Assembly (NCBI GenBank): GCA_022842785.1 | Contig: JALHOW010000006.1 | Span: 186,001-250,000 of the forward strand | Length of the DNA stretch: 64,000 nt | Reading direction: 5' to 3' | From: Hyphomicrobiaceae bacterium | GTDB taxonomy: Bacteria; Pseudomonadota; Alphaproteobacteria; Rhizobiales; Hyphomicrobiaceae | Shown here: in pieces, positions 1 through 64,000 of the stretch | Layout of the letters: every line of letters begins with the position of its first letter | Position numbering within the stretch: position 1 is the first letter of the stretch | Made by a program: the position numbers and the translations under genes | Notes under the pieces: model-generated | Seen by the model: only the letters and a program-made list of their open reading frames with translations | Database searches by the model: none | What the model was told of the DNA's origin: nothing

Positions 1-244
1 GACACGCCGTGAGCTGACGGCTGGATCACTGATCACAGTCCACATTTGCTCTGTTCTGGAAGATCTGTTTCAATCCCGCGCCATGGATTCGACTATCGGA
101 TCTCACCCGCTCCGTGGCGGGAAAAGGCGTGCGCGAGTGCTTGTTCCGGCGGAGAAATCTCCTTTCGGTTTAAGTGCCAGCCGCAGGGGTTCGAGGGGGA
201 GCGGGTCCGATGTGGGGTCAATCAGGATGGCGGCATTCCGCACG
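1..244. other. Upstream region without a convincing gene
   Basis: I see no start codon with a ribosome-binding site and no recognisable protein motif here. An open frame runs in from position 83 in phase with the MarR gene, but its first 54 codons are basic and low in complexity and look like read-through upstream of the real start. The region probably carries the promoter of the MarR gene. Confidence 0.4.
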
Positions 245-736
245 ATGAAACATAGAACGCATCACAACGTCGAGGGAGCCGAGCCCGTGGCCCTCGTGCG
301 GTCGCCGATACACCTCTTGCATCGCGCCGGCCAATGCGCCGCTGACATCTTCGCGGCCGAAATGGGCGGCCTCGATCTGACGCCACGCCAGTTCGCGGTC
401 CTGCTGACGGTGGCCCAGCGAGAGGGCCTGAGCCAGACGGACCTCGTGGAGGTGACGGGGATCGACCGCTCGACGCTGGCGGATATCGTTCGCCGGATGC
501 TCAAGAAGGGGCTGCTTCAGCGCCGGCGCACCCGTGAGGACGCCCGCGCTTATGCCGTCAGGCTGACCGATGAAGGCTTGCGCATTCTCGCCGCCGCCCG
601 CCCCAAGGTCGAAGCTGTCGACGCCCGCATCGTGGCAACGCTCACTGCCGAGCAGCGCGGAAACCTCGTCGAGGATCTGCGTCTGATCGTTGCCTCGCTG
701 GGGACGCCCGAGGGCGAGCCGGGGCGCCGCGAATAG
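245..736 (+). CDS. MarR family transcriptional regulator
   Basis: This 163-residue protein has the MarR layout: an N-terminal dimerisation helix, then a winged helix-turn-helix at about residues 45-110. Visible segments are LTPRQFAVLLTVAQREG, the recognition helix GIDRSTLADIVRRMLKKGLL and a charged wing RTREDARAYAVRLT. MarR proteins bind DNA as dimers and usually repress nearby genes until a small ligand binds; no ligand can be read from the sequence. The ATG at 245 is preferred because the family-typical sequence begins there, although the frame is open from 83. The gene converges on asd with about 15 bases between them, so its target is not obvious from context. Confidence 0.85.
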   Translation: MKHRTHHNVEGAEPVALVRSPIHLLHRAGQCAADIFAAEMGGLDLTPRQFAVLLTVAQREGLSQTDLVEVTGIDRSTLADIVRRMLKKGLLQRRRTREDARAYAVRLTDEGLRILAAARPKVEAVDARIVATLTAEQRGNLVEDLRLIVASLGTPEGEPGRRE

Positions 737-743
737 GCGCCCC
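721..743. terminator. Hairpin between convergent MarR and asd genes
   Basis: An 8-bp perfect stem, GGGGCGCC pairing with GGCGCCCC around a 7-base loop, spans the MarR stop codon and the short gap before the asd stop. It lacks a clear T-tract on either side. Its position between converging genes suggests a bidirectional transcription end, but this is inferred. Confidence 0.4.
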
Positions 744-751
744 GTCCCCGA

Positions 752-1792
752 TCAAGCCGCCTTGGCGAGCAGTTTCCGGTTCACCAGCGTCTCGGCGATC
801 TGCACGGTATTCAGAGCCGCGCCCTTGAGCAGATTGTCGGAGACGATCCACATGGCGAGACCATGCTCGACCGTCGCGTCCTCGCGGATGCGCGAGACAT
901 ATGTCGCGAACTCGCCTGCCGCCTCGATGGGCGTCACGTAGCCGCCGGTCTCACGCTTGTCGACGACCATGATGCCCGGCGCCTCACGCAGAATGGAGCG
1001 CGCTTCGGCGACCGTCATTTGCCGCTCGAACTCGACATTGACCGCCTCTGAGTGGCCAACGAAGACCGGCACGCGGACGCACGTGGCCGTCACCTTGATC
1101 TTGGGATCGAGGATCTTCTTGGTCTCGGCCAGCATCTTCCATTCCTCTTTCGTGTAGCCGTCCTCCATGAAGACGTCGATCTGAGGAATGCAGTTGAAGG
1201 CGATCTGCTTCGGGAACTTCTTCGGCTCCACTTCCTGGCCAGGGACGTACTTGCCCTTCGTCTGGGCCCAGAGCTCGTCCATGGCGTCCTTGCCGGCGCC
1301 CGAGACGGACTGGTACGTGGAGACGACCACGCGCTTGATGCGCGCCACATCGTGCAGCGGCTTCAGCGCGACGACCATCTGAGCCGTCGAGCAGTTCGGA
1401 TTGGCGATGATGTTCTTGCGCTTGGTGCGCGCCATGTACTCGACGAGCACATCCGCGTTGCACTCGGGCACAATCAGCGGCACGTCGACGTCGTAGCGCC
1501 AAGCGGATGAATTATCGATGACGATGCAGCCCGTGGCGCCGATGCGCGGGCTCCATTCCTTGGACACCGCACCGCCGGCCGACATGAGCGCAAAATCGAC
1601 CTTCGAGAAGTCGAAACTCTCGAGGTCCTGGCATTTGAGCGTCTTCTCGCCGAACGAAACCTCGACGCCCACCGAGCGGCGCGAGGCGAGTGCGTAAATC
1701 TCGTCGACCGGGAATTCCCGCTCGGCAAGCACGTTCAGCATTTCCCGGCCGACATTGCCGGTGGCACCAATGATGGCGACCTTGTAGCCCAT
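752..1792 (-). CDS. asd: Aspartate-semialdehyde dehydrogenase
   Basis: This enzyme reduces L-aspartyl-4-phosphate to aspartate-4-semialdehyde with NADPH, the branch-point step to lysine, diaminopimelate, threonine and methionine. The 346-residue protein starts with the nucleotide-binding motif VAIIGATGNVGREML. The active-site cysteine is about residue 134 in NPNCSTAQMV, and a conserved histidine segment VFVGHSEAVNVEFERQM follows. Length fits the family. The start at 1792 (MGYKVAI) is chosen over the open frame from 1822 because the Rossmann fold begins there. The gene is a single unit convergent with the MarR gene. The diaminopimelate/lysine link is general and does not by itself tie it to the lysine-related cluster 20 kb away. 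Confidence 0.95.
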   Translation of the reverse strand: MGYKVAIIGATGNVGREMLNVLAEREFPVDEIYALASRRSVGVEVSFGEKTLKCQDLESFDFSKVDFALMSAGGAVSKEWSPRIGATGCIVIDNSSAWRYDVDVPLIVPECNADVLVEYMARTKRKNIIANPNCSTAQMVVALKPLHDVARIKRVVVSTYQSVSGAGKDAMDELWAQTKGKYVPGQEVEPKKFPKQIAFNCIPQIDVFMEDGYTKEEWKMLAETKKILDPKIKVTATCVRVPVFVGHSEAVNVEFERQMTVAEARSILREAPGIMVVDKRETGGYVTPIEAAGEFATYVSRIREDATVEHGLAMWIVSDNLLKGAALNTVQIAETLVNRKLLAKAA

Positions 1793-2147
1793 GACAGTCC
1801 CCCTTGGGGTCGACGCGCCCATCGCGGCCGTGCGGAATCACGATGCCGCCCTGCAAAGCGCTGCCGTCACTTAGCGATTTGGAGCCCGAGCGGCAAGGGG
1901 AACCGAGCAGATTCTGGCCCAGTTGCGCCCGATTTAGCGACACTTTGCTGTACGTGGCTCATTTATGGGATCGTAAACCACACTCCCAGGAATTGATGCG
2001 ATATAGGTCCACTCTTGACGGAAACTGGTGTTCTTCTATGACCATCAGGTCGGCTGGCGCGCGGGTGACCGCTTGCGCCCCAAAAGTTCAGTACGTGACC
2101 GGGGGCGTGTGGCGCATGAGGTGCTGCCGGATCCGGTTCGAGAGGTG
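1793..2147. promoter_or_regulatory. Divergent intergenic region between asd and the DUF1178 gene
   Basis: These 355 bases separate two divergent genes and hold no convincing ORF. On the plus strand, TTGACG at 2015-2020 and TATGAC at 2037-2042 are 16 bases apart and resemble a sigma-70 promoter for the downstream gene. The match was judged by eye. Confidence 0.3.
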
Positions 2148-2627
2148 ATGATGATCCGCTACCAACTCAATTGCACAGAGGGGCACACGTTCGAGGCGTG
2201 GTTCAGCTCGAGCAAGGGTTACGACGCCCAGGTGAAGCGCAAGCAGGTCACGTGTCCGCTCTGCGGCACCGCTGAAGTCAAGAAGGCGATCATGTCGCCG
2301 CGCGTCTCGCGCTCGAGGAGCCGCAAGACAGCCGTTCCGGTGGAGGCGCCCACAGCGCCAACGCGTGCTCCGGCTCGCGAGCCGCAGCACATGCTCAACG
2401 GCGAGCAGCGCAAGCTGCTCAACCAGATGCGCGAGTTGCGCGACGAGATGCTGGCCAAGTCGGACTACGTCGGCCCGCGCTTTGCCGAAGAGGCGCGTCG
2501 TATCCACAATGAAGAGCAGCCCGCGCGCGGTATCCATGGCGAGGCGACGCCCGAGGAAGTCGCCGAGCTCAAGGAAGAGGGCGTCGATATCTACCCCGTC
2601 CCCATTCTTCCCGATGACCACAACTGA
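2148..2627 (+). CDS. DUF1178 family protein
   Basis: This 159-residue protein matches DUF1178, a family of unknown function common in alphaproteobacteria. The N-terminus MIRYQLNCTEGHTFEAWF and the pair CPLCG near residue 38 form a likely zinc ribbon. A variable Arg/Pro/Ala linker and an acidic helical C-terminus (EEVAELKEEGVDIYPVPI) follow. Two adjacent ATGs (2148, 2151) sit behind a GAGAGG ribosome-binding site, and either could be used. The gene stands alone between asd and tRNA-Ser. The function is unknown; the zinc ribbon only suggests binding to nucleic acid or protein. Confidence 0.85.
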   Translation: MMIRYQLNCTEGHTFEAWFSSSKGYDAQVKRKQVTCPLCGTAEVKKAIMSPRVSRSRSRKTAVPVEAPTAPTRAPAREPQHMLNGEQRKLLNQMRELRDEMLAKSDYVGPRFAEEARRIHNEEQPARGIHGEATPEEVAELKEEGVDIYPVPILPDDHN

Positions 2628-2726
2628 GTTCTGATCCCGATCGCGATCTCGCCTCCGCACATTCGCGGAGTTTGTCGTCTTCGGCGTTTCCCTGGGCGCA
2701 GCAGTTCGACTAGAGTGCGCGCGCAC

Positions 2727-2816
2727 GGACAGGTGGCCGAGTGGTTTAAGGCAGCGGTCTTGAAAACCGCCGTGGGTTCACGCCCACCGGGGGTTCGAAT
2801 CCCTCCCTGTCCGCCA
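2727..2816 (+). tRNA. tRNA-Ser (anticodon TGA)
   Basis: A 90-base class II tRNA. Acceptor strands GGACAGG and CCTGTCC pair and are followed by discriminator G and an encoded CCA. The anticodon stem GCGGT/ACCGC holds the loop CTTGAAA, with anticodon TGA at 2761-2763. The long variable arm typical of serine tRNAs (GTGGGTTCACGCCCAC) and a T-arm with TTCGAAT are present. It reads UCN serine codons. All arms fold and no integration scar is seen next to it. Confidence 0.97.
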
Positions 2817-3008
2817 TTTTATCGCTCACGCGCCGAATGCGCTCCGCGGGGCGGCGCTTGCGCCGCGGCGCCTTGCTCCCGAGCCCAGCGGGCTTTGACG
2901 TGAGTTCGAACTTTATCCGCTCGTCTCCGCCATCCCGCATAGTTTGGTCGGCACCTTTTCCCGGCCTTCGACAAAGCGCGCGCTGGCTGTCGGTCAAGCT
3001 TCCTGCAT

Positions 3009-4967
3009 CTACGACGGCGCGGAATCCGGTACGCGCATCGAGCGGTATTTTAGCAGAGCGCCGACCGCGGCGAGAATTGCGAAGCCGGCAAGATCCGCCA
3101 TCGCGGCCGGATAGAACAACAGCAGCCCCGCAAACACGAGAGCGGCGCGCTCCCAGAGGCGCACGGTGGTCCACAGCCATCCGCCCACGCCCGCGCCGAT
3201 CGCAATGACGGCCAGCAACGCGGTCGTATTGGTCCAGATGATGTTCTCCCAGGACCCTATGAGCAGAAGTGCCAGTCCGTCGGGGTTGAGGGTGAACATG
3301 AACGGCACGACGAAGCACGGGAGCGTGTAAAGCCACGTGATCATCGTCGTTCGCCACGGATTGCCGCCGGTGAGCGCTGCTGCCGCCATGGGCGCCAGTG
3401 CAACGGGCGGAGAAACCTCCGAGAGCAGGGCGTAATAGAAGACGAACATGTGTGCGGCGACGTCGGGAACGCCGAGCTTCGTCATGGCCGGAACGGTGAT
3501 GACTGCCGCAACGACGTATGAGGCGGTGATCGGCATCGCCAAGCCGATCACCATAAGAATGATGGCGGTCAGGATCAGCGTGATGACGAGGCTGTTACCC
3601 GCGAGGCCAAGGATGATGTCGGAAAACTTGAAGCCGAGGCCTGTGAGATTGACGGCGCCAACCAGCATGCCCGCAGCGGCGCAGATCGCCGCCACCGACA
3701 ACACCTCACGCCCCGCATGATAGAGCGAGGTTACAGCGCGCGTGGGCGTCAATCGCGTATCGCGGCGTAGATAGGAGAACGCCGCCGCTGCCACGATGGA
3801 CCAGAGGATGGCGTAGACGGTGGAGAAGCCCACCACCATGAGAATGACGACGACGAAAAGCGATGAGAGGTGGAACCAGTACTTCTTCATCAGGTTCCAC
3901 GCCGTGTCTGCCGGGGTGTAGTCGATCCGCACGCCAGCGAGCTGCTGGCGCCGAGAGTCGGCCTCAATCATCACGAAGATGGCCACGTAGTAGAGAAGCG
4001 TGGGCATCAAGGCCATCTGGATGACGGTGAGGTACGGTACGTTCAGCATCTCCGCGATGAGAAACGAGGCCGCACCCATAACTGGCGGAGATAGCACCGC
4101 GCCGATACCGCCGGCGGCGAACAGTGCACCCGCGCGATCGGGGCTATAGCCGGCTTTTTTCAGCATCGGGTAGGCGACGGCGCCGACGGTCAACGTTGTC
4201 GCGGTACCGCTGCCCGAGGGGCCGCCCAGAAGGAAGGAGGACAGGATCACCGAACGTGTGACGCCGACGGTCGTCTTCCCCCTCGTAAGTGCGAACGCGA
4301 AATCGAGGAAGAAGCGTCCGGCGCCGGTCTGCTCGAGGATAGCGCCGTAGATCACGAAGAGCGTGATGAGCGTCACCGACACATCGAGCGGTACGCCGAA
4401 AATGCCATCCTGGGTGATGAAGAGATGGCCGATGAGCCTGACGATGCTGTAGCCGCGATGGCCCCAGGGGGGCGGCAGATAGTTGCCGAATAGAGCGTAG
4501 GCCAGCACTGCCAGGATCACGATGACGAGCGGCCATCCGACGGTGCGGCGACAGGCCTCGAGCGTCAGCACCATGATCGCGCCGCCGAAGAAGAGATCCC
4601 AGTTCGTGGGGATCACCGCCCGGTTCACGAAGTCGTCCAGATCAATATGGACGTAGGCTAAGGCCGCGACGGCAACAGCAATGCAGAGCCAGTCGAGGAT
4701 GGACGGGTGCGGTTTGCTTTTGCCACCAGCTGGGAAGAGCCAGAATATCCCGGCTAGGACGAGGCCCAGGTGCACCATGCGGAATGTGTACGACTGCACC
4801 AGGTAGATGGTGCCGTACAGCGTCCACACGGCCACGAGCACACAAATGACTTGGAGTACGCGGAAGCTCCATCCGTGCAAAACGCGCACGGGCGCTTCCT
4901 CCAAGATGGGAGACACCGGAGCTGCGGCAGCTCCGGCTTGCTCGCTTTGGATGTTGGGGTTTTGCAT
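3009..4967 (-). CDS. TRAP-TAXI transporter fused permease (small + large membrane subunits)
   Basis: This 652-residue inner-membrane protein fuses the 4-TM small (DctQ-like) and 12-TM large (DctM-like) subunits, the usual form in TAXI-type TRAP transporters. TM segments begin near residue 35. The large-subunit region carries GGPSGSGTATTLTVGA and AAGGIGAVLSPPVMGAAS, conserved glycine/proline-rich segments of the ion-coupled transport core. The gene starts 6 bases after the TAXI binding-protein gene and is almost certainly co-transcribed and translationally coupled with it. The pair would import an organic solute driven by Na+ or H+. The substrate cannot be read from the sequence; organic acids and amino acids are typical of the class. 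Confidence 0.92.
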   Translation of the reverse strand: MQNPNIQSEQAGAAAAPVSPILEEAPVRVLHGWSFRVLQVICVLVAVWTLYGTIYLVQSYTFRMVHLGLVLAGIFWLFPAGGKSKPHPSILDWLCIAVAVAALAYVHIDLDDFVNRAVIPTNWDLFFGGAIMVLTLEACRRTVGWPLVIVILAVLAYALFGNYLPPPWGHRGYSIVRLIGHLFITQDGIFGVPLDVSVTLITLFVIYGAILEQTGAGRFFLDFAFALTRGKTTVGVTRSVILSSFLLGGPSGSGTATTLTVGAVAYPMLKKAGYSPDRAGALFAAGGIGAVLSPPVMGAASFLIAEMLNVPYLTVIQMALMPTLLYYVAIFVMIEADSRRQQLAGVRIDYTPADTAWNLMKKYWFHLSSLFVVVILMVVGFSTVYAILWSIVAAAAFSYLRRDTRLTPTRAVTSLYHAGREVLSVAAICAAAGMLVGAVNLTGLGFKFSDIILGLAGNSLVITLILTAIILMVIGLAMPITASYVVAAVITVPAMTKLGVPDVAAHMFVFYYALLSEVSPPVALAPMAAAALTGGNPWRTTMITWLYTLPCFVVPFMFTLNPDGLALLLIGSWENIIWTNTTALLAVIAIGAGVGGWLWTTVRLWERAALVFAGLLLFYPAAMADLAGFAILAAVGALLKYRSMRVPDSAPS

Positions 4968-4973
4968 CGGACG

Positions 4974-5951
4974 CTACTTCAGCAGGCCCTTTTCCTTGAA
5001 GTAGCGTGCTGCGCCACTATGCAGCGGCACCGGCGTATTGGCAGCCGTCTCGAGCTTGATGTTCCTCGCCTCCGGATGGACCTTCGCGAGCTCGTCCAGA
5101 TTGTCCATCATGTGTTTGGTGATCTGGTAGACGAGTTCTTCCGGCAGATCCTCGCGGACGAAGAGGCTGTTGCCACCGCCGACCATCGGCACTTCCGCCT
5201 GCTGGCCCTTGTAGGTCCCCTTCGGAAGCGTGAGGCTGAAGTAAACGGAGTTCCCCCATTCGCCCTGCAGGCCGGCAACGGCCGCCGATGTGTCGAGGAA
5301 CTTGATCGTGGTGCCCGGCGTGTTGGCGATGTCTTCCCAGGCTGGCTGCCTTTGGCCGGCGGTGTGCAGCAGGGCATCGATACGGCGGTCCTTCAGCGCT
5401 TCAGCGGCCTGCTGAGGTGGGAGGCGCTCGCGCTTGATGTCGCTCAGTCCGAGACCGGCCGCTTTCAGGATATTGAGCGCGTCGAGTTCGCTGCCACTAC
5501 CGGGGTTGGAGGTCGAGACGCGCTTGCCTTTTAAGTCAGCCAGCGTGTTGATGCCCGTCCCCTCTACGGTCACCGCAAAAAGGAACTGCGGGTAGATGTT
5601 AGCGAGGCCGGCAACGGGATATTTCGTACCCTTGAACGGGCCGTCGCCCTTGACGCCTTGGACAATTGCGACGCTGGTCCCGAAGCCGATGTCGGCCTGC
5701 TTGGTGCCGACCAGACGCATGTTGTCCACGGACGCATTGGTCGTCTCAGCCGTGACGTCGACGCCATTGAGCTTCTCGCGAAGCAGCTTGGCCATGCCGC
5801 CGCCGAGCACATGGTAGATGCCGCCGATGGCACCGGTCGCGATGCTGATGCGCTCGACCTTTGCAGCAGTTTGCGCCCACGATGCTGTGCTGAATGAGCA
5901 GGCCATGGCCAGAGCCGCCGCAGTCAACGTCGCAGTCCCATTGCGTTTCAT
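4974..5951 (-). CDS. TAXI family TRAP transporter solute-binding protein
   Basis: A 325-residue periplasmic binding protein. It has a Sec signal peptide (MKRNGTATLTAAALAMACSF, then a small-residue cleavage region ending SWAQ). The mature domain begins with the TAXI hallmark ISIATGAIGGIYHVLGGGMA, and ADIGFGTSVAIVQGVKG follows. The ATG at 5951 is preferred over the open frame at 5963 because GGGAGG lies just upstream at normal spacing. It delivers substrate to the fused permease encoded 6 bases downstream. The gene lies about 80 bases after the LLM monooxygenase on the same strand, so the monooxygenase may act on what this system imports. That functional link is an inference. Confidence 0.93.
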   Translation of the reverse strand: MKRNGTATLTAAALAMACSFSTASWAQTAAKVERISIATGAIGGIYHVLGGGMAKLLREKLNGVDVTAETTNASVDNMRLVGTKQADIGFGTSVAIVQGVKGDGPFKGTKYPVAGLANIYPQFLFAVTVEGTGINTLADLKGKRVSTSNPGSGSELDALNILKAAGLGLSDIKRERLPPQQAAEALKDRRIDALLHTAGQRQPAWEDIANTPGTTIKFLDTSAAVAGLQGEWGNSVYFSLTLPKGTYKGQQAEVPMVGGGNSLFVREDLPEELVYQITKHMMDNLDELAKVHPEARNIKLETAANTPVPLHSGAARYFKEKGLLK

Positions 5952-6030
5952 GTTTCCTCCCACCTTTTGAACTTTTTGATGTTGGATTTGCTTGTCGTCG
6001 GTATGTGGCAGTCTCGGCTACGCAGCTGCT

Positions 6031-7146
6031 CTAGGCGACCGCGGGTAGACTCTCGGCCATGCGTCCCTGAAAGAAGGGCATGACTTTCTGGCTGAAGATG
6101 CGTGCGGCCTCTGCGTGCGGATAACCGGACAAGCAGAAGGTCGTGCAGCCCGCATCGACGAACTCCTGTATGGTCGCGGCCACTTGGCGGGGATCGCCCA
6201 CGATTGCGATGCCCGCGCCGACACGCACCGTAGAGATGCCCGCCCAAAGGTGAGGATGGATCTTCATGTCGTTGCCGGATTCATCGAGCAGTTGCCAGAC
6301 GCGCCGATTGGCATCCGACGTCTTCTTGATGTCTTCGAGAGCCGAGGCGCCGGTGCGCATATTGACGAAGTTGAACTTGCCCGCCCCCTTGATCAGGCGA
6401 TGCGCCTCCTCCCAGGCCTCTTCCTCGGTGTCACGGCAGATCACCTGCAAGCGCATGCCGAAATTGATCACGTTCTCACGCCCGTACTTGGCTGCGAGCG
6501 CGCGCATCTCCTTGACCTTCTCTGCAATGACCGTTGGCTTGTCGCCCCAGAACAAGTGGACGGTCGAATGCTTGGCGGAGATTTCTGCGGCCTGTGGCGA
6601 GCCACCACCGAGAAAGAACGGCGGATGCGGCTTCTGGAACGGCTTTGGCTCAATGACTTGGTTCACGCGATAATGCTTGCCTTCAAAGCCGATGGGCTCG
6701 TTGGATTGCCAGAGCCGCTTCATGATCTCGACTTCCTCGTCCATCTTTTCATAGCGGACGATCTTGTCGTCGAAGACGCCATCGGCTACGGCGTCGGCGT
6801 CGTTGAGGCCTGCGATGAGATTGATGCACAGCCGACCGTTCGAAATCTGATCGAGGGTCGCAAACATCCGCGCGGCAAATGTCGGATTCATGTAACCGGC
6901 GCGCAGGGCAATCAGCGGCATGACGTTGCGCGTCTTGGCAACGTAGTACGACGCGAGCACGGTCGCTTCCCAGCATGTCGTATTGACTGGGATCAGCATG
7001 TACTTGAAGCCGCCATTGTCGACGGCATCCACGATTTCATCGAATACGGCGCGGCTTGATGGAATGCGGTCATTGGCGCTGCCGAGGCCGGTGGCATCGC
7101 CACTCGAGGGAAGGAACCAGCCAAACGTCAGCTCGCCTTGCGCCAT
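6031..7146 (-). CDS. LLM class flavin-dependent monooxygenase (SsuD-like)
   Basis: A 371-residue luciferase-like monooxygenase of the FMNH2-dependent two-component type. The TIM-barrel fold is recognisable from LTFGWFLPSSGD, FAARMFATLDQISNGRLCINL, FFLGGGSPQAAEISAKH and the C-terminal FCLSGYPHAEAARIFSQ. The last two resemble alkanesulfonate monooxygenase SsuD, so oxidative cleavage of a sulfonate or similar C-X bond is possible. No flavin reductase is encoded nearby, so reduced flavin must come from elsewhere. The ATG at 7146 has GGAGGAG upstream, while the frame extending to 7299 looks like non-coding read-through. The gene sits between an ABC importer and a TRAP-TAXI importer on one strand, suggesting a catabolic unit. 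Confidence 0.88.
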   Translation of the reverse strand: MAQGELTFGWFLPSSGDATGLGSANDRIPSSRAVFDEIVDAVDNGGFKYMLIPVNTTCWEATVLASYYVAKTRNVMPLIALRAGYMNPTFAARMFATLDQISNGRLCINLIAGLNDADAVADGVFDDKIVRYEKMDEEVEIMKRLWQSNEPIGFEGKHYRVNQVIEPKPFQKPHPPFFLGGGSPQAAEISAKHSTVHLFWGDKPTVIAEKVKEMRALAAKYGRENVINFGMRLQVICRDTEEEAWEEAHRLIKGAGKFNFVNMRTGASALEDIKKTSDANRRVWQLLDESGNDMKIHPHLWAGISTVRVGAGIAIVGDPRQVAATIQEFVDAGCTTFCLSGYPHAEAARIFSQKVMPFFQGRMAESLPAVA

Positions 7147-7323
7147 CTTGGCACTCCTCCGCGTTCGATCCCTGAAGTCGCTTCTTGTAATTTGAGACGA
7201 ACGGTATCGGCGCATGAGCCCCTGCGCAATCCCCCGACGGCTGAGATTTTGAGGGGGGCTCACGCGCAATTGCCGGTGCTCACGCGTCGCCAATTCCACG
7301 TGGTGGAATGATCGCGCGTGGAC

Positions 7324-8391
7324 CTAGGTGCCGAGCAGTTGCGCGCGATCGATGTCGATGGCGACTGACACCGGGCTCCCGACTTCCCGCAGACTGCTTG
7401 TCGACGAGAAGGCCGCCTCGACGAGGATCTCGGAGCCGGCGATATCGACGCCATAGCGGACCGTGGCGCCGAGGAATTCGCGGTGCACGATGGTTCCCGC
7501 GAGGCCCTGCGTGCCTATGGGTTCAAGTGTCGCGTGCTGGGGCCGGAACACGATCCTCGCATCCTTCGGTGCTGCCGAGCCGGCCGGTAACGGCAACGAG
7601 ACGCCATCCTTGATCTGGAATGCGCGTTCGGTGCCGGTCGCGACGACGTGGCCGGCCAGGATGTTGGCCGTGCCGATAAAGCCTGCGACGAATAGATTTG
7701 CCGGATGCTGGTACAGATCCATGGGCGTGCCGACCTGCTGCACGGCGCCGTCGTTGAGGACCGCGATACGATCGCAGATCGAATTGGCCTCCTCCTGGTC
7801 GTGCGTCACGAAGATGGTCGTCAATCCCAACCGCTGCTGAAGATCGCGCAGCTCGCGCCGGACCTGCACGCGCATCTTCGCATCGAGATTGGAGAGTGGC
7901 TCATCGAGCAGCAACACTTTGGGTTCGACAGCAATCGTGCGGGCGAGCGCGACGCGCTGCTGCTGTCCGCCGGAGAGCTGCGAAGGATAGCGATCGGCGA
8001 AGGCTGAGAGCCCGACGAGTGCAAGAGCCGCGCTGACCTTCTCGGTGATCTCGGTGCGACCGAGCCGGCGCTCCTCGAGGCCGAACGCAACATTGCGGGC
8101 GACCGTCATGTGCGGCCACAGCGCGTAGCTTTGAAATACCATGCCGACATCACGCCGCCAGGGCGGAAGCCGGGAGATGTCCTGACCGTCGAGAAGGACG
8201 TCACCGCTGTCCGCTTGATTGAAGCCGGCGATGAGACGCAGCAGCGTCGTCTTCCCGCAGCCGGAGGGGCCGAGAAAGGCGAAGAACTCGCCCGGCAGGA
8301 TCGACAGGCTGACGTCCTTCAGGATGTGGTTGGCGCCATAGGAGAGATTGACATTGCGGATCTCAATCCCGACGCCATGGCTCGCTGACAT
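7324..8391 (-). CDS. ABC importer ATP-binding protein (FbpC/PotA/PhnT type)
   Basis: A 355-residue ATPase with Walker A GPSGCGKTT, Q-loop, signature LSGGQQQRVALARTI, Walker B VLLLDEPLSNLD and a switch histidine in IFVTHDQEEA. A C-terminal TOBE-like domain of about 110 residues follows, as in the spermidine/ferric/2-aminoethylphosphonate importer group. It powers the permease encoded just upstream (16-base gap) and binding protein further upstream. Substrate is unresolved: the group handles Fe3+, thiamine, polyamines and phosphonates. No Fur-box-like sequence was recognised around the operon. Confidence 0.93.
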   Translation of the reverse strand: MSASHGVGIEIRNVNLSYGANHILKDVSLSILPGEFFAFLGPSGCGKTTLLRLIAGFNQADSGDVLLDGQDISRLPPWRRDVGMVFQSYALWPHMTVARNVAFGLEERRLGRTEITEKVSAALALVGLSAFADRYPSQLSGGQQQRVALARTIAVEPKVLLLDEPLSNLDAKMRVQVRRELRDLQQRLGLTTIFVTHDQEEANSICDRIAVLNDGAVQQVGTPMDLYQHPANLFVAGFIGTANILAGHVVATGTERAFQIKDGVSLPLPAGSAAPKDARIVFRPQHATLEPIGTQGLAGTIVHREFLGATVRYGVDIAGSEILVEAAFSSTSSLREVGSPVSVAIDIDRAQLLGT

Positions 8392-8406
8392 TGCCGCTCC
8401 GGTTCC

Positions 8407-10125
8407 TCAGGTGCGCGTGTTGCGCAGGTGCTGGTTGCGCTCGATGATCCAGTTCGAGATGAGCGAGCAGACGGCGACGAGTACGACCGCGATAATGCCG
8501 AGCGCGGCGCCTGCGCCGCGTCCCGCCGGCGATTGCATGAAGACATAGAGGCCATAGGCGAGCGGCGCGTCGGATGTGCTCTGCACGAGCATCAGCGTCG
8601 CCGAAAGCTCGACGGCGGCCGTTGCAAAGCTCGTCACGAAGCCTGCCAGCATGCCGCCCATCATGAGTGGCAATACGATGCGCCGTACGGTTCTCTGCTT
8701 GTTAGCGCCGAGGTTTTCCGCAGCCTCCTCGAGCGACGCGGACACCTGCTGGAGTGCGGCATAGCAGGCGCGCAACGCATAGGGCAGGCGCCGGATCGCG
8801 AGTGCCAGGACGATGATGATCCAGAACGAAGCGAGCGAGGTGCCATCCGGCATCTTGACCCCGAAGAACGTCCGCAAGTAGCCGATGCCGAGCACGACGC
8901 CCGGAATGGCAAGCGCTGCCGAGGCCGTCCAGTCGAGCCAGTGACGCGCGGGCAGGCGCGTCCGGAGCACGAGATAGGCAATGGCGACGCCGAACACGAC
9001 GTCGATGATGCCGGCGAGTGTCGCATAGAGCAGCGTGTTCTTGATGAAGACGCTCGACTCCGCGAACACGCGTTCATAGTGCGCGAACGTGAAGGCATCC
9101 GGCAGCGGACTGAATGACCACACCGTCGCGATGGAAAGCAGGAACAGGCCAATGTGCGGCGCCAGGACCAGGAACAGGATCAGTCCAACGACCGCATAGG
9201 CGGCAACGGCTTGTCCGCGTCCGAGTGGCCGTTGGGCGAGCCCGCCGCCGCCGCGCTGTACCGTTGCGTAGTCGCGGCCCTTCATGACCCAGGCCGAGGC
9301 GCCCATCGCAAGCACGGATACGACGATGAGCACGACGGCGATCACGTAGCCCATGGGATCAGCGAGGCCGATCGACGTGATCCGCAGGTAGGCTTGCGGT
9401 GCCAGCATGTCCTTGACGTTCAGCAGCAACGGCGTCGCGAGATCATCGAAGACCTTCACGAAGACGAGGCTGGCGCCCGCAACGTAGCCCGGCATGGCAA
9501 GCGGGAAGACGATGCGGCGGAACAGCCGGAAGCCCTGGCAGCCGAGGTTCTGCGCGGCCTCCTCCATCGACCGGTCGATGTTGCGCAGTGCCGCCGAGAG
9601 ATTGATGAGGATGAACGGGAAGTAGTGGACGGCCTGCGCGAAGATCACGCCATTGAGGCCTTCCATGAATGGAATCTTGAAGCCGAACCACTCGTCCAGC
9701 AGGAGGTTCACCGTGCCATTGCGCCCGAATATGAGCTGCATGGCGACGGCACCGGCGAAGGGCGGCATGATGAGCGGGATGAAGCCCAGCATCTGGACGA
9801 CACCGGAGCCGCGGAACTCGAAGCGTGTCGTGAGATAGGCGAGCGGCAACGCGAACATCGACGCGAGCACCACCGTCATCGTGGCGACGTACATCGAATT
9901 CCAGAACGATGTGATGAAGAGGTCCGTGCGCGCGAAGTCGTAGAAGTTGACGAGCGTGAAGGCGCCGCTGCCCTTCTCCGTGAAGGCGACATAGATGACG
10001 GTGCCGACCGGAATGACGAGAAACAGCGCCAGGAAGAGCGCGATCAGGATCGCGAGTGCCATCGGCCCCGGTGCGACGACCGAGCGCCGGGCCACGGCCG
10101 GCGAAGCATCGCTCATGGTCGCCAT
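8407..10125 (-). CDS. ABC importer permease, fused two-domain (FbpB/PhnU type)
   Basis: A 572-residue inner-membrane protein with two repeated permease halves of about six TM segments each. Each half carries an EAA-type loop that contacts the ATPase: MEEAAQNLGCQGFRLFRRIV in the first half and LEEAAENLGANKQRTVRRIV in the second. Fused permeases are typical of Fbp (ferric iron) and putative 2-aminoethylphosphonate importers. The frame begins with GTG at 10137, but ATG at 10125 and ATG at 10116 are also possible. I chose 10125; the ribosome-binding site is weak in all cases. The gene is the second in the order binding protein, permease, ATPase. Confidence 0.92.
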   Translation of the reverse strand: MATMSDASPAVARRSVVAPGPMALAILIALFLALFLVIPVGTVIYVAFTEKGSGAFTLVNFYDFARTDLFITSFWNSMYVATMTVVLASMFALPLAYLTTRFEFRGSGVVQMLGFIPLIMPPFAGAVAMQLIFGRNGTVNLLLDEWFGFKIPFMEGLNGVIFAQAVHYFPFILINLSAALRNIDRSMEEAAQNLGCQGFRLFRRIVFPLAMPGYVAGASLVFVKVFDDLATPLLLNVKDMLAPQAYLRITSIGLADPMGYVIAVVLIVVSVLAMGASAWVMKGRDYATVQRGGGGLAQRPLGRGQAVAAYAVVGLILFLVLAPHIGLFLLSIATVWSFSPLPDAFTFAHYERVFAESSVFIKNTLLYATLAGIIDVVFGVAIAYLVLRTRLPARHWLDWTASAALAIPGVVLGIGYLRTFFGVKMPDGTSLASFWIIIVLALAIRRLPYALRACYAALQQVSASLEEAAENLGANKQRTVRRIVLPLMMGGMLAGFVTSFATAAVELSATLMLVQSTSDAPLAYGLYVFMQSPAGRGAGAALGIIAVVLVAVCSLISNWIIERNQHLRNTRT

Positions 10126-10203
10126 TGCTGCCCCCACATCTGACCGCCATGCGGGGGCAAGCTATGCCGCCCTCCGCGTGCGGTCCAGACACCGCGACCA
10201 GAG

Positions 10204-11532
10204 TTACCGCGCCAGCTTGGCAGCTTCGTTGGCCTTGGCCTCGGCTTCGGCATAGGCCGCCTTTGCGCTCGAGGCCCATTGCTGCTCCAACTCGGCCTGC
10301 CGCGCGGTCTTCTGCTTGCCGCCGGAGAAAGCCGCATTGATTTCGGCGGACGCCGCCTGTTCAGCCGTGATGGGCATCTTCGCGACGAGATCGCGCGCTT
10401 CGGCGACGAGTTTACGACCTGCCGGATTGTCCTTCTTGGCGAGCGCAGCCTCGGCTGCGTGGATGGCTTTGGTCGCGGATTTGAGGCCGTCGAGTTGGAA
10501 GGTGACGAGCTGGTCGTAGAGCGTGTCGACGACAGCCGTGCGCGCGCTCGAGACGTTCGAGTCGAAGGTCACCTTGCCGCCGAGCGACGGATCCTTGAAC
10601 GGGTTCGGATAGTCTGCCGGTGCCTTGGCGTAGATTTCAGGGCGCACGGGCAGGCGTCGGATCGTCTTGTCGAGCAACACTTCCTGGCCCGCCGGCGAAA
10701 GCAGGAACTCGACGAACGCCTCCGCGCCCGCCTTGTTCGGTGGATTGGTGACCACGCCGACGTTCGCCGGCACGATGGTGGTCACGCTTGGATAGACAAA
10801 CTTGACGGGAAAGCCTGCTCCCTGTGCCGAGAAGGCGAAGAAGTCGATCACGATGCCGTAGCCGACCTGTCCGGAGTTCACCGCATCGGGAACACCGAAT
10901 GAGCGCTCGGTGACGTTGCGGAGATTACCGCTCCACTCCTTGATTGTGCGCCAGCCTTTTTCCCAGCCTTCACCCTGCAGGATCGTTTCGAGCGTCAGGT
11001 GTGTCGTGCCGGAGCGCGAGGGCGCGGCAATCGACACGTGGTCGAAATAGACGGCCTTGGCGAGGTCCTGCCACTCCTTCGGGTCGGGAAGCTTGTTGGC
11101 CCTGGCATAACGCTCGTTCCACATGATGCCGTAGCCGGAAGCGGCGAAGCCCGAGTAGTAACCGTCTGGATCATTGATTGGGTAGGCGCCGATCTTATCG
11201 GGAATGCCTGTCGCCTTGGGCTTGTAGACTTGCAGCAGTTTCTTGTCCTTGAGCACCTCGAAGGCATCGGGTGCGGACACCCAGAAGATGTCGACCTGAT
11301 TGGCGCTGCGCGTCTCTTCGAGCAGCTTCACGCCGGCATTGGTGTTGCGGTTCTGGATCTCGATCGTCGTGCCGGGGTGGGCTGCCTCGAATGCCTTCTT
11401 GAATGGGTCGGTCACGTCTTTCGAGAAGGAGGTTAGCACGGTCACCTTGCCGCTTGGTGCCTGGGCCTGGACTGGCATAAACGCACCGGCAAGCGCCAGC
11501 AGAGTGAACGTGGTGATGGTACGCGTGATCAT
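10204..11532 (-). CDS. ABC importer periplasmic binding protein with C-terminal helical extension
   Basis: A 442-residue family 1 extracellular solute-binding protein related to ferric/2-aminoethylphosphonate binding proteins. It has a signal peptide (MITRTITTFTLLALAGAFMP, then VQAQA). The binding domain runs VTVLTSFSKDVTDPFKKAFE through DIFWVSAPDAFEVLK to the conserved FVEFLLSPAGQEVLL. The ATG at 11532 lies behind GGGAGGAG. The same frame stays open to 12042 but there overlaps the phosphoesterase gene and is not coding. Binding proteins of this type are usually about 330-350 residues. The last ~100 residues here are an extra Ala/Lys/Glu-rich helical tail, which is unusual. Confidence 0.9.
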   Translation of the reverse strand: MITRTITTFTLLALAGAFMPVQAQAPSGKVTVLTSFSKDVTDPFKKAFEAAHPGTTIEIQNRNTNAGVKLLEETRSANQVDIFWVSAPDAFEVLKDKKLLQVYKPKATGIPDKIGAYPINDPDGYYSGFAASGYGIMWNERYARANKLPDPKEWQDLAKAVYFDHVSIAAPSRSGTTHLTLETILQGEGWEKGWRTIKEWSGNLRNVTERSFGVPDAVNSGQVGYGIVIDFFAFSAQGAGFPVKFVYPSVTTIVPANVGVVTNPPNKAGAEAFVEFLLSPAGQEVLLDKTIRRLPVRPEIYAKAPADYPNPFKDPSLGGKVTFDSNVSSARTAVVDTLYDQLVTFQLDGLKSATKAIHAAEAALAKKDNPAGRKLVAEARDLVAKMPITAEQAASAEINAAFSGGKQKTARQAELEQQWASSAKAAYAEAEAKANEAAKLAR

Positions 11533-11642
11533 GCTTCTCCTCCCGTGGAGCGCTTTTATTGTGGCGTGTGCAAAGGACCCACCCGTTCCGGTAGTTGGAC
11601 CCGCCGCCGCAGACTCGTCAATCGGGATTGCGTGCCGAGCGT

Positions 11643-12470
11643 TCAGCTCAAGGCGTAGGTCGGCTCGGGGGCTGTATTGGCCGCGCTCCAGGCTGAGTCG
11701 GCATTCCAGTGGACGAGGCGCAGTTCGCCCGCGTGCGACTCTACGATGGCCGTGCAGCTCTCCACCCAGTCGCCGCAGTTCATATAATGGACATCGCCGA
11801 TGAGGCGGTCGGCGGCGTGGTGGATGTGTCCGCAGATAATGCCGTCCGTGCCATGCCGACGGGCTTCGCCAGCGACGGCTTCCTCGTACGCCCCGATGAA
11901 AGACACGGCTTTCTTGACGCGGTTTTTTAGGTACGCCGAGAACGACCAGTACCCGAGGCCTAGATGGCGGCGCACCCAGTTCAGGGGATTGTTCAGCCAC
12001 AGCGCCGTCTCGTAGCCGCGGTCGCCGAGGAAGGCGAGCCACTTGGCATTCCGCACGACAATGTCGAACTCATCGCCGTGCATGACGAGGTATTGCCGCC
12101 CTGCTGCCGTCAGGTGAATGCAGTTCCGGTGGATCTCGATGCCACCGAAGTGCATCCCGCAGAAGTCGCGAAGTCCCTCGTCATGATTGCCCGGAATGAA
12201 GACGACGCGCGAGCCTTTGCGAACTTTGCGCAGGAGCTTCTGGAGCACGTCGTTGTGCGCCTGTGGCCAGTGCGGTCCGCGCCGGACCTTCCAGAAATCG
12301 ACGATGTCGCCGACGAGATAGAAGGTATCGGCCTCGATGGTGCGGAGGAATTCCAGGAGGGCGTCGGCCTGTGATGTGCGCGTGCCGAGATGAATATCGG
12401 AGATGAATACGGCGCGATACTTCGTGTCGTGCAAACGGTCCGGGGGGCTATCGGGATTGGCGTATTGCAT
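11643..12470 (-). CDS. Calcineurin-like metallophosphoesterase, LpxH-like
   Basis: A 275-residue two-metal phosphoesterase with all family motifs: SDIHLG (DxH), GDIVDFW (GDxxD), PGNHDE (GNHD), VMHGDEFD and CGHIHH. It resembles UDP-2,3-diacylglucosamine diphosphatase LpxH, which cleaves the pyrophosphate of the lipid A precursor. In many alphaproteobacteria that step is done by the unrelated LpxI, so this protein may instead act on another lipid-linked phosphate ester. It lies 53 bases downstream of a GT21-like glycosyltransferase gene on the same strand, which supports a glycolipid role. No signal peptide is seen, so it is probably cytoplasmic or peripheral at the inner membrane. Confidence 0.85.
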   Translation of the reverse strand: MQYANPDSPPDRLHDTKYRAVFISDIHLGTRTSQADALLEFLRTIEADTFYLVGDIVDFWKVRRGPHWPQAHNDVLQKLLRKVRKGSRVVFIPGNHDEGLRDFCGMHFGGIEIHRNCIHLTAAGRQYLVMHGDEFDIVVRNAKWLAFLGDRGYETALWLNNPLNWVRRHLGLGYWSFSAYLKNRVKKAVSFIGAYEEAVAGEARRHGTDGIICGHIHHAADRLIGDVHYMNCGDWVESCTAIVESHAGELRLVHWNADSAWSAANTAPEPTYALS

Positions 12471-12523
12471 GAGGGCTATCTAGGGGATTCGCATATCAGC
12501 CGGATGACAGCAGGCACGGCGCT

Positions 12524-13687
12524 TTAGCGTAGTCCCACGGCACTTTCCGTCGTCATGCTGATGGACCCATCCTGCTGGCGTGCAACGCGATTGCCTCGCC
12601 ATTCATAGGCGTCGGCCGTCCAGGCGCGCAGCCAGATGACGGGGATGAGGAGGTCCCGCAGGAACCAGGCGAGCGGGGAGCGCCATGACAGCGGCCAGCC
12701 GCCTATGCGGGCAAGGATCGCTTCGGCGCCGAACCAGATCATCGCCAACCCCGCGACGGCCAGCTCCGAGGAGAGGTCCAAAGCCGGAGCCGCGATGGCT
12801 GCGGCAACAAGCGGAACGATGCTGCCTGTGAGAGGCTCGAGCGCAAACCAGCCGGGGAATGTCAGGCGGCGAAGCTGTGCCCATCGGAGCTGGCGCGCAA
12901 GGACATGTGCGGCCGAACGCCGGCCGAGTGGCTGAAAGAAGGAGGGCCCGGCAAGCCGGACGTGGAAACCGCCATTGCGAACGATCTTGGTGACAGCCGC
13001 ATCCTCGGCGAGCTCCGTGGAAAGCGCAGCGATGCCGCCCAGGCTCTCGAGCTGCCCGCGCCGGAACAGCATGGTTTTGCCCTGTGCGAAGGCAAGGCCG
13101 ACACTGTCGGCCGCATACTGCCACCGCGCCTGATAGGTGTTGAGAAAGGCAGCTTCTACGCCGGACCACAGACCGGAGGGCTGGCTGCCGATCGGCGGTG
13201 CGCATACGGCGCCGGTGTCGGCAGTCCAAACCGACAGAACGCGCTGAAGGTAATCCGGCGGCAGCATGAGATTGCTGTCCGCGAAGACGATCCAGTCGTG
13301 TTGTGCCTCGCGCCAGCCCTTGACCATGTTGTTGAGCTTGGGATTGGCGCTGATGCGATCATCGCCGATCAGCAGGCGTGCGCGCACGTGCGGATAATCG
13401 GCCATGAGGCGCCGGACACTCGCAACGGCCGGATGGCTCTCGGACGCTGCACAGAAGAGCACTTCAAATGCGGGATAGGAAAGGCCGAAGCTGGAGCGCA
13501 GGGTCCCCTCTTCCAGCGCATCGATGTCGCGAATGGTGCGAACCAGCGTGACGGGGACGCTGATCTCTTGCAGCGGAGCCTGTGTCCTCGATCGCCTGCA
13601 GCGCAGGGCTGCAAGTCCGATGGACAAGAGGTGGATGGCCGTGGCCATCAGAGCGAAAATTAGAGCGATTGTAACGAGGGCGGACAT
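12524..13687 (-). CDS. Membrane glycosyltransferase, ceramide glucosyltransferase-like (GT21/HpnI-like)
   Basis: A 387-residue processive-type GT-A glycosyltransferase. An N-terminal TM segment (MSALVTIALIFALMATAIHL) anchors it. The catalytic domain shows the D, D, D, (Q/R)xxRW pattern of ceramide glucosyltransferases: IVFADSNLML, ELAEDAAVTK and RQLRWAQL. Two or more hydrophobic segments close the C-terminus. It would transfer a sugar from a nucleotide donor to a membrane lipid; HpnI, a hopanoid enzyme, has this architecture, but no hopanoid genes are near. The start at 13687 is chosen because the TM anchor begins there; the open frame to 13807 is Arg/Ser-rich read-through. It is probably co-transcribed with the phosphoesterase. 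Confidence 0.85.
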   Translation of the reverse strand: MSALVTIALIFALMATAIHLLSIGLAALRCRRSRTQAPLQEISVPVTLVRTIRDIDALEEGTLRSSFGLSYPAFEVLFCAASESHPAVASVRRLMADYPHVRARLLIGDDRISANPKLNNMVKGWREAQHDWIVFADSNLMLPPDYLQRVLSVWTADTGAVCAPPIGSQPSGLWSGVEAAFLNTYQARWQYAADSVGLAFAQGKTMLFRRGQLESLGGIAALSTELAEDAAVTKIVRNGGFHVRLAGPSFFQPLGRRSAAHVLARQLRWAQLRRLTFPGWFALEPLTGSIVPLVAAAIAAPALDLSSELAVAGLAMIWFGAEAILARIGGWPLSWRSPLAWFLRDLLIPVIWLRAWTADAYEWRGNRVARQQDGSISMTTESAVGLR

Positions 13688-13985
13688 ACCTGGCTCGCTG
13701 GTGCACGGTTCAGGCCTATGCCGACCAGAGTCGCGCGACGCGCGTGTGACAGAGCGCGAATGGCGGGGCGAAACGATGCAACAGGGAACTTCCCGCCCTA
13801 TATCCAATTAGATATAACGATAGGGTCCGCCCGGCATGAGCAAGGGCGGCGCATCGGAAAGAAGATGCTCAACGTCCCCTATATTCGGCCTCAGGTCTCG
13901 GGCAGCCTGGAGGTACGAGAAGACTACCGCCTGAGCCACTGATGGTGTGAGCTCGGCAAACGTGTATCCAGCAAGGGAGAACAAG
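13688..13985. promoter_or_regulatory. Divergent intergenic region, glycosyltransferase / aldehyde dehydrogenase
   Basis: About 300 bases without a convincing gene between divergent genes. A locally AT-rich stretch near 13798-13825 (TATCCAATTAGATATAACGA) is the best candidate for a promoter core, though its direction is not clear. Confidence 0.3.
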
Positions 13986-15416
13986 ATGAGCAACACACTC
14001 AAGTTCTACATCGATGGCGCCTGGGTCGATCCGCTCGTACCCACCACGCTTGACGTGATCAATCCCGCGACCGAAGAGCCCATCGCGAAGATCAGCATGG
14101 GCACTGCGAAGGATGTCGACCGCGCGGTGAAAGCGGCGCGCAAGGCGTTCGCGAGCTTTTCGCAAACGAGCAAAGAGGAGCGTATTGCGCTGCTGCAGCG
14201 CATTCTCGAAGAATACAAGGCGCGCTACGACGACGTTGCCAAGGCCATCTCCGCAGAGATGGGAGCGCCGATCACGTTGGCGACACGCGCCCAGGCGGCC
14301 ATTGGCGTCGCGCATCTCACGCAGATGATCGCTGTGCTCAAGGACTATGAGTTCGAGCACCTGGAAGGTCGGACGCTCATCGCGCGCGAGGCGATCGGCG
14401 TCTGCGGGTTCATCACGCCGTGGAACTGGCCAATCAACCAGATCGCTTGCAAGGTGGGACCAGCGATTGCAGCCGGCTGCACGATGGTGCTGAAGCCGAG
14501 CGAGATCGCGCCGCTCAACGCGATTCTCTTCGCCGAAATCTGCGATGCGGCCGGCGTGCCAAAAGGCGTGTTCAATCTCGTCAATGGCGATGGGCCGACG
14601 GTTGGACAAGCGATCGCCTCGCATCCTGAAGTCGATTGCGTCTCCTTCACCGGTTCGACGCGCGCGGGCATCGCGGTTGCCAAGGCTGCGGCCGACACGG
14701 TCAAGCGCGTGCACCAGGAGCTCGGCGGCAAGTCAGCGAACATCATCCTTAGAGATGCCGATCTCGAGAAGGCCGTTCGCGCTGGTGTCCAGCACTGCTT
14801 CAACAACAGTGGCCAGTCGTGCAATGCGCCGACGCGCATGTTCGTGCCGCGCGAGCTGCAGAGCCAGGCCGCCGCAATTGCCAAGACGACGGCGGAGTCG
14901 CTCAAGGTCGGTGATCCCACTGCGAAGGACACTGTCCTCGGGCCCGTCGTCAGCGAGGTTCAGTTCGACAAGATCCAGGGGCTCATTCAGGCAGGCATCG
15001 ACGAGGGTGCGACGCTGGTGACCGGCGGTACGGGGCGCCCTGAAAGCCTCAATCGCGGCTACTACGTGCGTCCCACCGTCTTTGCCGATGTGAAGCCCGA
15101 TATGCGCGTGTCCCGTGAGGAGATCTTCGGCCCGGTGATTTCGATCCTGCCCTACGAGAGCGAGGAGCAGGTCGTCGAGCTGGCGAACGATACGGTTTAC
15201 GGGCTCGCGGGGTACGTTCAGTCGGGAGACCTCGGACATGCGCGCAAGATTGCTTCGCAGCTCCGTGCCGGCCAGGTGAATCTCAACGGTGCGCCTGGAG
15301 ACATGAGTGCGCCGTTCGGCGGCTACAAACAGTCCGGCAACGGCCGTGAGTGGGGCAAGTACGGTTTCGAGGAGTTCCTCGAGATCAAAGCCGTGCTCGG
15401 CTATCAGCCAGCCTGA
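13986..15416 (+). CDS. NAD(P)-dependent aldehyde dehydrogenase
   Basis: A 476-residue aldehyde dehydrogenase that oxidises an aldehyde to the acid. Visible elements are the substrate-channel motif TPWNWPINQIACKVGPAIAA, the coenzyme-loop FTGSTRAG (~221-228), the general base Glu245 in HQELGGKSAN and the nucleophile Cys279 in NSGQSCNAPTRM. The C-terminal APFGGYKQSGNGREWG is also typical. The ATG at 13986 follows GGGAGAAC at good spacing. Specificity is unresolved. It stands alone on the plus strand and ends at a strong hairpin terminator. Confidence 0.93.
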   Translation: MSNTLKFYIDGAWVDPLVPTTLDVINPATEEPIAKISMGTAKDVDRAVKAARKAFASFSQTSKEERIALLQRILEEYKARYDDVAKAISAEMGAPITLATRAQAAIGVAHLTQMIAVLKDYEFEHLEGRTLIAREAIGVCGFITPWNWPINQIACKVGPAIAAGCTMVLKPSEIAPLNAILFAEICDAAGVPKGVFNLVNGDGPTVGQAIASHPEVDCVSFTGSTRAGIAVAKAAADTVKRVHQELGGKSANIILRDADLEKAVRAGVQHCFNNSGQSCNAPTRMFVPRELQSQAAAIAKTTAESLKVGDPTAKDTVLGPVVSEVQFDKIQGLIQAGIDEGATLVTGGTGRPESLNRGYYVRPTVFADVKPDMRVSREEIFGPVISILPYESEEQVVELANDTVYGLAGYVQSGDLGHARKIASQLRAGQVNLNGAPGDMSAPFGGYKQSGNGREWGKYGFEEFLEIKAVLGYQPA

Positions 15417-15432
15417 GGACCAGACGCTAAGC

Positions 15433-15469
15433 GCGCCGGCCAATGAACCCGCGGTTCATTGGCCGGCGC
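15433..15469. terminator. Strong bidirectional terminator hairpin
   Basis: A perfect 17-bp stem, GCGCCGGCCAATGAACC pairing with GGTTCATTGGCCGGCGC around a 3-base loop, lies between the converging aldehyde dehydrogenase and livM-type genes. TCATTATT follows on the plus side. It fits a shared rho-independent terminator. Confidence 0.85.
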
Positions 15470-15497
15470 TCATTATTCGATCGGGGTGTGTTTAGAT

Positions 15498-16436
15498 TTA
15501 CGGTTCGGAGCGGCGGGTCAGCCGCGTTGCGAGTGCAGCGATCTCGCCGACGACGCCGCGGCGGAAGAGCAGCACCGTGATGACGAAGATGACACCCTGA
15601 ATGACGAGAACCCATTCGCCGAAGCCGGCGAGATAGTTCTGCATCGTGATGATGATGGCCGCGCCAACTATCGGGCCGAAGACAGTTCCCATCCCGCCGA
15701 CGAGCGTCATCAGCACGGCCTCGCCGGACATCTGCCACGCGACGTCCGTGAGTGAGGCGAGCTGGAAAACGATGGCTTTCGTCGAGCCCGCCAAGCCCGT
15801 CAGAGTGGCCGAGAGAACGAACGCGAGCAGTTTGTACTGGTCGACGTGATAGCCCAGCGAGATCGCGCGCGCCTCGTTCTCGCGGATGGCCTTCAGCACC
15901 TGACCGAACGGCGAATGGATCGCGCGGTAGATGATCAGGAATCCAGCCGCGAAGATTGCCAGCACGACGTAGTAGAAATTCAGGTCGCTCGTGATGTCGA
16001 TGAAGCCGAGCAGCGGTCTGCGCGGTACGGCCTGAATGCCGTCCTCACCACCGGTGAAGGGGGCCTGGAGGCAGAAGAAGAACACCATCTGCGCGAGCGC
16101 TAGCGTGACCATGGCGAAATAGATGCCTTGGCGGCGAATGGCGAGCGAGCCAGCGACGAGGCCGAGGAGTGCTGCGACGGCTGTTCCCGCGATAATGCCG
16201 ATCTCCGTCGGCCAGCCCCATACTTTCACGGTATAGGCCGAGATATAGGCCGAGAAGCCGAAGAACATGGCGTGCCCGAAGGACAGCAAGCCGACGTAAC
16301 CGATGAGCAGATTGAAGGCGAGCGCGAAGAGCGCGAAGCACAGCACCTTCATGAGAAAGACGGGATAGATTGCCATCGGCGCCAGGATCAGCAGGGCGAT
16401 GAGCACCGCGAAGATTGGCATGTCGTAGTTTTTCAT
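15498..16436 (-). CDS. Liv-type ABC importer permease LivM
   Basis: A 312-residue inner-membrane permease of the branched-chain amino acid family. Key segments are LLIGYVGLLSFGHAMFFGFS, AIRRQGIYFAMVTLALAQM and the ATPase-contact region AIRENEARAISLGYHV. It pairs with the LivH-type permease encoded 11 bases upstream. It is the last gene of a five-gene operon on the minus strand (LivG, LivF, binding protein, LivH, LivM) and ends at the 17-bp hairpin. GTG at 16442 and ATG at 16436 are both possible; ATG is preferred. Family members also carry amides, urea and aromatic compounds, so leucine is not assured. Confidence 0.92.
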   Translation of the reverse strand: MKNYDMPIFAVLIALLILAPMAIYPVFLMKVLCFALFALAFNLLIGYVGLLSFGHAMFFGFSAYISAYTVKVWGWPTEIGIIAGTAVAALLGLVAGSLAIRRQGIYFAMVTLALAQMVFFFCLQAPFTGGEDGIQAVPRRPLLGFIDITSDLNFYYVVLAIFAAGFLIIYRAIHSPFGQVLKAIRENEARAISLGYHVDQYKLLAFVLSATLTGLAGSTKAIVFQLASLTDVAWQMSGEAVLMTLVGGMGTVFGPIVGAAIIITMQNYLAGFGEWVLVIQGVIFVITVLLFRRGVVGEIAALATRLTRRSEP

Positions 16437-16446
16437 GTGCACAATC

Positions 16447-17340
16447 TCAGCGGGGCGTACCGAAAAGGCCTGCCGGCCTGATCAACAGCACAATGGCCAT
16501 GATGATGAAGATCACGGTGTTGGAGGCTTCCGGATAGAAGACCTTCGTGAGGCCCTCGATCACGCCGAGGCCGAAACCCGTGACGATGGAACCCATGATC
16601 GAACCCATGCCGCCGATCACCACCACCGCGAAAACGACGATGATGAGGTTCGAGCCCATGATCGGGTTCACCGAGTAGATCGGTGCGGCGAGAACGCCGG
16701 CGAGTGCCGCGAGACCGACGCCGAAGCCATAGGTGAGCGTCATCATGCGCGGCACGTTGATGCCGAAAGCGCGAACGAGCGTCGGGTTCTCGGTTGCCGC
16801 GCGCAGATAGCTTCCGAGCTTCGTCTTCTCGATCATGAACCACGTCGCGAGGCACACGACGATCGAGATCAGGACGACCCAGCCCCTGTACCAGGGCAGG
16901 AACATGAAGCCGAGATGGATCCCGCCGGGCAGCGGGTTGTTGTAGGGCAGGCCTGACGAGCCGTACTGCTTGCGGAATAGGCCCTCGAGAATGAGCGCCA
17001 GTCCGAAGGTCAGCAGGAGACCATAGAGATGATCGAGATGGTATAGTCGCGAGAGCAGCAGGCGCTCGAGAAGAATGCCGAACGCGCCGATGATTACTGG
17101 CACGAGGATGAGCGCTCCCCAATAGGGGATACCCAGATAGTGTAGGAGCATCCACGCACCGAACGCGCCCATCATGTACTGAGCGCCGTGCGTGAAATTG
17201 ATGACGTTGAGCATGCCGAAGATGACGGCAAGCCCAAGGCTCAGTAGTGCGTAGAAGGCCCCGTTGATCAGGCCGATCAGAAGCTGCCCGAACAGCGCCT
17301 GAGGCGACACTCCGAGGAACTGGAAAATAAAGTCGTACAT
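16447..17340 (-). CDS. Liv-type ABC importer permease LivH
   Basis: A 297-residue inner-membrane permease. LLIGLINGAFYALLSLGLAV, INFTHGAQYMMGAF and the coupling loop KTKLGSYLRAATENPTLVRA are characteristic of LivH. ATG at 17340 follows GGAAGG, and the frame upstream to 17421 overlaps the binding-protein gene and is not coding. The preceding gene ends about 60 bases upstream. With LivM it forms the translocation channel for the solute captured by the operon's binding protein. Confidence 0.92.
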   Translation of the reverse strand: MYDFIFQFLGVSPQALFGQLLIGLINGAFYALLSLGLAVIFGMLNVINFTHGAQYMMGAFGAWMLLHYLGIPYWGALILVPVIIGAFGILLERLLLSRLYHLDHLYGLLLTFGLALILEGLFRKQYGSSGLPYNNPLPGGIHLGFMFLPWYRGWVVLISIVVCLATWFMIEKTKLGSYLRAATENPTLVRAFGINVPRMMTLTYGFGVGLAALAGVLAAPIYSVNPIMGSNLIIVVFAVVVIGGMGSIMGSIVTGFGLGVIEGLTKVFYPEASNTVIFIIMAIVLLIRPAGLFGTPR

Positions 17341-17399
17341 GCGCCTTCCCGCCCCGAGACAAGCGAGGCGACACGTGTGTGCCGCCTCGCCCGAAAGCC

Positions 17400-18611
17400 T
17401 TACTTCTTTACGAGCGAGCAATCACCCTGGTCGATCGGGCGGAAGGCCTCGGCAGCCGGAATGGTGGCACGGTGCTTGTAGTAGTCCCAAGCACCCTTGC
17501 TCTCCTTCGGTGCCTTCACTTCGAAAAGATGCATGTCGTGGATCTTGCGGCCGTCGGCGCGGATCTCGCCCTTGCCGAAGAGTGCGTCATCGGTCGGCAT
17601 CGACTTCATCTTTGCGACGACGGCGGCGCCATCGGCATCGGACTTCAGCTCATGCACGGCCTTGAGATAGTGATAGACGGAAGAGTAGACGCCCGCCTGC
17701 ACCATCGTCGGCTTGTTGCCCTTGTTGGCCTTCTCGAAGTCGGCTGAGAAAGCTCGGTTGGCGTCCGTCTGATCCCAGTACCAGGCTTCCGTGAGGATCA
17801 GGCCCTGCGCCGTCTGCAGGCTGAGCGCGTGCACGTCCGTGATGAAGACGAGGAGGCCTGCGAGCTTCTGCCCAGCCTGGACGATGCCGAATTCGGCCGC
17901 CTGCTTGATCGAGTTGGTCGTATCGCCGCCCGCATTGGCGAGGCCGATGATCTTGGCCTTGGACTGCTGCGCCTGAAGCAGGAATGACGAGAAGTCCTGC
18001 CCCGGGAAGGGATGGCGAACGCGTCCGACGACCTTACCGCCGCTCTTCTCTACGACCGCGGCCGTGTCGCGCTCCAGCGCATGGCCGAAGGCATAGTCGG
18101 CAGTGAGGAAGAACCAGGTGTCACCGCCGGTCTTGACGATCGCATTGCCCGTGCCGTTGGCGAGGGCCCAGGTGTCGTATGTCCAATGGACGGTGTTGGG
18201 TGAGCAGGCCTTGCCTGTCAGATCCGACGACGCAGCGCCGGAGTTGAGCATCACCTTGTTCTTCTCTTTGGTGATGTTGTGCACGGCAAGCGCGACCGAC
18301 GACGTCGGCACGTCGACCACAACATCAACCTTGTCGACATCGAACCACTGGCGGACGGTGGTCGAGCCGATGTCCGGCTTGTTCTGGTGATCGGCGAAGA
18401 CGACCTCGATCTTCTCGCACTTCGCGGTCTTGCAGTAGTCCTCGACCGCCTTGCGCGCCGCCCAAACCGAACCCTGACCGGACAGGTCAGCATAGAGGCC
18501 GGACTGGTCGTTCATGACGCCGATCTTGATGACGCCGTCGCTGATCTGCGCCATAGCGGCTGGCGCGGCGAACGCCGTTACAGCCGAAACTGCCAAAGCC
18601 TTCCAACGCAT
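17400..18611 (-). CDS. Liv-type ABC importer substrate-binding protein
   Basis: A 403-residue periplasmic binding protein. After the signal peptide (MRWKALAVSAVTAFAAPAAM, then AQI) comes the Peripla_BP_6 start ISDGVIKIGVMNDQSGLYAD. It also has VADVPT-like ligand-pocket segments and paired cysteines (CKTAKCEK). Its size and the LSGQGSVWAARKAV helix resemble ABC binding proteins with broad specificity. ATG at 18611 follows GGAGAG. It sits between the ATPase and permease genes, which confirms the operon, and the ligand cannot be named from sequence. Confidence 0.92.
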   Translation of the reverse strand: MRWKALAVSAVTAFAAPAAMAQISDGVIKIGVMNDQSGLYADLSGQGSVWAARKAVEDYCKTAKCEKIEVVFADHQNKPDIGSTTVRQWFDVDKVDVVVDVPTSSVALAVHNITKEKNKVMLNSGAASSDLTGKACSPNTVHWTYDTWALANGTGNAIVKTGGDTWFFLTADYAFGHALERDTAAVVEKSGGKVVGRVRHPFPGQDFSSFLLQAQQSKAKIIGLANAGGDTTNSIKQAAEFGIVQAGQKLAGLLVFITDVHALSLQTAQGLILTEAWYWDQTDANRAFSADFEKANKGNKPTMVQAGVYSSVYHYLKAVHELKSDADGAAVVAKMKSMPTDDALFGKGEIRADGRKIHDMHLFEVKAPKESKGAWDYYKHRATIPAAEAFRPIDQGDCSLVKK

Positions 18612-18635
18612 GTTTCTCTCCATTATGTCGTTTAT

Positions 18636-19346
18636 TCACACACCAAGATGCGCTTCGAGACGCTCGCGGTTGGCCGCAAGGTCCTTATTCTCGAATTCGT
18701 CAACGACCGTGCCGTGCTCAACCACATAGTGGCGATCCGCGACGGTTGCCGCGAAATGAAGGTTCTGTTCCACGAGGAGCACGGTGAGGCCGCGCTTCTT
18801 CAGATCGCGAATGACGGCGCCGATCTGCTGAACGATGACGGGAGCCAATCCTTCGGTCGGCTCATCCAGAAGCAGCAGCTCCGCGCCCGTGCGCAGAATG
18901 CGTGCAATGGCCAGCATCTGCTGTTCGCCGCCGGAGAGCTTGGTGCCCTGGCTGCGCGCGCGCTCCTTGAGCTGCGGAAATAGCTTGTGCACCTCATCGA
19001 GCGACATCCCGCCGGCCTTTACGGCGGGCGGCAGCAGGAGGTTCTCAGTGACATTGAGGCTGGAGAAGATACCCCGCTCTTCGGGGCAGTAGCCGATCCC
19101 GAGGCGTGCAATGAGGTTCGACGGAAGGCCGATCGTTTCGGTTCCGCCAAAGCGCACCGATCCCGTACGCTTCTGGACGATGCCCATCACGGCGCGCATC
19201 GTCGTGGTCTTGCCAACGCCATTGCGGCCGAGCAGCGTCACGACCTCGCCCTTGCGTACGGAGAATGTCATGCCGTGAAGCACGTGGCTTTCGCCGTACC
19301 AGGCATTGAGATCCCGGGCGTCGAGCAGCGGAGCGGTCTCAGCCAT
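18636..19346 (-). CDS. Liv-type ABC importer ATPase LivF
   Basis: A 236-residue ATPase with Walker A GRNGVGKTT, signature LSGGEQQML, Walker B LLLDEPTEGLAP and a conserved VLLVEQNLHFA switch region. Length is typical of LivF. Its start overlaps the end of the LivG-type gene by 8 bases, which implies translational coupling. GTG at 19352 is an alternative start. Confidence 0.93.
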   Translation of the reverse strand: MAETAPLLDARDLNAWYGESHVLHGMTFSVRKGEVVTLLGRNGVGKTTTMRAVMGIVQKRTGSVRFGGTETIGLPSNLIARLGIGYCPEERGIFSSLNVTENLLLPPAVKAGGMSLDEVHKLFPQLKERARSQGTKLSGGEQQMLAIARILRTGAELLLLDEPTEGLAPVIVQQIGAVIRDLKKRGLTVLLVEQNLHFAATVADRHYVVEHGTVVDEFENKDLAANRERLEAHLGV

Positions 19347-20124
19347 GGGCACCTCGAAGTGCCGGCGAGCTTGCGTCCGTTGTTCCCATGTAGGCCTCGA
19401 TCACCAGAGGATTCTGCGAGACGGACGCATATGGTCCTTCGGCAATGACGCGGCCGCGCGCGAGCACCGTGATCGTATCGGAGAGATCCGCGACCACGGA
19501 GAGATTGTGCTCGACCATGAGTACAGTCCGCGACTTGGCAACGCGCCGGATCAGCTGCGAGATGCGCCCGATATCCTCGCGGCCCATGCCGGCCATCGGC
19601 TCGTCGAGCAACATGACCTCAGGTCCGAGCGCCATGGTTGTCGCGATCTCCAGCACGCGCTTGCGTCCATAGGGGAGCTCGGCCGCAACCAGGGACTCGG
19701 ATCCCGCGAGGCCGACGTCCTGCAGGATCTCCATGGCGCGATCGTTGAGCTGATCGAGCGTCGTCTCGGAGCGCCAGAAGTGGAACGATGTGCCGAGCTG
19801 GCGCTGCAACGCAATGCGCACGTTCTCGAGTAGCGTCAGGTGCGGAAAGGTGGCCGATATCTGGAACGATCGAACGAGGCCCAGCCGCGCCACGCTGGCA
19901 GGGGCTAGACGGGTGATATCCTGTCCGTTCAGGAAAATTCGGCCTGACGTCGGCTGCAGAAACTTGGTGATGAGATTGAAGCAGGTCGTCTTGCCAGCCC
20001 CGTTCGGTCCGATCAGGGCATGGATGCTCCCGCGCCGAACCTTGAGGTTAACGTTGTCTACAGCGCGAAAGCCCTTGAAGTCCTTGACTAGGCTTTGCGT
20101 CTCGATTGCGGTGGATTGATCCAT
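19339..20124 (-). CDS. Liv-type ABC importer ATPase LivG
   Basis: A 261-residue ATPase, first gene of the Liv-type operon. It has Walker A GPNGAGKTT and Walker B VMLLDEPMAGMG. The signature loop is degenerate (LPYGRKRVLEIA), as is normal in LivG, and VLMVEHNLSVVADL follows. ATG at 20124 is preferred; the same frame also opens with a TTG at 20151. The promoter of the operon should lie in the 240 bases between this gene and position 20391, where no other gene is seen. Confidence 0.93.
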   Translation of the reverse strand: MDQSTAIETQSLVKDFKGFRAVDNVNLKVRRGSIHALIGPNGAGKTTCFNLITKFLQPTSGRIFLNGQDITRLAPASVARLGLVRSFQISATFPHLTLLENVRIALQRQLGTSFHFWRSETTLDQLNDRAMEILQDVGLAGSESLVAAELPYGRKRVLEIATTMALGPEVMLLDEPMAGMGREDIGRISQLIRRVAKSRTVLMVEHNLSVVADLSDTITVLARGRVIAEGPYASVSQNPLVIEAYMGTTDASSPALRGAHG

Positions 20125-20390
20125 CACTGGGCCTTTCACCAGCGCGTGCAAGGCTCGTCAGCGGGACGGACATCAAAGGGAACGCATTGGTGCGACACCA
20201 AACATTGCCGCGGTAGTAAACGATAGGCTGGCACCCGTGCTCCCTCCAACTGCGGGCGTCTGAACACCCTCAAATTGCTCACGGCTGTTTTTTGTTTTGT
20301 ACCGTGCAGTTACTTCTACAGCAGGCCGGACGTGCGGCGTCAAGGGTGATAGCGCTATCGCGGATGGCAAGGGCTATGTAGCACCCCCTA

Positions 20391-21767
20391 TCAAAGCTGA
20401 CCGTCGTCTCCCCACTTGTCGAGCAGCGCGCAGTAATCGGGATCCTCGTAGCGCGACAGGGTAAAGGCAGCCGCATAATCAGGCAGCGCGCTTTGCGTGA
20501 TGTGCCGTGCGATGAGGTCACCGCCGGCACACGCGGCCATCACGCCAAAACCCGAATAGGCACCTGTCACAAAGGCGCCTGCGACCGGCAATGGCCCAAT
20601 CAGCGGCCGGTTTTCGCGTGTCCTTATGTAGTAGCCGCCATCGACGAACGGCCGCGCGGCCCCGTCAAAATAGGCCTTCAGCTTGGGGACCACGGTGGCC
20701 ATGCCGCGCAGTGCGATCTCGGCGTAGTGCGCCGGCTCGGGCAGGGGGAAGACTGGATCGCTTGGGCCATGGTCGTAGTTGAAGAGTACGACGAAAGACG
20801 AATACGCGCCGGCCCCCTCTGGCCGCCCATGCACGCCCCAGGGAAATGTTCCAGTCAGCCATCGTGTTTCGTCATCGTCGGCGAGTGCGGCACGCTCATC
20901 GTCACTCCAGGGCAATTGCTGCTCGTCCAGCCAGATCAACATGGGCGCCGATCGCATCGCGCCGAGCGGATCGGGAAAACTGACCTTGAAGTGTCGCTCG
21001 GCGCTGATCGGCAGATCGACACCAATCAAGCGGGCGGCGTCCTTCAGCATTGGCCCTGCTGCGAGCACGAGGTGGCTCGCTTCGACGGAAAGTCGCTCGC
21101 CCTGCTGCTCAACTTGGACCGAGCGAACGCGTCCGCCGGCCGTATCGACGCCGACGAGTTCACCGCGCAGCAGTTTGACGCCGCGCTCCCGGATGGCTTC
21201 GAGCATGACCATGCCGAGCTGTTGGGCACTGAGCCAGCCGGCGCGCCGCGCGTGCACGACTGCGACTGTCTCGGGCGCAAGAAAAGGGAACTCCTGCTGG
21301 ATGAGGCTGCTGTCGGTGATGACATCGGCACCCGTCAGAGGAAACTCGAAGTCATGCTCGGGAGAGGGCGTGTAGGCGCTCGACGCTTTCTCATGCAACC
21401 GCACTGGACCGCCTCCCCGTGCCTCGGCAAGGGCTGCCGCAGATTGGAGGAATGGGATCTTGCTCCTGTCGGCTGTTGCGAAGAGGTAGCCGCGACGGTT
21501 CATGTTGGTGCGGTTGTCCGTCGCGCGCGCGATGCCCTCCATCAGGTCGATGCTGCGGTTCATGAATGCGGTCATCGCCCGGTCGGGGCCAGGCCACCAA
21601 TTGCGGTAGGCTTCCGTCGATTTGTCCGAGGTCAGCGAGAGAGGATTACCCTGCTCGACGAGGACCACATTCTGCTGGCCGTACTCCATGACTAGGTAGT
21701 AGGCCGCGGATATGCCCGCCAATCCCGCGCCGCATATGACGATCTTTTCCGACGAATTGCCCATCAT
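20391..21767 (-). CDS. FAD-dependent oxidoreductase, DAO family
   Basis: A 458-residue flavoenzyme of the D-amino-acid-oxidase/sarcosine-oxidase fold. The N-terminal FAD motif is VICGAGLAGISAAYYL, with the ribose-binding acid in VVLVEQG. The C-terminal FAD segment NRPLIGPLPVAGAFVTGAYS is also clear. Such enzymes oxidise amines or amino acids. Two tandem ATGs (21767, 21764) are possible, and neither has a strong ribosome-binding site. It is the last gene before the tRNA-Lys remnant, so it probably belongs to the core chromosome and not the island. An amine-oxidising role linked to the adjacent lysine cluster cannot be excluded. Confidence 0.87.
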   Translation of the reverse strand: MMGNSSEKIVICGAGLAGISAAYYLVMEYGQQNVVLVEQGNPLSLTSDKSTEAYRNWWPGPDRAMTAFMNRSIDLMEGIARATDNRTNMNRRGYLFATADRSKIPFLQSAAALAEARGGGPVRLHEKASSAYTPSPEHDFEFPLTGADVITDSSLIQQEFPFLAPETVAVVHARRAGWLSAQQLGMVMLEAIRERGVKLLRGELVGVDTAGGRVRSVQVEQQGERLSVEASHLVLAAGPMLKDAARLIGVDLPISAERHFKVSFPDPLGAMRSAPMLIWLDEQQLPWSDDERAALADDDETRWLTGTFPWGVHGRPEGAGAYSSFVVLFNYDHGPSDPVFPLPEPAHYAEIALRGMATVVPKLKAYFDGAARPFVDGGYYIRTRENRPLIGPLPVAGAFVTGAYSGFGVMAACAGGDLIARHITQSALPDYAAAFTLSRYEDPDYCALLDKWGDDGQL

Positions 21768-21875
21768 GGACCACAAGCTCAGCGCAGGTTCCCGCGCCGC
21801 GTGCGTCCGTTCGGGAGCGCGCGGTCGACGGACGTGCGACTATAGGGTTGCGGTTCCGAGAAAGTGAAGCGGGAC

Positions 21876-21914
21876 TTGGTGAGCGGGTGGGGATCGAACC
21901 CACAACCATCTGAT
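21876..21914 (-). repeat. Degenerate tRNA-Lys 3' end (putative old attachment site)
   Basis: On the minus strand this reads as the 3' end of a tRNA: T-arm GTGGG-TTCGATC-CCCAC, then CCGCTC-A-CCA. It is a direct repeat of 32919-32963 with one base missing in the acceptor strand and one G-to-A change. The 5' half of a tRNA is absent, so it is a remnant and not a gene. It lies 24 bases from the end of the Pls-like gene and marks the likely left edge of an integrated island. Confidence 0.8.
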
Positions 21915-21937
21915 CGAGAGGAAGGCGGCTGCCCTCC

Positions 21938-24900
21938 TCACACTTCGACAGTCGGGCTTCCGTGCCAACGGCTGCCTGCAGGCATTCTCTCACCCTTCAT
22001 CAGCAGGGAGAGTGGCCGCAGGGTCGCGTTCTGCTCCATGACTGTGTCGTAGAGGACGACACCCATGTTGCCGACAGTGCATCCATTGGAAATGCGCAGC
22101 GTCGATGATTTCATCACGCGGTCCTCGAAGAGGTGGTTCTGCACGATGGCGCCTGCATTCAGCGCGACGTGATCGCCGATCTCGATCAGGTCGAATTCAG
22201 AGTAGAGCGCGGATTCGATGTAGCAGTACTTGCCGACCTTGCAGCCAAGCGTTCTCAGCAGAACCGCTGCGACAGGCGTTCCGAAGAAGTTTGTCACCAA
22301 CGGCGCCATCAGACTCTCATATAGCCCGTTGACCATTTCGTTCCACCATACGTACCGGCTCCACAAAGGCACAATCACCGGCCGGAAGCGCCCCATGATG
22401 AGCCACTTCAAGCCGATCACCGTGCTGAGGCACGTAATGACGGCGCACCACGTCAGCAGCAGCATGGCCGTGTAGGCGCCACTGGCACCGTATTCCTCGT
22501 AGACCGCGAGAATCGTGAGCAGCGAAACGATGCCGATGCCGCCAATCACGTATCCTGGAATGAGCACGCGCAAGCCGTCGATCAGAGCGCGCTGGATGTA
22601 GAGGCCGATCGACGGTGCGTATGTGAGGCGAGAGTCGAAGCCGCCGACCTTCTGCCGATTTGGCAACCGGAAGCCCGGCGAGCCGAGCCAATCCGTATTG
22701 TCGGGCACGCGCGATCCGGCTTTGGGCGGGGTGGACAGAACGCCGAGAAGGCAGTTGTTTCCGACCCTGGATCCCGAAGGAAGTATGGCGCTGTTGCCGA
22801 TGAAAGACCCGTGGCCGATCTCATTGCGAGCGACAGTGAAGCGACCGAGATATGAACGCGAACTCCCGATCAAGCAGCCGTCGGCAAAGAAGACGCCGTC
22901 CCCTGCTGTCAGCATGTCGGGATCGATGCGCCACACCGTCGACATCTCCGTGTGACGTCCGAGACGAGCGCCGAGAAGGCGCATCCAGGGCGGCAGATAG
23001 ACGGTTGTGAAGACGGGACGCCCGATCGTCTTGACGATCTGCATCACGAGACCCGCAAGCCAATGCTGCAGATACTTCCATGAGTAGATCTGGAACACAC
23101 CAATGCGTGGGCGCGGATGCACAATGCGCTTGCAGACAGCTACCCAGATCGCAAAGGTCAGGAACGTCGCGGGCACGAGGGCCACAAACGCGGGTCCCCA
23201 AACCGAGACGCTGGTGCTGATCGCGAGCGTCGCGGCAAGCCAGGCGCCGATGGCCAGCGGCGCGAGCGTAAGGAGTACAATCGCAGGCCCGAGCAGAACC
23301 TGAAGAAGCGCGAAGGTGGCGAGGCGCAAGAAGCCAAACCTCACAGGCGCGCCTGCGGGAACCAGCACTTCAGCGGGCGCCGCGGGGGAGCCGCGGTAGG
23401 CCGCTCGGCTCGGCATTTCGGCACCGTCCGGCAGCAGGGACTGATCGTCGAGCTTCGAGTCCTCTCCCATGCGGACATTCAAGCCCAGCACCGAGTGACA
23501 CCCGACGAAGCAGCGGTTACCGACGTCGATGGTCCCGATGAGCATCTCTCCGCGTTCGATGCGGAAGCCCGGCAGCTGCGTATCCGTGCCGATGCTGACA
23601 TCATCGCCAATGCGCACGCAGTCCCAGGCATAGATCAAGGACGCATTCAGAACGCAGCGCTTGCCGACCTTGGCGCCCATGGCGCGCCAGATGAGCGGCG
23701 CGAGAGGTGTGCCATCAAAAGCCGAGATGTGGCTCAGATGCTGGAGGCGCGAGACGATCCACCAGCGGATGTAGTAGCTGCCCCACATAGGATAGTGGCC
23801 CGGTCGATAGCGACCGATGATCAGCCACTTGGCAGCGACGGCAAGAAGGATGAGCGACGCCCAGGTTACCGCGGCGACGCCAATGCCGAGCATGGCGAGC
23901 TCTGCGACGGAGGCCCGACGCTGGAGTGCGTCGATCGCGAGGGGCAATATATACACCGCCGGCAATGCCAGAACCGGCATGACCGATAGCAGGTAGATGA
24001 ATTGAAACGTGGGCGTATACCAAGGGCGCTTCGGAGCGACGACAGCCACTGGAGCCGCGTCGGCGCTGCTTGCCGGAGTGCGAACGGCAACTTCATCCAA
24101 ACGCGTCGCGAGTTCCCGAACGGTGGGATAGCTGTAGATGTCGCGCACGGGGACATTCGTGCCGAATTCGGCGCGCAGCGCGTTGGCGAGGCCGGCAGCC
24201 ACGAGCGAATGTCCGCCGAGGTCTGAGAAGAAATTCTGCTCGGGGCCAACGCTGGCAAGGCCGAGCTGCTTGGCCCAAACAGAAGCAACACGCGCCTCGA
24301 GCGGCGTCATAGTCGCGGCGGCCCCGCCGTCCTCATTGACGAGCAGATGCTTGGGCGCGGGTAGTTCAGCGCGATTGACCTTGCCGCTCGCGAGCCTCGG
24401 GAATGTCTCGAGCTCGTCGAGGTAGGCTGGCACCATGTAGGTCGGCAACCGGTCACGTAGTACCGCCAGAACGCGCGTACGATCGATCTCGAGGTGCTCG
24501 GTCCGCAGGATATAGGCCGCCAGATGCTGGAGGTTGTTCTCCTCGTGCACCGTCACGACCGCAGCCGAGATCTCCGGCTGCTCGAGTAGAACGGCCTCGA
24601 TCTCGGACAGCTCGACGCGAAAGCCGCGGATTTTGACCTGGCTGTCGATGCGGCCGAAGAACTCCAGCTCACCTTCTTCATTCCAGCGGACAAGATCGCC
24701 GGCTTTGTACAAGCGCTGCGGCGCGCCCATATCGTCGGGCAGTATCCAATCGATATAGCTGCGCGCGGTCAGCTCGGCCTGGCCGAGGTAGCCACGCGAG
24801 ATGCCCGGGCCGCCAATATAGAGCTCGCCCTTCTCGCCTCTCGCTACAGGGCGCAAGTCGGCATCGAGAATATGGATGTCATAGCCGCGGAGTGGCCGGC

Positions 24901-26017
24901 CGATCGTGACCGGCACGCCCGCCTGGAGGATGGCGGCCGTCGTGTTCACGGTCGCCTCTGTGGGACCGTAGACGTTCAGCATCTTCCGGCCGGGGCGCGC
25001 CCAGCGATAGACGAGGTCGATGTGGCAGGCCTCGCCGCTCACGACCAGCTGCCGCAGCGAAGCGATGTCGCGCGGCAAGGTCGATAGCAGGGTCGGGACC
25101 GTGGAAAGGAACGTGATCTGCTTCTCGTCGAGGAAGGCCGCAAGATCGGCACCGAAGCGCGGCGTCGTCGTATCACCGCAGACGAGCGTGGCGCCGTTGG
25201 AGAAGGCCATCCAGATTTCTTCGACGGAGCCGTCGAAGCCGAGCGAGAAGCCCTGAAGGACGCGGTCCGCGGCGGTCGTGTCACACACGTCGTTGAAGGC
25301 CGCCACGAAGTGCACGACGTTGCGATGTTCCGTGACGACGCCTTTCGGGCGTCCGGTCGTGCCAGACGTGAAGAGCACGTAGCAGATGTCTGCAGGATGA
25401 ACGCCCGTCTCGATTTGGGACAGGCGATGTCCGACTATGGCATCCGAATGCGCGCGATAGTCGCTGATGGTGACCAGCTCAGTTCCAGTGATCTCGCGCA
25501 GACGCTCTTCATAGGCGGCTTCGGAAACGACGGCTGCCAGGCCAGCGGCCTCGGCGATGTAACGAATGCGGTCATTCGGAAGTGAGGGCTCGATGGGGAC
25601 GTAGGCTGCGCCACACTTGAGAATGCCCAGGAGTGCAATCACAGGCCATTCAGAGCGATCGAGGGTGATCCCGACAAAGGATCCGACACCGATGCTGCGG
25701 GAACTCAGATAGCGAGCAAACTTGTTGGCTTCGACATCTACGTCCCGGTAGCTGTACGCGCGATTGCCGCACTCCAGTGCGATGGCATCGGGCGTGAAAT
25801 CGGCCTGCAGCTCGAAGATTTCGTGCAGGCAGTATGGAGTCGAGAGCCGCGATACCGGCGTGCTCGATACTTCCAGAGCGGTTCGGCCAAGCGCGTCGGA
25901 GCGCTCGTACAAGTCGAGCGGCGCATATGCGACGGCCGTCCCACCCGCGGCGAAGGTTTTGCTTCTCGCACTCGGAGCCAAAGCCAGCTCGATGCGAGTT
26001 CTTGATACGGTGTTCAT
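21938..26017 (-). CDS. Pls-type nonribosomal peptide synthetase (A-PCP-membrane hexapeptide domains)
   Basis: A 1359-residue protein built like epsilon-poly-lysine synthetase Pls. An adenylation domain spans about residues 60-560 (LFTSGTTGRPKG 215-226; NVYGPTEATV 348-357; catalytic Lys546 in SGKVNRAEL). A carrier protein follows (Ser604 in DLGGHSL). Then comes a long membrane region with TM pairs and three hexapeptide-repeat (left-handed beta-helix) units. No condensation or thioesterase domain is present, as in Pls, where the C-terminal units join monomers. By my alignment to GrsA the pocket residues are D262, G263, E266, S305, V325, S327, V349, V357, N358, K546. The acidic E266 and S305 resemble lysine-activating domains. 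It would act at the inner membrane after priming by a PPTase. Confidence 0.88.
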   Translation of the reverse strand: MNTVSRTRIELALAPSARSKTFAAGGTAVAYAPLDLYERSDALGRTALEVSSTPVSRLSTPYCLHEIFELQADFTPDAIALECGNRAYSYRDVDVEANKFARYLSSRSIGVGSFVGITLDRSEWPVIALLGILKCGAAYVPIEPSLPNDRIRYIAEAAGLAAVVSEAAYEERLREITGTELVTISDYRAHSDAIVGHRLSQIETGVHPADICYVLFTSGTTGRPKGVVTEHRNVVHFVAAFNDVCDTTAADRVLQGFSLGFDGSVEEIWMAFSNGATLVCGDTTTPRFGADLAAFLDEKQITFLSTVPTLLSTLPRDIASLRQLVVSGEACHIDLVYRWARPGRKMLNVYGPTEATVNTTAAILQAGVPVTIGRPLRGYDIHILDADLRPVARGEKGELYIGGPGISRGYLGQAELTARSYIDWILPDDMGAPQRLYKAGDLVRWNEEGELEFFGRIDSQVKIRGFRVELSEIEAVLLEQPEISAAVVTVHEENNLQHLAAYILRTEHLEIDRTRVLAVLRDRLPTYMVPAYLDELETFPRLASGKVNRAELPAPKHLLVNEDGGAAATMTPLEARVASVWAKQLGLASVGPEQNFFSDLGGHSLVAAGLANALRAEFGTNVPVRDIYSYPTVRELATRLDEVAVRTPASSADAAPVAVVAPKRPWYTPTFQFIYLLSVMPVLALPAVYILPLAIDALQRRASVAELAMLGIGVAAVTWASLILLAVAAKWLIIGRYRPGHYPMWGSYYIRWWIVSRLQHLSHISAFDGTPLAPLIWRAMGAKVGKRCVLNASLIYAWDCVRIGDDVSIGTDTQLPGFRIERGEMLIGTIDVGNRCFVGCHSVLGLNVRMGEDSKLDDQSLLPDGAEMPSRAAYRGSPAAPAEVLVPAGAPVRFGFLRLATFALLQVLLGPAIVLLTLAPLAIGAWLAATLAISTSVSVWGPAFVALVPATFLTFAIWVAVCKRIVHPRPRIGVFQIYSWKYLQHWLAGLVMQIVKTIGRPVFTTVYLPPWMRLLGARLGRHTEMSTVWRIDPDMLTAGDGVFFADGCLIGSSRSYLGRFTVARNEIGHGSFIGNSAILPSGSRVGNNCLLGVLSTPPKAGSRVPDNTDWLGSPGFRLPNRQKVGGFDSRLTYAPSIGLYIQRALIDGLRVLIPGYVIGGIGIVSLLTILAVYEEYGASGAYTAMLLLTWCAVITCLSTVIGLKWLIMGRFRPVIVPLWSRYVWWNEMVNGLYESLMAPLVTNFFGTPVAAVLLRTLGCKVGKYCYIESALYSEFDLIEIGDHVALNAGAIVQNHLFEDRVMKSSTLRISNGCTVGNMGVVLYDTVMEQNATLRPLSLLMKGERMPAGSRWHGSPTVEV

Positions 26018-26216
26018 GCGTCTTCCAGGGTCGCGTTGCGCGTATTTGATCCCTGAGACGCAAGGTTTATGCCGCCATATGCGGCCGAAGGCCTGAGGCC
26101 CCCCAAATCATGCCGATCAATTAACTAAGAGTGAGATGTTGGCACGTTGACGCACAAGTCGGCCCGCGAATTGCGAACTCGAGAACACGTGTTCGCATTT
26201 GGTACGGAGTGGCGTC
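26018..26216. promoter_or_regulatory. Divergent promoter region, Pls-like synthetase / aminomutase
   Basis: About 200 bases separate the divergent synthetase and aminomutase genes, with an AT-rich patch near 26105-26135. This layout would let both genes be controlled together. No operator could be recognised by eye. Confidence 0.35.
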
Positions 26217-27527
26217 ATGTCCTTCATGGACTACCTTGGGTTCGATCGTTCGGCAGGGCTCTATGCATCGAACTCGCAAGAAGACTTTCTTAATCACAAC
26301 TGGCAGGACAAGAACTCGGTCATCCGCATCGAGCAGCTAGAGGCTGTACTCCGCGATACCGCGCCCGCCAGCATCGTCAGCGAGATCCGCGACGGCCTCA
26401 AAAAGGTCGGCATGTCGATCCGCCTCAACCCTTACATGATGGACTTGATCGACTGGCGAAACGCCGAGACGGATCCCATTCGACGCCAATTTCTTCCCAT
26501 GCTTTCCGAGCTCGAGCCCGATCATCCGTGCATGTCGGTCGACTCGCTCGAGGAGCGCAACACGTCGCCGGCGCCCAATCTCGTTCATCGCTATCCCGAC
26601 AAGGTGCTGTTCCTCGTCACCTCCGTGTGCCCCGTCTACTGCCAGTACTGCACGCGCAGCTATGCCGTCGGCCAGGACACGGAGAAAGTGCGGAAGGACA
26701 ATGTGACGAGCGCAAACGGCTGGGCCGCAGCTCTCGAATACATCCGTTCCAATCCGACCATCGAAGACGTTGTTGTATCAGGCGGAGACATCGCACGGCT
26801 GAAGCCGGCGAACATCAAGGCGCTCGGGCATGCCCTTCTGGACATCGAGCACGTGCGCCGCATCCGGTTTGCGACGAAGTCCGTATCGGTGCTGCCGATG
26901 AAATTCCTGACGGACGAGGCGTGGTTCTCGGCGATCGTGGAAGTGGCTCAGCGCGGACGCCAGATGTTCAAAAGCGTTTTCGTGCATACGCATTTCAATC
27001 ATCCGCGCGAGGTCACGCCGCTGGTGGAGAAGGCCATGCGCCGTCTCTTCTCGGAAGGCATTCACGTTCGCAACCAGGCAGTTCTCCTGCGCGGCGTCAA
27101 TGATGACCCCGAGACGCTGATCGAGCTCACGAAGAAGCTCGGCCGCGTGAATATCCAGCCCTATTATGTCTACTCGTGCGACATGGTTCTCGGAACGGAA
27201 CACTTCCGCGTGCGCGTGCCGGAAATGCAGCGGCTCGAGCGCGAGGTCCGTGGCGCAACCGCGGGGTTCAATACGCCGCTCTTCATCGTCGATGCGCCAG
27301 GCGGCGGGGGAAAGCGCGACGTGCACAGCTATGAGTACCGGGATGACAAGTACGGGATCAGTGGTTACCGCTCACCCTCGGTCGATCCGAACCGCATGTT
27401 CTACCACTTCGATCCGCTTCGCGAACTCGAGGCTGGTGCACGAGCGGAGTGGCGCGCTCCCGGTGGCCGTGAGGCCATTCTCCAGCGCCTCGGTATCCTG
27501 AGGCCGGAGAGCGTTGCCGCCGAATGA
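26217..27527 (+). CDS. Lysine 2,3-aminomutase-like radical SAM enzyme (KamA family)
   Basis: A 436-residue radical SAM/PLP enzyme. It has the cluster motif CPVYCQYC (Cys138, Cys142, Cys145), the SAM-fold segment VFVHTHFNHPREVTP and the PLP lysine in VDAPGGGGK (Lys366). In characterised lysine 2,3-aminomutase, Asp293 and Asp330 hold the substrate side-chain amine and Lys337 binds PLP. Here Asp322, Asp359 and Lys366 have the same 37- and 7-residue spacing, which favours L-lysine to beta-lysine over glutamate. ATG at 26217 follows GGAG; TTG at 26199 is less likely. It diverges from the Pls-like gene, so beta-lysine as a building block for it is a reasonable inference. Confidence 0.9.
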   Translation: MSFMDYLGFDRSAGLYASNSQEDFLNHNWQDKNSVIRIEQLEAVLRDTAPASIVSEIRDGLKKVGMSIRLNPYMMDLIDWRNAETDPIRRQFLPMLSELEPDHPCMSVDSLEERNTSPAPNLVHRYPDKVLFLVTSVCPVYCQYCTRSYAVGQDTEKVRKDNVTSANGWAAALEYIRSNPTIEDVVVSGGDIARLKPANIKALGHALLDIEHVRRIRFATKSVSVLPMKFLTDEAWFSAIVEVAQRGRQMFKSVFVHTHFNHPREVTPLVEKAMRRLFSEGIHVRNQAVLLRGVNDDPETLIELTKKLGRVNIQPYYVYSCDMVLGTEHFRVRVPEMQRLEREVRGATAGFNTPLFIVDAPGGGGKRDVHSYEYRDDKYGISGYRSPSVDPNRMFYHFDPLRELEAGARAEWRAPGGREAILQRLGILRPESVAAE

Positions 27528-27570
27528 TCGTCCTCGCGCAGGCGCGGTCAGCTAGCTGTCTCTCCCCCAG

Positions 27571-27646
27571 CTAAAGCAACGGACTTGAAATTCACCTCAG
27601 CTCGCGGCTGGGCGGGGTGTGAATTTCAAGTCCAAAGTTGCTTTAG
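27571..27646. repeat. Long inverted repeat between convergent genes
   Basis: The left arm (27571-27595, CTAAAGCAAC then GGACTTGAAATTCAC) pairs with the right arm (27619-27646), interrupted only by a 3-base bulge: 25 matched pairs around a 23-base spacer. It lies between the converging aminomutase and hydrolase genes. It could be a bidirectional terminator, but the arm length and AT-rich sequence unlike its surroundings also suit a small mobile repeat. No flanking target duplication was established. Confidence 0.75.
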
Positions 27647-27731
27647 AACACTATGCCTCTAAAGCGTCTTTGGACCTTAGATGGGACTTTGAGATCAGCG
27701 CGGGCGTGGGTCGCAATTAAGGTCTGACGCT

Positions 27732-28736
27732 TTAGAAACCGTGCCTGCGGAGGAACCCGACAATATCCTCGGTTGCGGCATTCCTGTTTCGGCGATCACC
27801 CCCGCAGCACGTCGCGCCGAGTGTCATGCAGTTCTTCTTGGCCCACGCGTGCCAGTCGTCTTCCGGGACGATTTCTCCCGTATCCGCTGAGATCATGCGG
27901 CCATCTTCCTCGACCCAGACGCGACACTGGGCATAGTTCTCAGCGCGGGCGTCATACAGCGGTCGCCAGCCGAGTTCCTCCCAGGCGTGGTGGGCACCCT
28001 TGTAGATCTTCGTTTCGACCTGGGCGTTGCCTGTCCTCTGGATGCGACCGGCAAGTGCGAGGCAAGGCTCGGCTGGAGTCTGATCGTCGAGCTCTGCCAG
28101 CAGAAAGATGATCGGCGCGCCAGTCGTATTGGCCCGACGCGTCACCCAAGTACAGTCGGGCGAAATCGCCACGTGCGCGGCGAATGCGACGTCACGAACG
28201 CCCATCCATCGCCGTCGAACTGTGAATGCATTGTTCATGGCGGTCGTGCCGCCCTTGGAAACGCCCAGGATCGCAATGCGGTCGCCCTTGAAGCGCGGAT
28301 CTTTGGCGAGTTTCGCAAGCGCCGCTATGGCGTCGTTCTCCATATCCCAGACATCGATCGCGCTCTGGTCATAGACGGAATCAGCAAGCCCACGGGCGGA
28401 GAAGCTGTCCACTACGAGCGCGGCGATGCCGACCCTGGTCAGCTGATCCGCGTAGTAGACCTCGCGTGCGTCTTCGATCCCGCTGCTCGACGGCATGATG
28501 ATGACTGCCGAAAGCGGGAACTGTGCGTCCTTGGGGATGTAGAGCGTCGCCTTGACGTTGATCGGCTCGTCATTGGTCGTCCCGGCGACGACGTTGGTGC
28601 CGAAAGTCAGGCTCTCCGTGGTGTAAGGCTTCAGGACCGCAATGTACCAATATGCGGCAAGCGCCAGAGCAAGCAAGATCGCCCCGGCGAGCGCAGCAGC
28701 ACGTCCGCTTCTCAGTGATGCTCTTATAGCCTTCAC
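27732..28736 (-). CDS. Membrane-anchored alpha/beta hydrolase (dienelactone hydrolase family)
   Basis: A 334-residue protein with an N-terminal TM anchor (about residues 14-35, AALAGAILLALALAAYWYIA), so the catalytic domain probably faces the periplasm. The hydrolase triad is visible as the nucleophile elbow GVSKGG, the acid in LLAELDDQTP and the histidine in KGAHHAWEE. Several cysteines near the C-terminus (CMTLGATCCGG) may form disulfides. It lies 27 bases downstream of the C45-family gene and is probably co-transcribed with it. Substrate is unknown; an ester or amide made by the neighbouring synthetase is possible. Confidence 0.83.
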   Translation of the reverse strand: MKAIRASLRSGRAAALAGAILLALALAAYWYIAVLKPYTTESLTFGTNVVAGTTNDEPINVKATLYIPKDAQFPLSAVIIMPSSSGIEDAREVYYADQLTRVGIAALVVDSFSARGLADSVYDQSAIDVWDMENDAIAALAKLAKDPRFKGDRIAILGVSKGGTTAMNNAFTVRRRWMGVRDVAFAAHVAISPDCTWVTRRANTTGAPIIFLLAELDDQTPAEPCLALAGRIQRTGNAQVETKIYKGAHHAWEELGWRPLYDARAENYAQCRVWVEEDGRMISADTGEIVPEDDWHAWAKKNCMTLGATCCGGDRRNRNAATEDIVGFLRRHGF

Positions 28737-28763
28737 TTCCCCGTTACTCTTGCGGCGAGATGA

Positions 28764-29777
28764 TCAGGATATGGCGCGCGCGTCTCCTGCAAACATGAAT
28801 TCGATCGGATAGTCCACCCAGCCCTTTCGGGGTTCGCGCCGAAGCCAGAAGCTGGCGACACGGCGATCGAGGTCGACGATTGCCCGTGCGATGGTGTTCT
28901 CGTTGAGAACGCTATTGACCGGGCCGCGCGTACTATCGCCGGTAAGCTTGGTGAGCCCGGCTCGATCCATGGCCGGAGACGCAAGTGTGCAGGCTGCATT
29001 ATAGCGCTCGATTGTGCTTCGCCCATCCAGCTCGCCCTGCACATCGCTTAGAGCGCCATCGAGCATATGGTTGGTATGAACGAACGGCAGCTTCGGGTGG
29101 CGGACGCTCTGCCGCTTTGCAGAGCACTCGACGGCGGTAGTGCGTCCGCTGCGATCGACCAGTGTGTGCGCAAAGCCGGATGCGCGCGGGAGAGCGAGAA
29201 GGTCGGGAAGCTCGCGCGCTGCATCGGCAAGTTCTGAAAGACGTCGCGCGATGACGATCTTCGGGATCCCCAGGCGCTGATCGACATGGTTAAGGCTATT
29301 GATGGCTTGCACGTATCCGCGCGAGCAGATGCTCAATGCGGTACCGCCGAGGGGGCAGCCGTAATAGTAGAGCTCGAGGGTGGTGACGCCCGCGCAGGTG
29401 CGCTTGAGTATGCAAATGTCTTCGACTGCGTCGGCGTCCCAGTCTTCGTTGTGCGCGATCAGGCGGCCGTTGTTGGTTACCACGGTCGTGCACTTCTCAG
29501 CGTCGTCGAGCTCCTCGCTGATGCTCATGGTCCACAAGTCGAGCAAGTCGACGCGCGCAGCATCAGCGTAGGCTCGGAGTTCCTCGATGTAGGTGGGGAA
29601 GTATTTTGCGGCCACAGCCAGATAACGGTCCGCCTCGACCCTGAGCCGGCGCCAGTGCCGCGAGTCCTCCTCGTCTTCGATGTACTCGCGCACTTTCGCG
29701 CCGAAGAGACGGCCCAGTTGGCGCCCGCACGCCGCAGCGTCCGCTCCAACTACCTCATGATAATTCGCGTGCGACAT
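28764..29777 (-). CDS. C45-family Ntn hydrolase (acyl-CoA:6-APA acyltransferase / carcinine hydrolase-like)
   Basis: A 337-residue protein of the C45 Ntn-hydrolase family, which includes penicillin acyltransferase, carcinine hydrolase and the insect beta-alanyl-amine hydrolase Tan. The autoprocessing nucleophile is Cys96 in EKCTTVVTNN, followed by the conserved LIAHNEDWDAD. Self-cleavage before this cysteine would release the active subunit. ATG at 29777 (MSHANYHEV) is preferred to GTG at 29795. No signal peptide is seen. Enzymes of this family cleave amide bonds between acyl or aminoacyl groups and amines, so it could hydrolyse or remodel an isopeptide made by the Pls-like enzyme. That role is inferred from context. 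Confidence 0.8.
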   Translation of the reverse strand: MSHANYHEVVGADAAACGRQLGRLFGAKVREYIEDEEDSRHWRRLRVEADRYLAVAAKYFPTYIEELRAYADAARVDLLDLWTMSISEELDDAEKCTTVVTNNGRLIAHNEDWDADAVEDICILKRTCAGVTTLELYYYGCPLGGTALSICSRGYVQAINSLNHVDQRLGIPKIVIARRLSELADAARELPDLLALPRASGFAHTLVDRSGRTTAVECSAKRQSVRHPKLPFVHTNHMLDGALSDVQGELDGRSTIERYNAACTLASPAMDRAGLTKLTGDSTRGPVNSVLNENTIARAIVDLDRRVASFWLRREPRKGWVDYPIEFMFAGDARAIS

Positions 29778-30019
29778 CGACCGGTTCTCTTTCACTCGTC
29801 GGAAACAGCAGGGCCAAGCGCCTCAGCGTACCGCGCGATGGTAAATGCACATGCAGTGCCAGAGGATAACCCGTCTCCTCGTTCATTGGATGGGACAGCG
29901 CTGTTCCTTGATCGAAGGAACTTTCGGATTGGATGAGCCGCTGCTTCCAACTGGCATCCGAATTGCTCCTCTCCACACATCTCCCCCTGAAAGAAGGCGC
30001 TGCGGCGCGAGGTATCGTC

Positions 30020-30628
30020 ATGATGATGCGAGTAACGAATACAGCTTCCCAAATCCGTAAGCATCCGTCTCAAAGCGGCACAGTGCGCAAGATGCTCGTC
30101 GCATCTGCGTTCGTCGCAATTGCAGGGCTTGTGGCCACCGGACCTGCTCGAGCGACCAACACCGCCGAACAGCCGCCGGCGGCGGCAGCGGTGCCGGCGC
30201 CTCAAGCCGCCACCTGCTCGCGTACGGCGACGATCTGGTGGAGCGAGCTTCTGGCACCAGAAACCGAGCGCCTCACCGACTTCTACGCGAAGGTCATGGG
30301 CTGGAACACCAAGATCGTCGACGCCGAGGATCAGTCGGAGCCGGCACGCACACCCGACGACCGCTACACCATCTTCACGGACGGGGTGCGGGAGGTCGCA
30401 GGCCTCATGAAATCCAATCATCCGGAGGCGGCACACACCGCCCTTGGCTGGTTCACGTACATGCAGGTTCCCGACGTGGAGGCTGCGGTCGCGAAGGCTG
30501 TGCAGGCCGGCGGCAAGCTCCTGCGCGAACCGACTGAATCTTCTGAGGGCCACATCATCGCAGTTATCAGCGATCCGATGGGCAACGCTTTCGGCCTCGT
30601 CACGCCCGCCAACAATAGCCGCTGCTGA
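30020..30628 (+). CDS. Exported VOC-family (glyoxalase-fold) protein
   Basis: A 202-residue protein. The first ~50 residues hold a basic start and a hydrophobic export signal (KMLVASAFVAIAGLVATGPA, then RAT), followed by a Pro/Ala-rich linker. The rest is one VOC module: IWWSELLAPETERLTDFYAKVMGW, YTIFTDG, GWFTYMQVPDVEAAVAKAVQAGGK and the C-terminal VISDPMGNAFGLVTP. VOC proteins are metal-dependent lyases, dioxygenases or binding proteins, and most are cytoplasmic, so a signal sequence is unusual. Three ATGs (30020, 30023, 30026) are in tandem and the exact one is uncertain. Function is not assigned. Confidence 0.78.
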   Translation: MMMRVTNTASQIRKHPSQSGTVRKMLVASAFVAIAGLVATGPARATNTAEQPPAAAAVPAPQAATCSRTATIWWSELLAPETERLTDFYAKVMGWNTKIVDAEDQSEPARTPDDRYTIFTDGVREVAGLMKSNHPEAAHTALGWFTYMQVPDVEAAVAKAVQAGGKLLREPTESSEGHIIAVISDPMGNAFGLVTPANNSRC

Positions 30629-30670
30629 AAACGCCAGCGCACGCGCGCCAAAAGAAACTGGAGGAAGCGC

Positions 30671-30874
30671 ATGACAGCGTATGTCGCGAGGAAGCCTGAC
30701 GGCTCAATTGCAAAGGGCTGGATTCTGAAATCCGGAACGTCGATCAACTCCGCGGTGTGCCGCCCACCCTCGCCCGAGCGGAGCCGCGAGATCATCGAGG
30801 AAGTACCGGTCGATGTCGTCCTGAACAGTGCCGCCGGCGGGAGTTCGGCGGAGACCGCTCACAGAAAGACGTAA
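30671..30874 (+). CDS. Small hypothetical protein
   Basis: A 67-residue protein behind a strong ribosome-binding site (GGAGGAAGCGC then ATG). The sequence MTAYVARKPDGSIAKGWILK begins a compact beta-rich region, and the C-terminus is Ser/Ala/Arg-rich. It begins 42 bases after the VOC gene and ends before a hairpin terminator, so the two are probably co-transcribed. No family is recognised. Confidence 0.5.
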   Translation: MTAYVARKPDGSIAKGWILKSGTSINSAVCRPPSPERSREIIEEVPVDVVLNSAAGGSSAETAHRKT

Positions 30875-30910
30875 ACGCGCTGACGGCGCGTCGATCGAGC
30901 CAAAAAACAA

Positions 30911-30939
30911 GAAAGCCGTGACCCGAGGTCACGGCTTTC
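30911..30939. terminator. Bidirectional rho-independent terminator
   Basis: GAAAGCCGTGACC pairs with GGTCACGGCTTTC around a CGA loop, a 13-bp perfect stem. A-rich sequence precedes it and T-rich sequence follows it, so it serves both the VOC/small-protein unit and the convergent BcsS-like gene. Confidence 0.9.
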
Positions 30940-30971
30940 GTTGTTCAGAGCCGACGGCTCAGTCGTTGTTC

Positions 30972-31766
30972 TTAGCGACCGTAGGCAATGCGGAACTCGA
31001 GGGTCCCGTACATGCCGTCATCGAAGTTGCGACCGCCAAAGCCGTCGCCGCTGCCAAACTGGTAGCCGCCCGAAATCGCCAACGTACCGAACATAGACGG
31101 GCTGATCGGGATATCGAACGAGAGGAATGCACCAAGGCGCTGTGCATCGCCCGAAAGATCACCGAGCACCCAGCCCTCGGGGCCGACCGTTACGTGGCCG
31201 AACTTATGTCCGACGCGTGCGAGGCCGTAGTAGGTGTCGAAGGCCGTCGAGTAGCTACCGGCGAGGTGGAAGTACAGCGGCGACGTGTTCGTGTGATTTG
31301 TGGTGATGTCACCAGCGACCTTGAAGCCGGTTTCGGCGCCGCGAAGATCATTGGTTGGGTCGTATGGATCGACCTTGTGATGCTGGTAGTCGACGCCGAC
31401 ATAAACGGCGACATCGACGCCACCACGAACCCACTGATAGCCGAGCATGGCATCACCCTGCCAATAATCGACATCGTGCTCGGTTACACCGTTCCGGTAG
31501 TCGTATGCGCCCATCGTCCCGAGTATCCTCAGGACAAAACCATCGCGATTCAGATCGCGATTGAAGGCATAGAAGAGCCCGCTGTAGCTCTCATACGCAT
31601 TTTTGGTAACATCCAGTCCGGAAACGGTGACCAGCGGATAGGTCATCTCCGGGCCGCTGTCTTTATAGCTGCCGCCACCGCCTGCGAGTGCGGGCATCGA
31701 GAATACGGCGCCAGCGCTCAATGCCGTCGCCACTGCCAGACCCCGCAGGATTTTTGCCCCCGTCAT
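30972..31766 (-). CDS. BcsS-like outer-membrane beta-barrel protein
   Basis: A 264-residue protein with a signal peptide (AVATALSAGAVFSMPALAGG). The mature part alternates short polar and aromatic beta-strands and ends IAYGR. It resembles the cellulose biosynthesis BcsS family of predicted outer-membrane proteins. No cellulose synthase genes are nearby, so a role in cellulose is doubtful, and a porin-like or structural role is possible. ATG at 31766 sits behind GGAGGAGA. It is followed by the 13-bp terminator and lies downstream of the PPTase gene on the same strand with about 150 bases between, so it probably has its own promoter. Confidence 0.72.
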   Translation of the reverse strand: MTGAKILRGLAVATALSAGAVFSMPALAGGGGSYKDSGPEMTYPLVTVSGLDVTKNAYESYSGLFYAFNRDLNRDGFVLRILGTMGAYDYRNGVTEHDVDYWQGDAMLGYQWVRGGVDVAVYVGVDYQHHKVDPYDPTNDLRGAETGFKVAGDITTNHTNTSPLYFHLAGSYSTAFDTYYGLARVGHKFGHVTVGPEGWVLGDLSGDAQRLGAFLSFDIPISPSMFGTLAISGGYQFGSGDGFGGRNFDDGMYGTLEFRIAYGR

Positions 31767-31913
31767 TCCAAATCTCCTCCTTCGCCAAGCGCCCAATGCC
31801 TGCGATTGGAGGAGAACTTATCTGAGTCGGTCCTTACCAAACTTCATACAAATCATCTTTGTATGGACCTGTGGCTCTGGGAACACAGGGCTATGGTGCA
31901 TAGAGGGGATTAC

Positions 31914-32738
31914 CTATGCGCTCGGACCGTCAGCCACGGGGGATGTGGCATCAATCGTCGCAAACGCCCATCGTTGCGTCGGATTCCGGATGCCGTCGAG
32001 GTGCGTCAGTAGCGGTGGGTCAACCTGAGAGAAGGCGAACGACCGCAAATCTTGGGCGAGCCCCTGGCCCGTCGCCTTGATAAAGGCTTCGCCGAGCGTC
32101 CAAAAGCGATAGAAGAGCGCGATTCTCTCGGAAGGCTGACGCGCACTTTTCAGCGCTTCCAGCATCGGCGGCGCGAACGTCGCGGCGGCTATGCCATCCA
32201 TATCGTCGAGTGACATCACGGCCTCGACATCAATCCCGATCCGGCGCGTTGCTATGGCAACTGCCACGAGCCCGGTCGTGTGGCTGATGTTGAAGTGAAT
32301 TCGCTCCACCAAAGCGCCATGGGCCGCCGGATCCAATTTGGGCTTCCCGAGAGGATCGCGGACGATACTGACCTTCTCGGGCGCACAATTGAGCAACTCA
32401 GCCAATTGCATTCGGGCAGCCGCTCGCGCCGCGGCGACGCTCCATCGATGGCTGGAAATTTGAAAGCGCCTAACCTCCGCCTGCTCCAGAGGCGGCAGAT
32501 AGGGCATCAGCGGAGCAACGTCCTCATCCACCGGCGCGCCATACCAAACGTGCAGCCTGCAGCCGGCACTCGGCTCGGCGCTATCGTCCAGTAGGCTTTC
32601 GATTTCGGCGATGTGAGGTGTTTCACCAGCCCCGAGTTCCACGGCCCACGACGTGGCAAACTGGATGCGCGCCTCTCGAGGATCCGAGAGACTGCGCACA
32701 GATCGAAGTGGGAGCGAAAGCGGCATCGTGCGAGTCAT
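31914..32738 (-). CDS. Sfp-type 4'-phosphopantetheinyl transferase
   Basis: A 274-residue enzyme that moves phosphopantetheine from CoA to a serine on carrier proteins. The magnesium-binding motif is IGIDVEAV and the second motif is FYRFWTLGEAFIKATGQGL, close to the Sfp-type WxxKEA; HFNISHTTGLVAVA precedes them. Sfp-type enzymes typically serve secondary metabolism. The only carrier protein seen here is that of the Pls-like synthetase (Ser604), so this is its likely activator, about 6 kb away. ATG at 32738 has only a weak ribosome-binding site. The gene is the last before the intact tRNA-Lys 3' fragment. Confidence 0.9.
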   Translation of the reverse strand: MTRTMPLSLPLRSVRSLSDPREARIQFATSWAVELGAGETPHIAEIESLLDDSAEPSAGCRLHVWYGAPVDEDVAPLMPYLPPLEQAEVRRFQISSHRWSVAAARAAARMQLAELLNCAPEKVSIVRDPLGKPKLDPAAHGALVERIHFNISHTTGLVAVAIATRRIGIDVEAVMSLDDMDGIAAATFAPPMLEALKSARQPSERIALFYRFWTLGEAFIKATGQGLAQDLRSFAFSQVDPPLLTHLDGIRNPTQRWAFATIDATSPVADGPSA

Positions 32739-32881
32739 ATCCCGAGCGAAGCACCAAGCATAGATGGCGGCGCTCGTAGACGGTAGCGACCTTAGTTGGA
32801 GGGCGAGCCGGGACCGCAGGCGTTGCGGCGAGCTGATGCGCAGGAAGAAGACACCGGATCTGCGTGTCAGCCGTCGCGTTA

Positions 32882-32900
32882 CGCGGCCACTCTCTGGCCG
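32882..32900. terminator. Small hairpin beside the tRNA-Lys fragment
   Basis: GCGGCCA pairs with TGGCCGC around GAGAG on the minus strand, 20 bases past the tRNA 3' end. It could be the original terminator of the tRNA gene carried with the attachment site. There is no T-tract, so this is tentative. Confidence 0.35.
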
Positions 32901-32918
32901 CCAGCGATGCGAACTAAA

Positions 32919-32963
32919 TTGGTGAGCGGGGTGGGGATCGAACCCACGACCATCTGATTAAAA
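32919..32963 (-). repeat. tRNA-Lys 3' fragment, attachment site next to integrase
   Basis: Read on the minus strand, these bases are the 3' half of a tRNA-Lys: loop CTTTTAA (anticodon TTT), stem TCAGA, T-arm GTGGG-TTCGATC-CCCAC, acceptor CCCGCTC, A and CCA. Sequence beyond the anticodon loop (plus strand, 32964 on) does not match a 5' tRNA half, so this is not a whole gene. The match ends in the anticodon loop, a known crossover point for tRNA-targeting integrases. An integrase gene starts 166 bases away. The intact tRNA-Lys should lie at the other end of the element, outside this window. Confidence 0.85.
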
Positions 32964-33128
32964 GTTTGTTCTCCTGAGGTTTCTCAATGTTGCGTGTGGT
33001 TGCGCATAGTTGATAATCCATTGAAAGTCTGCGGGTCGCGGCGTCCGTGTGTCGCTGCTGGCTACTTTGAATTGCTATACGGTGAATGCCAATGAGCACT
33101 CCAGCATTCACGGACTGGGCAGGCAGGT

Positions 33129-34352
33129 ATGCGAGCGAAGATCACCAAGCGTAGGGCGGATGTCGCGCGCGATCAGGCTATGGCCGTCGGGCGCCCAATA
33201 GTCCTCTTCGACACCGGGCAGCCGGGCTTCGTGCTTAAGGCGTCGCCAACGGGTAACCGCACCTACCAGTTTCGGTATCGTATGGGCGGTCGCAACACAC
33301 CATTGCGCACGTACACGATCGCCCGTCACGGCGACATGACACCTGAGCAGGCGCGTCGTCAGGCGCAGGCGTTACTCGGCGACGTGCGCCAGGGAATAGA
33401 TCCCGCCGCTCAGAAACTGAAGCGCGCCGCCGAGGCAAGGGGCGCGCTCACACTCGCCCAAGTGGCCGCCGATTTCATGGACGTCCATGTTCGTGCCAAG
33501 CGAAAGTCTAGCACGGTCGCTGAGTACGAGCGGCTTCTGCGCACGCTGATCCTGCCATCGTTCGGCGCCCGTCGGCTTGGCGACATCTCGAGCGGCGATA
33601 TCGAGCGCTGGCACTACGGCAAGCGCGCCACGCCATACCAAGCCAATCGCGCGCTCGCGGTGCTTTCCAAGCTCATGAGCTGGGGCGGCAGCCGCGGGTA
33701 TAGACAAGGTGATAATCCGTGCCGGCCTGTCGAACGCTTCAAGGAGCTCCCGCGCAAGCGCTATCTCTCACCTACCGAGATCGCCCAGATCGGCGGGGCA
33801 ATCCGGGAGCTCGAGAGTGGCGAAGGTCTTAGCCCGCATGTCGCCGCCTTGTTTCGGGTGCTTCTTCTTACCGGCATGCGCAAGGACGAGCTGCGCCTGC
33901 TTGAATGGCGTAGGGTCGACCTTATCCGAGTGGTGATCGTCCTAGAGGATAGGGACGCGAAGGGCGGCGCCCGCGACGTGCCCTTATCGGCGCCGGTCAT
34001 GCAAATTCTCTCGAGCTTGCCGCGACTCGCAGGCAATGACTTCGTATTCGTCGGCAACCGTGTTGGCCGGCCCGTTGTCAACGTGTCGAAGCCGTGGGCC
34101 CGCGTCCTGAAGGCCGCTGGCATAGACCGTGCCCGCATCCACGATCTACGCCATACGGCCGCGAGCGTCGGCGTCGCAGCCGGCGTGAGCCTGACGCTGA
34201 TTGGCGGCGTTCTCGGGCACAAGAGCCATCAAACGACGGCGCGTTATGCGCACCTCTCCGACGACCCAGTGCGCGCGTCCTCTGAAGCAATTGCCGCACG
34301 AATCGACAAGGCCTTGGGGAGCCCCGCCGGCCATACTAAATTAGCGTCGTAG
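33129..34352 (+). CDS. Tyrosine-type integrase with DUF4102-like N-terminus
   Basis: A 407-residue site-specific recombinase. The N-terminal arm (GFVLKASPTGNRTYQFRYR) is the DUF4102-like domain of tRNA-targeting integrases, and a SAM-like core-binding domain follows at about 105-200. The catalytic set is complete: Arg251 (TGMRKDEL), His338 and Arg341 (HDLRHTAAS), His364 (LGHKSH) and Tyr373 (ARYAHL). It would integrate and excise the element by crossover at the tRNA-Lys site just upstream. No frameshift is seen, so it may still be active. Confidence 0.95.
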   Translation: MRAKITKRRADVARDQAMAVGRPIVLFDTGQPGFVLKASPTGNRTYQFRYRMGGRNTPLRTYTIARHGDMTPEQARRQAQALLGDVRQGIDPAAQKLKRAAEARGALTLAQVAADFMDVHVRAKRKSSTVAEYERLLRTLILPSFGARRLGDISSGDIERWHYGKRATPYQANRALAVLSKLMSWGGSRGYRQGDNPCRPVERFKELPRKRYLSPTEIAQIGGAIRELESGEGLSPHVAALFRVLLLTGMRKDELRLLEWRRVDLIRVVIVLEDRDAKGGARDVPLSAPVMQILSSLPRLAGNDFVFVGNRVGRPVVNVSKPWARVLKAAGIDRARIHDLRHTAASVGVAAGVSLTLIGGVLGHKSHQTTARYAHLSDDPVRASSEAIAARIDKALGSPAGHTKLAS

Positions 34353-34379
34353 TAGTCACAGAAGACGCCGTGCGCTCAG

Positions 34380-35009
34380 ATGCCAAAAGCAAAGAAGAGT
34401 TCAAGATCGAGTTTCCGCCCCCTTCGGACCGCCATTGACTTACTCCGTGCGGCCAATGGCTTTGGTGCTCATAACGTACTTGAGCGCGCACTATGTGCCG
34501 GCAAGCTTTCAATTGTTGGCCGGCGCGGCAATGGCCTCGTTCTAGGAAGAACGCGTCAGATCACGCAATTTGAGGCACATGATTACTCGCTTACCAGCAC
34601 ACGAACAGGAGATGTTGTCCTGACGAGAAATTTTACCCCTCTTCCGGTCCATCACTTTCCGACTGACCTCTCCTGGCGGTGCAAACCGCCCGATCGCGCA
34701 TATACCGACTATTGGGAAGAACTCCGATACGACCCCGAGCAATTCCAAAAGTGGTTCGACGAGATGCAGGAGCGGCATGCGAGCGCCGCGAGAGAGGAGC
34801 AACGCACAGCGCCGCGGCGCGGAGGACGTAAGGCGGGTTCTGGCTCGATCGATGATGAAGCCCAGCTCGACGAGATGGAAGGGCTTATCCGCAGCGGAAA
34901 GGCGAGGTCAGTAAATCATGCCGCGAAGACGGTGGCGGCCAACGCGCAGGGCGCTTCGTACGACGCGATAGTTGACCGTCTGAGCCGCAAGTTTCGACAG
35001 CGGGATTAG
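34380..35009 (+). CDS. Hypothetical protein, integrase-linked
   Basis: A 209-residue protein of unknown family starting 28 bases after the integrase gene. The first half mixes aromatic and charged residues (HHFPTDLSWRCKPPDRAYTDYWEEL). The C-terminus, after a basic linker (RRGGRKAGSG), is helical: MEGLIRSGKARSVNHAAKTV and YDAIVDRLSRKF. The latter resembles short DNA-binding helices of phage accessory proteins, so a regulatory or packaging role is possible but not shown. Confidence 0.6.
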   Translation: MPKAKKSSRSSFRPLRTAIDLLRAANGFGAHNVLERALCAGKLSIVGRRGNGLVLGRTRQITQFEAHDYSLTSTRTGDVVLTRNFTPLPVHHFPTDLSWRCKPPDRAYTDYWEELRYDPEQFQKWFDEMQERHASAAREEQRTAPRRGGRKAGSGSIDDEAQLDEMEGLIRSGKARSVNHAAKTVAANAQGASYDAIVDRLSRKFRQRD

Positions 35010-35108
35010 GGTCGGAACAAATCGGATTAAAGTCGAATTATCTCGGACCACGTCCGCATCTTTCTCAGCAATCGTCAGCATTTCGTATCGAATAAGGGAT
35101 GGCTGACG

Positions 35109-35423
35109 ATGACAGAAGTTGCTACGAGCGCACTCCTTACCATGATTGGCGAGCCCGACGCGCCACGTTGGATGGACCAGGCTCAGGCCTCGAGGTTCCT
35201 CGAGAAACTTGGCATCAAGCTCGCGCCCAAAACCCTACAGAAGCGCCGTGTCGTCGGCGGCTCGCCGCCCTTCCGCAAAGTTATGGGTCGCGTCATCTAC
35301 GAGCGCGACGAGCTCATGGCATGGGCCGCGGCTCGCTTGGCAAATGCGCCGAGGGTGAACTCCACATCAGAGTTTTCCTCTCCGGGCCAACGAAAGAAAA
35401 CCGCCGGCTGGGCGCGCCCGTAG
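35109..35423 (+). CDS. AlpA/excisionase-like small DNA-binding protein
   Basis: A 104-residue protein with a MerR-like helix-turn-helix: WMDQAQASRFLEKLGIKLAP, then KTLQKRR, then PPFRKVMGRVIYERDELMAWA. This order (turned helix, recognition helix, wing, helix) matches AlpA/Xis-type proteins that regulate integrase or direct excision. Its position near an integrase supports that. The C-terminal 20 residues run into the next gene's leader region. Confidence 0.7.
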   Translation: MTEVATSALLTMIGEPDAPRWMDQAQASRFLEKLGIKLAPKTLQKRRVVGGSPPFRKVMGRVIYERDELMAWAAARLANAPRVNSTSEFSSPGQRKKTAGWARP

Positions 35424-35443
35424 CGCCGGGGGAGGGGCACCTG

Positions 35444-36136
35444 ATGGCCGCACGGTCTACATCGAAGGCAACGTACGGGGCCATGTCGGATGGTGCGCAA
35501 CGACGTGCGTACCGTGACGCAGTGCGCGCGAGCAGCCTACATCCCACGACGCGGCTCGTCCTGCACGTTCTGCTCGACTTCGGGATGACGTCATGGCCGT
35601 CAGAGGCGCGCATCGCACGCTACGCGGGCCTGTCGCCGCGGACAGTGATCCGTCACCTGGCTCGGGCTGAGGCGGCCGGTTGGCTGACGATCGAACGGCG
35701 TATTGGCAATGACGGCCGCCGACGCACGAACCGCTATGTGCTCACTGTCCCCATTGCGCACAACGCTCGCACGGCGCACGGCACTGACCATGACCAAGTG
35801 ACAATCCATCACCCGGACCGCGTGACAACGGCGACAAATCCGAGTGACAACAGCGACAGAAACGAGGTGACAGACTGTCACCTAAACCCGAAAGAAGACC
35901 CCGAAAGGAAAACCAAAAAAAAGGGGAACCCGACGCGCGTGCGCGAGGCGCTGAGCAGATTGCTTCGGGGGATGACGGGCGTAAGCGCGCGGCTTGGGGC
36001 GGGTCCGCCGGCGGCTTCCGAGAGGAGGTTGTGGCAGACGACGTGCTTCTCGATGCAGCCGCGGGGTATTTGGAAACCGAAGGTGCACAGAAAGCGGGGC
36101 GGGCGTTCGCGCGTTGGGCAAAGCGGAAGACCGTGA
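35444..36136 (+). CDS. Helix-turn-helix (replication-initiator-like) protein
   Basis: A 230-residue protein. Residues ~25-95 form a GntR/RepA-like winged helix: RLVLHVLLDFGMTSWPSEAR, then IARYAGLSPRTVIRHLARAE, then AAGWLTIERRIG. The remainder is a polar, low-complexity tail rich in Thr, Asn and Arg. Such proteins are common in phage and island replication or regulation modules. ATG at 35444 follows GGAGGGGCAC; the open frame from 35099 overlaps the AlpA-like gene and is rejected. A downstream start at 36031 overlaps its 3' end. Confidence 0.7.
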   Translation: MAARSTSKATYGAMSDGAQRRAYRDAVRASSLHPTTRLVLHVLLDFGMTSWPSEARIARYAGLSPRTVIRHLARAEAAGWLTIERRIGNDGRRRTNRYVLTVPIAHNARTAHGTDHDQVTIHHPDRVTTATNPSDNSDRNEVTDCHLNPKEDPERKTKKKGNPTRVREALSRLLRGMTGVSARLGAGPPAASERRLWQTTCFSMQPRGIWKPKVHRKRGGRSRVGQSGRP

Positions 36137-36264
36137 GCAATGTCGACGCGATGTTCATCGCGTTCTTCCGAACGTACACGAAACGTCTAGGCCAGTTCGG
36201 ACCGGACGGGGTGACGCTCAACCGCGATGCCATTCGGGGTGTTCGCGATGGGAGGCAGCCATGA
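36031..36264 (+). CDS. Small hypothetical protein overlapping the HTH gene
   Basis: A 77-residue reading frame starting at GTG with a very good ribosome-binding site (GAGAGGAGG). MADDVLLDAAAGYLETEGAQ and NVDAMFIAFFRTYTKRLGQF are well-formed amphipathic helices, more protein-like than the basic tail of the overlapping HTH frame. It may be a genuine overlapped gene, or the HTH frame may end earlier in evolution by frameshift. No family is recognised. Confidence 0.45.
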   Translation: MADDVLLDAAAGYLETEGAQKAGRAFARWAKRKTVSNVDAMFIAFFRTYTKRLGQFGPDGVTLNRDAIRGVRDGRQP

Positions 36265-36383
36265 CCATGCCCTTCCGAAAGGTTTGTCCCGGCTCCTGGG
36301 GATCTGCACGCAAACCTGTGAACGCGAGTCTTGCCAGCAACACCGTGCTCGGCGACTCCGTGTTACAGCATTCCGCAATATAA
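36261..36383 (+). CDS. Possible 40-residue peptide
   Basis: ATG at 36261 overlaps the preceding stop codon as ATGA and sits behind GGAGGCAGCC, signs of translational coupling. The product MTMPFRKVCPGSWGSARKPV and 20 more residues is basic, without a recognised domain. It is listed only because of its start signals. Confidence 0.25.
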   Translation: MTMPFRKVCPGSWGSARKPVNASLASNTVLGDSVLQHSAI

Positions 36384-36465
36384 GCACCCGCGTCGAACGC
36401 GGCTCGTCAGAACAGCATTCGAGGAATCGGCCGTGGACGTCACTGGTGGCAGTGATGGAGCAGAG

Positions 36466-36762
36466 ATGTCGGGGGACCGCCGGCTGAACAATCTGCGACC
36501 GTTTCCGAAAGGCGTCAGCGGCAATCCGAGCGGCACGAGCAAGGCGGTGGCTGAGCTTCGCGCGCTCGCCCGCGCGAACACGACTACGGGGTTCAATAAG
36601 CTTGTCGAGCTGATGGATTCGACCGACGAACGCGTCGCGCTCATGGCCGCGAAGGAGATCCTAGACCGAGGACACGGGCGCCCGAGCCAGGCAGAAGACG
36701 GGAACCAAGATCGTACGGTCGTCGTCAACATCCCGCCGCTGGATGCGCCGCGGTCGTCATGA
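36466..36762 (+). CDS. DUF5681 domain protein
   Basis: A 98-residue protein starting MSGDRRLNNLRPFPKGVSGN, the hallmark of DUF5681, which is often found beside phage packaging or mobile-element genes. The helical middle LVELMDSTDERVALMAAKEI and the C-terminal VVVNIPPLDAP complete it. ATG at 36466 follows GGAGCAGAG. In phages such genes often precede the terminase large subunit, but none follows here, so the module looks truncated. Confidence 0.72.
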   Translation: MSGDRRLNNLRPFPKGVSGNPSGTSKAVAELRALARANTTTGFNKLVELMDSTDERVALMAAKEILDRGHGRPSQAEDGNQDRTVVVNIPPLDAPRSS

Positions 36763-37045
36763 TCGATGTTACGCGGCTGGACGCGGTCCTGGCCCGGCAT
36801 GGCGCAAAATCTCGCCCAAGCGCGCAGACGCGATCGTCGTCGAACGGACGTAGAGCGAGATCGATCGCGTCGCCCAACATCCCCAGCCGCTCGTGACTGC
36901 CAGACCGTGCCAAAGGCGAGGGTGGTCGTTGCCTGCAGTGATAGATAGGCGCGTACACGAGATTGGCAGCCGAGCGCGGGCCATGTTCGACCGTCCTGCT
37001 GTCCGGCCTTATCCTCGTTTCGCATCTTTCGGTTTCCTGGACGCA
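36763..37045. other. Gap without a recognised gene
   Basis: About 280 bases follow the DUF5681 gene without a convincing coding sequence. The phage-like module stops here and the decayed-gene stretch begins, so a rearrangement junction is likely. Confidence 0.4.
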
Positions 37046-37297
37046 CTATCGCGCAACGATGCTGGGTGCCTTTATGATCTCTTCGCGTCCCAGGCGAACT
37101 ACTTGAGGAGATCCGAACAGCCAGGCGACCTCCGCGTCCATCATCGCGGCCTTATTCGCTATGGCGCATACCGGGTCCCGCTGCTTCAGGACATCGAGAC
37201 CGACGGTAATTACTCCGAACTGTGCCGCACAGTGCTCGACCATGTGCCTGGGCAGCGTCCCGAGCAGATCGGTCCGTGCCAACGTCGAGAGCGCCAT
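37046..37297 (-). pseudogene. LysR-family regulator remnant (C-terminal part)
   Basis: The minus-strand frame encodes MALSTLARTDLLGTLPRHMV and then MMDAEVAWLFGSPQVVR. This resembles the end of a LysR effector-binding domain, where a V/A-x-TD-L-x-T-LP-R segment and a WL motif near the C-terminus are typical. The helix-turn-helix half is missing. It neighbours DUF924 and GST remnants on the opposite strand, a familiar gene grouping. The LysR match is made by eye and is tentative. Confidence 0.45.
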
Positions 37298-37640
37298 TGT
37301 GAAGCTCGGCGCCGTGGTCGCGTTCTGGCGCGCAGCCGGTCCGGCCCTTTGGTTCTCGAAGGACGATGGCTTCGACAGGCGTCATTTCGTCGACGGCGCT
37401 GTAGAAAACGGTGTTGCTAAGTTCTTCTACCTGCCGTTCGCACACTCCGAGTGTTTCGCGGACCAGGAACGCTCAGTGGCGCCGACGCGTCGTCTGGGCG
37501 AGCCGGATCTGTCGCACTCGCTCGGGCATCGCGACATCGTCCGCGGCTTCGGCCGCTTCCCGCACCGCAATCTCATCCTCGGGCGCAGCAAGACGCATGA
37601 AGAAAAGCGCTTCATCGATAACGGCGGCTTCAGGGGATAG
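37281..37640 (+). pseudogene. DUF924 family gene, internally deleted
   Basis: The start (VVAFWRAAGPALWFSKDDGF) and the end (FFYLPFAHSECFADQERSVA, then RDIVRGFGRFPHRNLILGR) match opposite ends of DUF924 proteins. About 60 residues that normally separate them are gone. At the junction lies a 30-base segment identical to part of the trypsin-like protease gene at 44281-44310, followed by a short unrelated stretch. No good start codon precedes it. DUF924 proteins have no established function. Confidence 0.7.
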
Positions 37641-37681
37641 GCCGGTCGCGATCTCCGAGAACATTATTCAAGGAACATTTC

Positions 37682-37885
37682 ATGAGCGACATCGAGCTCT
37701 TCAGCACGCCGTTGTGTCCGTTTGCTCATCGCGCCAGGCTGGTGCTGGCGGAGGGCGCTCGCCTACCGGCTGACGGAAATCCACCCCAGCGACAAGCCAG
37801 ACGCGTTCCTGAAGGCTCGCCCTACGGCAAGGTCCCGGCCTTCGGCACGGCGATCGTGCGTATCTGGGAGTCCGCCATAGAATGA
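37682..37885 (+). pseudogene. Glutathione S-transferase remnant (frameshifted, truncated)
   Basis: It begins with a clear GST thioredoxin-fold start, MSDIELFSTPLCPFAHRARL. After RLVLAE the family sequence continues in another frame (ALAYRLTEIHPSDKPDAFLK) and then returns to the first frame at SPYGKVPAFG and IWESAI. Two compensating indels have therefore scrambled about 20 residues. The helical C-terminal domain is absent. It is unlikely to be functional. Confidence 0.8.
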
Positions 37886-38127
37886 GCAGCATCACGTTGC
37901 TGACATAGGGCCCGCGACCGAACCCCAGACGAGATCCGGCGAGCGCTCGGACAACAGGGTCCCGGCTGGACGTTGAGGGTCACCAGCATAACGCCAGCCG
38001 CCGCTGTGGCCTTCACCGGATGCTTACGTTGGCGCTCCCAATAGTCTATGTGATCCACTTGCCGTGTTTTCCGTCTCACCAGTCTTGAATGGGCTTCTGG
38101 GCAGGCGTCGATACACCGAGCGCACAA
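37886..38127. other. Gap after the GST remnant
   Basis: About 240 bases without a recognisable gene, presumably decayed sequence continuing from the GST remnant. Confidence 0.4.
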
Positions 38128-39531
38128 TCAATATGGAGTATTCGGCCGGCGCTGCGGCGCGACAAGAGGCGGTCCCCTCGACGGTGGCGGGTTGACCACA
38201 GTTGGAAGGCTTCCCGTGCCAGATGGGCGTGGTGGCGCCACTCTCGTAGCTGCGCCGTTGCCCTCATACTGAGCATCGAACTCATCAGCGTAGCGGATGC
38301 AGTATATCTCGGGGGCCGTCAGGCGCAGCTGCTTGAGAACGTCCTCGCGCGCGCGGCCGTCCGCTACACAGAGATTGTAGCGGGCGCGCCAGTCCGCCGG
38401 CCGCGAGAACGGCGTGTCGAGATCGCCATCGAAGCGTTCAACGCCGAAGATTGCTTCCGAGGTGTCCTGCTTCGGAAATACAAAGCTGAGCGTCAGCTTG
38501 TGGACATCCACGCGGGAGCCAAAAGCGTGTCCTTCCGCCGACACGAGTCGGAAGGCATCAGCAACAGGACTAATTTTTATCGAGGCGTTGACGCCACCAC
38601 TCACGTCCGTGGTGAAGATCAGCGCGTCAACAAAGCTTTCTTTTGATCCGCCCTGATCGATCAAATCAATAAACGTCGCTACGACGCGCTCGACCCCGAT
38701 CGATCCACCCAGTGGATGTAAGACGTTCTTGTTTTGGCCGGACGCCTTTGTGCAGAGTTTCTCCGAAGAGATGAGCTTCCCCCACTTGCTGTCCTGAGTT
38801 TTAAATGTTCGCTTCCCCTTGCGGGTCAGAAGCAACGCCGCCGATGCGTCGACGTCGACGGTCTTCGTTAGTTGGGGGAGCTTGAAGGCAATACCTCCTT
38901 TGGCGTGATTTTGTTCGGTAATCTCAAACTCAAAATCGTAAATTGCCGCGACATCAAGATACTGCCTGAGTTCCTGGGCTCTTCCTAGTTTCTTGTCGAG
39001 TTGGCTCCCTAGAAGTTTCTTAAGATCTTTCAGCTTTCCCTTCAGCTCGCGGGAGGTGAAGGGGCATGCGACTTCACCCTCGCCATTGACTACGACTTTG
39101 CTTATGCGCTTATCCTTGCAATCGACGAGATCATCATAGTGCTTGGTGTTTATGATCTGCTGGGCCTCCACGATCTGACCGATCACGGATACCAATCCAA
39201 CAATCGCTTTATCGCGCGTAACCGTCTCAGCATCGATTTTGTTTTTCTCGAACCAGTTTCTCAGATGCTTTTTGACGTTCGGATGATCGGCGATGTCGCG
39301 GAGGCGCTTTGTATCCTGAGTCATCCGATCGATAATTGCGCTCCGCATCTCGCAGCGCCCGAAACGCACCACTTCTTCGGTCTTGAGGAGACTTACATCG
39401 TCGGGCGCCGGGTACATTGAGCAGCCGGCGAGGATCGATAGGGCGAAGGATATGAGAAACACTGGAAATCGCCGCTTCGGGATACTTGATGAAATGCGAG
39501 ACGAAATTTGGTACAATATGAGTATCAGCAT
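38128..39531 (-). CDS. Hypothetical lipoprotein with proline-rich tail
   Basis: A 467-residue protein with a lipoprotein signal: hydrophobic VFLISFALSI followed by the lipobox LAGC (Cys37). The mature part is lysine-rich and helical near residues 60-200 (RELKGKLKDLKKLLGSQLDK), then mixed alpha/beta. It ends in about 40 residues rich in Pro, Arg and Gly (PPPSRGPPLVAPQRRPNTPY), which may reach into the cell wall region. ATG at 39531 is the most reasonable start for the signal. No family is recognised. It shares strand with the trypsin-like and subtilase genes, but over 1.6 kb of poor sequence separates them. Confidence 0.6.
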   Translation of the reverse strand: MLILILYQISSRISSSIPKRRFPVFLISFALSILAGCSMYPAPDDVSLLKTEEVVRFGRCEMRSAIIDRMTQDTKRLRDIADHPNVKKHLRNWFEKNKIDAETVTRDKAIVGLVSVIGQIVEAQQIINTKHYDDLVDCKDKRISKVVVNGEGEVACPFTSRELKGKLKDLKKLLGSQLDKKLGRAQELRQYLDVAAIYDFEFEITEQNHAKGGIAFKLPQLTKTVDVDASAALLLTRKGKRTFKTQDSKWGKLISSEKLCTKASGQNKNVLHPLGGSIGVERVVATFIDLIDQGGSKESFVDALIFTTDVSGGVNASIKISPVADAFRLVSAEGHAFGSRVDVHKLTLSFVFPKQDTSEAIFGVERFDGDLDTPFSRPADWRARYNLCVADGRAREDVLKQLRLTAPEIYCIRYADEFDAQYEGNGAATRVAPPRPSGTGSLPTVVNPPPSRGPPLVAPQRRPNTPY

Positions 39532-40257
39532 ATTACGCCTATGCGTCAGGAACAATAAACAAACTCGCGCGCTCAACAAGCTCGCTTGCGGTCTACGCCC
39601 GTGTCAACGACGACTCGTTATGGCCAATCAAAACGTGTGCTTTTAATTTCGATGTGTTGCCGCGTTGCTACCAGATGACGCGCGACCAGGCGAAGTTTGG
39701 CTCACTCCATCTCACCTCGGCCGAAGCCCCCGTCATTAGGGTAGTGCTTTTCGCCTGCGGCATCACCTGCTGAAGCACCACGCACCGCGCGCCACGCAGT
39801 TAAAGGGCTGTAGAAGATTCCACCGTTGAGCAGTTCGTCGCGGAGCTCTGTCCTTTTCGCCACGGATCGCATGCCCGAAATTCCCGGTCACGTGGAATAT
39901 GCATTCGGCGGCTAGAGACTTCGCCTCACGGGCTTCCGTGCCGCTTCTCGATCCTGCCAGGCCCTGTGTCGACGCGATTTCGTAGGCGTGTAAGTTAGGC
40001 TCAGCATCCGCAAGAACTCGGTCAGCACTTCATTGAGCGGTCCTCTACCGGACGAACACCAGAGCTTCGCCCACGGCAGTGGCCTTCAGCTGCTCCTCGC
40101 TTCACATGCCCGGACTCCCATCAGTTAGGGCCCCAAGCATCATATTCCGGCGCGACAAACCGAGACCGATCCGCGGCGGCAAAAAGCCGGGTCCTGGTGA
40201 TGAAACCGCTCCCATGCTTCCGCTGCCGCCAGCGCCTGAACTTGGACATCCTTCATG
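39532..40257. other. Long gap with no recognisable gene
   Basis: Over 700 bases carry only short, unconvincing reading frames on both strands. Fragments on the minus strand look like decayed coding sequence but I could not match them to a family. It lies between the lipoprotein gene and an integrase remnant. Confidence 0.5.
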
Positions 40258-40388
40258 CGAGCTATGATCGACCGGATGTGGCTCGGTCTTAGTGGTGGCT
40301 TTGCCCTGACAAACTTTCCGTCGTTCCACGGTAAGAAGCCTGTTCCAGTTCCATGGTCTGTCTTCTCTCTAGAGCGACCAACGACCAA
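40258..40388 (-). pseudogene. Tyrosine-recombinase N-terminal remnant
   Basis: The minus-strand frame encodes TGFLPWNDGKFVRAKPPLRP, then SHIRSI. This closely matches the start of a compact tyrosine-recombinase family common in rhizobia, which begins roughly LPWNKGKLVGQKPPLK and then an IWxIR segment. The sequence leaves the family right after IRSI, and no catalytic half follows. The C-terminal remnant at 45100-45807 is on the same strand but in the wrong order to be its other half, so these are separate copies. Confidence 0.6.
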
Positions 40389-40789
40389 GCATCGCTCAGG
40401 AGCAATTGGTTTTCCTACGGCCGGTGCTGGATCAATCTTCTATGGTACTTTCCAGCCGGCGAAGATTAACCGAAGCCGCCCTGAGCAGGTGCTGTATTTG
40501 GCGAAGCTTACGAGACTGCGTGCCGATATTAGCTGTCATGGAGTACCAGCTATCACCTGCCTCTTGGAAGGTCGCTGCTGCCGACGGCGGACCTTTCGGC
40601 TCGCACGCTGGACACGTCAGGTTTAGCATAGTCCTCGCGATTGCTGCCCTCGCCAGCAACCAGCCACACGCGCCAATTGTTGGGCGAGCATGATGCGGGA
40701 TGGCGCGTTGTCCGATTTCCGATGGGTTTTAATGCAATATTGGACAGGACTATGTTCAGCGTGCGTATCGGGGTCATGGAGTGGGGGGT
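40389..40789. other. Gap with no recognisable gene
   Basis: About 400 bases between the integrase remnant and the META-domain gene. Nothing coding is supported. The last 100 bases probably hold the promoter of the META gene. Confidence 0.4.
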
Positions 40790-41173
40790 GTGAAGCAGTT
40801 CAACCTATTTGTACTGGCGTTCATCGCTTATCTCGCGTGTTCCAATCCGGGCCGTTCAGCCGAAATCGACGAGATGCAGGGTCGATGGACGCTCGCCACG
40901 ATATCGGGATTGCCGAGCGTCAGTTTGCCCCCCGTCCATTTTGAGATCAAGGGTACGCAGATCATCGGCTTCGACGGCTGCAACAGCTTTGCCGGTTCGC
41001 TTGACAAGCCAGACGCGATCATCGCGACGCAGCGCGGGTGTCCTACAGGCAATCCCTTCGACGTGTCCGATCTCGTGCGCGACTTGCGACTTGCCACCGT
41101 GGTCAGTGGACGCCTCACGGTGACGTCGGGACTAGCCGGCCGGAAACTCGAGTTCAGCAAGGAAGAGCGATGA
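40790..41173 (+). CDS. META/HslJ-like domain exported protein
   Basis: A 127-residue protein with an N-terminal signal (FNLFVLAFIAYLACSNPGRS, with AEI following) that could be a Sec signal or, through LAC, a lipoprotein signal. The rest resembles a META domain: GRWTLATISGLPSVSLPPVH, then EIKGTQIIGFDGCNSFAGSL. META-domain proteins such as HslJ sit in the envelope and have been linked to stress resistance or secretion. GTG at 40790 is chosen with GGAG upstream; GTG at 40781 is also possible. It converges with the subtilase gene. Confidence 0.65.
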   Translation: MKQFNLFVLAFIAYLACSNPGRSAEIDEMQGRWTLATISGLPSVSLPPVHFEIKGTQIIGFDGCNSFAGSLDKPDAIIATQRGCPTGNPFDVSDLVRDLRLATVVSGRLTVTSGLAGRKLEFSKEER

Positions 41174-41205
41174 TCCCGGCGTGGACATGCGATCTGCCGG
41201 GCGTC

Positions 41206-43422
41206 TTACCGCTCGCGTAGGATCATGGTCTGAATGTCTCCGAGCGCAATCTTGCGCGCACTTAGCAATGAGCTGTCATAGAACTGGAAGATGTGCTGAG
41301 TCTCGTCGGCGATGTCGCAGGTGACCGGCATCTCGAGACTTTTGACGCCTTCGCGAGGGTTCGAGAAAAACACCCGGACGGTCGTCGCCTTGTCGTCGGC
41401 CGTTCGACCGACGCGATCCAGGCGGAAGATACGCTTCAGTTCGCGAGTGCCGCCGCATGCGGCCGAAAATTGTATTTTCGTGGCCACGTCGAGGCGCCCT
41501 TTTGATCGGGACACCGTCGCATTGTCGCCGCTGCTAGATCGCACATCGATGATGTCGTTGTAGATGGCGAGCGCAGCTTCGGGATCAAGTTTCGCACCGA
41601 AGCGTGCTTTTGCTTCGCGGCTCTTGTCATGTTCCGCCGTCACGACGATGCGTCGCTTGACGTCGTGTGTCTGCAAGCCCTCCGCCTTCAGCAGCGCGGC
41701 GATAAATGTGACGATCGGCGCCGCGAAGGATGTACCATGCTCCTTCTCGATGACGAGTTGTTCACCGGCCTCACGCTTCGGCACCGGTATGAAGCAACCG
41801 GGGGCGAGAATATCGACGTAATTCGGACTCCAATTCGAGAAATCAGCAGCCGAACCGTTTTCCCTATGCGCACCGACGGTGAGAATAGACGCTCCTTTGC
41901 TCAAGAGTTGTCCACCGAGATTGGCCGGGAACCGCTCGACACTATCTAGGGCTAGTCCCGAATTTCCCGCCGCCACGACAGCCAATATCCTCGGGGCCTT
42001 TTCCAGCTCACCCCGAAGGTTTTTGATCGCCTCCTTCGACTCGAAACTCATATTTATGATGTCGATCTCGTTGTGCTGCGCATAGGTGACGAGAGTGGCG
42101 AGCTCTTTCTTCGCCATTTCTGGTGGCTGGCCCGTGTCCATCAGGTTGGCGAAGTGCAGTCGGATCGGCAGCGGCCGCAGCATCCGATAGCGATATAGCT
42201 GAATGCCGCCGATCGCCAAGGACGCGACGGCCATACCGTGATCCCTGTAGTCATACTTCTTCGGCGTGCCAATTGCCCCGGTGCTACTCGCGAGTGAAAA
42301 GCCGTACTCGTTACCGGGCACGCCGTCGCCGTTCTGATCGAGGGGGGGCAATCCCGGTTCTTGCCCGCGCTCGTCGTCAATTACGAAGAAGTCGTCCGCG
42401 GAGAAGAAGTGCTGCGGCTCGGAGTGCCTATTCTGGCCTTTTCCGGGATTGAGAAAGACGTCGATGTCGAAGCCGGTATCTGCGATCATCACAGGAACCA
42501 TCTTCAGCGAGCGTCCGCGCCGCGCCCTCTCGGAAGCATTAAGTAGAAAGGTATCGAGCAGCCTTGACGTCTCGAACGGCCAATTCAAATAATTGCTCAT
42601 CCTGCCGTTCTGCCAACCTTTCTCACAGTCCATCGTAGACGCCGTTGAAGTGGCCGGATGCACAATGCTGGTCACATAGTAGGAGTTTTCTGATGTTAGT
42701 GCTGATGAGATGTTGTCTGCGTTGCCAGCCTTTTCGAATGTGCTCGCTGAAATCGCAGTGACACTTCCACGCTCTCCTTCGCGAACGGTGACAGCGGCGA
42801 GCGCTGGGTCTTTGACGACTCTTTCCGAGAGGTCGGTGATTGCCTTGGTGAAGGCCTGCTGTCTTGACGCCGTGGTGATGCCGCCAGCCTCGGCCTCCTC
42901 CGCCGCCGTCAGCTGATTTTGGATAGCCGTTTTGGCGGCGGCGTCGAAAATTACACTTTCCTGGGGGATCGGCAATGCTTTGGCAGCTTTTAGGGCGACT
43001 TCGACCTGCTTGTCGAGGTTTGCCACGGGCGTTTTTCCGATGCCTTGCACAATGGCTGTCGATGGAGTGTATTTTACGCAGGCGGGATACTTCAGTACTT
43101 TTCTCTCCGCGAGGTCGGCGGTCAGATCTGTGATCCCATTTAGTTTCTTGAATTCTTCGAGAACGAGCGGATCGAGCCACCCGCACCGTTCCTTGATCTG
43201 GGCGAGGTGATCCTTGGCCGGCCCGATTGACGGGTCCAACTTGAATACCTCCTTGACGGCCTCGCGACTGGGCAGTCGCTTCGGCGACACCTCGATCATA
43301 GCGCGCCGGTGAAGCCTTACGATGTCGTTCAAGAATTGAGCGGCGGCCGGCTCCAGAGTGATCAGCGTCGCCACCATTGCGACAAAACCAGCTGCTATTC
43401 GCGTTGGGCTTATTAGACTCAT
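41206..43422 (-). CDS. Secreted S8 (subtilisin-like) peptidase with long N-terminal region
   Basis: A 738-residue protein with a signal peptide (ISPTRIAAGFVAMVATLITL, then EPAAAQ). About 270 residues without a known fold follow, perhaps a propeptide. The subtilase domain has Asp315 (MIADTGFD), His395 (YRDHGMAVASLAI), oxyanion Asn487 (VAAGNSG) and Ser565 (HGTSFAAPIV), so the triad is intact. A C-terminal region of about 130 residues follows. It should act in the periplasm or outside the cell. The trypsin-like gene lies 89 bases upstream on the same strand, so one transcript is likely. ATG at 43422 is chosen because the signal peptide begins there. Confidence 0.88.
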   Translation of the reverse strand: MSLISPTRIAAGFVAMVATLITLEPAAAQFLNDIVRLHRRAMIEVSPKRLPSREAVKEVFKLDPSIGPAKDHLAQIKERCGWLDPLVLEEFKKLNGITDLTADLAERKVLKYPACVKYTPSTAIVQGIGKTPVANLDKQVEVALKAAKALPIPQESVIFDAAAKTAIQNQLTAAEEAEAGGITTASRQQAFTKAITDLSERVVKDPALAAVTVREGERGSVTAISASTFEKAGNADNISSALTSENSYYVTSIVHPATSTASTMDCEKGWQNGRMSNYLNWPFETSRLLDTFLLNASERARRGRSLKMVPVMIADTGFDIDVFLNPGKGQNRHSEPQHFFSADDFFVIDDERGQEPGLPPLDQNGDGVPGNEYGFSLASSTGAIGTPKKYDYRDHGMAVASLAIGGIQLYRYRMLRPLPIRLHFANLMDTGQPPEMAKKELATLVTYAQHNEIDIINMSFESKEAIKNLRGELEKAPRILAVVAAGNSGLALDSVERFPANLGGQLLSKGASILTVGAHRENGSAADFSNWSPNYVDILAPGCFIPVPKREAGEQLVIEKEHGTSFAAPIVTFIAALLKAEGLQTHDVKRRIVVTAEHDKSREAKARFGAKLDPEAALAIYNDIIDVRSSSGDNATVSRSKGRLDVATKIQFSAACGGTRELKRIFRLDRVGRTADDKATTVRVFFSNPREGVKSLEMPVTCDIADETQHIFQFYDSSLLSARKIALGDIQTMILRER

Positions 43423-43511
43423 TAAAGTATACCTGCGCGAGGGGGACGTGTTTGGAATAAGGTCCCGGGCGACATCGGAATCCCGCCGGGACCGAAGTCG
43501 CGCTATGCCAG

Positions 43512-44579
43512 CTAATTGCAGAAGCCCACGTTGGCCGCGCATGCGCTGTCGACTAGCGATTGAATATTCGATTTCGTCGTGTAGATCGAATTGCGCGCAA
43601 ATCGCGACGCACCCTGCACCATGACCTTGCCGGAGTTGTACCCCCAGCTCGTGGTCGCCACGACCTGGTTGGGATCACCCGCATTCGGCGTTGGGCCGGA
43701 ATAGGACGACGATGGGGTGCCGAAATTCATGATCCACGGACAGCCGCTGGAGCCGCCGGTCTGGGCCGATCCGATGATTACGTTGGACGGATCATCCCAA
43801 TAGCCAAGAGAATCCGTGCGCAGCATCCTGGCACCGTCGTAGTTCTTCTGCGGATACCCGAGTTGGGTAATATGCCCCGACTTCTTGCCGAGAAAATCGA
43901 AATATCCCCACGAATCGGACTTAAAGGAATACTTACCGACGACGTCCGCCACGAATTTATCATCGAGCTTCTCGAGCACGACGACGGCGATGTCGTTTTC
44001 GCAGACGACGCCTGCAACGGCGCATTTGTCGGTGCCATCATAGTAAGCTTTCGGGATCCACCACTCCTTAGCGCGCCAGGTGCCGTAAGGCCGCTTATCG
44101 GCGTGTCGCGCCGGCTCGAAACTGATGGAATGAGCAAAGCCGGCCGCCTGCTTGCCGAAATTGTGGACGCAGTGTGCAGCGGTGACGACGATGCCTTTGC
44201 CGATGATCGAACCGGAGCACACGTAGTTGCCGTCGGCAAAAGTCATCAAAATCTTGCCCGTCGCGCGCCAGGGAGACTTGTCGACAGGCGTCATTTCGTC
44301 GACGGCGCTGGCTCCCATCGTAGTGAACGGGTGACCCGCCTCGCCCGCGGCGGCGGGATCTGGCGTGCCGTCGTCCTTGAGGCCGAGGGCTTTTTTCAAG
44401 GTCGGCGGAAGGTCGCGCGGGTTGTCGATGATTGGAAAACGCGATCTCTCGGGTCCCGCCTCAGCCGACGCCGGGCCAGGAGCTGGGCGGCCAACTACGT
44501 TGTCGTTGGCGGTCGCCGGCCCCGTACCGATCAGGGTTATAAGGAGAATTGCTGCTTTCAACGAGGTGCGCGTATACAT
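43512..44579 (-). CDS. Secreted trypsin-like (S1) serine protease
   Basis: A 355-residue protease with a signal peptide (LKAAILLITLIGTGPATAND). The chymotrypsin-fold domain has His136 (VVTAAHCV), Asp196 (CENDIAVVVLE) and Ser278 (GGSSGCPW, the GxSG nucleophile loop). Cysteines flank the active-site elements as in disulfide-bonded S1 proteases. About 80 residues before the domain could be a propeptide. ATG at 44579 follows GGAGG. It probably shares an operon with the downstream subtilase. Bases 44281-44310 are duplicated in the DUF924 remnant at 37372-37401. Confidence 0.88.
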   Translation of the reverse strand: MYTRTSLKAAILLITLIGTGPATANDNVVGRPAPGPASAEAGPERSRFPIIDNPRDLPPTLKKALGLKDDGTPDPAAAGEAGHPFTTMGASAVDEMTPVDKSPWRATGKILMTFADGNYVCSGSIIGKGIVVTAAHCVHNFGKQAAGFAHSISFEPARHADKRPYGTWRAKEWWIPKAYYDGTDKCAVAGVVCENDIAVVVLEKLDDKFVADVVGKYSFKSDSWGYFDFLGKKSGHITQLGYPQKNYDGARMLRTDSLGYWDDPSNVIIGSAQTGGSSGCPWIMNFGTPSSSYSGPTPNAGDPNQVVATTSWGYNSGKVMVQGASRFARNSIYTTKSNIQSLVDSACAANVGFCN

Positions 44580-45099
44580 AGTTGCCTCCAACAATTATTT
44601 TCTGAAGAAACTTTATCGCGTGCTTTTATCAGCTTGGGGAAGCGCTCCTCCTTTCTCCCATGATCAAACGCACCGGCAGTTGATGCGACACCTTTCAAGA
44701 CCGGTGCTCTCGATCAAGATTGCATAAGGCGCGGTGTCGACGCAATATCGCGGACATCGACCGTACGTGCCAGTTGCCCGATGCCTTTTAGTCGCGTGTC
44801 ATCGACATCTGTTGTGCGCATGGGCGATTTTCATGCGCCGCGCCGCGCCACGCAGCAGCGCCGTAGGTAGCTTTTGGCTCATCTCAACCGTAGCCCTATG
44901 TCGGCGCTCGAGAGCACAACGAACCAACGCAGGCGCGGTGACCTGACGATTGGGCAGGAGGACGGCATGTCCGCTTTACTCTGCACAGCGTCCGTCGCGC
45001 CGACGCGAGATCCCAATACCGGTCATAGTGTGAGGTGTGATCGGCGACGCGAAGCACGCCGCCGACCATGTCAGGTCTCAGGGGTATAGCGTCAACAGT
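44580..45099. repeat. Intergenic region with imperfect direct repeat (copy 1)
   Basis: No gene is supported. From about 44868 to 45030 the sequence aligns, at roughly 65-70% by eye, with 63715-63880. Shared blocks include TTGGCnCATCTCAAC, TATGTCGGC and ATCCCAATA. Similar intergenic stretches with short MSA- type frames are common in Bradyrhizobium relatives. The repeat sits just outside a recombinase remnant. Confidence 0.5.
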
Positions 45100-45807
45100 T
45101 CAGATGTCGATCTTCTCTGCGATCTCGATCGCATCGTCGACTTCGATGCCGAGATACCTCACGGTGCTCTCGATCTTCGAGTGCCCGATCAGCAGTTGGA
45201 CCGCGCGGAGATTGCCGGTTCGCCGGTAGATCAGCACCGACTTCGTGCGTCGCAAGGAGTGCGTGCCAAACTTCGCTGCATCAAGTCCGATGCTCGCCAC
45301 CCACTCTTGGACGAGCCGAGCGTACTGGCGTGTCGTTAACCCGCTCCGATCACCTCTACCGGCGAAGAGGAATTGACCTGCCTTGCGTCCGGTCAGTCGC
45401 AAGTACTCGTCGATCGCTTGACGGGTTTGATCGGTCAGCTCGAACCTCACCGGCCGGCCAGTCTTCTTCTGACGGATGGTCGCCCGGTCCATCGAGTAGC
45501 CACTCGGGGCGACATCATTGACACGAACGGCGACGACGTCACAACCGCGGAGCTTGCTGTCGATCGCAAAGTTGAATAGCGCAAGGTCGGGCTTTTCAGC
45601 AATTGGCCTGCAGCGATGAGTGGATTCGAACCAAATCCTCCTTGACGTGATTACCGGCCGGCTGCCCCGAAGCGGCTGTGAGCAAGTGCAACAATCCCGG
45701 TAGTGCGCGAACGGGGTTTGGCTGGCAAAACTCAGACAAGCGATATCTGCCCCGAGACTAGCGCTCGTCATGAGGCGACACCTGCACGTCCCGCCGCGCT
45801 TAAGCAC
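45100..45807 (-). pseudogene. Tyrosine recombinase, N-terminally broken
   Basis: From LALFNFAIDSKLRGCDVV to the end (YLGIEVDDAIEIAEKIDI) this is a clear compact tyrosine recombinase, with HSLRRTK, LLIGHSK and the tyrosine in TVRYLGIE. Upstream of LALFN the family sequence continues in another frame (VKEDLVRIHSSLQANC), so a one-base indel near 45600 breaks it. The first ~40 residues of this frame are unrelated. The usual LPWNKGK start is missing. It is probably inactive. Confidence 0.75.
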
Positions 45808-45815
45808 AATTTCTT

Positions 45816-46619
45816 TTATGGCGCTGACTCAGTCTGAAGCGACGCAGCTTCACCTCGCAACTGACTAGCGATCACCCTAACGGAGTTGATTGCAGCAATC
45901 GCGATACCGCCGGCAGGTGGCGTTACGCCGGATGCGCCTCCAGGGCAGATACGGTCTATTCGCGTGGCGGCATCGCTGAGCGGCTTAGATACACTATCCA
46001 GAGACTCGATAAGGCGTCCAAAAAACTCTGTTCTACGCGCGTCCCGCCTCCGCAATGCTTCTATTAAATTCACGGTGTCGGTAAAGTCCATGCTCATAGT
46101 TGCGGGAGCGTTTAGAAAAATTTGGCTGGGAATGGAGAAATCATTGCCGTCGCGAGTAAACCTCGGAGGCGGCATTTTTTTCTGAAAATCCACGGGAACC
46201 GCAGCGTAAGTCAACGCAATAGTTGGTCCGGGCGGTTGTTTTTGCCCGGCCGCATACATTACCGCCAATGCGCCAATTGCTGCCGTTATGATGGGCACGA
46301 CGATGCCAAATCGCTTCCAGAAATTTTCACTCTCAATTAGATCATCTCGCTTTCTGCCACTAACGCGCATAATCGTCGTAATATTTTTTGGCGGATCTAC
46401 GCCATTCTGAGTCCATTGGATGCGCGTGCGCTTCCGAAGTATCTTATAATCTTCGGCTCGAAGCGCCTTTCCAGCAAAGAAAATTTCGGTCACTTCCGCA
46501 CCAGGCAAGCCTAACGCTGGGCAAAGCCACGACGACGTCGTAGGCTCAAAATCCTTGTCTGTCAGACGGATAGGGAATTCGATAGAATCATCCAACTGCT
46601 TCTCTACTTGATCAGACAT
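45816..46619 (-). CDS. Hypothetical single-pass membrane protein
   Basis: A 267-residue protein with one TM segment near residues 106-124 (FGIVVPIITAAIGALAVMYA). The N-terminal ~100 residues are predicted cytoplasmic and carry a beta-rich region (VTEIFFAGKALRAEDYKILR). The C-terminal ~140 residues include a helical stretch (LIEALRRRDARRTEFFGRLI). ATG at 46619 has GGAAA-type spacing only. Base composition is less GC-rich than neighbours, a hint of transfer. No family is recognised. Confidence 0.6.
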   Translation of the reverse strand: MSDQVEKQLDDSIEFPIRLTDKDFEPTTSSWLCPALGLPGAEVTEIFFAGKALRAEDYKILRKRTRIQWTQNGVDPPKNITTIMRVSGRKRDDLIESENFWKRFGIVVPIITAAIGALAVMYAAGQKQPPGPTIALTYAAVPVDFQKKMPPPRFTRDGNDFSIPSQIFLNAPATMSMDFTDTVNLIEALRRRDARRTEFFGRLIESLDSVSKPLSDAATRIDRICPGGASGVTPPAGGIAIAAINSVRVIASQLRGEAASLQTESAP

Positions 46620-46993
46620 TGGGAAAATCCGTTTCCAAACTAGCGCCGGGCGGACGGTACATCAGAACGCGTCTCGGAACGGCAAGAATTTGACGCAAGG
46701 CGGGCGGACAGTGACGAGGTGCGCCCGCGTCGACGACGGGCGTCGTGGTTTAAGTTCTGGCTAGGATGCCTGCGGCGGCGCTGTTTGGGCGTGCGACTAG
46801 ACTATTGTGCGTCGCGACCATTCAAGTCGCTAGTGACTTCCGCATGTGGCCCGTCGCATCCGGGCGCTGACGGATGCTGTTGGATCACCTCGAACATTGG
46901 CAATCAGGGCACGGTGGGTGGCTCGGCCTCCGGGTAACCTCGATGGTCGATCCTAATTGCAGACATCCACTTCCGCTCCAGCCGTAATCGAAG
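46620..46993. other. Gap with no recognisable gene
   Basis: About 370 bases upstream of the hypothetical membrane-protein gene, holding at most its promoter. No conserved protein segment was seen on either strand. Confidence 0.4.
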
Positions 46994-47270
46994 CTAATGC
47001 GGACGTGACGAAGCGAGCGACCTAGGCTGCTGTTGAGCCAAGGTGGACCTGCAAAACGATGAAGGTTCTGGCTGCCAGAGCCGCTGACTGTCGGAAACTG
47101 GATAAGCTCCCATCCAAATACTAGGATCTGGTCCCGGCGCTCCGAGATCTTTTGCGCGGGCGCAGAGCTGGGCGTCCCGCTTTATGTTGCCCGCTGCGCT
47201 ATTGCACGCTGAGAGTATCACCCAATCGGCGTCAAGTTTCGGGCGCATCAACTCGGGTACTCGTCACCTA
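46994..47270 (-). pseudogene. CHAT-domain protease remnant
   Basis: The minus-strand frame contains KLDADWVILSACNSAAGN, the signature around the catalytic cysteine of CHAT (caspase-HetF) proteases. A few codons later comes DPSIWMGA, like the PSIWAPF segment near the CHAT C-terminus. The ~60 residues that normally lie between are missing, and a stop and frameshift precede the block. The TPR part is gone. CHAT proteases often act with other proteases in immunity-type systems, which makes its presence beside two subtilases notable. Confidence 0.65.
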
Positions 47271-47360
47271 TCGTGCAACATGGCGTGAGCCACATTCAAG
47301 ATCGTTGAACGCGAGTCGCTTATACGGACGCAAGTTTGGGGCGCACCGGCGTTGACGTCG

Positions 47361-49202
47361 TCACGATATCGGCTTCGCTGCTGCAGCGATGGCCTTCTCG
47401 ATGTTGAGCCTGCCCGCGCCCCAGATGTTTTTCCAATCCGGATCGCTTTGGGGAGGAGGATCGCAACTCGCCTGCAGGAGCGCGATGATCTGGTCGATGC
47501 TCAGCGCCGGATTGACCTCGAGCATCAAGGCTATGGCGCCCGTCACATGAGGCGCCGCCATGCTCGTCCCCGCCATCTTGTCATAAATCGGACCTGGCAG
47601 CGCCGACCAGATGAAAGCGCCCGGCGCCGTTAGTGTCGGTATCGTCCCTCCCCCGACGATTGGCCCGCGTGACGACGAAGCGGCGATACCATGCCCAGTA
47701 TCCGGCGTGCCGTTATCCGATTTGGTCTTGAACGAGCCGACGGTGATCACACCATCGACGAAGGCAGGATATGTCGCGGTCGACGATCGGTTTGCCAGCT
47801 TGGTGGGCTGCAATTCGATCCGGCGGCTCGATCTCGCCGTGTACTTGTTCGTCCAGGCGTGCCAACGGGTCGCGCCTTTGACTTTGCCCCGCGATTTTAG
47901 CGTGAATTCTATCTTCCAGCGTTTGGGGAAACCTCCGCTTTCGAAGAGCCAGCGGGGATCGATCCAAATCTCGAAACTGTCAGGCTGTACCCCCGAACCG
48001 GCCCGGTGCGCGACGGCTTCGTCATACGTCAAGTGACGCCAGCTGTCGGGCGAGCGGAGTACGATCTTGTTCGCTTCTTTCTCGTCGTAGCGAAGCACCG
48101 ATATGTCGACGACGGCATCCCCTTTTATTCCGCCGTCCGGATAGTTGTACCAAAGCTTGAAACCTATCCTTTCGCGCAAAGTCTCACTGGCGTTTGCTCC
48201 CTCCTTGACCACCAAGTTGAGTTCGCGCGCGTCGGCAGCGACGAAGTCGCCGCTGTAGTGGTAGCGGTAGGTCCCCTGGTTGCCCATGCTCTTGACGAGC
48301 GGCAGGCCGGAATTCCGAATGGTACGGGACAACCGTCGCTCGTACTGCGTCTGCCCGGTGCTGGGGCCAACGCCACCACCGCCCCCCTGGCTGATATTGA
48401 CGACCGCGGGCAGCTTCGGCGCGGGCGCCCGTTGCAGGCACTGACTGTGAACGTACTGCAGCGCCGCAAGGTAGTTGGCGTCGTAATCGCAAATGACGCC
48501 AATCAGCGTCGCCTCCGGAGCGATCCCGACATACTTGGCTTCTGTACGACCGTTGCCTGCGGCGATGCCGGCGACATGGGTGCCGTGACCGCTTCCGGCC
48601 ATGCCAGCGAGATCCCACTTCCAAATCCAGGACCGGATGTTTTCCAGAACCCCGTCCCCGTCCGTCACCGACAACGCCTTGTCTATCATCTCCCGAGTAT
48701 ACTCGACGCCTTTTGTCGATGACTTCGGCGGGCCTGCGTACAGGTTCCGCATCCATCCGGTCTTGCGCATGTCCCAGATCGAGTGAAAACGCGTCGAGTC
48801 GTCCGGGGCACGAAGCGCAGGATGCGTCACATCGAAGCCAGTATCGACGACGGCCACCAAGACCCCGGCGCCGTACCTGCCCAAGCTCTGCCCCAACTCG
48901 GGCGCATGCACGACCTCGCGGCTTACGTCGAGTTCGTGACGCGGCTTGTCGGCAGGCTCGACGAGGCCAAACTTGCTGCTCGCCTTGATTTCGGCGAGCC
49001 GGCCAACCGGCACCTCGATGACTGCGAGCGCTGATGCGTCGTCGTCGTCGCCCTCGTCGAACGAGATGATCTCTAAGCCGAGCTCCGCAAGCTCCTCTCG
49101 GCTGCTTAGCCATTCAACTTGCACAACGATCGGCTTCTTGCGCCCACGACCGTCGGCGAACCGGGTGAGCTCCAGTTCGAGACGCGGATCAAATTCTGCC
49201 AC
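47361..49202 (-). CDS. S8 (subtilisin-like) peptidase without signal peptide
   Basis: A 613-residue subtilase with Asp120 (VAVVDTGFD), His206 (GSGHGTHVAGIAAG) and Ser547 (AGTSMAAPHVTGAIAL); the triad is intact. About 100 residues before the domain are acidic (FDEGDDDDAS) and resemble an inhibitor/propeptide. A ~200-residue insert between His and Ser is beta-rich. No signal peptide or TM is seen, so it may work in the cytoplasm or be exported another way. GTG at 49202 is chosen because GAGG is 9 bases upstream; TTG at 49226 is the alternative. It diverges from the first giant gene, with about 170 bases between. Confidence 0.9.
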   Translation of the reverse strand: MAEFDPRLELELTRFADGRGRKKPIVVQVEWLSSREELAELGLEIISFDEGDDDDASALAVIEVPVGRLAEIKASSKFGLVEPADKPRHELDVSREVVHAPELGQSLGRYGAGVLVAVVDTGFDVTHPALRAPDDSTRFHSIWDMRKTGWMRNLYAGPPKSSTKGVEYTREMIDKALSVTDGDGVLENIRSWIWKWDLAGMAGSGHGTHVAGIAAGNGRTEAKYVGIAPEATLIGVICDYDANYLAALQYVHSQCLQRAPAPKLPAVVNISQGGGGGVGPSTGQTQYERRLSRTIRNSGLPLVKSMGNQGTYRYHYSGDFVAADARELNLVVKEGANASETLRERIGFKLWYNYPDGGIKGDAVVDISVLRYDEKEANKIVLRSPDSWRHLTYDEAVAHRAGSGVQPDSFEIWIDPRWLFESGGFPKRWKIEFTLKSRGKVKGATRWHAWTNKYTARSSRRIELQPTKLANRSSTATYPAFVDGVITVGSFKTKSDNGTPDTGHGIAASSSRGPIVGGGTIPTLTAPGAFIWSALPGPIYDKMAGTSMAAPHVTGAIALMLEVNPALSIDQIIALLQASCDPPPQSDPDWKNIWGAGRLNIEKAIAAAAKPIS

Positions 49203-49370
49203 GGCGACGAACCTCGAATACCGCAATCACGATTGGAAAGCCGCGAGTGTTTTCCTTTGGACGCGTGATGTCAACTGGCTGGACAAATCCGCCGGCAGGC
49301 CTAGGCTACATCCGAATTTTCAGTACATGCGCATATTGCGGCGAGCACATTTCAAAGAAGGTACTTTCGG
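49203..49370. promoter_or_regulatory. Divergent promoter region, subtilase / giant gene
   Basis: The 168 bases between the divergent subtilase and giant-protein genes are locally AT-rich near 49310-49360. They probably hold both promoters, which would tie the protease and the giant proteins to common control. No operator was recognised. Confidence 0.35.
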
Positions 49371-52300
49371 ATGCCTGACTCCGACCCGCTTCATGAAATT
49401 GCTCTGGCAGCAGTTCTCGGTCGTGTCGAGGCAGGCTCCCTGACCGATCTTCGATGCATCGCCATCGGCACCCTGCGGGACTCTCCCAAAGTCTGGCGCT
49501 ATGGGATCGAGCGCTTCGCGGAGGGATGGAAGCCTGGCAGGATTCTCGGCAACGTGCCCGGCGATTTCAATGGCGTCGAGCTACCGGCCACGCCCGGCAG
49601 GGGCCGTGAGATTGCCTTCCCCGGGCTGGTGCTGGCCGTCTTCTATGCACGAGAATCCTACGACAAGCCCCTTATGCGCCTCGATACTCTGGGCTTGGTC
49701 GACAATGACGGGGCGATCGGCTTTGGCGACGTGACCGAAAGCAATTGGGCCGCGTCGATGCTGGTCATAGAGCCTGACCCGTCGGAGGTCGGCGTGATCA
49801 AAGCCTTCCGCTTATCCGCCCACAGTCCGATCGTCCTCAATTCTCACGATGTCCGGAATAATTCGAATGCGGGCGACCGGTACGACACCCGCATCATCAT
49901 GCAAGTCAAGGCGACAAATCCTGCCCGTGGTCGTTCACTGTGGGGGCCGAAGCCGGCCGACAAAACCCGTGGTCTAAGCGCTTACTTCGACGAGCTGAAT
50001 CTTCAGTTGACGGGTGCGGCATACGGCGCCCCAGGCCATATCAGCGACCACAAAACCAGTGGCCATCTGACGAATTACCTCGCCGAAAAGACACTTGAGG
50101 ATGGAGCAAGCGGAACCGCTACCGGTGTGGGAGCACGGAGCATAGACGCGGACGCCACCGCATATCCTCTGCTCAGCGACATCGGGACCCCCTACACCGG
50201 GAGGGCAAGGAAAACGTGGGGCCTGCGGGCGCTTGCTACCAGCGGCTCCGGACGAGAAGAACGGGTCAGCCGGCTTGCCTTGCGTTTCGAGCTTGAATTG
50301 AAAGGGGACAAAGCGAACAGCCTTGCGCGGCAGCTCTTCGGGCGCGTGCTGCCTATAAAGCCGCTCGAGGACAATACGTTTGGCCAATCACCTGTCGTCT
50401 TCGCTCAAGAGCAGAGGCTTTCCGATATCGAGGCATCGCTGAGGGTCGACAGGCCGGTGCATTGGCTCTTGACCATGCGCTTGGAGAGCAACCCGTACGC
50501 CGCCGACAGGCCGAGGGCAGACCGCCTGACGATCAGCATGTTCGAACATCTGACAGCTCAGGTTAAACACATCAGGAGCGGCCGCAGAGCTGTTCGGGAC
50601 TACATGCCCATCAGCTTCATGCCTGACCTCTCCTACCATGCCGACAAGAACCGCCTTCCCTGGCACGTCGTCGTACTCGTGCACGATGATTTTCCTTGGC
50701 TTCGATACATTCGGAAAAAGGTGGGTGGCATCGCCCGGAAGGACCTGCGCCGCCCCTCACACTATGAAGTTGGCAGCATCGAGCCGATCATGCTGCGCAA
50801 CATGTGGATCTCCCACATGGGGACGGAGAAGTCGGTCACATATGGTGTCGAGGCGAATTTCGATTGTCTCTTCGCGACGACCGCAGGCAACATCGTATCC
50901 CAACAGGCGGTGGTCGGCGCACCGGACCACCTGAGAACGACGGCTCCCCAGTCCTCGTTTGTCTCGAGCAAAACGTCGTATCAGCCGGCGATCAGCCAAC
51001 TCGATTCTTTTGAGACCGTTGCCAGGACGCTGCGCTTCGCCGTCTGGATCGGCTCGATCAAGCGCGTTGGCGAAATGCCGCGCGAGATCGTCATTGGCGC
51101 ATTCCGATTACGCCTCTCTGCTGATGCTGCGACACCAGACGACGTCCATATGCACAATCTGGTGTCGCTGCACAGGTTCGATCCAAAGCTCGAACCGGGC
51201 GAACGTGATCAGGTCAAATACGCGCTCGACGCGCGAATTGAACTTCCCGTCTCCGCGCTCGTGCCGGCCGGCGAGGATGCGCCCGTCGGAGCAGAGAGCG
51301 ACCTTGATGGCCGCAGCCTGGCGACTGGCGCGCGCACAGCTCCCGCCGATGATCCCCTGGTGATCCCGCTCGACCGGCTTGCACGCGGGCGATATGTACT
51401 CAATGCAAGCGAATGGGTGACACGCGGCGTTGACCACTCCATCGATTTGCGGCTTCGGACAACTGGCTCGGACAGCAGCGAACCGCCGACGACAGTCTCG
51501 ATATTGACGCTCGAGCCCGCGCCGTTCCGGGTGGCCTGCGTGGACTACGTGGAGCCGCGCGCCCTTCGCGACGATCACGCGAACGAAGTCGCTGTATGGA
51601 ATCCGCATGGCGAGAACGGCTTGTCGTGGCGGCTGCGGGATACAACCGAGAGGGTGCGGCTAACTTTTCCCCCCGCCGTCCTGGGCGAGGCGATGGAGAA
51701 AAGCCGCGGCGACGATCCGGAGCGGCCACCCGACATCTTCGAGGGGCGGCCGGCTGCGGCTCGCCTTGGATCGGCCACGCAGATCGAGATCGATCCGACC
51801 TACTTCGACAGCGACTACCATGAGCCTGGATGGAATCTGCGGCGCATTCTCGGCTATGCGGGTCAGCGAGCGCCGGGATCCATTCTGAAAAGCCTTCGCC
51901 TCGAACTTGCGTACGGCATGATCGCGCGCGTGGAGCCGCGCACCGAAGTAATGCTCAGCGAACTCGCTGGAATGTACGGCAAGGCCGCCGAGCGCCTCAA
52001 GGACGATGGCACATCGGATCATACGAGACACGTCAACGTCCTACTGACGGCTCAAGAGCAGAGGCTCGCCGTCGACTCGTTGTGGAGCGGCCGACCCAAT
52101 CGCCAGCTTCGCCTCGAGGAGGGCGTGACGTTCGCATTGCGCCACTACGCTGAGCCCATTCCACCAGCGAAACTGCACCGGGATGGGCCCGCGACACCAT
52201 TTCGCTGGCCTCTTGCAGGCCCCGTGCCGGAACTGGAAGACGTCGCGCCGACAGATGCCAAGAGGATCAAGGACACGTTTGCGTTCGACAAGGACGATCG

Positions 52301-55300
52301 CCGCTCCTTTCCCGGCGGCATCCCGTGGGCATTCGAGAGCGCGAACATCCTCCTCGAGGTCTATGCGCGACCGCTGTCTGAGGGGGGCCGTCTGACAGAT
52401 GTGCGCCTATCCGCGCTGGGTGGCTGGGGCGGGCAGCGTGCCCTCTTCGCCAGCAGCAAGTCGATCATCGAGACTGAGACGGCGCAGGGCCGAATGCATC
52501 GCTACAAGCTCGAGCGCATTGGGCGCATCGGAGCTCTGTGGCATCGGGCGAAGCATGTCATCATCTATGAGAGGACCGTCGTTCCACCTCGCCAGTTCTA
52601 CAACCGAAGCGGCCTTCAACAGGACGAGCTGGCCGGGCGTCCCGTGCTGCGCAAGGTCGAGGAGTACGTCGAGATCCTCGAGCTGTTGCGACGGTATCCG
52701 GAGAACGCCACATCACTGTCGGCCAGCGGCTTCCTGACCGGCGTAGAATTCAAATCCCGCAAGATACCCGTGGACAGCCGCTGGGGCGGCGATGTGCGCA
52801 CAGAGGGCTGGCGGGTGCCGTTGTGGAACCGCGCATTTGCCACTGAAAGCGCGGCCTCCGGCCAGATCCAGGATCCCGACGATCCGTCGCTGATCTATCC
52901 GAAGCCGCAGATCCGCTGCCTCTTCGCATCCGAGTCCGGCGGTGAGATCTCCATCGAGATCGACGAGCCGGAGAAGCTCGTTTTCTTCACGTCGGTCGAT
53001 CCGAACGAGCGGGAGAATACCGACAAATGGCGCCCGGTCCGCGATGTCGACTTCGTGGATTTGCCGTCTCCCGTGGTCGGTAGAGTGAAGCCGACGTCGG
53101 CGGCGCTCACCGACGCCATGCTACCGGGCGAACCCGAACACACGCCAGGCTGGGAACGCCTGACGCTCGGACTGGTGGACACCAAGGAAGCTGTCGCGTT
53201 GCTGCACAACCGCGCCGCTGAAGGACCAGCAGCTCGGCTTCGCAACGTCACAATCGCAAGAAGCGCGTCGACGCCAGCGACACCACGGTCGGCCGCGCTG
53301 AACGGAATCGCTCAACACGCCGCCAACATCCGCGCAGAGCTTGACGGTGCGCTCGGAGTGGCGCTGGGAACGCTCGAGCGACTGGATCCCCAGCTCAATG
53401 CGAACGCGCCGGCTGCCAAGATCAAGGCCAAGGACGCTATCAGCAAGGCGCTGGGCGTCCCCAGCTTCTTCTCCGGTCTGGCAGAAGCGGCGCAAAAGGC
53501 ACCATCGATCGAGCAACTCGGGCTGAGCACTGTCTCGGGCTTGGGCGCCCTGCCCAATCTCCTACGCCAGCAACTCGATGCCGAGATCAATCGAGTTCAC
53601 ACCGCCGCCGCGGCGATGGTCAAGGATGCCGCCGGGCGCCTCCAGCGGCCCGCCGACGCTCTGGCAGGTGCACCGGCCTACGTCTTGGGTGTCATCGCCG
53701 AACTGAAGGTTGATAGCAATTACTCCTGGATCTCGGAAGAGCTGCGAGAGGAACTGGTCGACGCGCTCGAAGGTGTGCGAGAGCACATCTTCCTTCTCGA
53801 TGTCGACGTCGATGCGGAGCTGAACGAGCTCCGCCAGCGCCTGAAACTGGATGTGCGGCAACTGTCATCGCAGGCTGGCGGAGCTCTGCTCGAGTTCGAG
53901 CCTGGGCTTGCAAAACTGTGTGACGACCTTCGAGATGCTGGCGCCGATCTGAAGAGGGAGTTCGACGGAGCCGGCGGATTCGTCACGGCGCCGTTGAAAG
54001 ACGCCGCTGAGGCGTTCGAGAGGGCGATGGCGGCATTCGCCGACCCGCTGAAGCGTATGCTTTCGAGACTTGCCGGCGGCGGGACGACCATGGAACGGGT
54101 CGTGCCCACACTGATCGATATGCTGCGGACATCCGCCGGCCAAGTGAAAGCCGATCTCGGCGACGTAGGAAGTCCAATCAGCAGCTGGATTGACGCTGCA
54201 GTGCTAAGGCTCGCGGATGTCAGCGCGCGCGTGGCTGCGGGTATCGGCAAAATCGCGGCGCTTGGTGCGACCGATGTTTCCACCCCGCTCGAGGAACTGG
54301 TGAAACATGCCAACGCGATGATGGAAGCCGTCATACGCGAGATCCAGAACACGGCCAGAACAGTTCTTCAGACGCTGGCGGCGCCGGACCTGATGCAGCC
54401 GCTCGTAGATCTCGTAGTGCGGCTTTCCGCCGAGTTGGAAGGCGACGCGAACGCCTGGGCAAAGGCAGTGTCGGATCAAGCGCTGGTGCTATCGAGAGCC
54501 GCAGGTACTGCCGGCGCCGCGGCGAGAGCCCACATAGAGGCCGCACGTTCGACAGCGCTTGCTGTCATTGCGAAGGAGGCCGCGGCGGCCGTCTCGCTCG
54601 TGGACAGCGCGCTGGACCAGATAGCCGAAGCGGTGAATTCGCTGAATGAGATCGTGCGAGACCTGCTGGCAAACACGAACAAATACACTGATGCCATCAA
54701 ATTCGCTCTGGGCATTGCTGATGGTGGTAGCGCGCTGAGCAAGGAGATAGAAAAAAAGATAAATGAGGCGATTGATGCGATCACCGATGGCACCGAACAG
54801 GCGGTCGAGAGGATCAAAGCTGCCGCGCAAGTGCGGGCGGAAGAGGTCGCACGAGAGCTCGAAGGGCGGACGCGCGAGTTGCTGGGAGCCGCGCAAGTGG
54901 CCGCGACCGAGTTTCTCGGTACGGATCCTGCCAAGATCGCCGATCAGGCCGTGCGCATCGCGCAAGAAGGCGCTGACGTGCTGCAGTTGCTGCGCGCGCT
55001 AGGAGATCCACCGAAATCGGACCGTCTCGGCTTGAACCGGCCACAGGTCGCCTACGTCCTCAACGAGGTGAAAAAGGTCGTCGACATCACGCCGGCGGTG
55101 ACGCTCGTCAACAGAGTATCCGATACGCTGGCAGCGGCCGACCGGGCTGGCGCGGCAGCGGGCGCCTTGCTCGAGCCGTTCGGTGTGAGATTGCCGACCG
55201 GAAGCATCGCCGAGCGGTTCATTCCGGACAAGCTCAAGAATCTGTCGGTCGCCAGCTTGATACCCGATATGGGGGGCATCGACTTTCGTGGCCTACTCGA

Positions 55301-56369
55301 GCGCGCAGGGTTCCCGGACCTGTCCGATAGCGAGGCCATCAAGATCACGCAGTCGTTCGACAAGGCACAACAGCGCGCCCTGCTCGAAGCGATCATCGAT
55401 GTGCCTTTCACCGATCCGATGGAGATCCTATCGTTCGGCCCCGTGAAGATTGTCGTGGATGATGCGCACTTCTATTCGATAGCGAGGGCGAGTGCTGGTC
55501 TCGGGGGTACGACCCAGTCGGCCAACGGCCGCATTGCCGGCGACTGGCGCATTGTGAGCGGCGGGCAGGATATCCTGACGTTCCGCAAGACAGGCTTGTT
55601 CTTCGACGACTCCGGCCGGATCGACTTCAAAATCTCGCCGGATCGGATAGAACTGGCCGCGCCGCTTGAGTTCATCACGAATTTTCTCGCTGCGAGCGGC
55701 AAGGGGAGCGGTCTCGTCATTGAGCCCCTGATGCGGGGCGGTGTTCCGTCAGGCGTCGCCGCAACATACAATATGGCGCTGCCGGACCTGACGCTCGGCG
55801 TATTCGCCATCTCGAACCTGTCGCTGCGCCTCACCTTCGGCATTGCGGCCGTGCCTGAGTTCGAGATCATCTCCGAATTGTCGATCGCCCAGCGCACCGC
55901 GCCTTTCACGCTCAGTGTGTGGATCCTCAACGGGGGCGGTTACATCACGCAGCGTCTGTCCTTCCTTCCCACGGCGAAGCCCCGGCCTCTGCTCAACTAC
56001 ACGCTCGATATCGGGATCGTGGCCGGCGTGGGCCTGGGCTTCAACTTCGGCGTCGTCTCAGGCGGCGTGTGGCTGCAGGTCGGATGCTCGGTCGCCCTTA
56101 CATGGACGACGGGTCAGGGCGGCAACACCACCACGGTCACGGTGTTCATACTGGCGCGCGGCAACGTCGACGTGGCCGGGTTGATCACGGCATCGATCAT
56201 GCTGCTGCTCGAGGTCTCGTACGATGGGGCCCGCATGATCGGCCGCGGGACGCTCCGTCTCAGCTTCAAGATCAGCGTATTCTACACGCTGCGCGTCAGT
56301 CAGGGCGTCGAATATGTCTTCGTCGGCAAAGAGAAGCGCCAGGATTCTTATTCAGACAATTTCGCCTGA
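49371..56369 (+). CDS. Giant protein A, 2332 residues, unknown function
   Basis: A single uninterrupted frame of 2332 residues with no signal peptide and no family I recognise. Residues 1 to ~1300 look globular and beta-rich, with many aromatic/charged segments (RRILGYAGQRAPGSILKSLR). Residues ~1300-1900 are Ala/Glu/Leu-rich and strongly helical, for example ALDQIAEAVNSLNEIVRDLL and ELEGRTRELLGAAQVAATEF, like a long coiled coil. Residues ~1990-2332 are beta-rich with hydrophobic strands (LDIGIVAGVGLGFNFGVVSG) and could insert in a membrane. GC content matches the core genome. ATG at 49371 follows GAAGG. The next giant gene starts 14 bases downstream, so the two form an operon. Confidence 0.85.
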   Translation: MPDSDPLHEIALAAVLGRVEAGSLTDLRCIAIGTLRDSPKVWRYGIERFAEGWKPGRILGNVPGDFNGVELPATPGRGREIAFPGLVLAVFYARESYDKPLMRLDTLGLVDNDGAIGFGDVTESNWAASMLVIEPDPSEVGVIKAFRLSAHSPIVLNSHDVRNNSNAGDRYDTRIIMQVKATNPARGRSLWGPKPADKTRGLSAYFDELNLQLTGAAYGAPGHISDHKTSGHLTNYLAEKTLEDGASGTATGVGARSIDADATAYPLLSDIGTPYTGRARKTWGLRALATSGSGREERVSRLALRFELELKGDKANSLARQLFGRVLPIKPLEDNTFGQSPVVFAQEQRLSDIEASLRVDRPVHWLLTMRLESNPYAADRPRADRLTISMFEHLTAQVKHIRSGRRAVRDYMPISFMPDLSYHADKNRLPWHVVVLVHDDFPWLRYIRKKVGGIARKDLRRPSHYEVGSIEPIMLRNMWISHMGTEKSVTYGVEANFDCLFATTAGNIVSQQAVVGAPDHLRTTAPQSSFVSSKTSYQPAISQLDSFETVARTLRFAVWIGSIKRVGEMPREIVIGAFRLRLSADAATPDDVHMHNLVSLHRFDPKLEPGERDQVKYALDARIELPVSALVPAGEDAPVGAESDLDGRSLATGARTAPADDPLVIPLDRLARGRYVLNASEWVTRGVDHSIDLRLRTTGSDSSEPPTTVSILTLEPAPFRVACVDYVEPRALRDDHANEVAVWNPHGENGLSWRLRDTTERVRLTFPPAVLGEAMEKSRGDDPERPPDIFEGRPAAARLGSATQIEIDPTYFDSDYHEPGWNLRRILGYAGQRAPGSILKSLRLELAYGMIARVEPRTEVMLSELAGMYGKAAERLKDDGTSDHTRHVNVLLTAQEQRLAVDSLWSGRPNRQLRLEEGVTFALRHYAEPIPPAKLHRDGPATPFRWPLAGPVPELEDVAPTDAKRIKDTFAFDKDDRRSFPGGIPWAFESANILLEVYARPLSEGGRLTDVRLSALGGWGGQRALFASSKSIIETETAQGRMHRYKLERIGRIGALWHRAKHVIIYERTVVPPRQFYNRSGLQQDELAGRPVLRKVEEYVEILELLRRYPENATSLSASGFLTGVEFKSRKIPVDSRWGGDVRTEGWRVPLWNRAFATESAASGQIQDPDDPSLIYPKPQIRCLFASESGGEISIEIDEPEKLVFFTSVDPNERENTDKWRPVRDVDFVDLPSPVVGRVKPTSAALTDAMLPGEPEHTPGWERLTLGLVDTKEAVALLHNRAAEGPAARLRNVTIARSASTPATPRSAALNGIAQHAANIRAELDGALGVALGTLERLDPQLNANAPAAKIKAKDAISKALGVPSFFSGLAEAAQKAPSIEQLGLSTVSGLGALPNLLRQQLDAEINRVHTAAAAMVKDAAGRLQRPADALAGAPAYVLGVIAELKVDSNYSWISEELREELVDALEGVREHIFLLDVDVDAELNELRQRLKLDVRQLSSQAGGALLEFEPGLAKLCDDLRDAGADLKREFDGAGGFVTAPLKDAAEAFERAMAAFADPLKRMLSRLAGGGTTMERVVPTLIDMLRTSAGQVKADLGDVGSPISSWIDAAVLRLADVSARVAAGIGKIAALGATDVSTPLEELVKHANAMMEAVIREIQNTARTVLQTLAAPDLMQPLVDLVVRLSAELEGDANAWAKAVSDQALVLSRAAGTAGAAARAHIEAARSTALAVIAKEAAAAVSLVDSALDQIAEAVNSLNEIVRDLLANTNKYTDAIKFALGIADGGSALSKEIEKKINEAIDAITDGTEQAVERIKAAAQVRAEEVARELEGRTRELLGAAQVAATEFLGTDPAKIADQAVRIAQEGADVLQLLRALGDPPKSDRLGLNRPQVAYVLNEVKKVVDITPAVTLVNRVSDTLAAADRAGAAAGALLEPFGVRLPTGSIAERFIPDKLKNLSVASLIPDMGGIDFRGLLERAGFPDLSDSEAIKITQSFDKAQQRALLEAIIDVPFTDPMEILSFGPVKIVVDDAHFYSIARASAGLGGTTQSANGRIAGDWRIVSGGQDILTFRKTGLFFDDSGRIDFKISPDRIELAAPLEFITNFLAASGKGSGLVIEPLMRGGVPSGVAATYNMALPDLTLGVFAISNLSLRLTFGIAAVPEFEIISELSIAQRTAPFTLSVWILNGGGYITQRLSFLPTAKPRPLLNYTLDIGIVAGVGLGFNFGVVSGGVWLQVGCSVALTWTTGQGGNTTTVTVFILARGNVDVAGLITASIMLLLEVSYDGARMIGRGTLRLSFKISVFYTLRVSQGVEYVFVGKEKRQDSYSDNFA

Positions 56370-56383
56370 AGGAATTTTCCGCG

Positions 56384-59300
56384 ATGACGCACGGTCTCAT
56401 CGTTCGCGTTCAGGTCGACAGGCTGCCCAATGTCCCGGCAGGAGGTGGCGAGAAAGATCTTGTGCAGATCGGCGTGCGCGTCTCCGCGGTCATCTCGGCC
56501 GGCGACACGCCGTTGCCGTCAAAGGTCAATGGCGTCGATCTCGTTGACGACCTGTTACCGTGGAAATGGCGATCGCTCGACGGTGCACTCACGCCGGGAA
56601 GCCCAAATAGCTGGGCTGCGCATGACGTCGACTCCTGGCACGTCTGGTCGCTCACGAAAGTCGACACCAGCTGGACGCCGACCAAGGTCGAAATCGTAGC
56701 AGCAGTGGACGCCATCGCCCCCAACCATCCCGTCATCCAGAGCTATCTGCCAGCGTTGGAAAGAAACATATCCGACGCAGCACGTAACGAAAGCGGGCTT
56801 TGCATTCCGGTCGATGACGAGATCAGGGGATCGACGGTCTTCGGCCTCGTGGAAAGCATCACGCTGCTTCCGCATCCAGTGCCTGCCGCACTCGAGGTGT
56901 TCAGCGCTTTCACCGTCAAGGACGCCGATCCCGATGCGGATGTGCTCTTCATCGCTTTGCCGCGCTTCGCACCGCCTACTGGAGGGGCCATCAACGTCGA
57001 CGGGCGCGCTGACACGACGGTCTTCAACGGCGAGGACACCCCGCTCGTCACGATGCAGTTCGGCTCGAGCACGTCCGATCCACCCTGGACCGGTTTGACC
57101 TTCGAGATCAGGGCCTCGCCCCGATTGACCGATCTTCTATGCGCAGACGAGCAGCAGCGCATGGAGCCCGCAAATCTCGCAGCTAGTCCCGACGCAATCG
57201 AGGACGAGGATCTGGCAGCGAACCTTCCAGCCGCCATCGCCGAGGCCATCGATCCGGCCGCACGCGTGCTCGCCGTGATCGACGATGCCGTCAGCACGTG
57301 GATCGACGACAACCGGCGGACTCCGGACGAGGTCGCGGACCTGCGCCGTGACCTTCTATCCGAAAAGCCCAACTTGCTGCGACTGCTCAACCGAGTTGCG
57401 GCTCAGGTACTATGGCCACGCGATCGTGCCTCCGCTGCCACTGATTCGGTCGCGACCGCGCTCGCGGAAGTCTTGAAAGAGGGCGACCTTTCCGTCGCCG
57501 ATCGCAAGGACATCAATTGCCTGCTCGCGGTGCACCATTCGCGCCCGACAGAACTGCCACAACTCGAGCCAGAGATTGATCCCGCCGTCCTTTCCTTGCT
57601 CGGCCGCAAGAGGCTCGGGCAGCTCGTCGGACTGCCACCCGAAGACATTGCTGCAGCGATGGTCCCAGGCGAAGCAGACGTGAAGACGGCGGAGACATCT
57701 GAGGGCTTCCTCGATTTCGAGCTGAAGCGATGGGCATCCGCGGGAAATGTGGCGCAACCGCTCGCGCAAGGTGCGATGCGGCTCGTAGGCGTGCGCCTGG
57801 TCGCCTTGCCAACGGATGCTCTCGCCAGCGCACCGACGATCACCGACCTTGGCGTGCTCGACACCACGCATCTGGAGAACGGTGGCATCTCGTTCTACCT
57901 CGAACTCGGTACGGGCGAGTGCCAAGCATCGATCTCGTTGGCCACCAGAGATGCGAGCGCACCATTCCTACGAATCGAAGTGCAGCGCGACTCGAACGGC
58001 AAGATTGGCGCGGGTCAGGCAGGGGGCGCAATCGTCCCACTACCCGATGAACCAATGCACCTGATGCTGTCAGCCGAGAGAACAGACCCGAATACCATCA
58101 TCGTTACAGCGACCGCGCTAAGCACTGACGCGGAAAAAAAAGAGGTCGCCCGCGTTCCGGAGGCGCGGGCGTTCAGGGCGCCATTCCTCGTCGTGCTTGC
58201 CGCCGACCAAGGCGATATCCGGGATCTGCGGTCGGTGCCGCCCTCCTCAGGTTTCACGCCCTTGTTGTCACGATATGTGACGGCGACCGCAGCCCGCGCG
58301 AATCTCGCGCTCGCCTTTGCGGGGCCTTTCATGCCGGGCATCTTGGAAGGCCGGATCAATTGGTGGGATCCCAGCCTAACCCCTAGTGGCGGAACGTGGG
58401 CAGAGAAGGTGGTCGAGAGCGCGGGCGTCATGGTCGACGGCTTCCTCGACTATGTTTGGGCGCAGCAGAACCCGCCGCCGCACCTCGCTGGTTTGCTCGA
58501 GGTGATAAGGGACAAGGCCGCTGCCAGCGCCAAAGCGCTCATGGCTGTCGCCGTCGGGGCTGCGCGCGCGCAAAATTTATCACGGCCGACCCCTGTGGCA
58601 ACGCCTCTCGTAGTCCGCATCGACAGACTTCTGGCGCTCGATCGCTGCATCGATTACTGGGGCCGGCTCGCCGGTGCCGGAGCATTCATCGGTCGCGTTC
58701 CCGAGGGTGGCAGCGTGCCGGACCGCTGGTGGTCACTGTCAGCCGCGATGATGCTCGCCAGACAAGAAAAGCCTGAGGATGATCCCGCGCCTATCGGCGT
58801 TGTCGACCCCGTTCCGTTGCTGATCGGCGAAGCCGCGGGCGTGCGGCAATCCTATATCTCGTACGCCAATCGTTGGCTTGTCACCGGGCTGGCCAGTGAC
58901 GCGGAGCTCAGCGGCTCTGACAGAACGCACGATAGACTGCGGCGCCCGGAAATCTTTCGGCCGCCTCCGGCGAAGAATCCGAGCGGCGACACCTACCAAC
59001 TGCCGGCTCTGTCGTTCGGCTACGAATACTATCTGCTCGTCTATCTGATCGGGCTGGGCGGCGTCCTGCCGCTATGGCTGCGGCAGGATCCAAAGAAGCC
59101 GCTCGTGCGCAAGGGGCAGCCGGGCAAGCCACTCACCGAAGCGGAAGGCCCGCCTTCTCTCGGTGCGATTCCGTCGGCAACATACACCCGCACGCGCACT
59201 GTCGGCATACCAAACTTGGCGGCCGTGAACGGCGGCGAGAAGCTGCCAGCGCTTCCTGCCGGCGTGGCGCCCCTCGCTGGCGAGCTTGAGATACGGCCGC

Positions 59301-62300
59301 CTCCGATCACGATCGAGCCCGGACGAAGCGCGGCATTCTTTCGCGACGACAACGGACGGGGCACATTGTCGATCCGCCCGCCGGTCGATGGGATGGAGAC
59401 TGGGCTCCGCGCCTTCTTCGGCAACATCACAGACGCCTCGGGATCTCCGCACGTCGTGGTTCGTCTGCACGGAAGCGTAGCAGCGGATGCCCCGCCGATC
59501 CTCCTGGCGTCGATCGGGCTCAAGCCGACGATGAAGGACGTGCGCATCGATGTCGTTATCGATCTCGCCAACAACGTGACGATATCGGCTGTCGAAGCCG
59601 AGCCGTCACCGTATCCGGAGCACGCGGTCGCATACTCGGACGTTGCCGCTCTCACCGTGACAGACATCGCGGTGGCGCCGCTCACCTGGCGCGACCTGTT
59701 CATCGAGGTGAGCGTACCGACGGGAACCGAGCGTGTCTCGATTGAGCCACCGCTTGCGATCGCCATAGACATCGCCGTCGATATCGCCACGAGAACCAGG
59801 GGCCGCGTTGCTGAAGTGGGGAAGCGGGAGATCGCGCCGGAGGCTTCGCATCGCTCGCGGGAGATCGTGCTTCTGCACGAGTTCGAGTACAGCGTGCAGC
59901 CGAAAACCACTTCGGCATTGCTAACGTTCAGGCGCCCCTCGGTCGAGTTCGCGACATATGAGCGCTGGATCAACGGCAAGTTCAGCAGCGCCAGCACTGC
60001 GGTTCGCCAGGCGCTCGACGACGCGCATGTCCTTGCGACTTACGACCCACCCGATAGGCAAAGTCGCAACACTTTGCGAAATCCTGCAAAAGACTTCGAA
60101 GACCCGGCGGTTGTGGGATTTCATCTCGAGGTCTTCCGAATTTTTCCGACCTTTGCCCTCGTCGGAGAGGGTCGCTCCATGCTGGTCAGTGACGAGGAAG
60201 CGATCCGCGGCTTTCAGAAGCCGATCCGGACGTCCGGCAGCTTGACCTTTGCGCCCTTGCCCGACGCCCCCACAATGAAGCTCGAGGCCCGGATCGCCAC
60301 GAGCGAAGCGGTCGTAGCGAACTTCCCGACACCAGTAGACGGCAGCAAGACCATAGTCATCAAGCTGAAAAAAGGATGCATCTACGAGATCCGGGTCTCG
60401 CCGATCGTTGCCGAGCAGCAGCCGGCGCTTGCACCGCACAGGTGCCTCGAACGGATGTCACTCGCGGTGAAGTATGGCTTGCGCACGCATAGCAGCCTCA
60501 CCCTGGCGGCGCCTCGCGTCGTCACGGTAGAGGTCGCAGAGGCGCTTGATCTCGACGCCTACCAGACTTCGGAGTGGAGCACGGACGCCGGCATGATCGA
60601 GCTGAAGCGGCCGCCCGACTCAAACCATGACGTCGCACGCATCCGGCTGCCGTCCGGGCTTTGGAACGCGAACAACTATTCTGCAATGCGCCGGATCGAC
60701 CGGGCGAAGCTGACTTCTCAGCTGTGGAGTTGGCGCGGCCGCCCTCAACCCGGAATGCGCGCCTTCAATCGATTCCACGGGAGCGACGACAAGGGTCTTT
60801 CGTTGATCGCCAAGGACGCGTTCAGCGACCGACGCGATGACGATGAAGGCGAACCGGTCGAGCAGCGCGTGCAACGCCACCATGTCTGGGGCGGCCCGCA
60901 CTCCGGGGATCGAGGAGCCATACTGTTCGAGAAGCGCCTCGAATGGAACGGTGGCATGAACCTCAGGCGCTTCGGGCTGCGATTGATCAGCCGGTACGCG
61001 GCTATCGATCCAAGCCAGGCCGCCGATGCTCATCACAAAAGTAAAAGTCAGAGACGATGGGCGGTTCTCGCGATCCCCGATCGCGACAACGGCCGCAAAA
61101 TTCAGCGTCCGGGGCTCTCGCTCGTCCTGCCGCTCACGGAGCCGTTGATGCCCGGCGGAACGACGCCGCCGCTGCTCGCAGTGTTCAATGATCAAATGTA
61201 CGCGAACGGCAACATCGCCGATGGCATTGACGTCGCGGTGGAAACGGCGCGGCACCCGTTCACCGAGCGCGATGCAATTCAGAAACGCCTTTCCGAGATC
61301 GACAAGGAGCTCGAGAGCAAACCGGGTGATTCGGAGCTGCTGCGCGAAAGGGCGGATAGGACGGCGAGGCTGAATGCTCTCGAATTGAGCGGCGGGGCGC
61401 TGAAGTATTGGCAGGAATTCGGCCCCGATGCCATTCGCACACACGCCGCGCACGATGGCCATCCGGTTCCATTGCGGATCGACGGCCCGATTGGATACGG
61501 CTTCGACATGGGCACCGAGGCTGGCCGCTTCGGCACGGCTGGATACCTTCTGTCGCCTGTGTCTCCGCAGGCGAAGCCCTGGTCGCTCATCAAGCTTCGG
61601 TTCCGGCGTCTAGAGGCGCCCGAGGCCCTCTTCGCGCCGCTCAGTGCTAGAAGCAGGGATGCCCCCAACCTAACACGCCCAGAAGAGGCCATTGAAATCG
61701 GCATTCCGACGACGATCGCCATCGCAGCGCCCGCGCAAGAAGGAGGCGTACAGTGGGAGAGGTTCCCGCGCGAGGGGTTGATCATCGACGTGACGATCCC
61801 GCGACCGGGGGACGGAAGTCGGCTCGGTTCCGTTGAACTCCGCCTCAAGCAAAGACAAGAGAGTTTCAGCGGGCCGGTAAAGGTCAGCTACACCGTCAGT
61901 GCCGACGCGATCGTCGTCGAAACCGTGACGCCATTGGGATCGGGCGGACGCTTGCGCCTGCCCTTCACCGGGAAGGCGTTTCACTTGCGCCTCGTCGTCT
62001 CAGAACGCGACAAGCCCTCCGAGGGGGCATGGCGGCCGGCCGCCGACCTGGCAATCAAGCTCAAGCTGGAGCGCAACGAGACCACGGATATGCTGGAGCG
62101 TCCGGCCGAAGATTGTTGGCTGGCGGTGGACGTACTGCCGATTCTGTCCGGCTTGACTGATGAATCCATTCAAGCCGTCGACCAGCCGGTCAAGGTGCAG
62201 GTGCTCAGCAGCCATCCATCCGAGGTCAGGGCAGTCGCGCGCCCTGCCCGCATTTCCACATTCGCGCCCGGCGTGTGGTGCCAGTTCAGCGAAGCAATGT

Positions 62301-62986
62301 CGACGTTCAATGTCACGCCTGCGCGAAGCACTGCCGCATCACCGATGTCGGTGACTGAGCTTTCCGGTACTCTGCTTCTGCTCAAAAATTCCCCTGGTGC
62401 CAAGCCGGGTAGCCCATCCCTTCCCACACGCACGCGTTGGATCGAGATCAGGCTCAGAAGCAAGCGGTACCGACCAAGTAGTCCGATCCGCTGGCTGGAC
62501 TCCGTTGCCGATGTCGTCGCCGGCGCGCAGATCGAGCATATCGTGCTGGCCGTCGTCACGCGCTACGTCGCGGACGCTTTTGCACGGCAACGAGAGATTC
62601 CTTTGGCGGCGCTCCATCTCACGGACGAGCGAAATGCGCCGTGGCAGTCGGTCGAACGGTTGCTCATACCGGTCCCCTTCGTCGCGGCTGATACCAAAGA
62701 TAGCGACGTCGAAGGAACGCTCGCCGGTCTCGCCCCGATCGTCTCGTGGCACTCATGGGGCGAGAGTTTCGAAGGGGCGTCCCCTGGAAGACCGGCCGGC
62801 CGGGTGCGGTTCATGAAGCTCCTCGTACCGAAAGCGATCGACAAGGGCGGTTTCGCGCCTGTGCGCTTCAAAGATCTGAAATCTCTATTCGCAAGAGCGG
62901 ATCCGAGCGCGGACCCGATGAACCCTCCCGATGCCGCCGGGATGATCATAGGTATCTCGAAGCCGATCGAGGTCATGCACGAGTAA
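56384..62986 (+). CDS. Giant protein B, 2200 residues, unknown function
   Basis: A 2200-residue frame with no signal peptide and no recognised family. It begins MTHGLIVRVQVDRLPNVPAG, behind GAAGGAA. Much of it is predicted beta-sandwich-like with Asp/Pro-rich loops; helical stretches occur near residue 870 to 950 and a short coiled coil at about 1629-1672 (IQKRLSEIDKELESKPGDSE). The same frame is open back to 55919 but there overlaps giant protein A, so the ATG at 56384 is chosen. Short spacing to gene A suggests translational coupling and equal amounts of both proteins. Whether they form one complex or are substrates of the divergent subtilase is unknown. Confidence 0.85.
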   Translation: MTHGLIVRVQVDRLPNVPAGGGEKDLVQIGVRVSAVISAGDTPLPSKVNGVDLVDDLLPWKWRSLDGALTPGSPNSWAAHDVDSWHVWSLTKVDTSWTPTKVEIVAAVDAIAPNHPVIQSYLPALERNISDAARNESGLCIPVDDEIRGSTVFGLVESITLLPHPVPAALEVFSAFTVKDADPDADVLFIALPRFAPPTGGAINVDGRADTTVFNGEDTPLVTMQFGSSTSDPPWTGLTFEIRASPRLTDLLCADEQQRMEPANLAASPDAIEDEDLAANLPAAIAEAIDPAARVLAVIDDAVSTWIDDNRRTPDEVADLRRDLLSEKPNLLRLLNRVAAQVLWPRDRASAATDSVATALAEVLKEGDLSVADRKDINCLLAVHHSRPTELPQLEPEIDPAVLSLLGRKRLGQLVGLPPEDIAAAMVPGEADVKTAETSEGFLDFELKRWASAGNVAQPLAQGAMRLVGVRLVALPTDALASAPTITDLGVLDTTHLENGGISFYLELGTGECQASISLATRDASAPFLRIEVQRDSNGKIGAGQAGGAIVPLPDEPMHLMLSAERTDPNTIIVTATALSTDAEKKEVARVPEARAFRAPFLVVLAADQGDIRDLRSVPPSSGFTPLLSRYVTATAARANLALAFAGPFMPGILEGRINWWDPSLTPSGGTWAEKVVESAGVMVDGFLDYVWAQQNPPPHLAGLLEVIRDKAAASAKALMAVAVGAARAQNLSRPTPVATPLVVRIDRLLALDRCIDYWGRLAGAGAFIGRVPEGGSVPDRWWSLSAAMMLARQEKPEDDPAPIGVVDPVPLLIGEAAGVRQSYISYANRWLVTGLASDAELSGSDRTHDRLRRPEIFRPPPAKNPSGDTYQLPALSFGYEYYLLVYLIGLGGVLPLWLRQDPKKPLVRKGQPGKPLTEAEGPPSLGAIPSATYTRTRTVGIPNLAAVNGGEKLPALPAGVAPLAGELEIRPPPITIEPGRSAAFFRDDNGRGTLSIRPPVDGMETGLRAFFGNITDASGSPHVVVRLHGSVAADAPPILLASIGLKPTMKDVRIDVVIDLANNVTISAVEAEPSPYPEHAVAYSDVAALTVTDIAVAPLTWRDLFIEVSVPTGTERVSIEPPLAIAIDIAVDIATRTRGRVAEVGKREIAPEASHRSREIVLLHEFEYSVQPKTTSALLTFRRPSVEFATYERWINGKFSSASTAVRQALDDAHVLATYDPPDRQSRNTLRNPAKDFEDPAVVGFHLEVFRIFPTFALVGEGRSMLVSDEEAIRGFQKPIRTSGSLTFAPLPDAPTMKLEARIATSEAVVANFPTPVDGSKTIVIKLKKGCIYEIRVSPIVAEQQPALAPHRCLERMSLAVKYGLRTHSSLTLAAPRVVTVEVAEALDLDAYQTSEWSTDAGMIELKRPPDSNHDVARIRLPSGLWNANNYSAMRRIDRAKLTSQLWSWRGRPQPGMRAFNRFHGSDDKGLSLIAKDAFSDRRDDDEGEPVEQRVQRHHVWGGPHSGDRGAILFEKRLEWNGGMNLRRFGLRLISRYAAIDPSQAADAHHKSKSQRRWAVLAIPDRDNGRKIQRPGLSLVLPLTEPLMPGGTTPPLLAVFNDQMYANGNIADGIDVAVETARHPFTERDAIQKRLSEIDKELESKPGDSELLRERADRTARLNALELSGGALKYWQEFGPDAIRTHAAHDGHPVPLRIDGPIGYGFDMGTEAGRFGTAGYLLSPVSPQAKPWSLIKLRFRRLEAPEALFAPLSARSRDAPNLTRPEEAIEIGIPTTIAIAAPAQEGGVQWERFPREGLIIDVTIPRPGDGSRLGSVELRLKQRQESFSGPVKVSYTVSADAIVVETVTPLGSGGRLRLPFTGKAFHLRLVVSERDKPSEGAWRPAADLAIKLKLERNETTDMLERPAEDCWLAVDVLPILSGLTDESIQAVDQPVKVQVLSSHPSEVRAVARPARISTFAPGVWCQFSEAMSTFNVTPARSTAASPMSVTELSGTLLLLKNSPGAKPGSPSLPTRTRWIEIRLRSKRYRPSSPIRWLDSVADVVAGAQIEHIVLAVVTRYVADAFARQREIPLAALHLTDERNAPWQSVERLLIPVPFVAADTKDSDVEGTLAGLAPIVSWHSWGESFEGASPGRPAGRVRFMKLLVPKAIDKGGFAPVRFKDLKSLFARADPSADPMNPPDAAGMIIGISKPIEVMHE

Positions 62987-63090
62987 TCCAACTCAGCATC
63001 GCCACGTTTTCTATCCATCCCGCTGTTTGGCTACGGAGGTGTCGCACCGCATGATACCGGCCCCGCACACGCGCTGAGCGTTTAAGCCAG

Positions 63091-63513
63091 CTAGATCATT
63101 CGATATGTCATCGACACGGTAGCCATTTTTAATGTTTCCGAAAGCTGTCGCCTTGGCTCAATCGATCGCAGAGCGCACCACACTGGCTTATTGGGCGGCA
63201 TGGGAGATCCGCACTCCGTGGTATCCCGAACTCGCTCCTCGATTGCGTAGTCTGCCTTGCGGTCACCATCGCGCCGTGATGTAGTGGTCGCATCGCTTGG
63301 TTCCCAATCGCTATTATTGATGAGGCTATTCAACATGATTGTAATCAATATGCCCACTACTGCGGCTATGGTCGTTGATACAACTAAACTTCTGTGGATG
63401 CCCAAAACGCTGAGCGCGCAGCTTGGCTCGAATTCCTCTGTTATTATTGATGAAGTATCTTCAAGGCGGCCCCCTGCCCCTTTAGGAGGGCCGCGCAAGC
63501 TGCAAAACCGCAC
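63091..63513 (-). CDS. Possible small membrane protein
   Basis: A 140-residue frame with one hydrophobic segment (VVSTTIAAVVGILITIMLNS) flanked by polar residues. The start and ribosome-binding site are poor and the C-terminal half is low in recognisable structure. It could be a real accessory gene or chance. The opposite strand is open too, so coding is uncertain. Confidence 0.35.
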   Translation of the reverse strand: MRFCSLRGPPKGAGGRLEDTSSIITEEFEPSCALSVLGIHRSLVVSTTIAAVVGILITIMLNSLINNSDWEPSDATTTSRRDGDRKADYAIEERVRDTTECGSPMPPNKPVWCALRSIEPRRQLSETLKMATVSMTYRMI

Positions 63514-63917
63514 AATAGCCTAATTCGCCACCGCTCAGGCGCCTCACCAAAGAAACACCCCGGTGGGACGGAACTGTTCGCCGGGCCCTGCGGATGGCCC
63601 TGATGGGCGCGTGCTCGAAATAGACGTCGGATCGGTTGCGTCGCAGCAATCTCGAAGCCCCCGAGTGTCATCGACGTGGCAACCACAACGCATTACCTCT
63701 CACCGTCCGTTCGTACGGCGCCGTTGGCCCATCTCAACAAAAGCCGTATGTCGGCAATCGAGGGCATAACGGACGCAGCGAGGATGCAATGACCGCCGTC
63801 GGCCGGCAGGCTCGACGATGTCGGCAATCTCTGCATCTCGCTTTAACGCGTCGACGGGACATCCCAATAGCGGACATAAACTACGCACGAGCGACTTCGA
63901 CGAAAGCACTCATCGAA
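63514..63917. repeat. Intergenic region with imperfect direct repeat (copy 2)
   Basis: No gene is supported. Positions 63715-63880 align imperfectly with 44868-45030. Together the copies flank about 18.7 kb holding the recombinase remnant, the CHAT remnant, the second subtilase and both giant genes. Confidence 0.45.
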
Positions 63918-64000
63918 ATGTCGGCTACGGAGGTTAATCCGGACTTGGTCGCGCGAGCTACCACCATCGTTTCTGACCCCAACTGGTCCTCAGCCGAAAG
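63918..64000 (+). CDS. Possible gene start running off the window
   Basis: ATG at 63918 opens a frame (MSATEVNPDLVARATTIVSD and 7 more residues) that reaches the window end without a stop. No strong ribosome-binding site precedes it, so it may be chance. Confidence 0.22.
   Translation, partial: MSATEVNPDLVARATTIVSDPNWSSAE

Follow-up and report, generated by a model that had tools for sequence, protein, structure and literature searches.

Epsilon-poly-L-beta-lysine is a cationic antibiotic recently reported from an actinobacterium: in Streptoalloteichus hindustanus, its synthetase is encoded next to a lysine 2,3-aminomutase (Yamanaka, ACS Chem Biol 2022, as cited in PMC10522769 and PMC9606270). 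A delta-poly-L-ornithine synthetase, PosA, is described from Acinetobacter baumannii (PMC10522769), and the streptothricin pathway forms beta-lysine oligomers via ORF18/ORF19 (PMC9606270).

Here, we describe a cluster of seven genes (Table 1) in a 64,000-nucleotide stretch of a Hyphomicrobiaceae genome (GCA_022842785.1, contig JALHOW010000006.1), hereafter the window. It resembles the S. hindustanus system in its Pls-type enzyme, its neighbouring aminomutase and 9 of 10 pocket positions of the synthetase, but it is alphaproteobacterial and also contains genes for a PPTase, a C45 protein, a hydrolase, a VOC protein and a BcsS-family protein, a comparison that takes the actinobacterial locus as it appears in the citing papers. 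With PosA, it shares the enzyme family, the membrane polymerisation domain and a Gram-negative host, whereas the PosA code, that of an ornithine enzyme, is DMEHNGTVS. The streptothricin pathway lacks, to our knowledge, a Pls-type membrane domain; what it has in common with the system proposed here is L-beta-lysine isopeptide chains, which are grown on a carrier by a stand-alone A domain and joined to an antibiotic core. An earlier, sequence-only reading of the window knew of no description of this exact gene set. The pairing of Pls with an aminomutase was, however, already published for the actinobacterium (PMC10522769), and what seems new is an alphaproteobacterial version, with a partly conserved accessory set, of a product class and gene pairing known from there.

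Table 1. Genes of the cluster and the adjacent tRNA fragment, in window coordinates.
Feature	Position	Strand	Evidence or remark
Pls/PosA-type NRPS	21938..26017	-	TIGR02353 559.2 bits (cut-off 423.1); AMP-binding and PP-binding domains
KamA-family radical SAM aminomutase (LAM-like)	26199..27527	+	TIGR00238 234.5 bits (cut-off 199.2)
DLH-type alpha/beta hydrolase, membrane-anchored	27732..28736	-	single N-terminal hydrophobic segment, residues 16-34
C45 (AAT) family amidase/acyltransferase	28764..29795	-	NF040521 130 bits (cut-off 85); PF03417
VOC protein (glyoxalase/bleomycin-resistance superfamily)	29933..30628	+	N-terminal hydrophobic segment, residues 50-68
BcsS-family protein	30972..31796	-	PF17036 157.4 bits (cut-off 24)
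Sfp/HetI-type PPTase	31914..32738	-	PF01648 46.6 bits (cut-off 25)
tRNA-Lys 3' fragment, 46 bp	32920..32965	-	left attachment site of separate element; outside cluster

Five of these genes (Pls, aminomutase, anchored hydrolase, C45 and PPTase) had been placed at the same coordinates from sequence alone, and family profile matches bear them out; the VOC and BcsS-family genes are two additional members. The open reading frames P0005 (29792-30553) and P0006 (30828-32012) were rejected as genes, being antisense to the conserved VOC and BcsS genes, and a DAO oxidoreductase (20391-21776) was rejected as a cluster member, being without counterpart in loci L005-L007.

The cluster, entire or partial, is found in four other genomes, and in all five clusters the aminomutase adjoins Pls and the PPTase lies inside the cluster. 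The co-occurrence on which the sequence-only reading had staked its proposal thus holds for Pls, aminomutase and PPTase in four further genomes. The C45 gene is present in four of the five clusters, the exception being L050, whose contig ends inside Pls, and the hydrolase, VOC and barrel genes are each present in three. In L005 and L006, the seven genes stand together while the genes flanking them in the window are absent. The DLH, VOC and BcsS genes are absent from the entire 25.8-kb contig of MnTg02, and neither these nor C45 were seen at L050 in the 10.6 kb past the PPTase, where the accessory genes lie in L005 and L006. Since further genomes also have these genes side by side, we consider their association to be beyond chance. 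When C45 and aminomutase relatives were each counted over 150 genomes of the order, C45 relatives (E <= 1e-30) appeared in only two genomes, both with the aminomutase (E <= 1e-60), the sameness of the two sets of 150 being judged by listed handles and tallies; the plasmid collection gave no C45 match at E <= 1e-20. A scan of genome contigs relied on two short peptide patterns only, and relatives altered at those peptides would therefore be missed; it confirmed 3 loci out of 52 candidate stretches and did not return Streptoalloteichus.

The synthetase contains the A, carrier and C-terminal polymerisation domains of the Pls/PosA family and scores above its profile cut-off. The carrier motif, GGHS, is at residue 601, and the C-terminal domain has three hydrophobic pairs (near 673-727, 907-962 and 1151-1204) which, judged by hydropathy only, agree with the six-TM, three-pair scheme of Pls/PosA. 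Two weaker hydropathy peaks, at 124-142 and 1236-1254, fall outside this scheme. The adenylation pocket reads DGESVSVVN(K), with Asp and Glu (D262 and E266) at positions 1 and 3. The code of a characterised epsilon-poly-beta-lysine synthetase is given as DGESISVVNK (PMC10522769); the two are equal at 9 of 10 positions, with I replaced by V at position 5 and the tenth residue, Lys, read from the SGKVNR motif rather than from the alignment. The nine-letter code DGESVSVVN is found in all five clusters and in none of 20 control Pls loci, and the four complete Pls sequences that carry it form one clade with a support of 100/100. On this basis, the window Pls is predicted to be an epsilon-poly-beta-lysine synthetase.

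The controls come from two sources. The TIGR02353 cut-off is exceeded in 15 of 101 genomes of the order, two of which are the window's genome and G002; the remaining 13 and one genome below the cut-off (G078, locus L037) give 14 loci, to which 6 were added out of 45 plasmid records that matched Pls-type enzymes, read up to 8 kb on each side. L037, for its low score, and L027, which has an odd code and splits its A domain and terminal domain between ORFs, are poor members. Missing neighbours carry less weight in L027, L029, L033, L034, L036 and L037 because a contig end lies ~3 kb or less from the synthetase. Near the Pls of one control, L024 (code DFEALGTVT), there is a gene for a distant KamA-like protein (34.6%).

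The start codons of the aminomutase and Pls genes are divergent and separated by 181 bp. Aligned to 2a5h, the aminomutase keeps C144, C148, C151, R153, D328, D365 and K372 (C125, C129, C132, R134, D293, D330 and K337 in 2a5h), which we take to be the CxxxCxxC motif, the lysine-site residues (one Arg, two Asp) and the PLP lysine. A second KamA-like gene in this genome shares the Asp, Arg and Lys residues, which hence do not single out the cluster enzyme. Glutamate and arginine 2,3-aminomutase identities were rejected, with equivalog scores far under cut-off. The enzyme also falls below the AblA equivalog cut-off (TIGR03820, 273.2 versus 525.4 bits). AblA and AblB (TIGR03820/TIGR03827) form the acetyl-beta-lysine pathway, which has an osmolyte role. 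We observe two aminomutase relatives, with 47-48% identity, in a different class of the phylum; one of them (48%) adjoins a gene for an AblB-like beta-lysine N-acetyltransferase (203.8 bits; cut-off 205.1). This relative likewise misses TIGR03820, at 261.1 bits, and the window enzyme is therefore classed only as KamA family. For the other relative (L064), the downstream ORF tested gave no NCBIfam family match. In the cluster, by contrast with AblA/AblB, no AblB-like gene was recognised and the presumed consumer of beta-lysine is the Pls-type synthetase. Besides these two genomes, relatives lacking the Pls block occur in the four plasmid stretches read (out of six plasmid records found), and in Rhizobium, a relative lies near PKS and adenylation-domain genes. 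We predict from sequence that the cluster enzyme is a lysine 2,3-aminomutase and the source of L-beta-lysine.

The PPTase is one of two PF01648 matches in the genome, the second being of AcpS size. Its gene is displaced in the window and directly follows the aminomutase in the other four clusters, and the protein matches the PPTases of L005-L007 at just 32-40% over 98-154 residues. The DLH-type hydrolase has a GVSKGG motif and invariant cysteines, which suggest that it is a hydrolase of the periplasm; no solved relative was found by sequence (E up to 0.01). For the VOC protein, whose true start may be downstream of the first ATG, we infer a signal peptide and a periplasmic location. The BcsS-family protein is modelled with middling confidence (pLDDT 65.4, pTM 0.61) as a 12-stranded beta-barrel, whose best PDB matches are barrels, although weak ones (E 2e-4 and worse; query TM-score <= 0.50), and the model would probably place it in the outer membrane. 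The C45 protein passes the curated cut-off, has no hydrophobic segment and contains invariant EKC(102)TTVV and HNEDWD motifs, with the C102 nucleophile invariant in 4 of 4 sequences. The Gly-Cys cleavage site of IAT and Tan is absent, being Lys101-Cys102 in all four. For C45, too, sequence searches gave no solved relative (E up to 1), and the AlphaFold model was unusably poor (mean pLDDT 53.6). In insects, Ebony joins beta-alanine to amines, and the Ebony/Tan pair resembles the present locus, by analogy only, in combining an enzyme that joins a beta-amino acid in amide linkage with a C45 enzyme able to cut that linkage. Tan is assigned to C45 in PMC10194958.

From the computed genes, families, neighbour conservation and pocket residues, we infer the substrate, product, localisation and every accessory role. 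L-lysine would be converted to L-beta-lysine by the aminomutase, the PPTase would prime the carrier domain of the synthetase, the A domain would activate beta-lysine, and the membrane C-terminal domain would link the units at the inner membrane. We consider it likely that the product of this alphaproteobacterial cluster is a cationic, isopeptide-linked L-beta-lysine homopolymer or oligomer, made in a Gram-negative cell, a judgement on the product that leaves the accessory proteins aside. The genes and their recurrence support the original proposal that a Pls-type enzyme, with its own aminomutase and priming PPTase, makes a beta-lysine isopeptide. For the accessory proteins, each role is tentative: the BcsS-family barrel may let the chain out through the outer membrane or anchor it there, the anchored hydrolase and VOC protein could serve in trimming, self-protection or binding in the periplasm, and C45, probably cytoplasmic, might cut beta-lysyl amide bonds or, alternatively, acylate the chain. 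Enzymes that degrade epsilon-poly-lysine are known. A full Gram-negative poly-beta-lysine system, with inner-membrane synthesis, BcsS exit or anchoring, VOC and hydrolase binding and trimming in the periplasm, and recycling by C45 as a beta-lysyl isopeptidase, is a doubtful reading as a whole; if true, it would link the BcsS family to a non-cellulose polymer and C45 enzymes to the turnover of isopeptides. The cluster is a candidate second, Gram-negative source of this antibiotic and prompts one to ask how a two-membrane cell exports and tolerates a membrane-active polycation. It also offers candidate proteins for single-gene deletion in a species with a deposited strain (Filomicrobium insigne CGMCC 1.6497).

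The chain could differ from a beta-lysine homopolymer in its units or in what is bound to it. The nearest Pls outside the clade, L035, has a lysine-like code, DAESVGTVV, and the aminomutase relatives in Rhizobium and beside the AblB-like gene occur in other settings, as would fit a synthetase of epsilon-poly-L-alpha-lysine or of a mixed lysine/beta-lysine chain, with the aminomutase serving some other end, such as osmolyte formation or lysine use. We regard this as quite unlikely: against the epsilon-poly-lysine enzyme 7wew (position 9 unaligned), the window differs at four compared positions (2, 5, 6 and 7), with the residue of the beta-lysine code at three of them (G, S and V) and V for I at one; the synthetase adjoins the aminomutase in every cluster, and profile searches matched no AblB-type acetyltransferase among the cluster proteins. 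A homopolymer is likelier than a mixed chain because of the pocket code, its presence in all five clusters and in none of the 20 controls, and the AblB-adjacent aminomutase relative. Of the two products the sequence-only reading had left open, beta-lysine is retained and mixed lysine is disfavoured by the pocket code. It is unlikely, too, that the beta-lysine chain is bound to an acyl group or a sugar polymer as an envelope component, for instance through C45 acting as an acyltransferase. C45/PF03417 does take in acyltransferases such as IAT, and BcsS owes its name to cellulose loci, of which it is an additional component, making an exopolysaccharide link conceivable, but the conserved block showed no recognisable gene for a partner molecule, and Tan, likewise C45, is a hydrolase.

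The integrase (33129-34352) and the tRNA-Lys fragment begin only 0.4 and 0.2 kb, respectively, from the right-hand gene of the cluster, and the accessory genes are absent from two of the five loci, which would suit unrelated genes brought together by chance where a mobile element ends. We find this highly improbable: recurrence refutes it for Pls, aminomutase and PPTase, the seven-gene blocks of L005 and L006 lack the window's flanks, and the element lies to the right of the cluster. The cluster had been placed in a tRNA-bounded island, a description we abandon, as the cluster does not lie between the att repeats. The sole tRNA that ARAGORN finds in the window is tRNA-Ser (2727-2816), none of whose 18-mers is repeated in the rest of the window or in L038, the region with the island end. 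The 46-bp tRNA-Lys fragment, on the other hand, is repeated exactly at an intact tRNA-Lys 37.3 kb rightward, and these repeats therefore put the island to the right; most likely, the integrase belongs to this element and not to one surrounding the cluster.

The lysine/beta-lysine isopeptide cluster proposed in the sequence-only reading was recovered with all of its named genes (Pls-type synthetase, aminomutase, membrane-anchored hydrolase, C45 and PPTase) inside 21938-32738. From sequence comparison, the cluster appears to represent the poly-beta-lysine system that pairs Pls with an aminomutase, in an alphaproteobacterial form whose accessory genes are conserved only in part; the core of this reading is well supported, while the roles of the accessory proteins are ones we infer. 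Among the literature matches listed (titles and the beginnings of abstracts, with most subscription journals outside the search), none describes a proteobacterial poly-beta-lysine cluster.

Predicted features of the window (window positions)
Feature	Position	Strand	Remark
Glycosyltransferase, left flank	12524-13807		
Aldehyde dehydrogenase, left flank	13947-15416	+	
DAO-type oxidoreductase, left flank	20391-21776		
Pls/PosA-type synthetase	21938-26017	-	leftmost cluster gene; TIGR02353 559.2 vs cut-off 423.1 bits
Aminomutase	26199-27527	+	KamA family
DLH-type hydrolase, anchored	27732-28736	-	
C45 amidase/acyltransferase	28764-29795	-	
VOC superfamily protein	29933-30628	+	
BcsS-family protein	30972-31796	-	
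PPTase	31914-32738	-	rightmost cluster gene
Tyrosine integrase of element	33129-34352		
Two subtilase genes of element	41206-43542 and 47361-49226		
Two very large ORFs of element	49371-56369 and 55919-62986		2332 and up to 2355 aa

In the synthetase, the carrier motif lies at residue 601, and hydrophobic segments occur in pairs along the C-terminal half. Alignment of its adenylation (A) domain to PosA (8g95) and an epsilon-poly-lysine synthetase (7wew) gives the pocket residues D262, G263, E266, S305, V325, S327, V349, V357 and N358, with the tenth, usually Lys, taken from the SGKVNR motif. The epsilon-poly-beta-lysine enzyme of Streptoalloteichus, whose discovery was helped by an adjacent lysine 2,3-aminomutase gene, is reported to have the code DGESISVVNK (PMC10522769), and the window enzyme therefore matches at 9/10 positions. 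Among the papers listed, the nearest to a prior description is a Methylomarinum enzyme with the code DGESISVVNK, the A domain of which yielded very little soluble protein (PMC10522769). All nine aligned residues are the same in the other four cluster loci (L004, L005, L006 and L050); the controls (14 Pls loci of the order and 6 from plasmids) have different codes. When 16 Pls sequences were placed in a tree, those four that are complete and carry the window-type code grouped in a single clade (support 100/100), neighboured by a sequence with the lysine-like code DAESVGTVV (L035; support 99/98). Elsewhere, at L024 (G069:C4:54000-73000), a distantly related KamA-like gene, 34.6% identical to the window aminomutase, is separated by 1.5 kb from a Pls-type synthetase whose code is DFEALGTVT (genes at 5260-6591 and 8078-12415); the two may be another kind of aminomutase-Pls pair.

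When named genomes were scanned with a two-row aminomutase alignment, three loci came up, in a Hyphomonadaceae MAG (L005; 85% aminomutase identity to the window), in Filomicrobium insigne (L006; 78%) and in Bacterium MnTg02 (L007, on the same contig as L004; 69%). Within the window's family, 4/103 genomes carry the aminomutase, the window's own included; judging from coordinates, two of the other three are L005 and L006, and the third (G881, locus L050) is new. L005 and L006 share the order Pls(-), aminomutase(+), PPTase(+), DLH(-), C45(-), VOC(+), BcsS(-), whereas the window PPTase sits at the far end on the opposite strand. The MnTg02 locus consists of C45, Pls, aminomutase and PPTase, and no DLH, VOC or BcsS gene was found on its 25.8-kb contig. 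L050 holds Pls, cut by the contig end, with aminomutase and PPTase, and no other reference genes occur in the 10.6 kb past the PPTase, the side where L005 and L006 have them. The neighbourhood thus recurs outside this genome: Pls, aminomutase and a PPTase are present in 5/5 genomes, four of them besides the window's, C45 in 4/5 (three besides the window's), and DLH, VOC and BcsS in 3/5. At the thresholds used, aminomutase occurrence is patchy (2/150 order, 1/385 class and 1/398 phylum genomes, each count including the window's own), with no match in four other listed genomes of the genus. C45 relatives occur in 2/150 order genomes, the same two that have the aminomutase, and DLH relatives in one of the 150, the window's own.

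The aminomutase scores over the KamA family cut-off and under every equivalog cut-off listed. An alignment to 2a5h shows that the cluster cysteines and the PLP lysine are conserved, as are one Arg and two Asp positions of the lysine site; because another KamA-like gene of the genome keeps them too, these residues do not set it apart. More telling is an AblB-like beta-lysine N-acetyltransferase gene (203.8 bits, just under the cut-off of 205.1) next to the aminomutase in L063, one of two relatives (with L064; 47-48% identity) found among 369 genomes when the search was focused on a different class within the phylum. The L063 alignment spans 409 residues, including the C-terminal part. In L064, the tested downstream ORF had no family match, and Pls was absent from the ~20 kb examined around both aminomutases. 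More relatives are present in six plasmid records, at 48-49% identity in Sinorhizobium and Rhizobium and at 43-44% in Klebsiella; none of the four stretches examined contains the Pls block, and in one of them PKS and adenylation-domain genes are close by. The subfamily is therefore wider than Pls clusters, and its probable role is to produce free beta-lysine. L063 (G995:C1:274000-293900) also shows a row of MarR-like regulator, aminomutase and AblB-like genes (8604-11634), possibly a regulated acetyl-beta-lysine operon in that other class. On the Klebsiella oxytoca plasmid pKOR-5873 (L053), typed as conjugative, the KamA-family gene (14983-16287; 43.7%) is flanked by genes annotated as hypothetical.

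Among the accessory proteins, the DLH-type protein is read as probably periplasmic from its GVSKGG motif, N-terminal hydrophobic segment and invariant cysteines. In the VOC protein, the N-terminal part likewise includes a hydrophobic segment, and two cysteines are invariant; among proteins of solved structure, Rv0577 is the closest to it in sequence (E 6e-17). Insect Tan cuts beta-alanyl-dopamine, and by analogy the cluster C45, which has no hydrophobic segment, might cut a beta-amino acyl amide. IAT and Tan are C45/PF03417 proteins self-cleaving at Gly-Cys (PMC10194958), whereas the invariant Cys102 of the cluster C45 is preceded by Lys. The BcsS-family protein, which has one further family member in the genome, was modelled with 12 strands (pLDDT 65.4, pTM 0.61). 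The best 50 of its 780 PDB matches (E <= 10) are weak (best E 2e-4, query TM-score <=0.50) and, judging by their titles, nearly all outer-membrane beta-barrels. The genome has two PF01648 matches, the cluster PPTase and a second that we take for AcpS because of its length (142 codons).

The cluster had also been placed in a tRNA-bounded island, which the flanks contradict. The tRNA-Lys 3' fragment found at 32920-32965 has an exact second copy in an intact tRNA-Lys(TTT) 37.3 kb rightward on the same contig, with an integrase gene directly inside the left copy; thus, the element begins where the cluster ends, and the repeats bracket it beyond the cluster. Cluster GC (0.611) falls between that of the left flank (0.622) and the in-window part of the element (0.604). 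The 37-kb element occupies window 32920-64000 and reaches 70.3 kb in contig C6; its two very large ORFs had no Pfam match at E <= 0.001. Counterparts of the left-flank genes (3009-21776) were not seen in L005-L007. In this flank, minus-strand transport genes predominate, assigned by eye to TRAP, ABC iron-type and branched-chain amino-acid-type systems.
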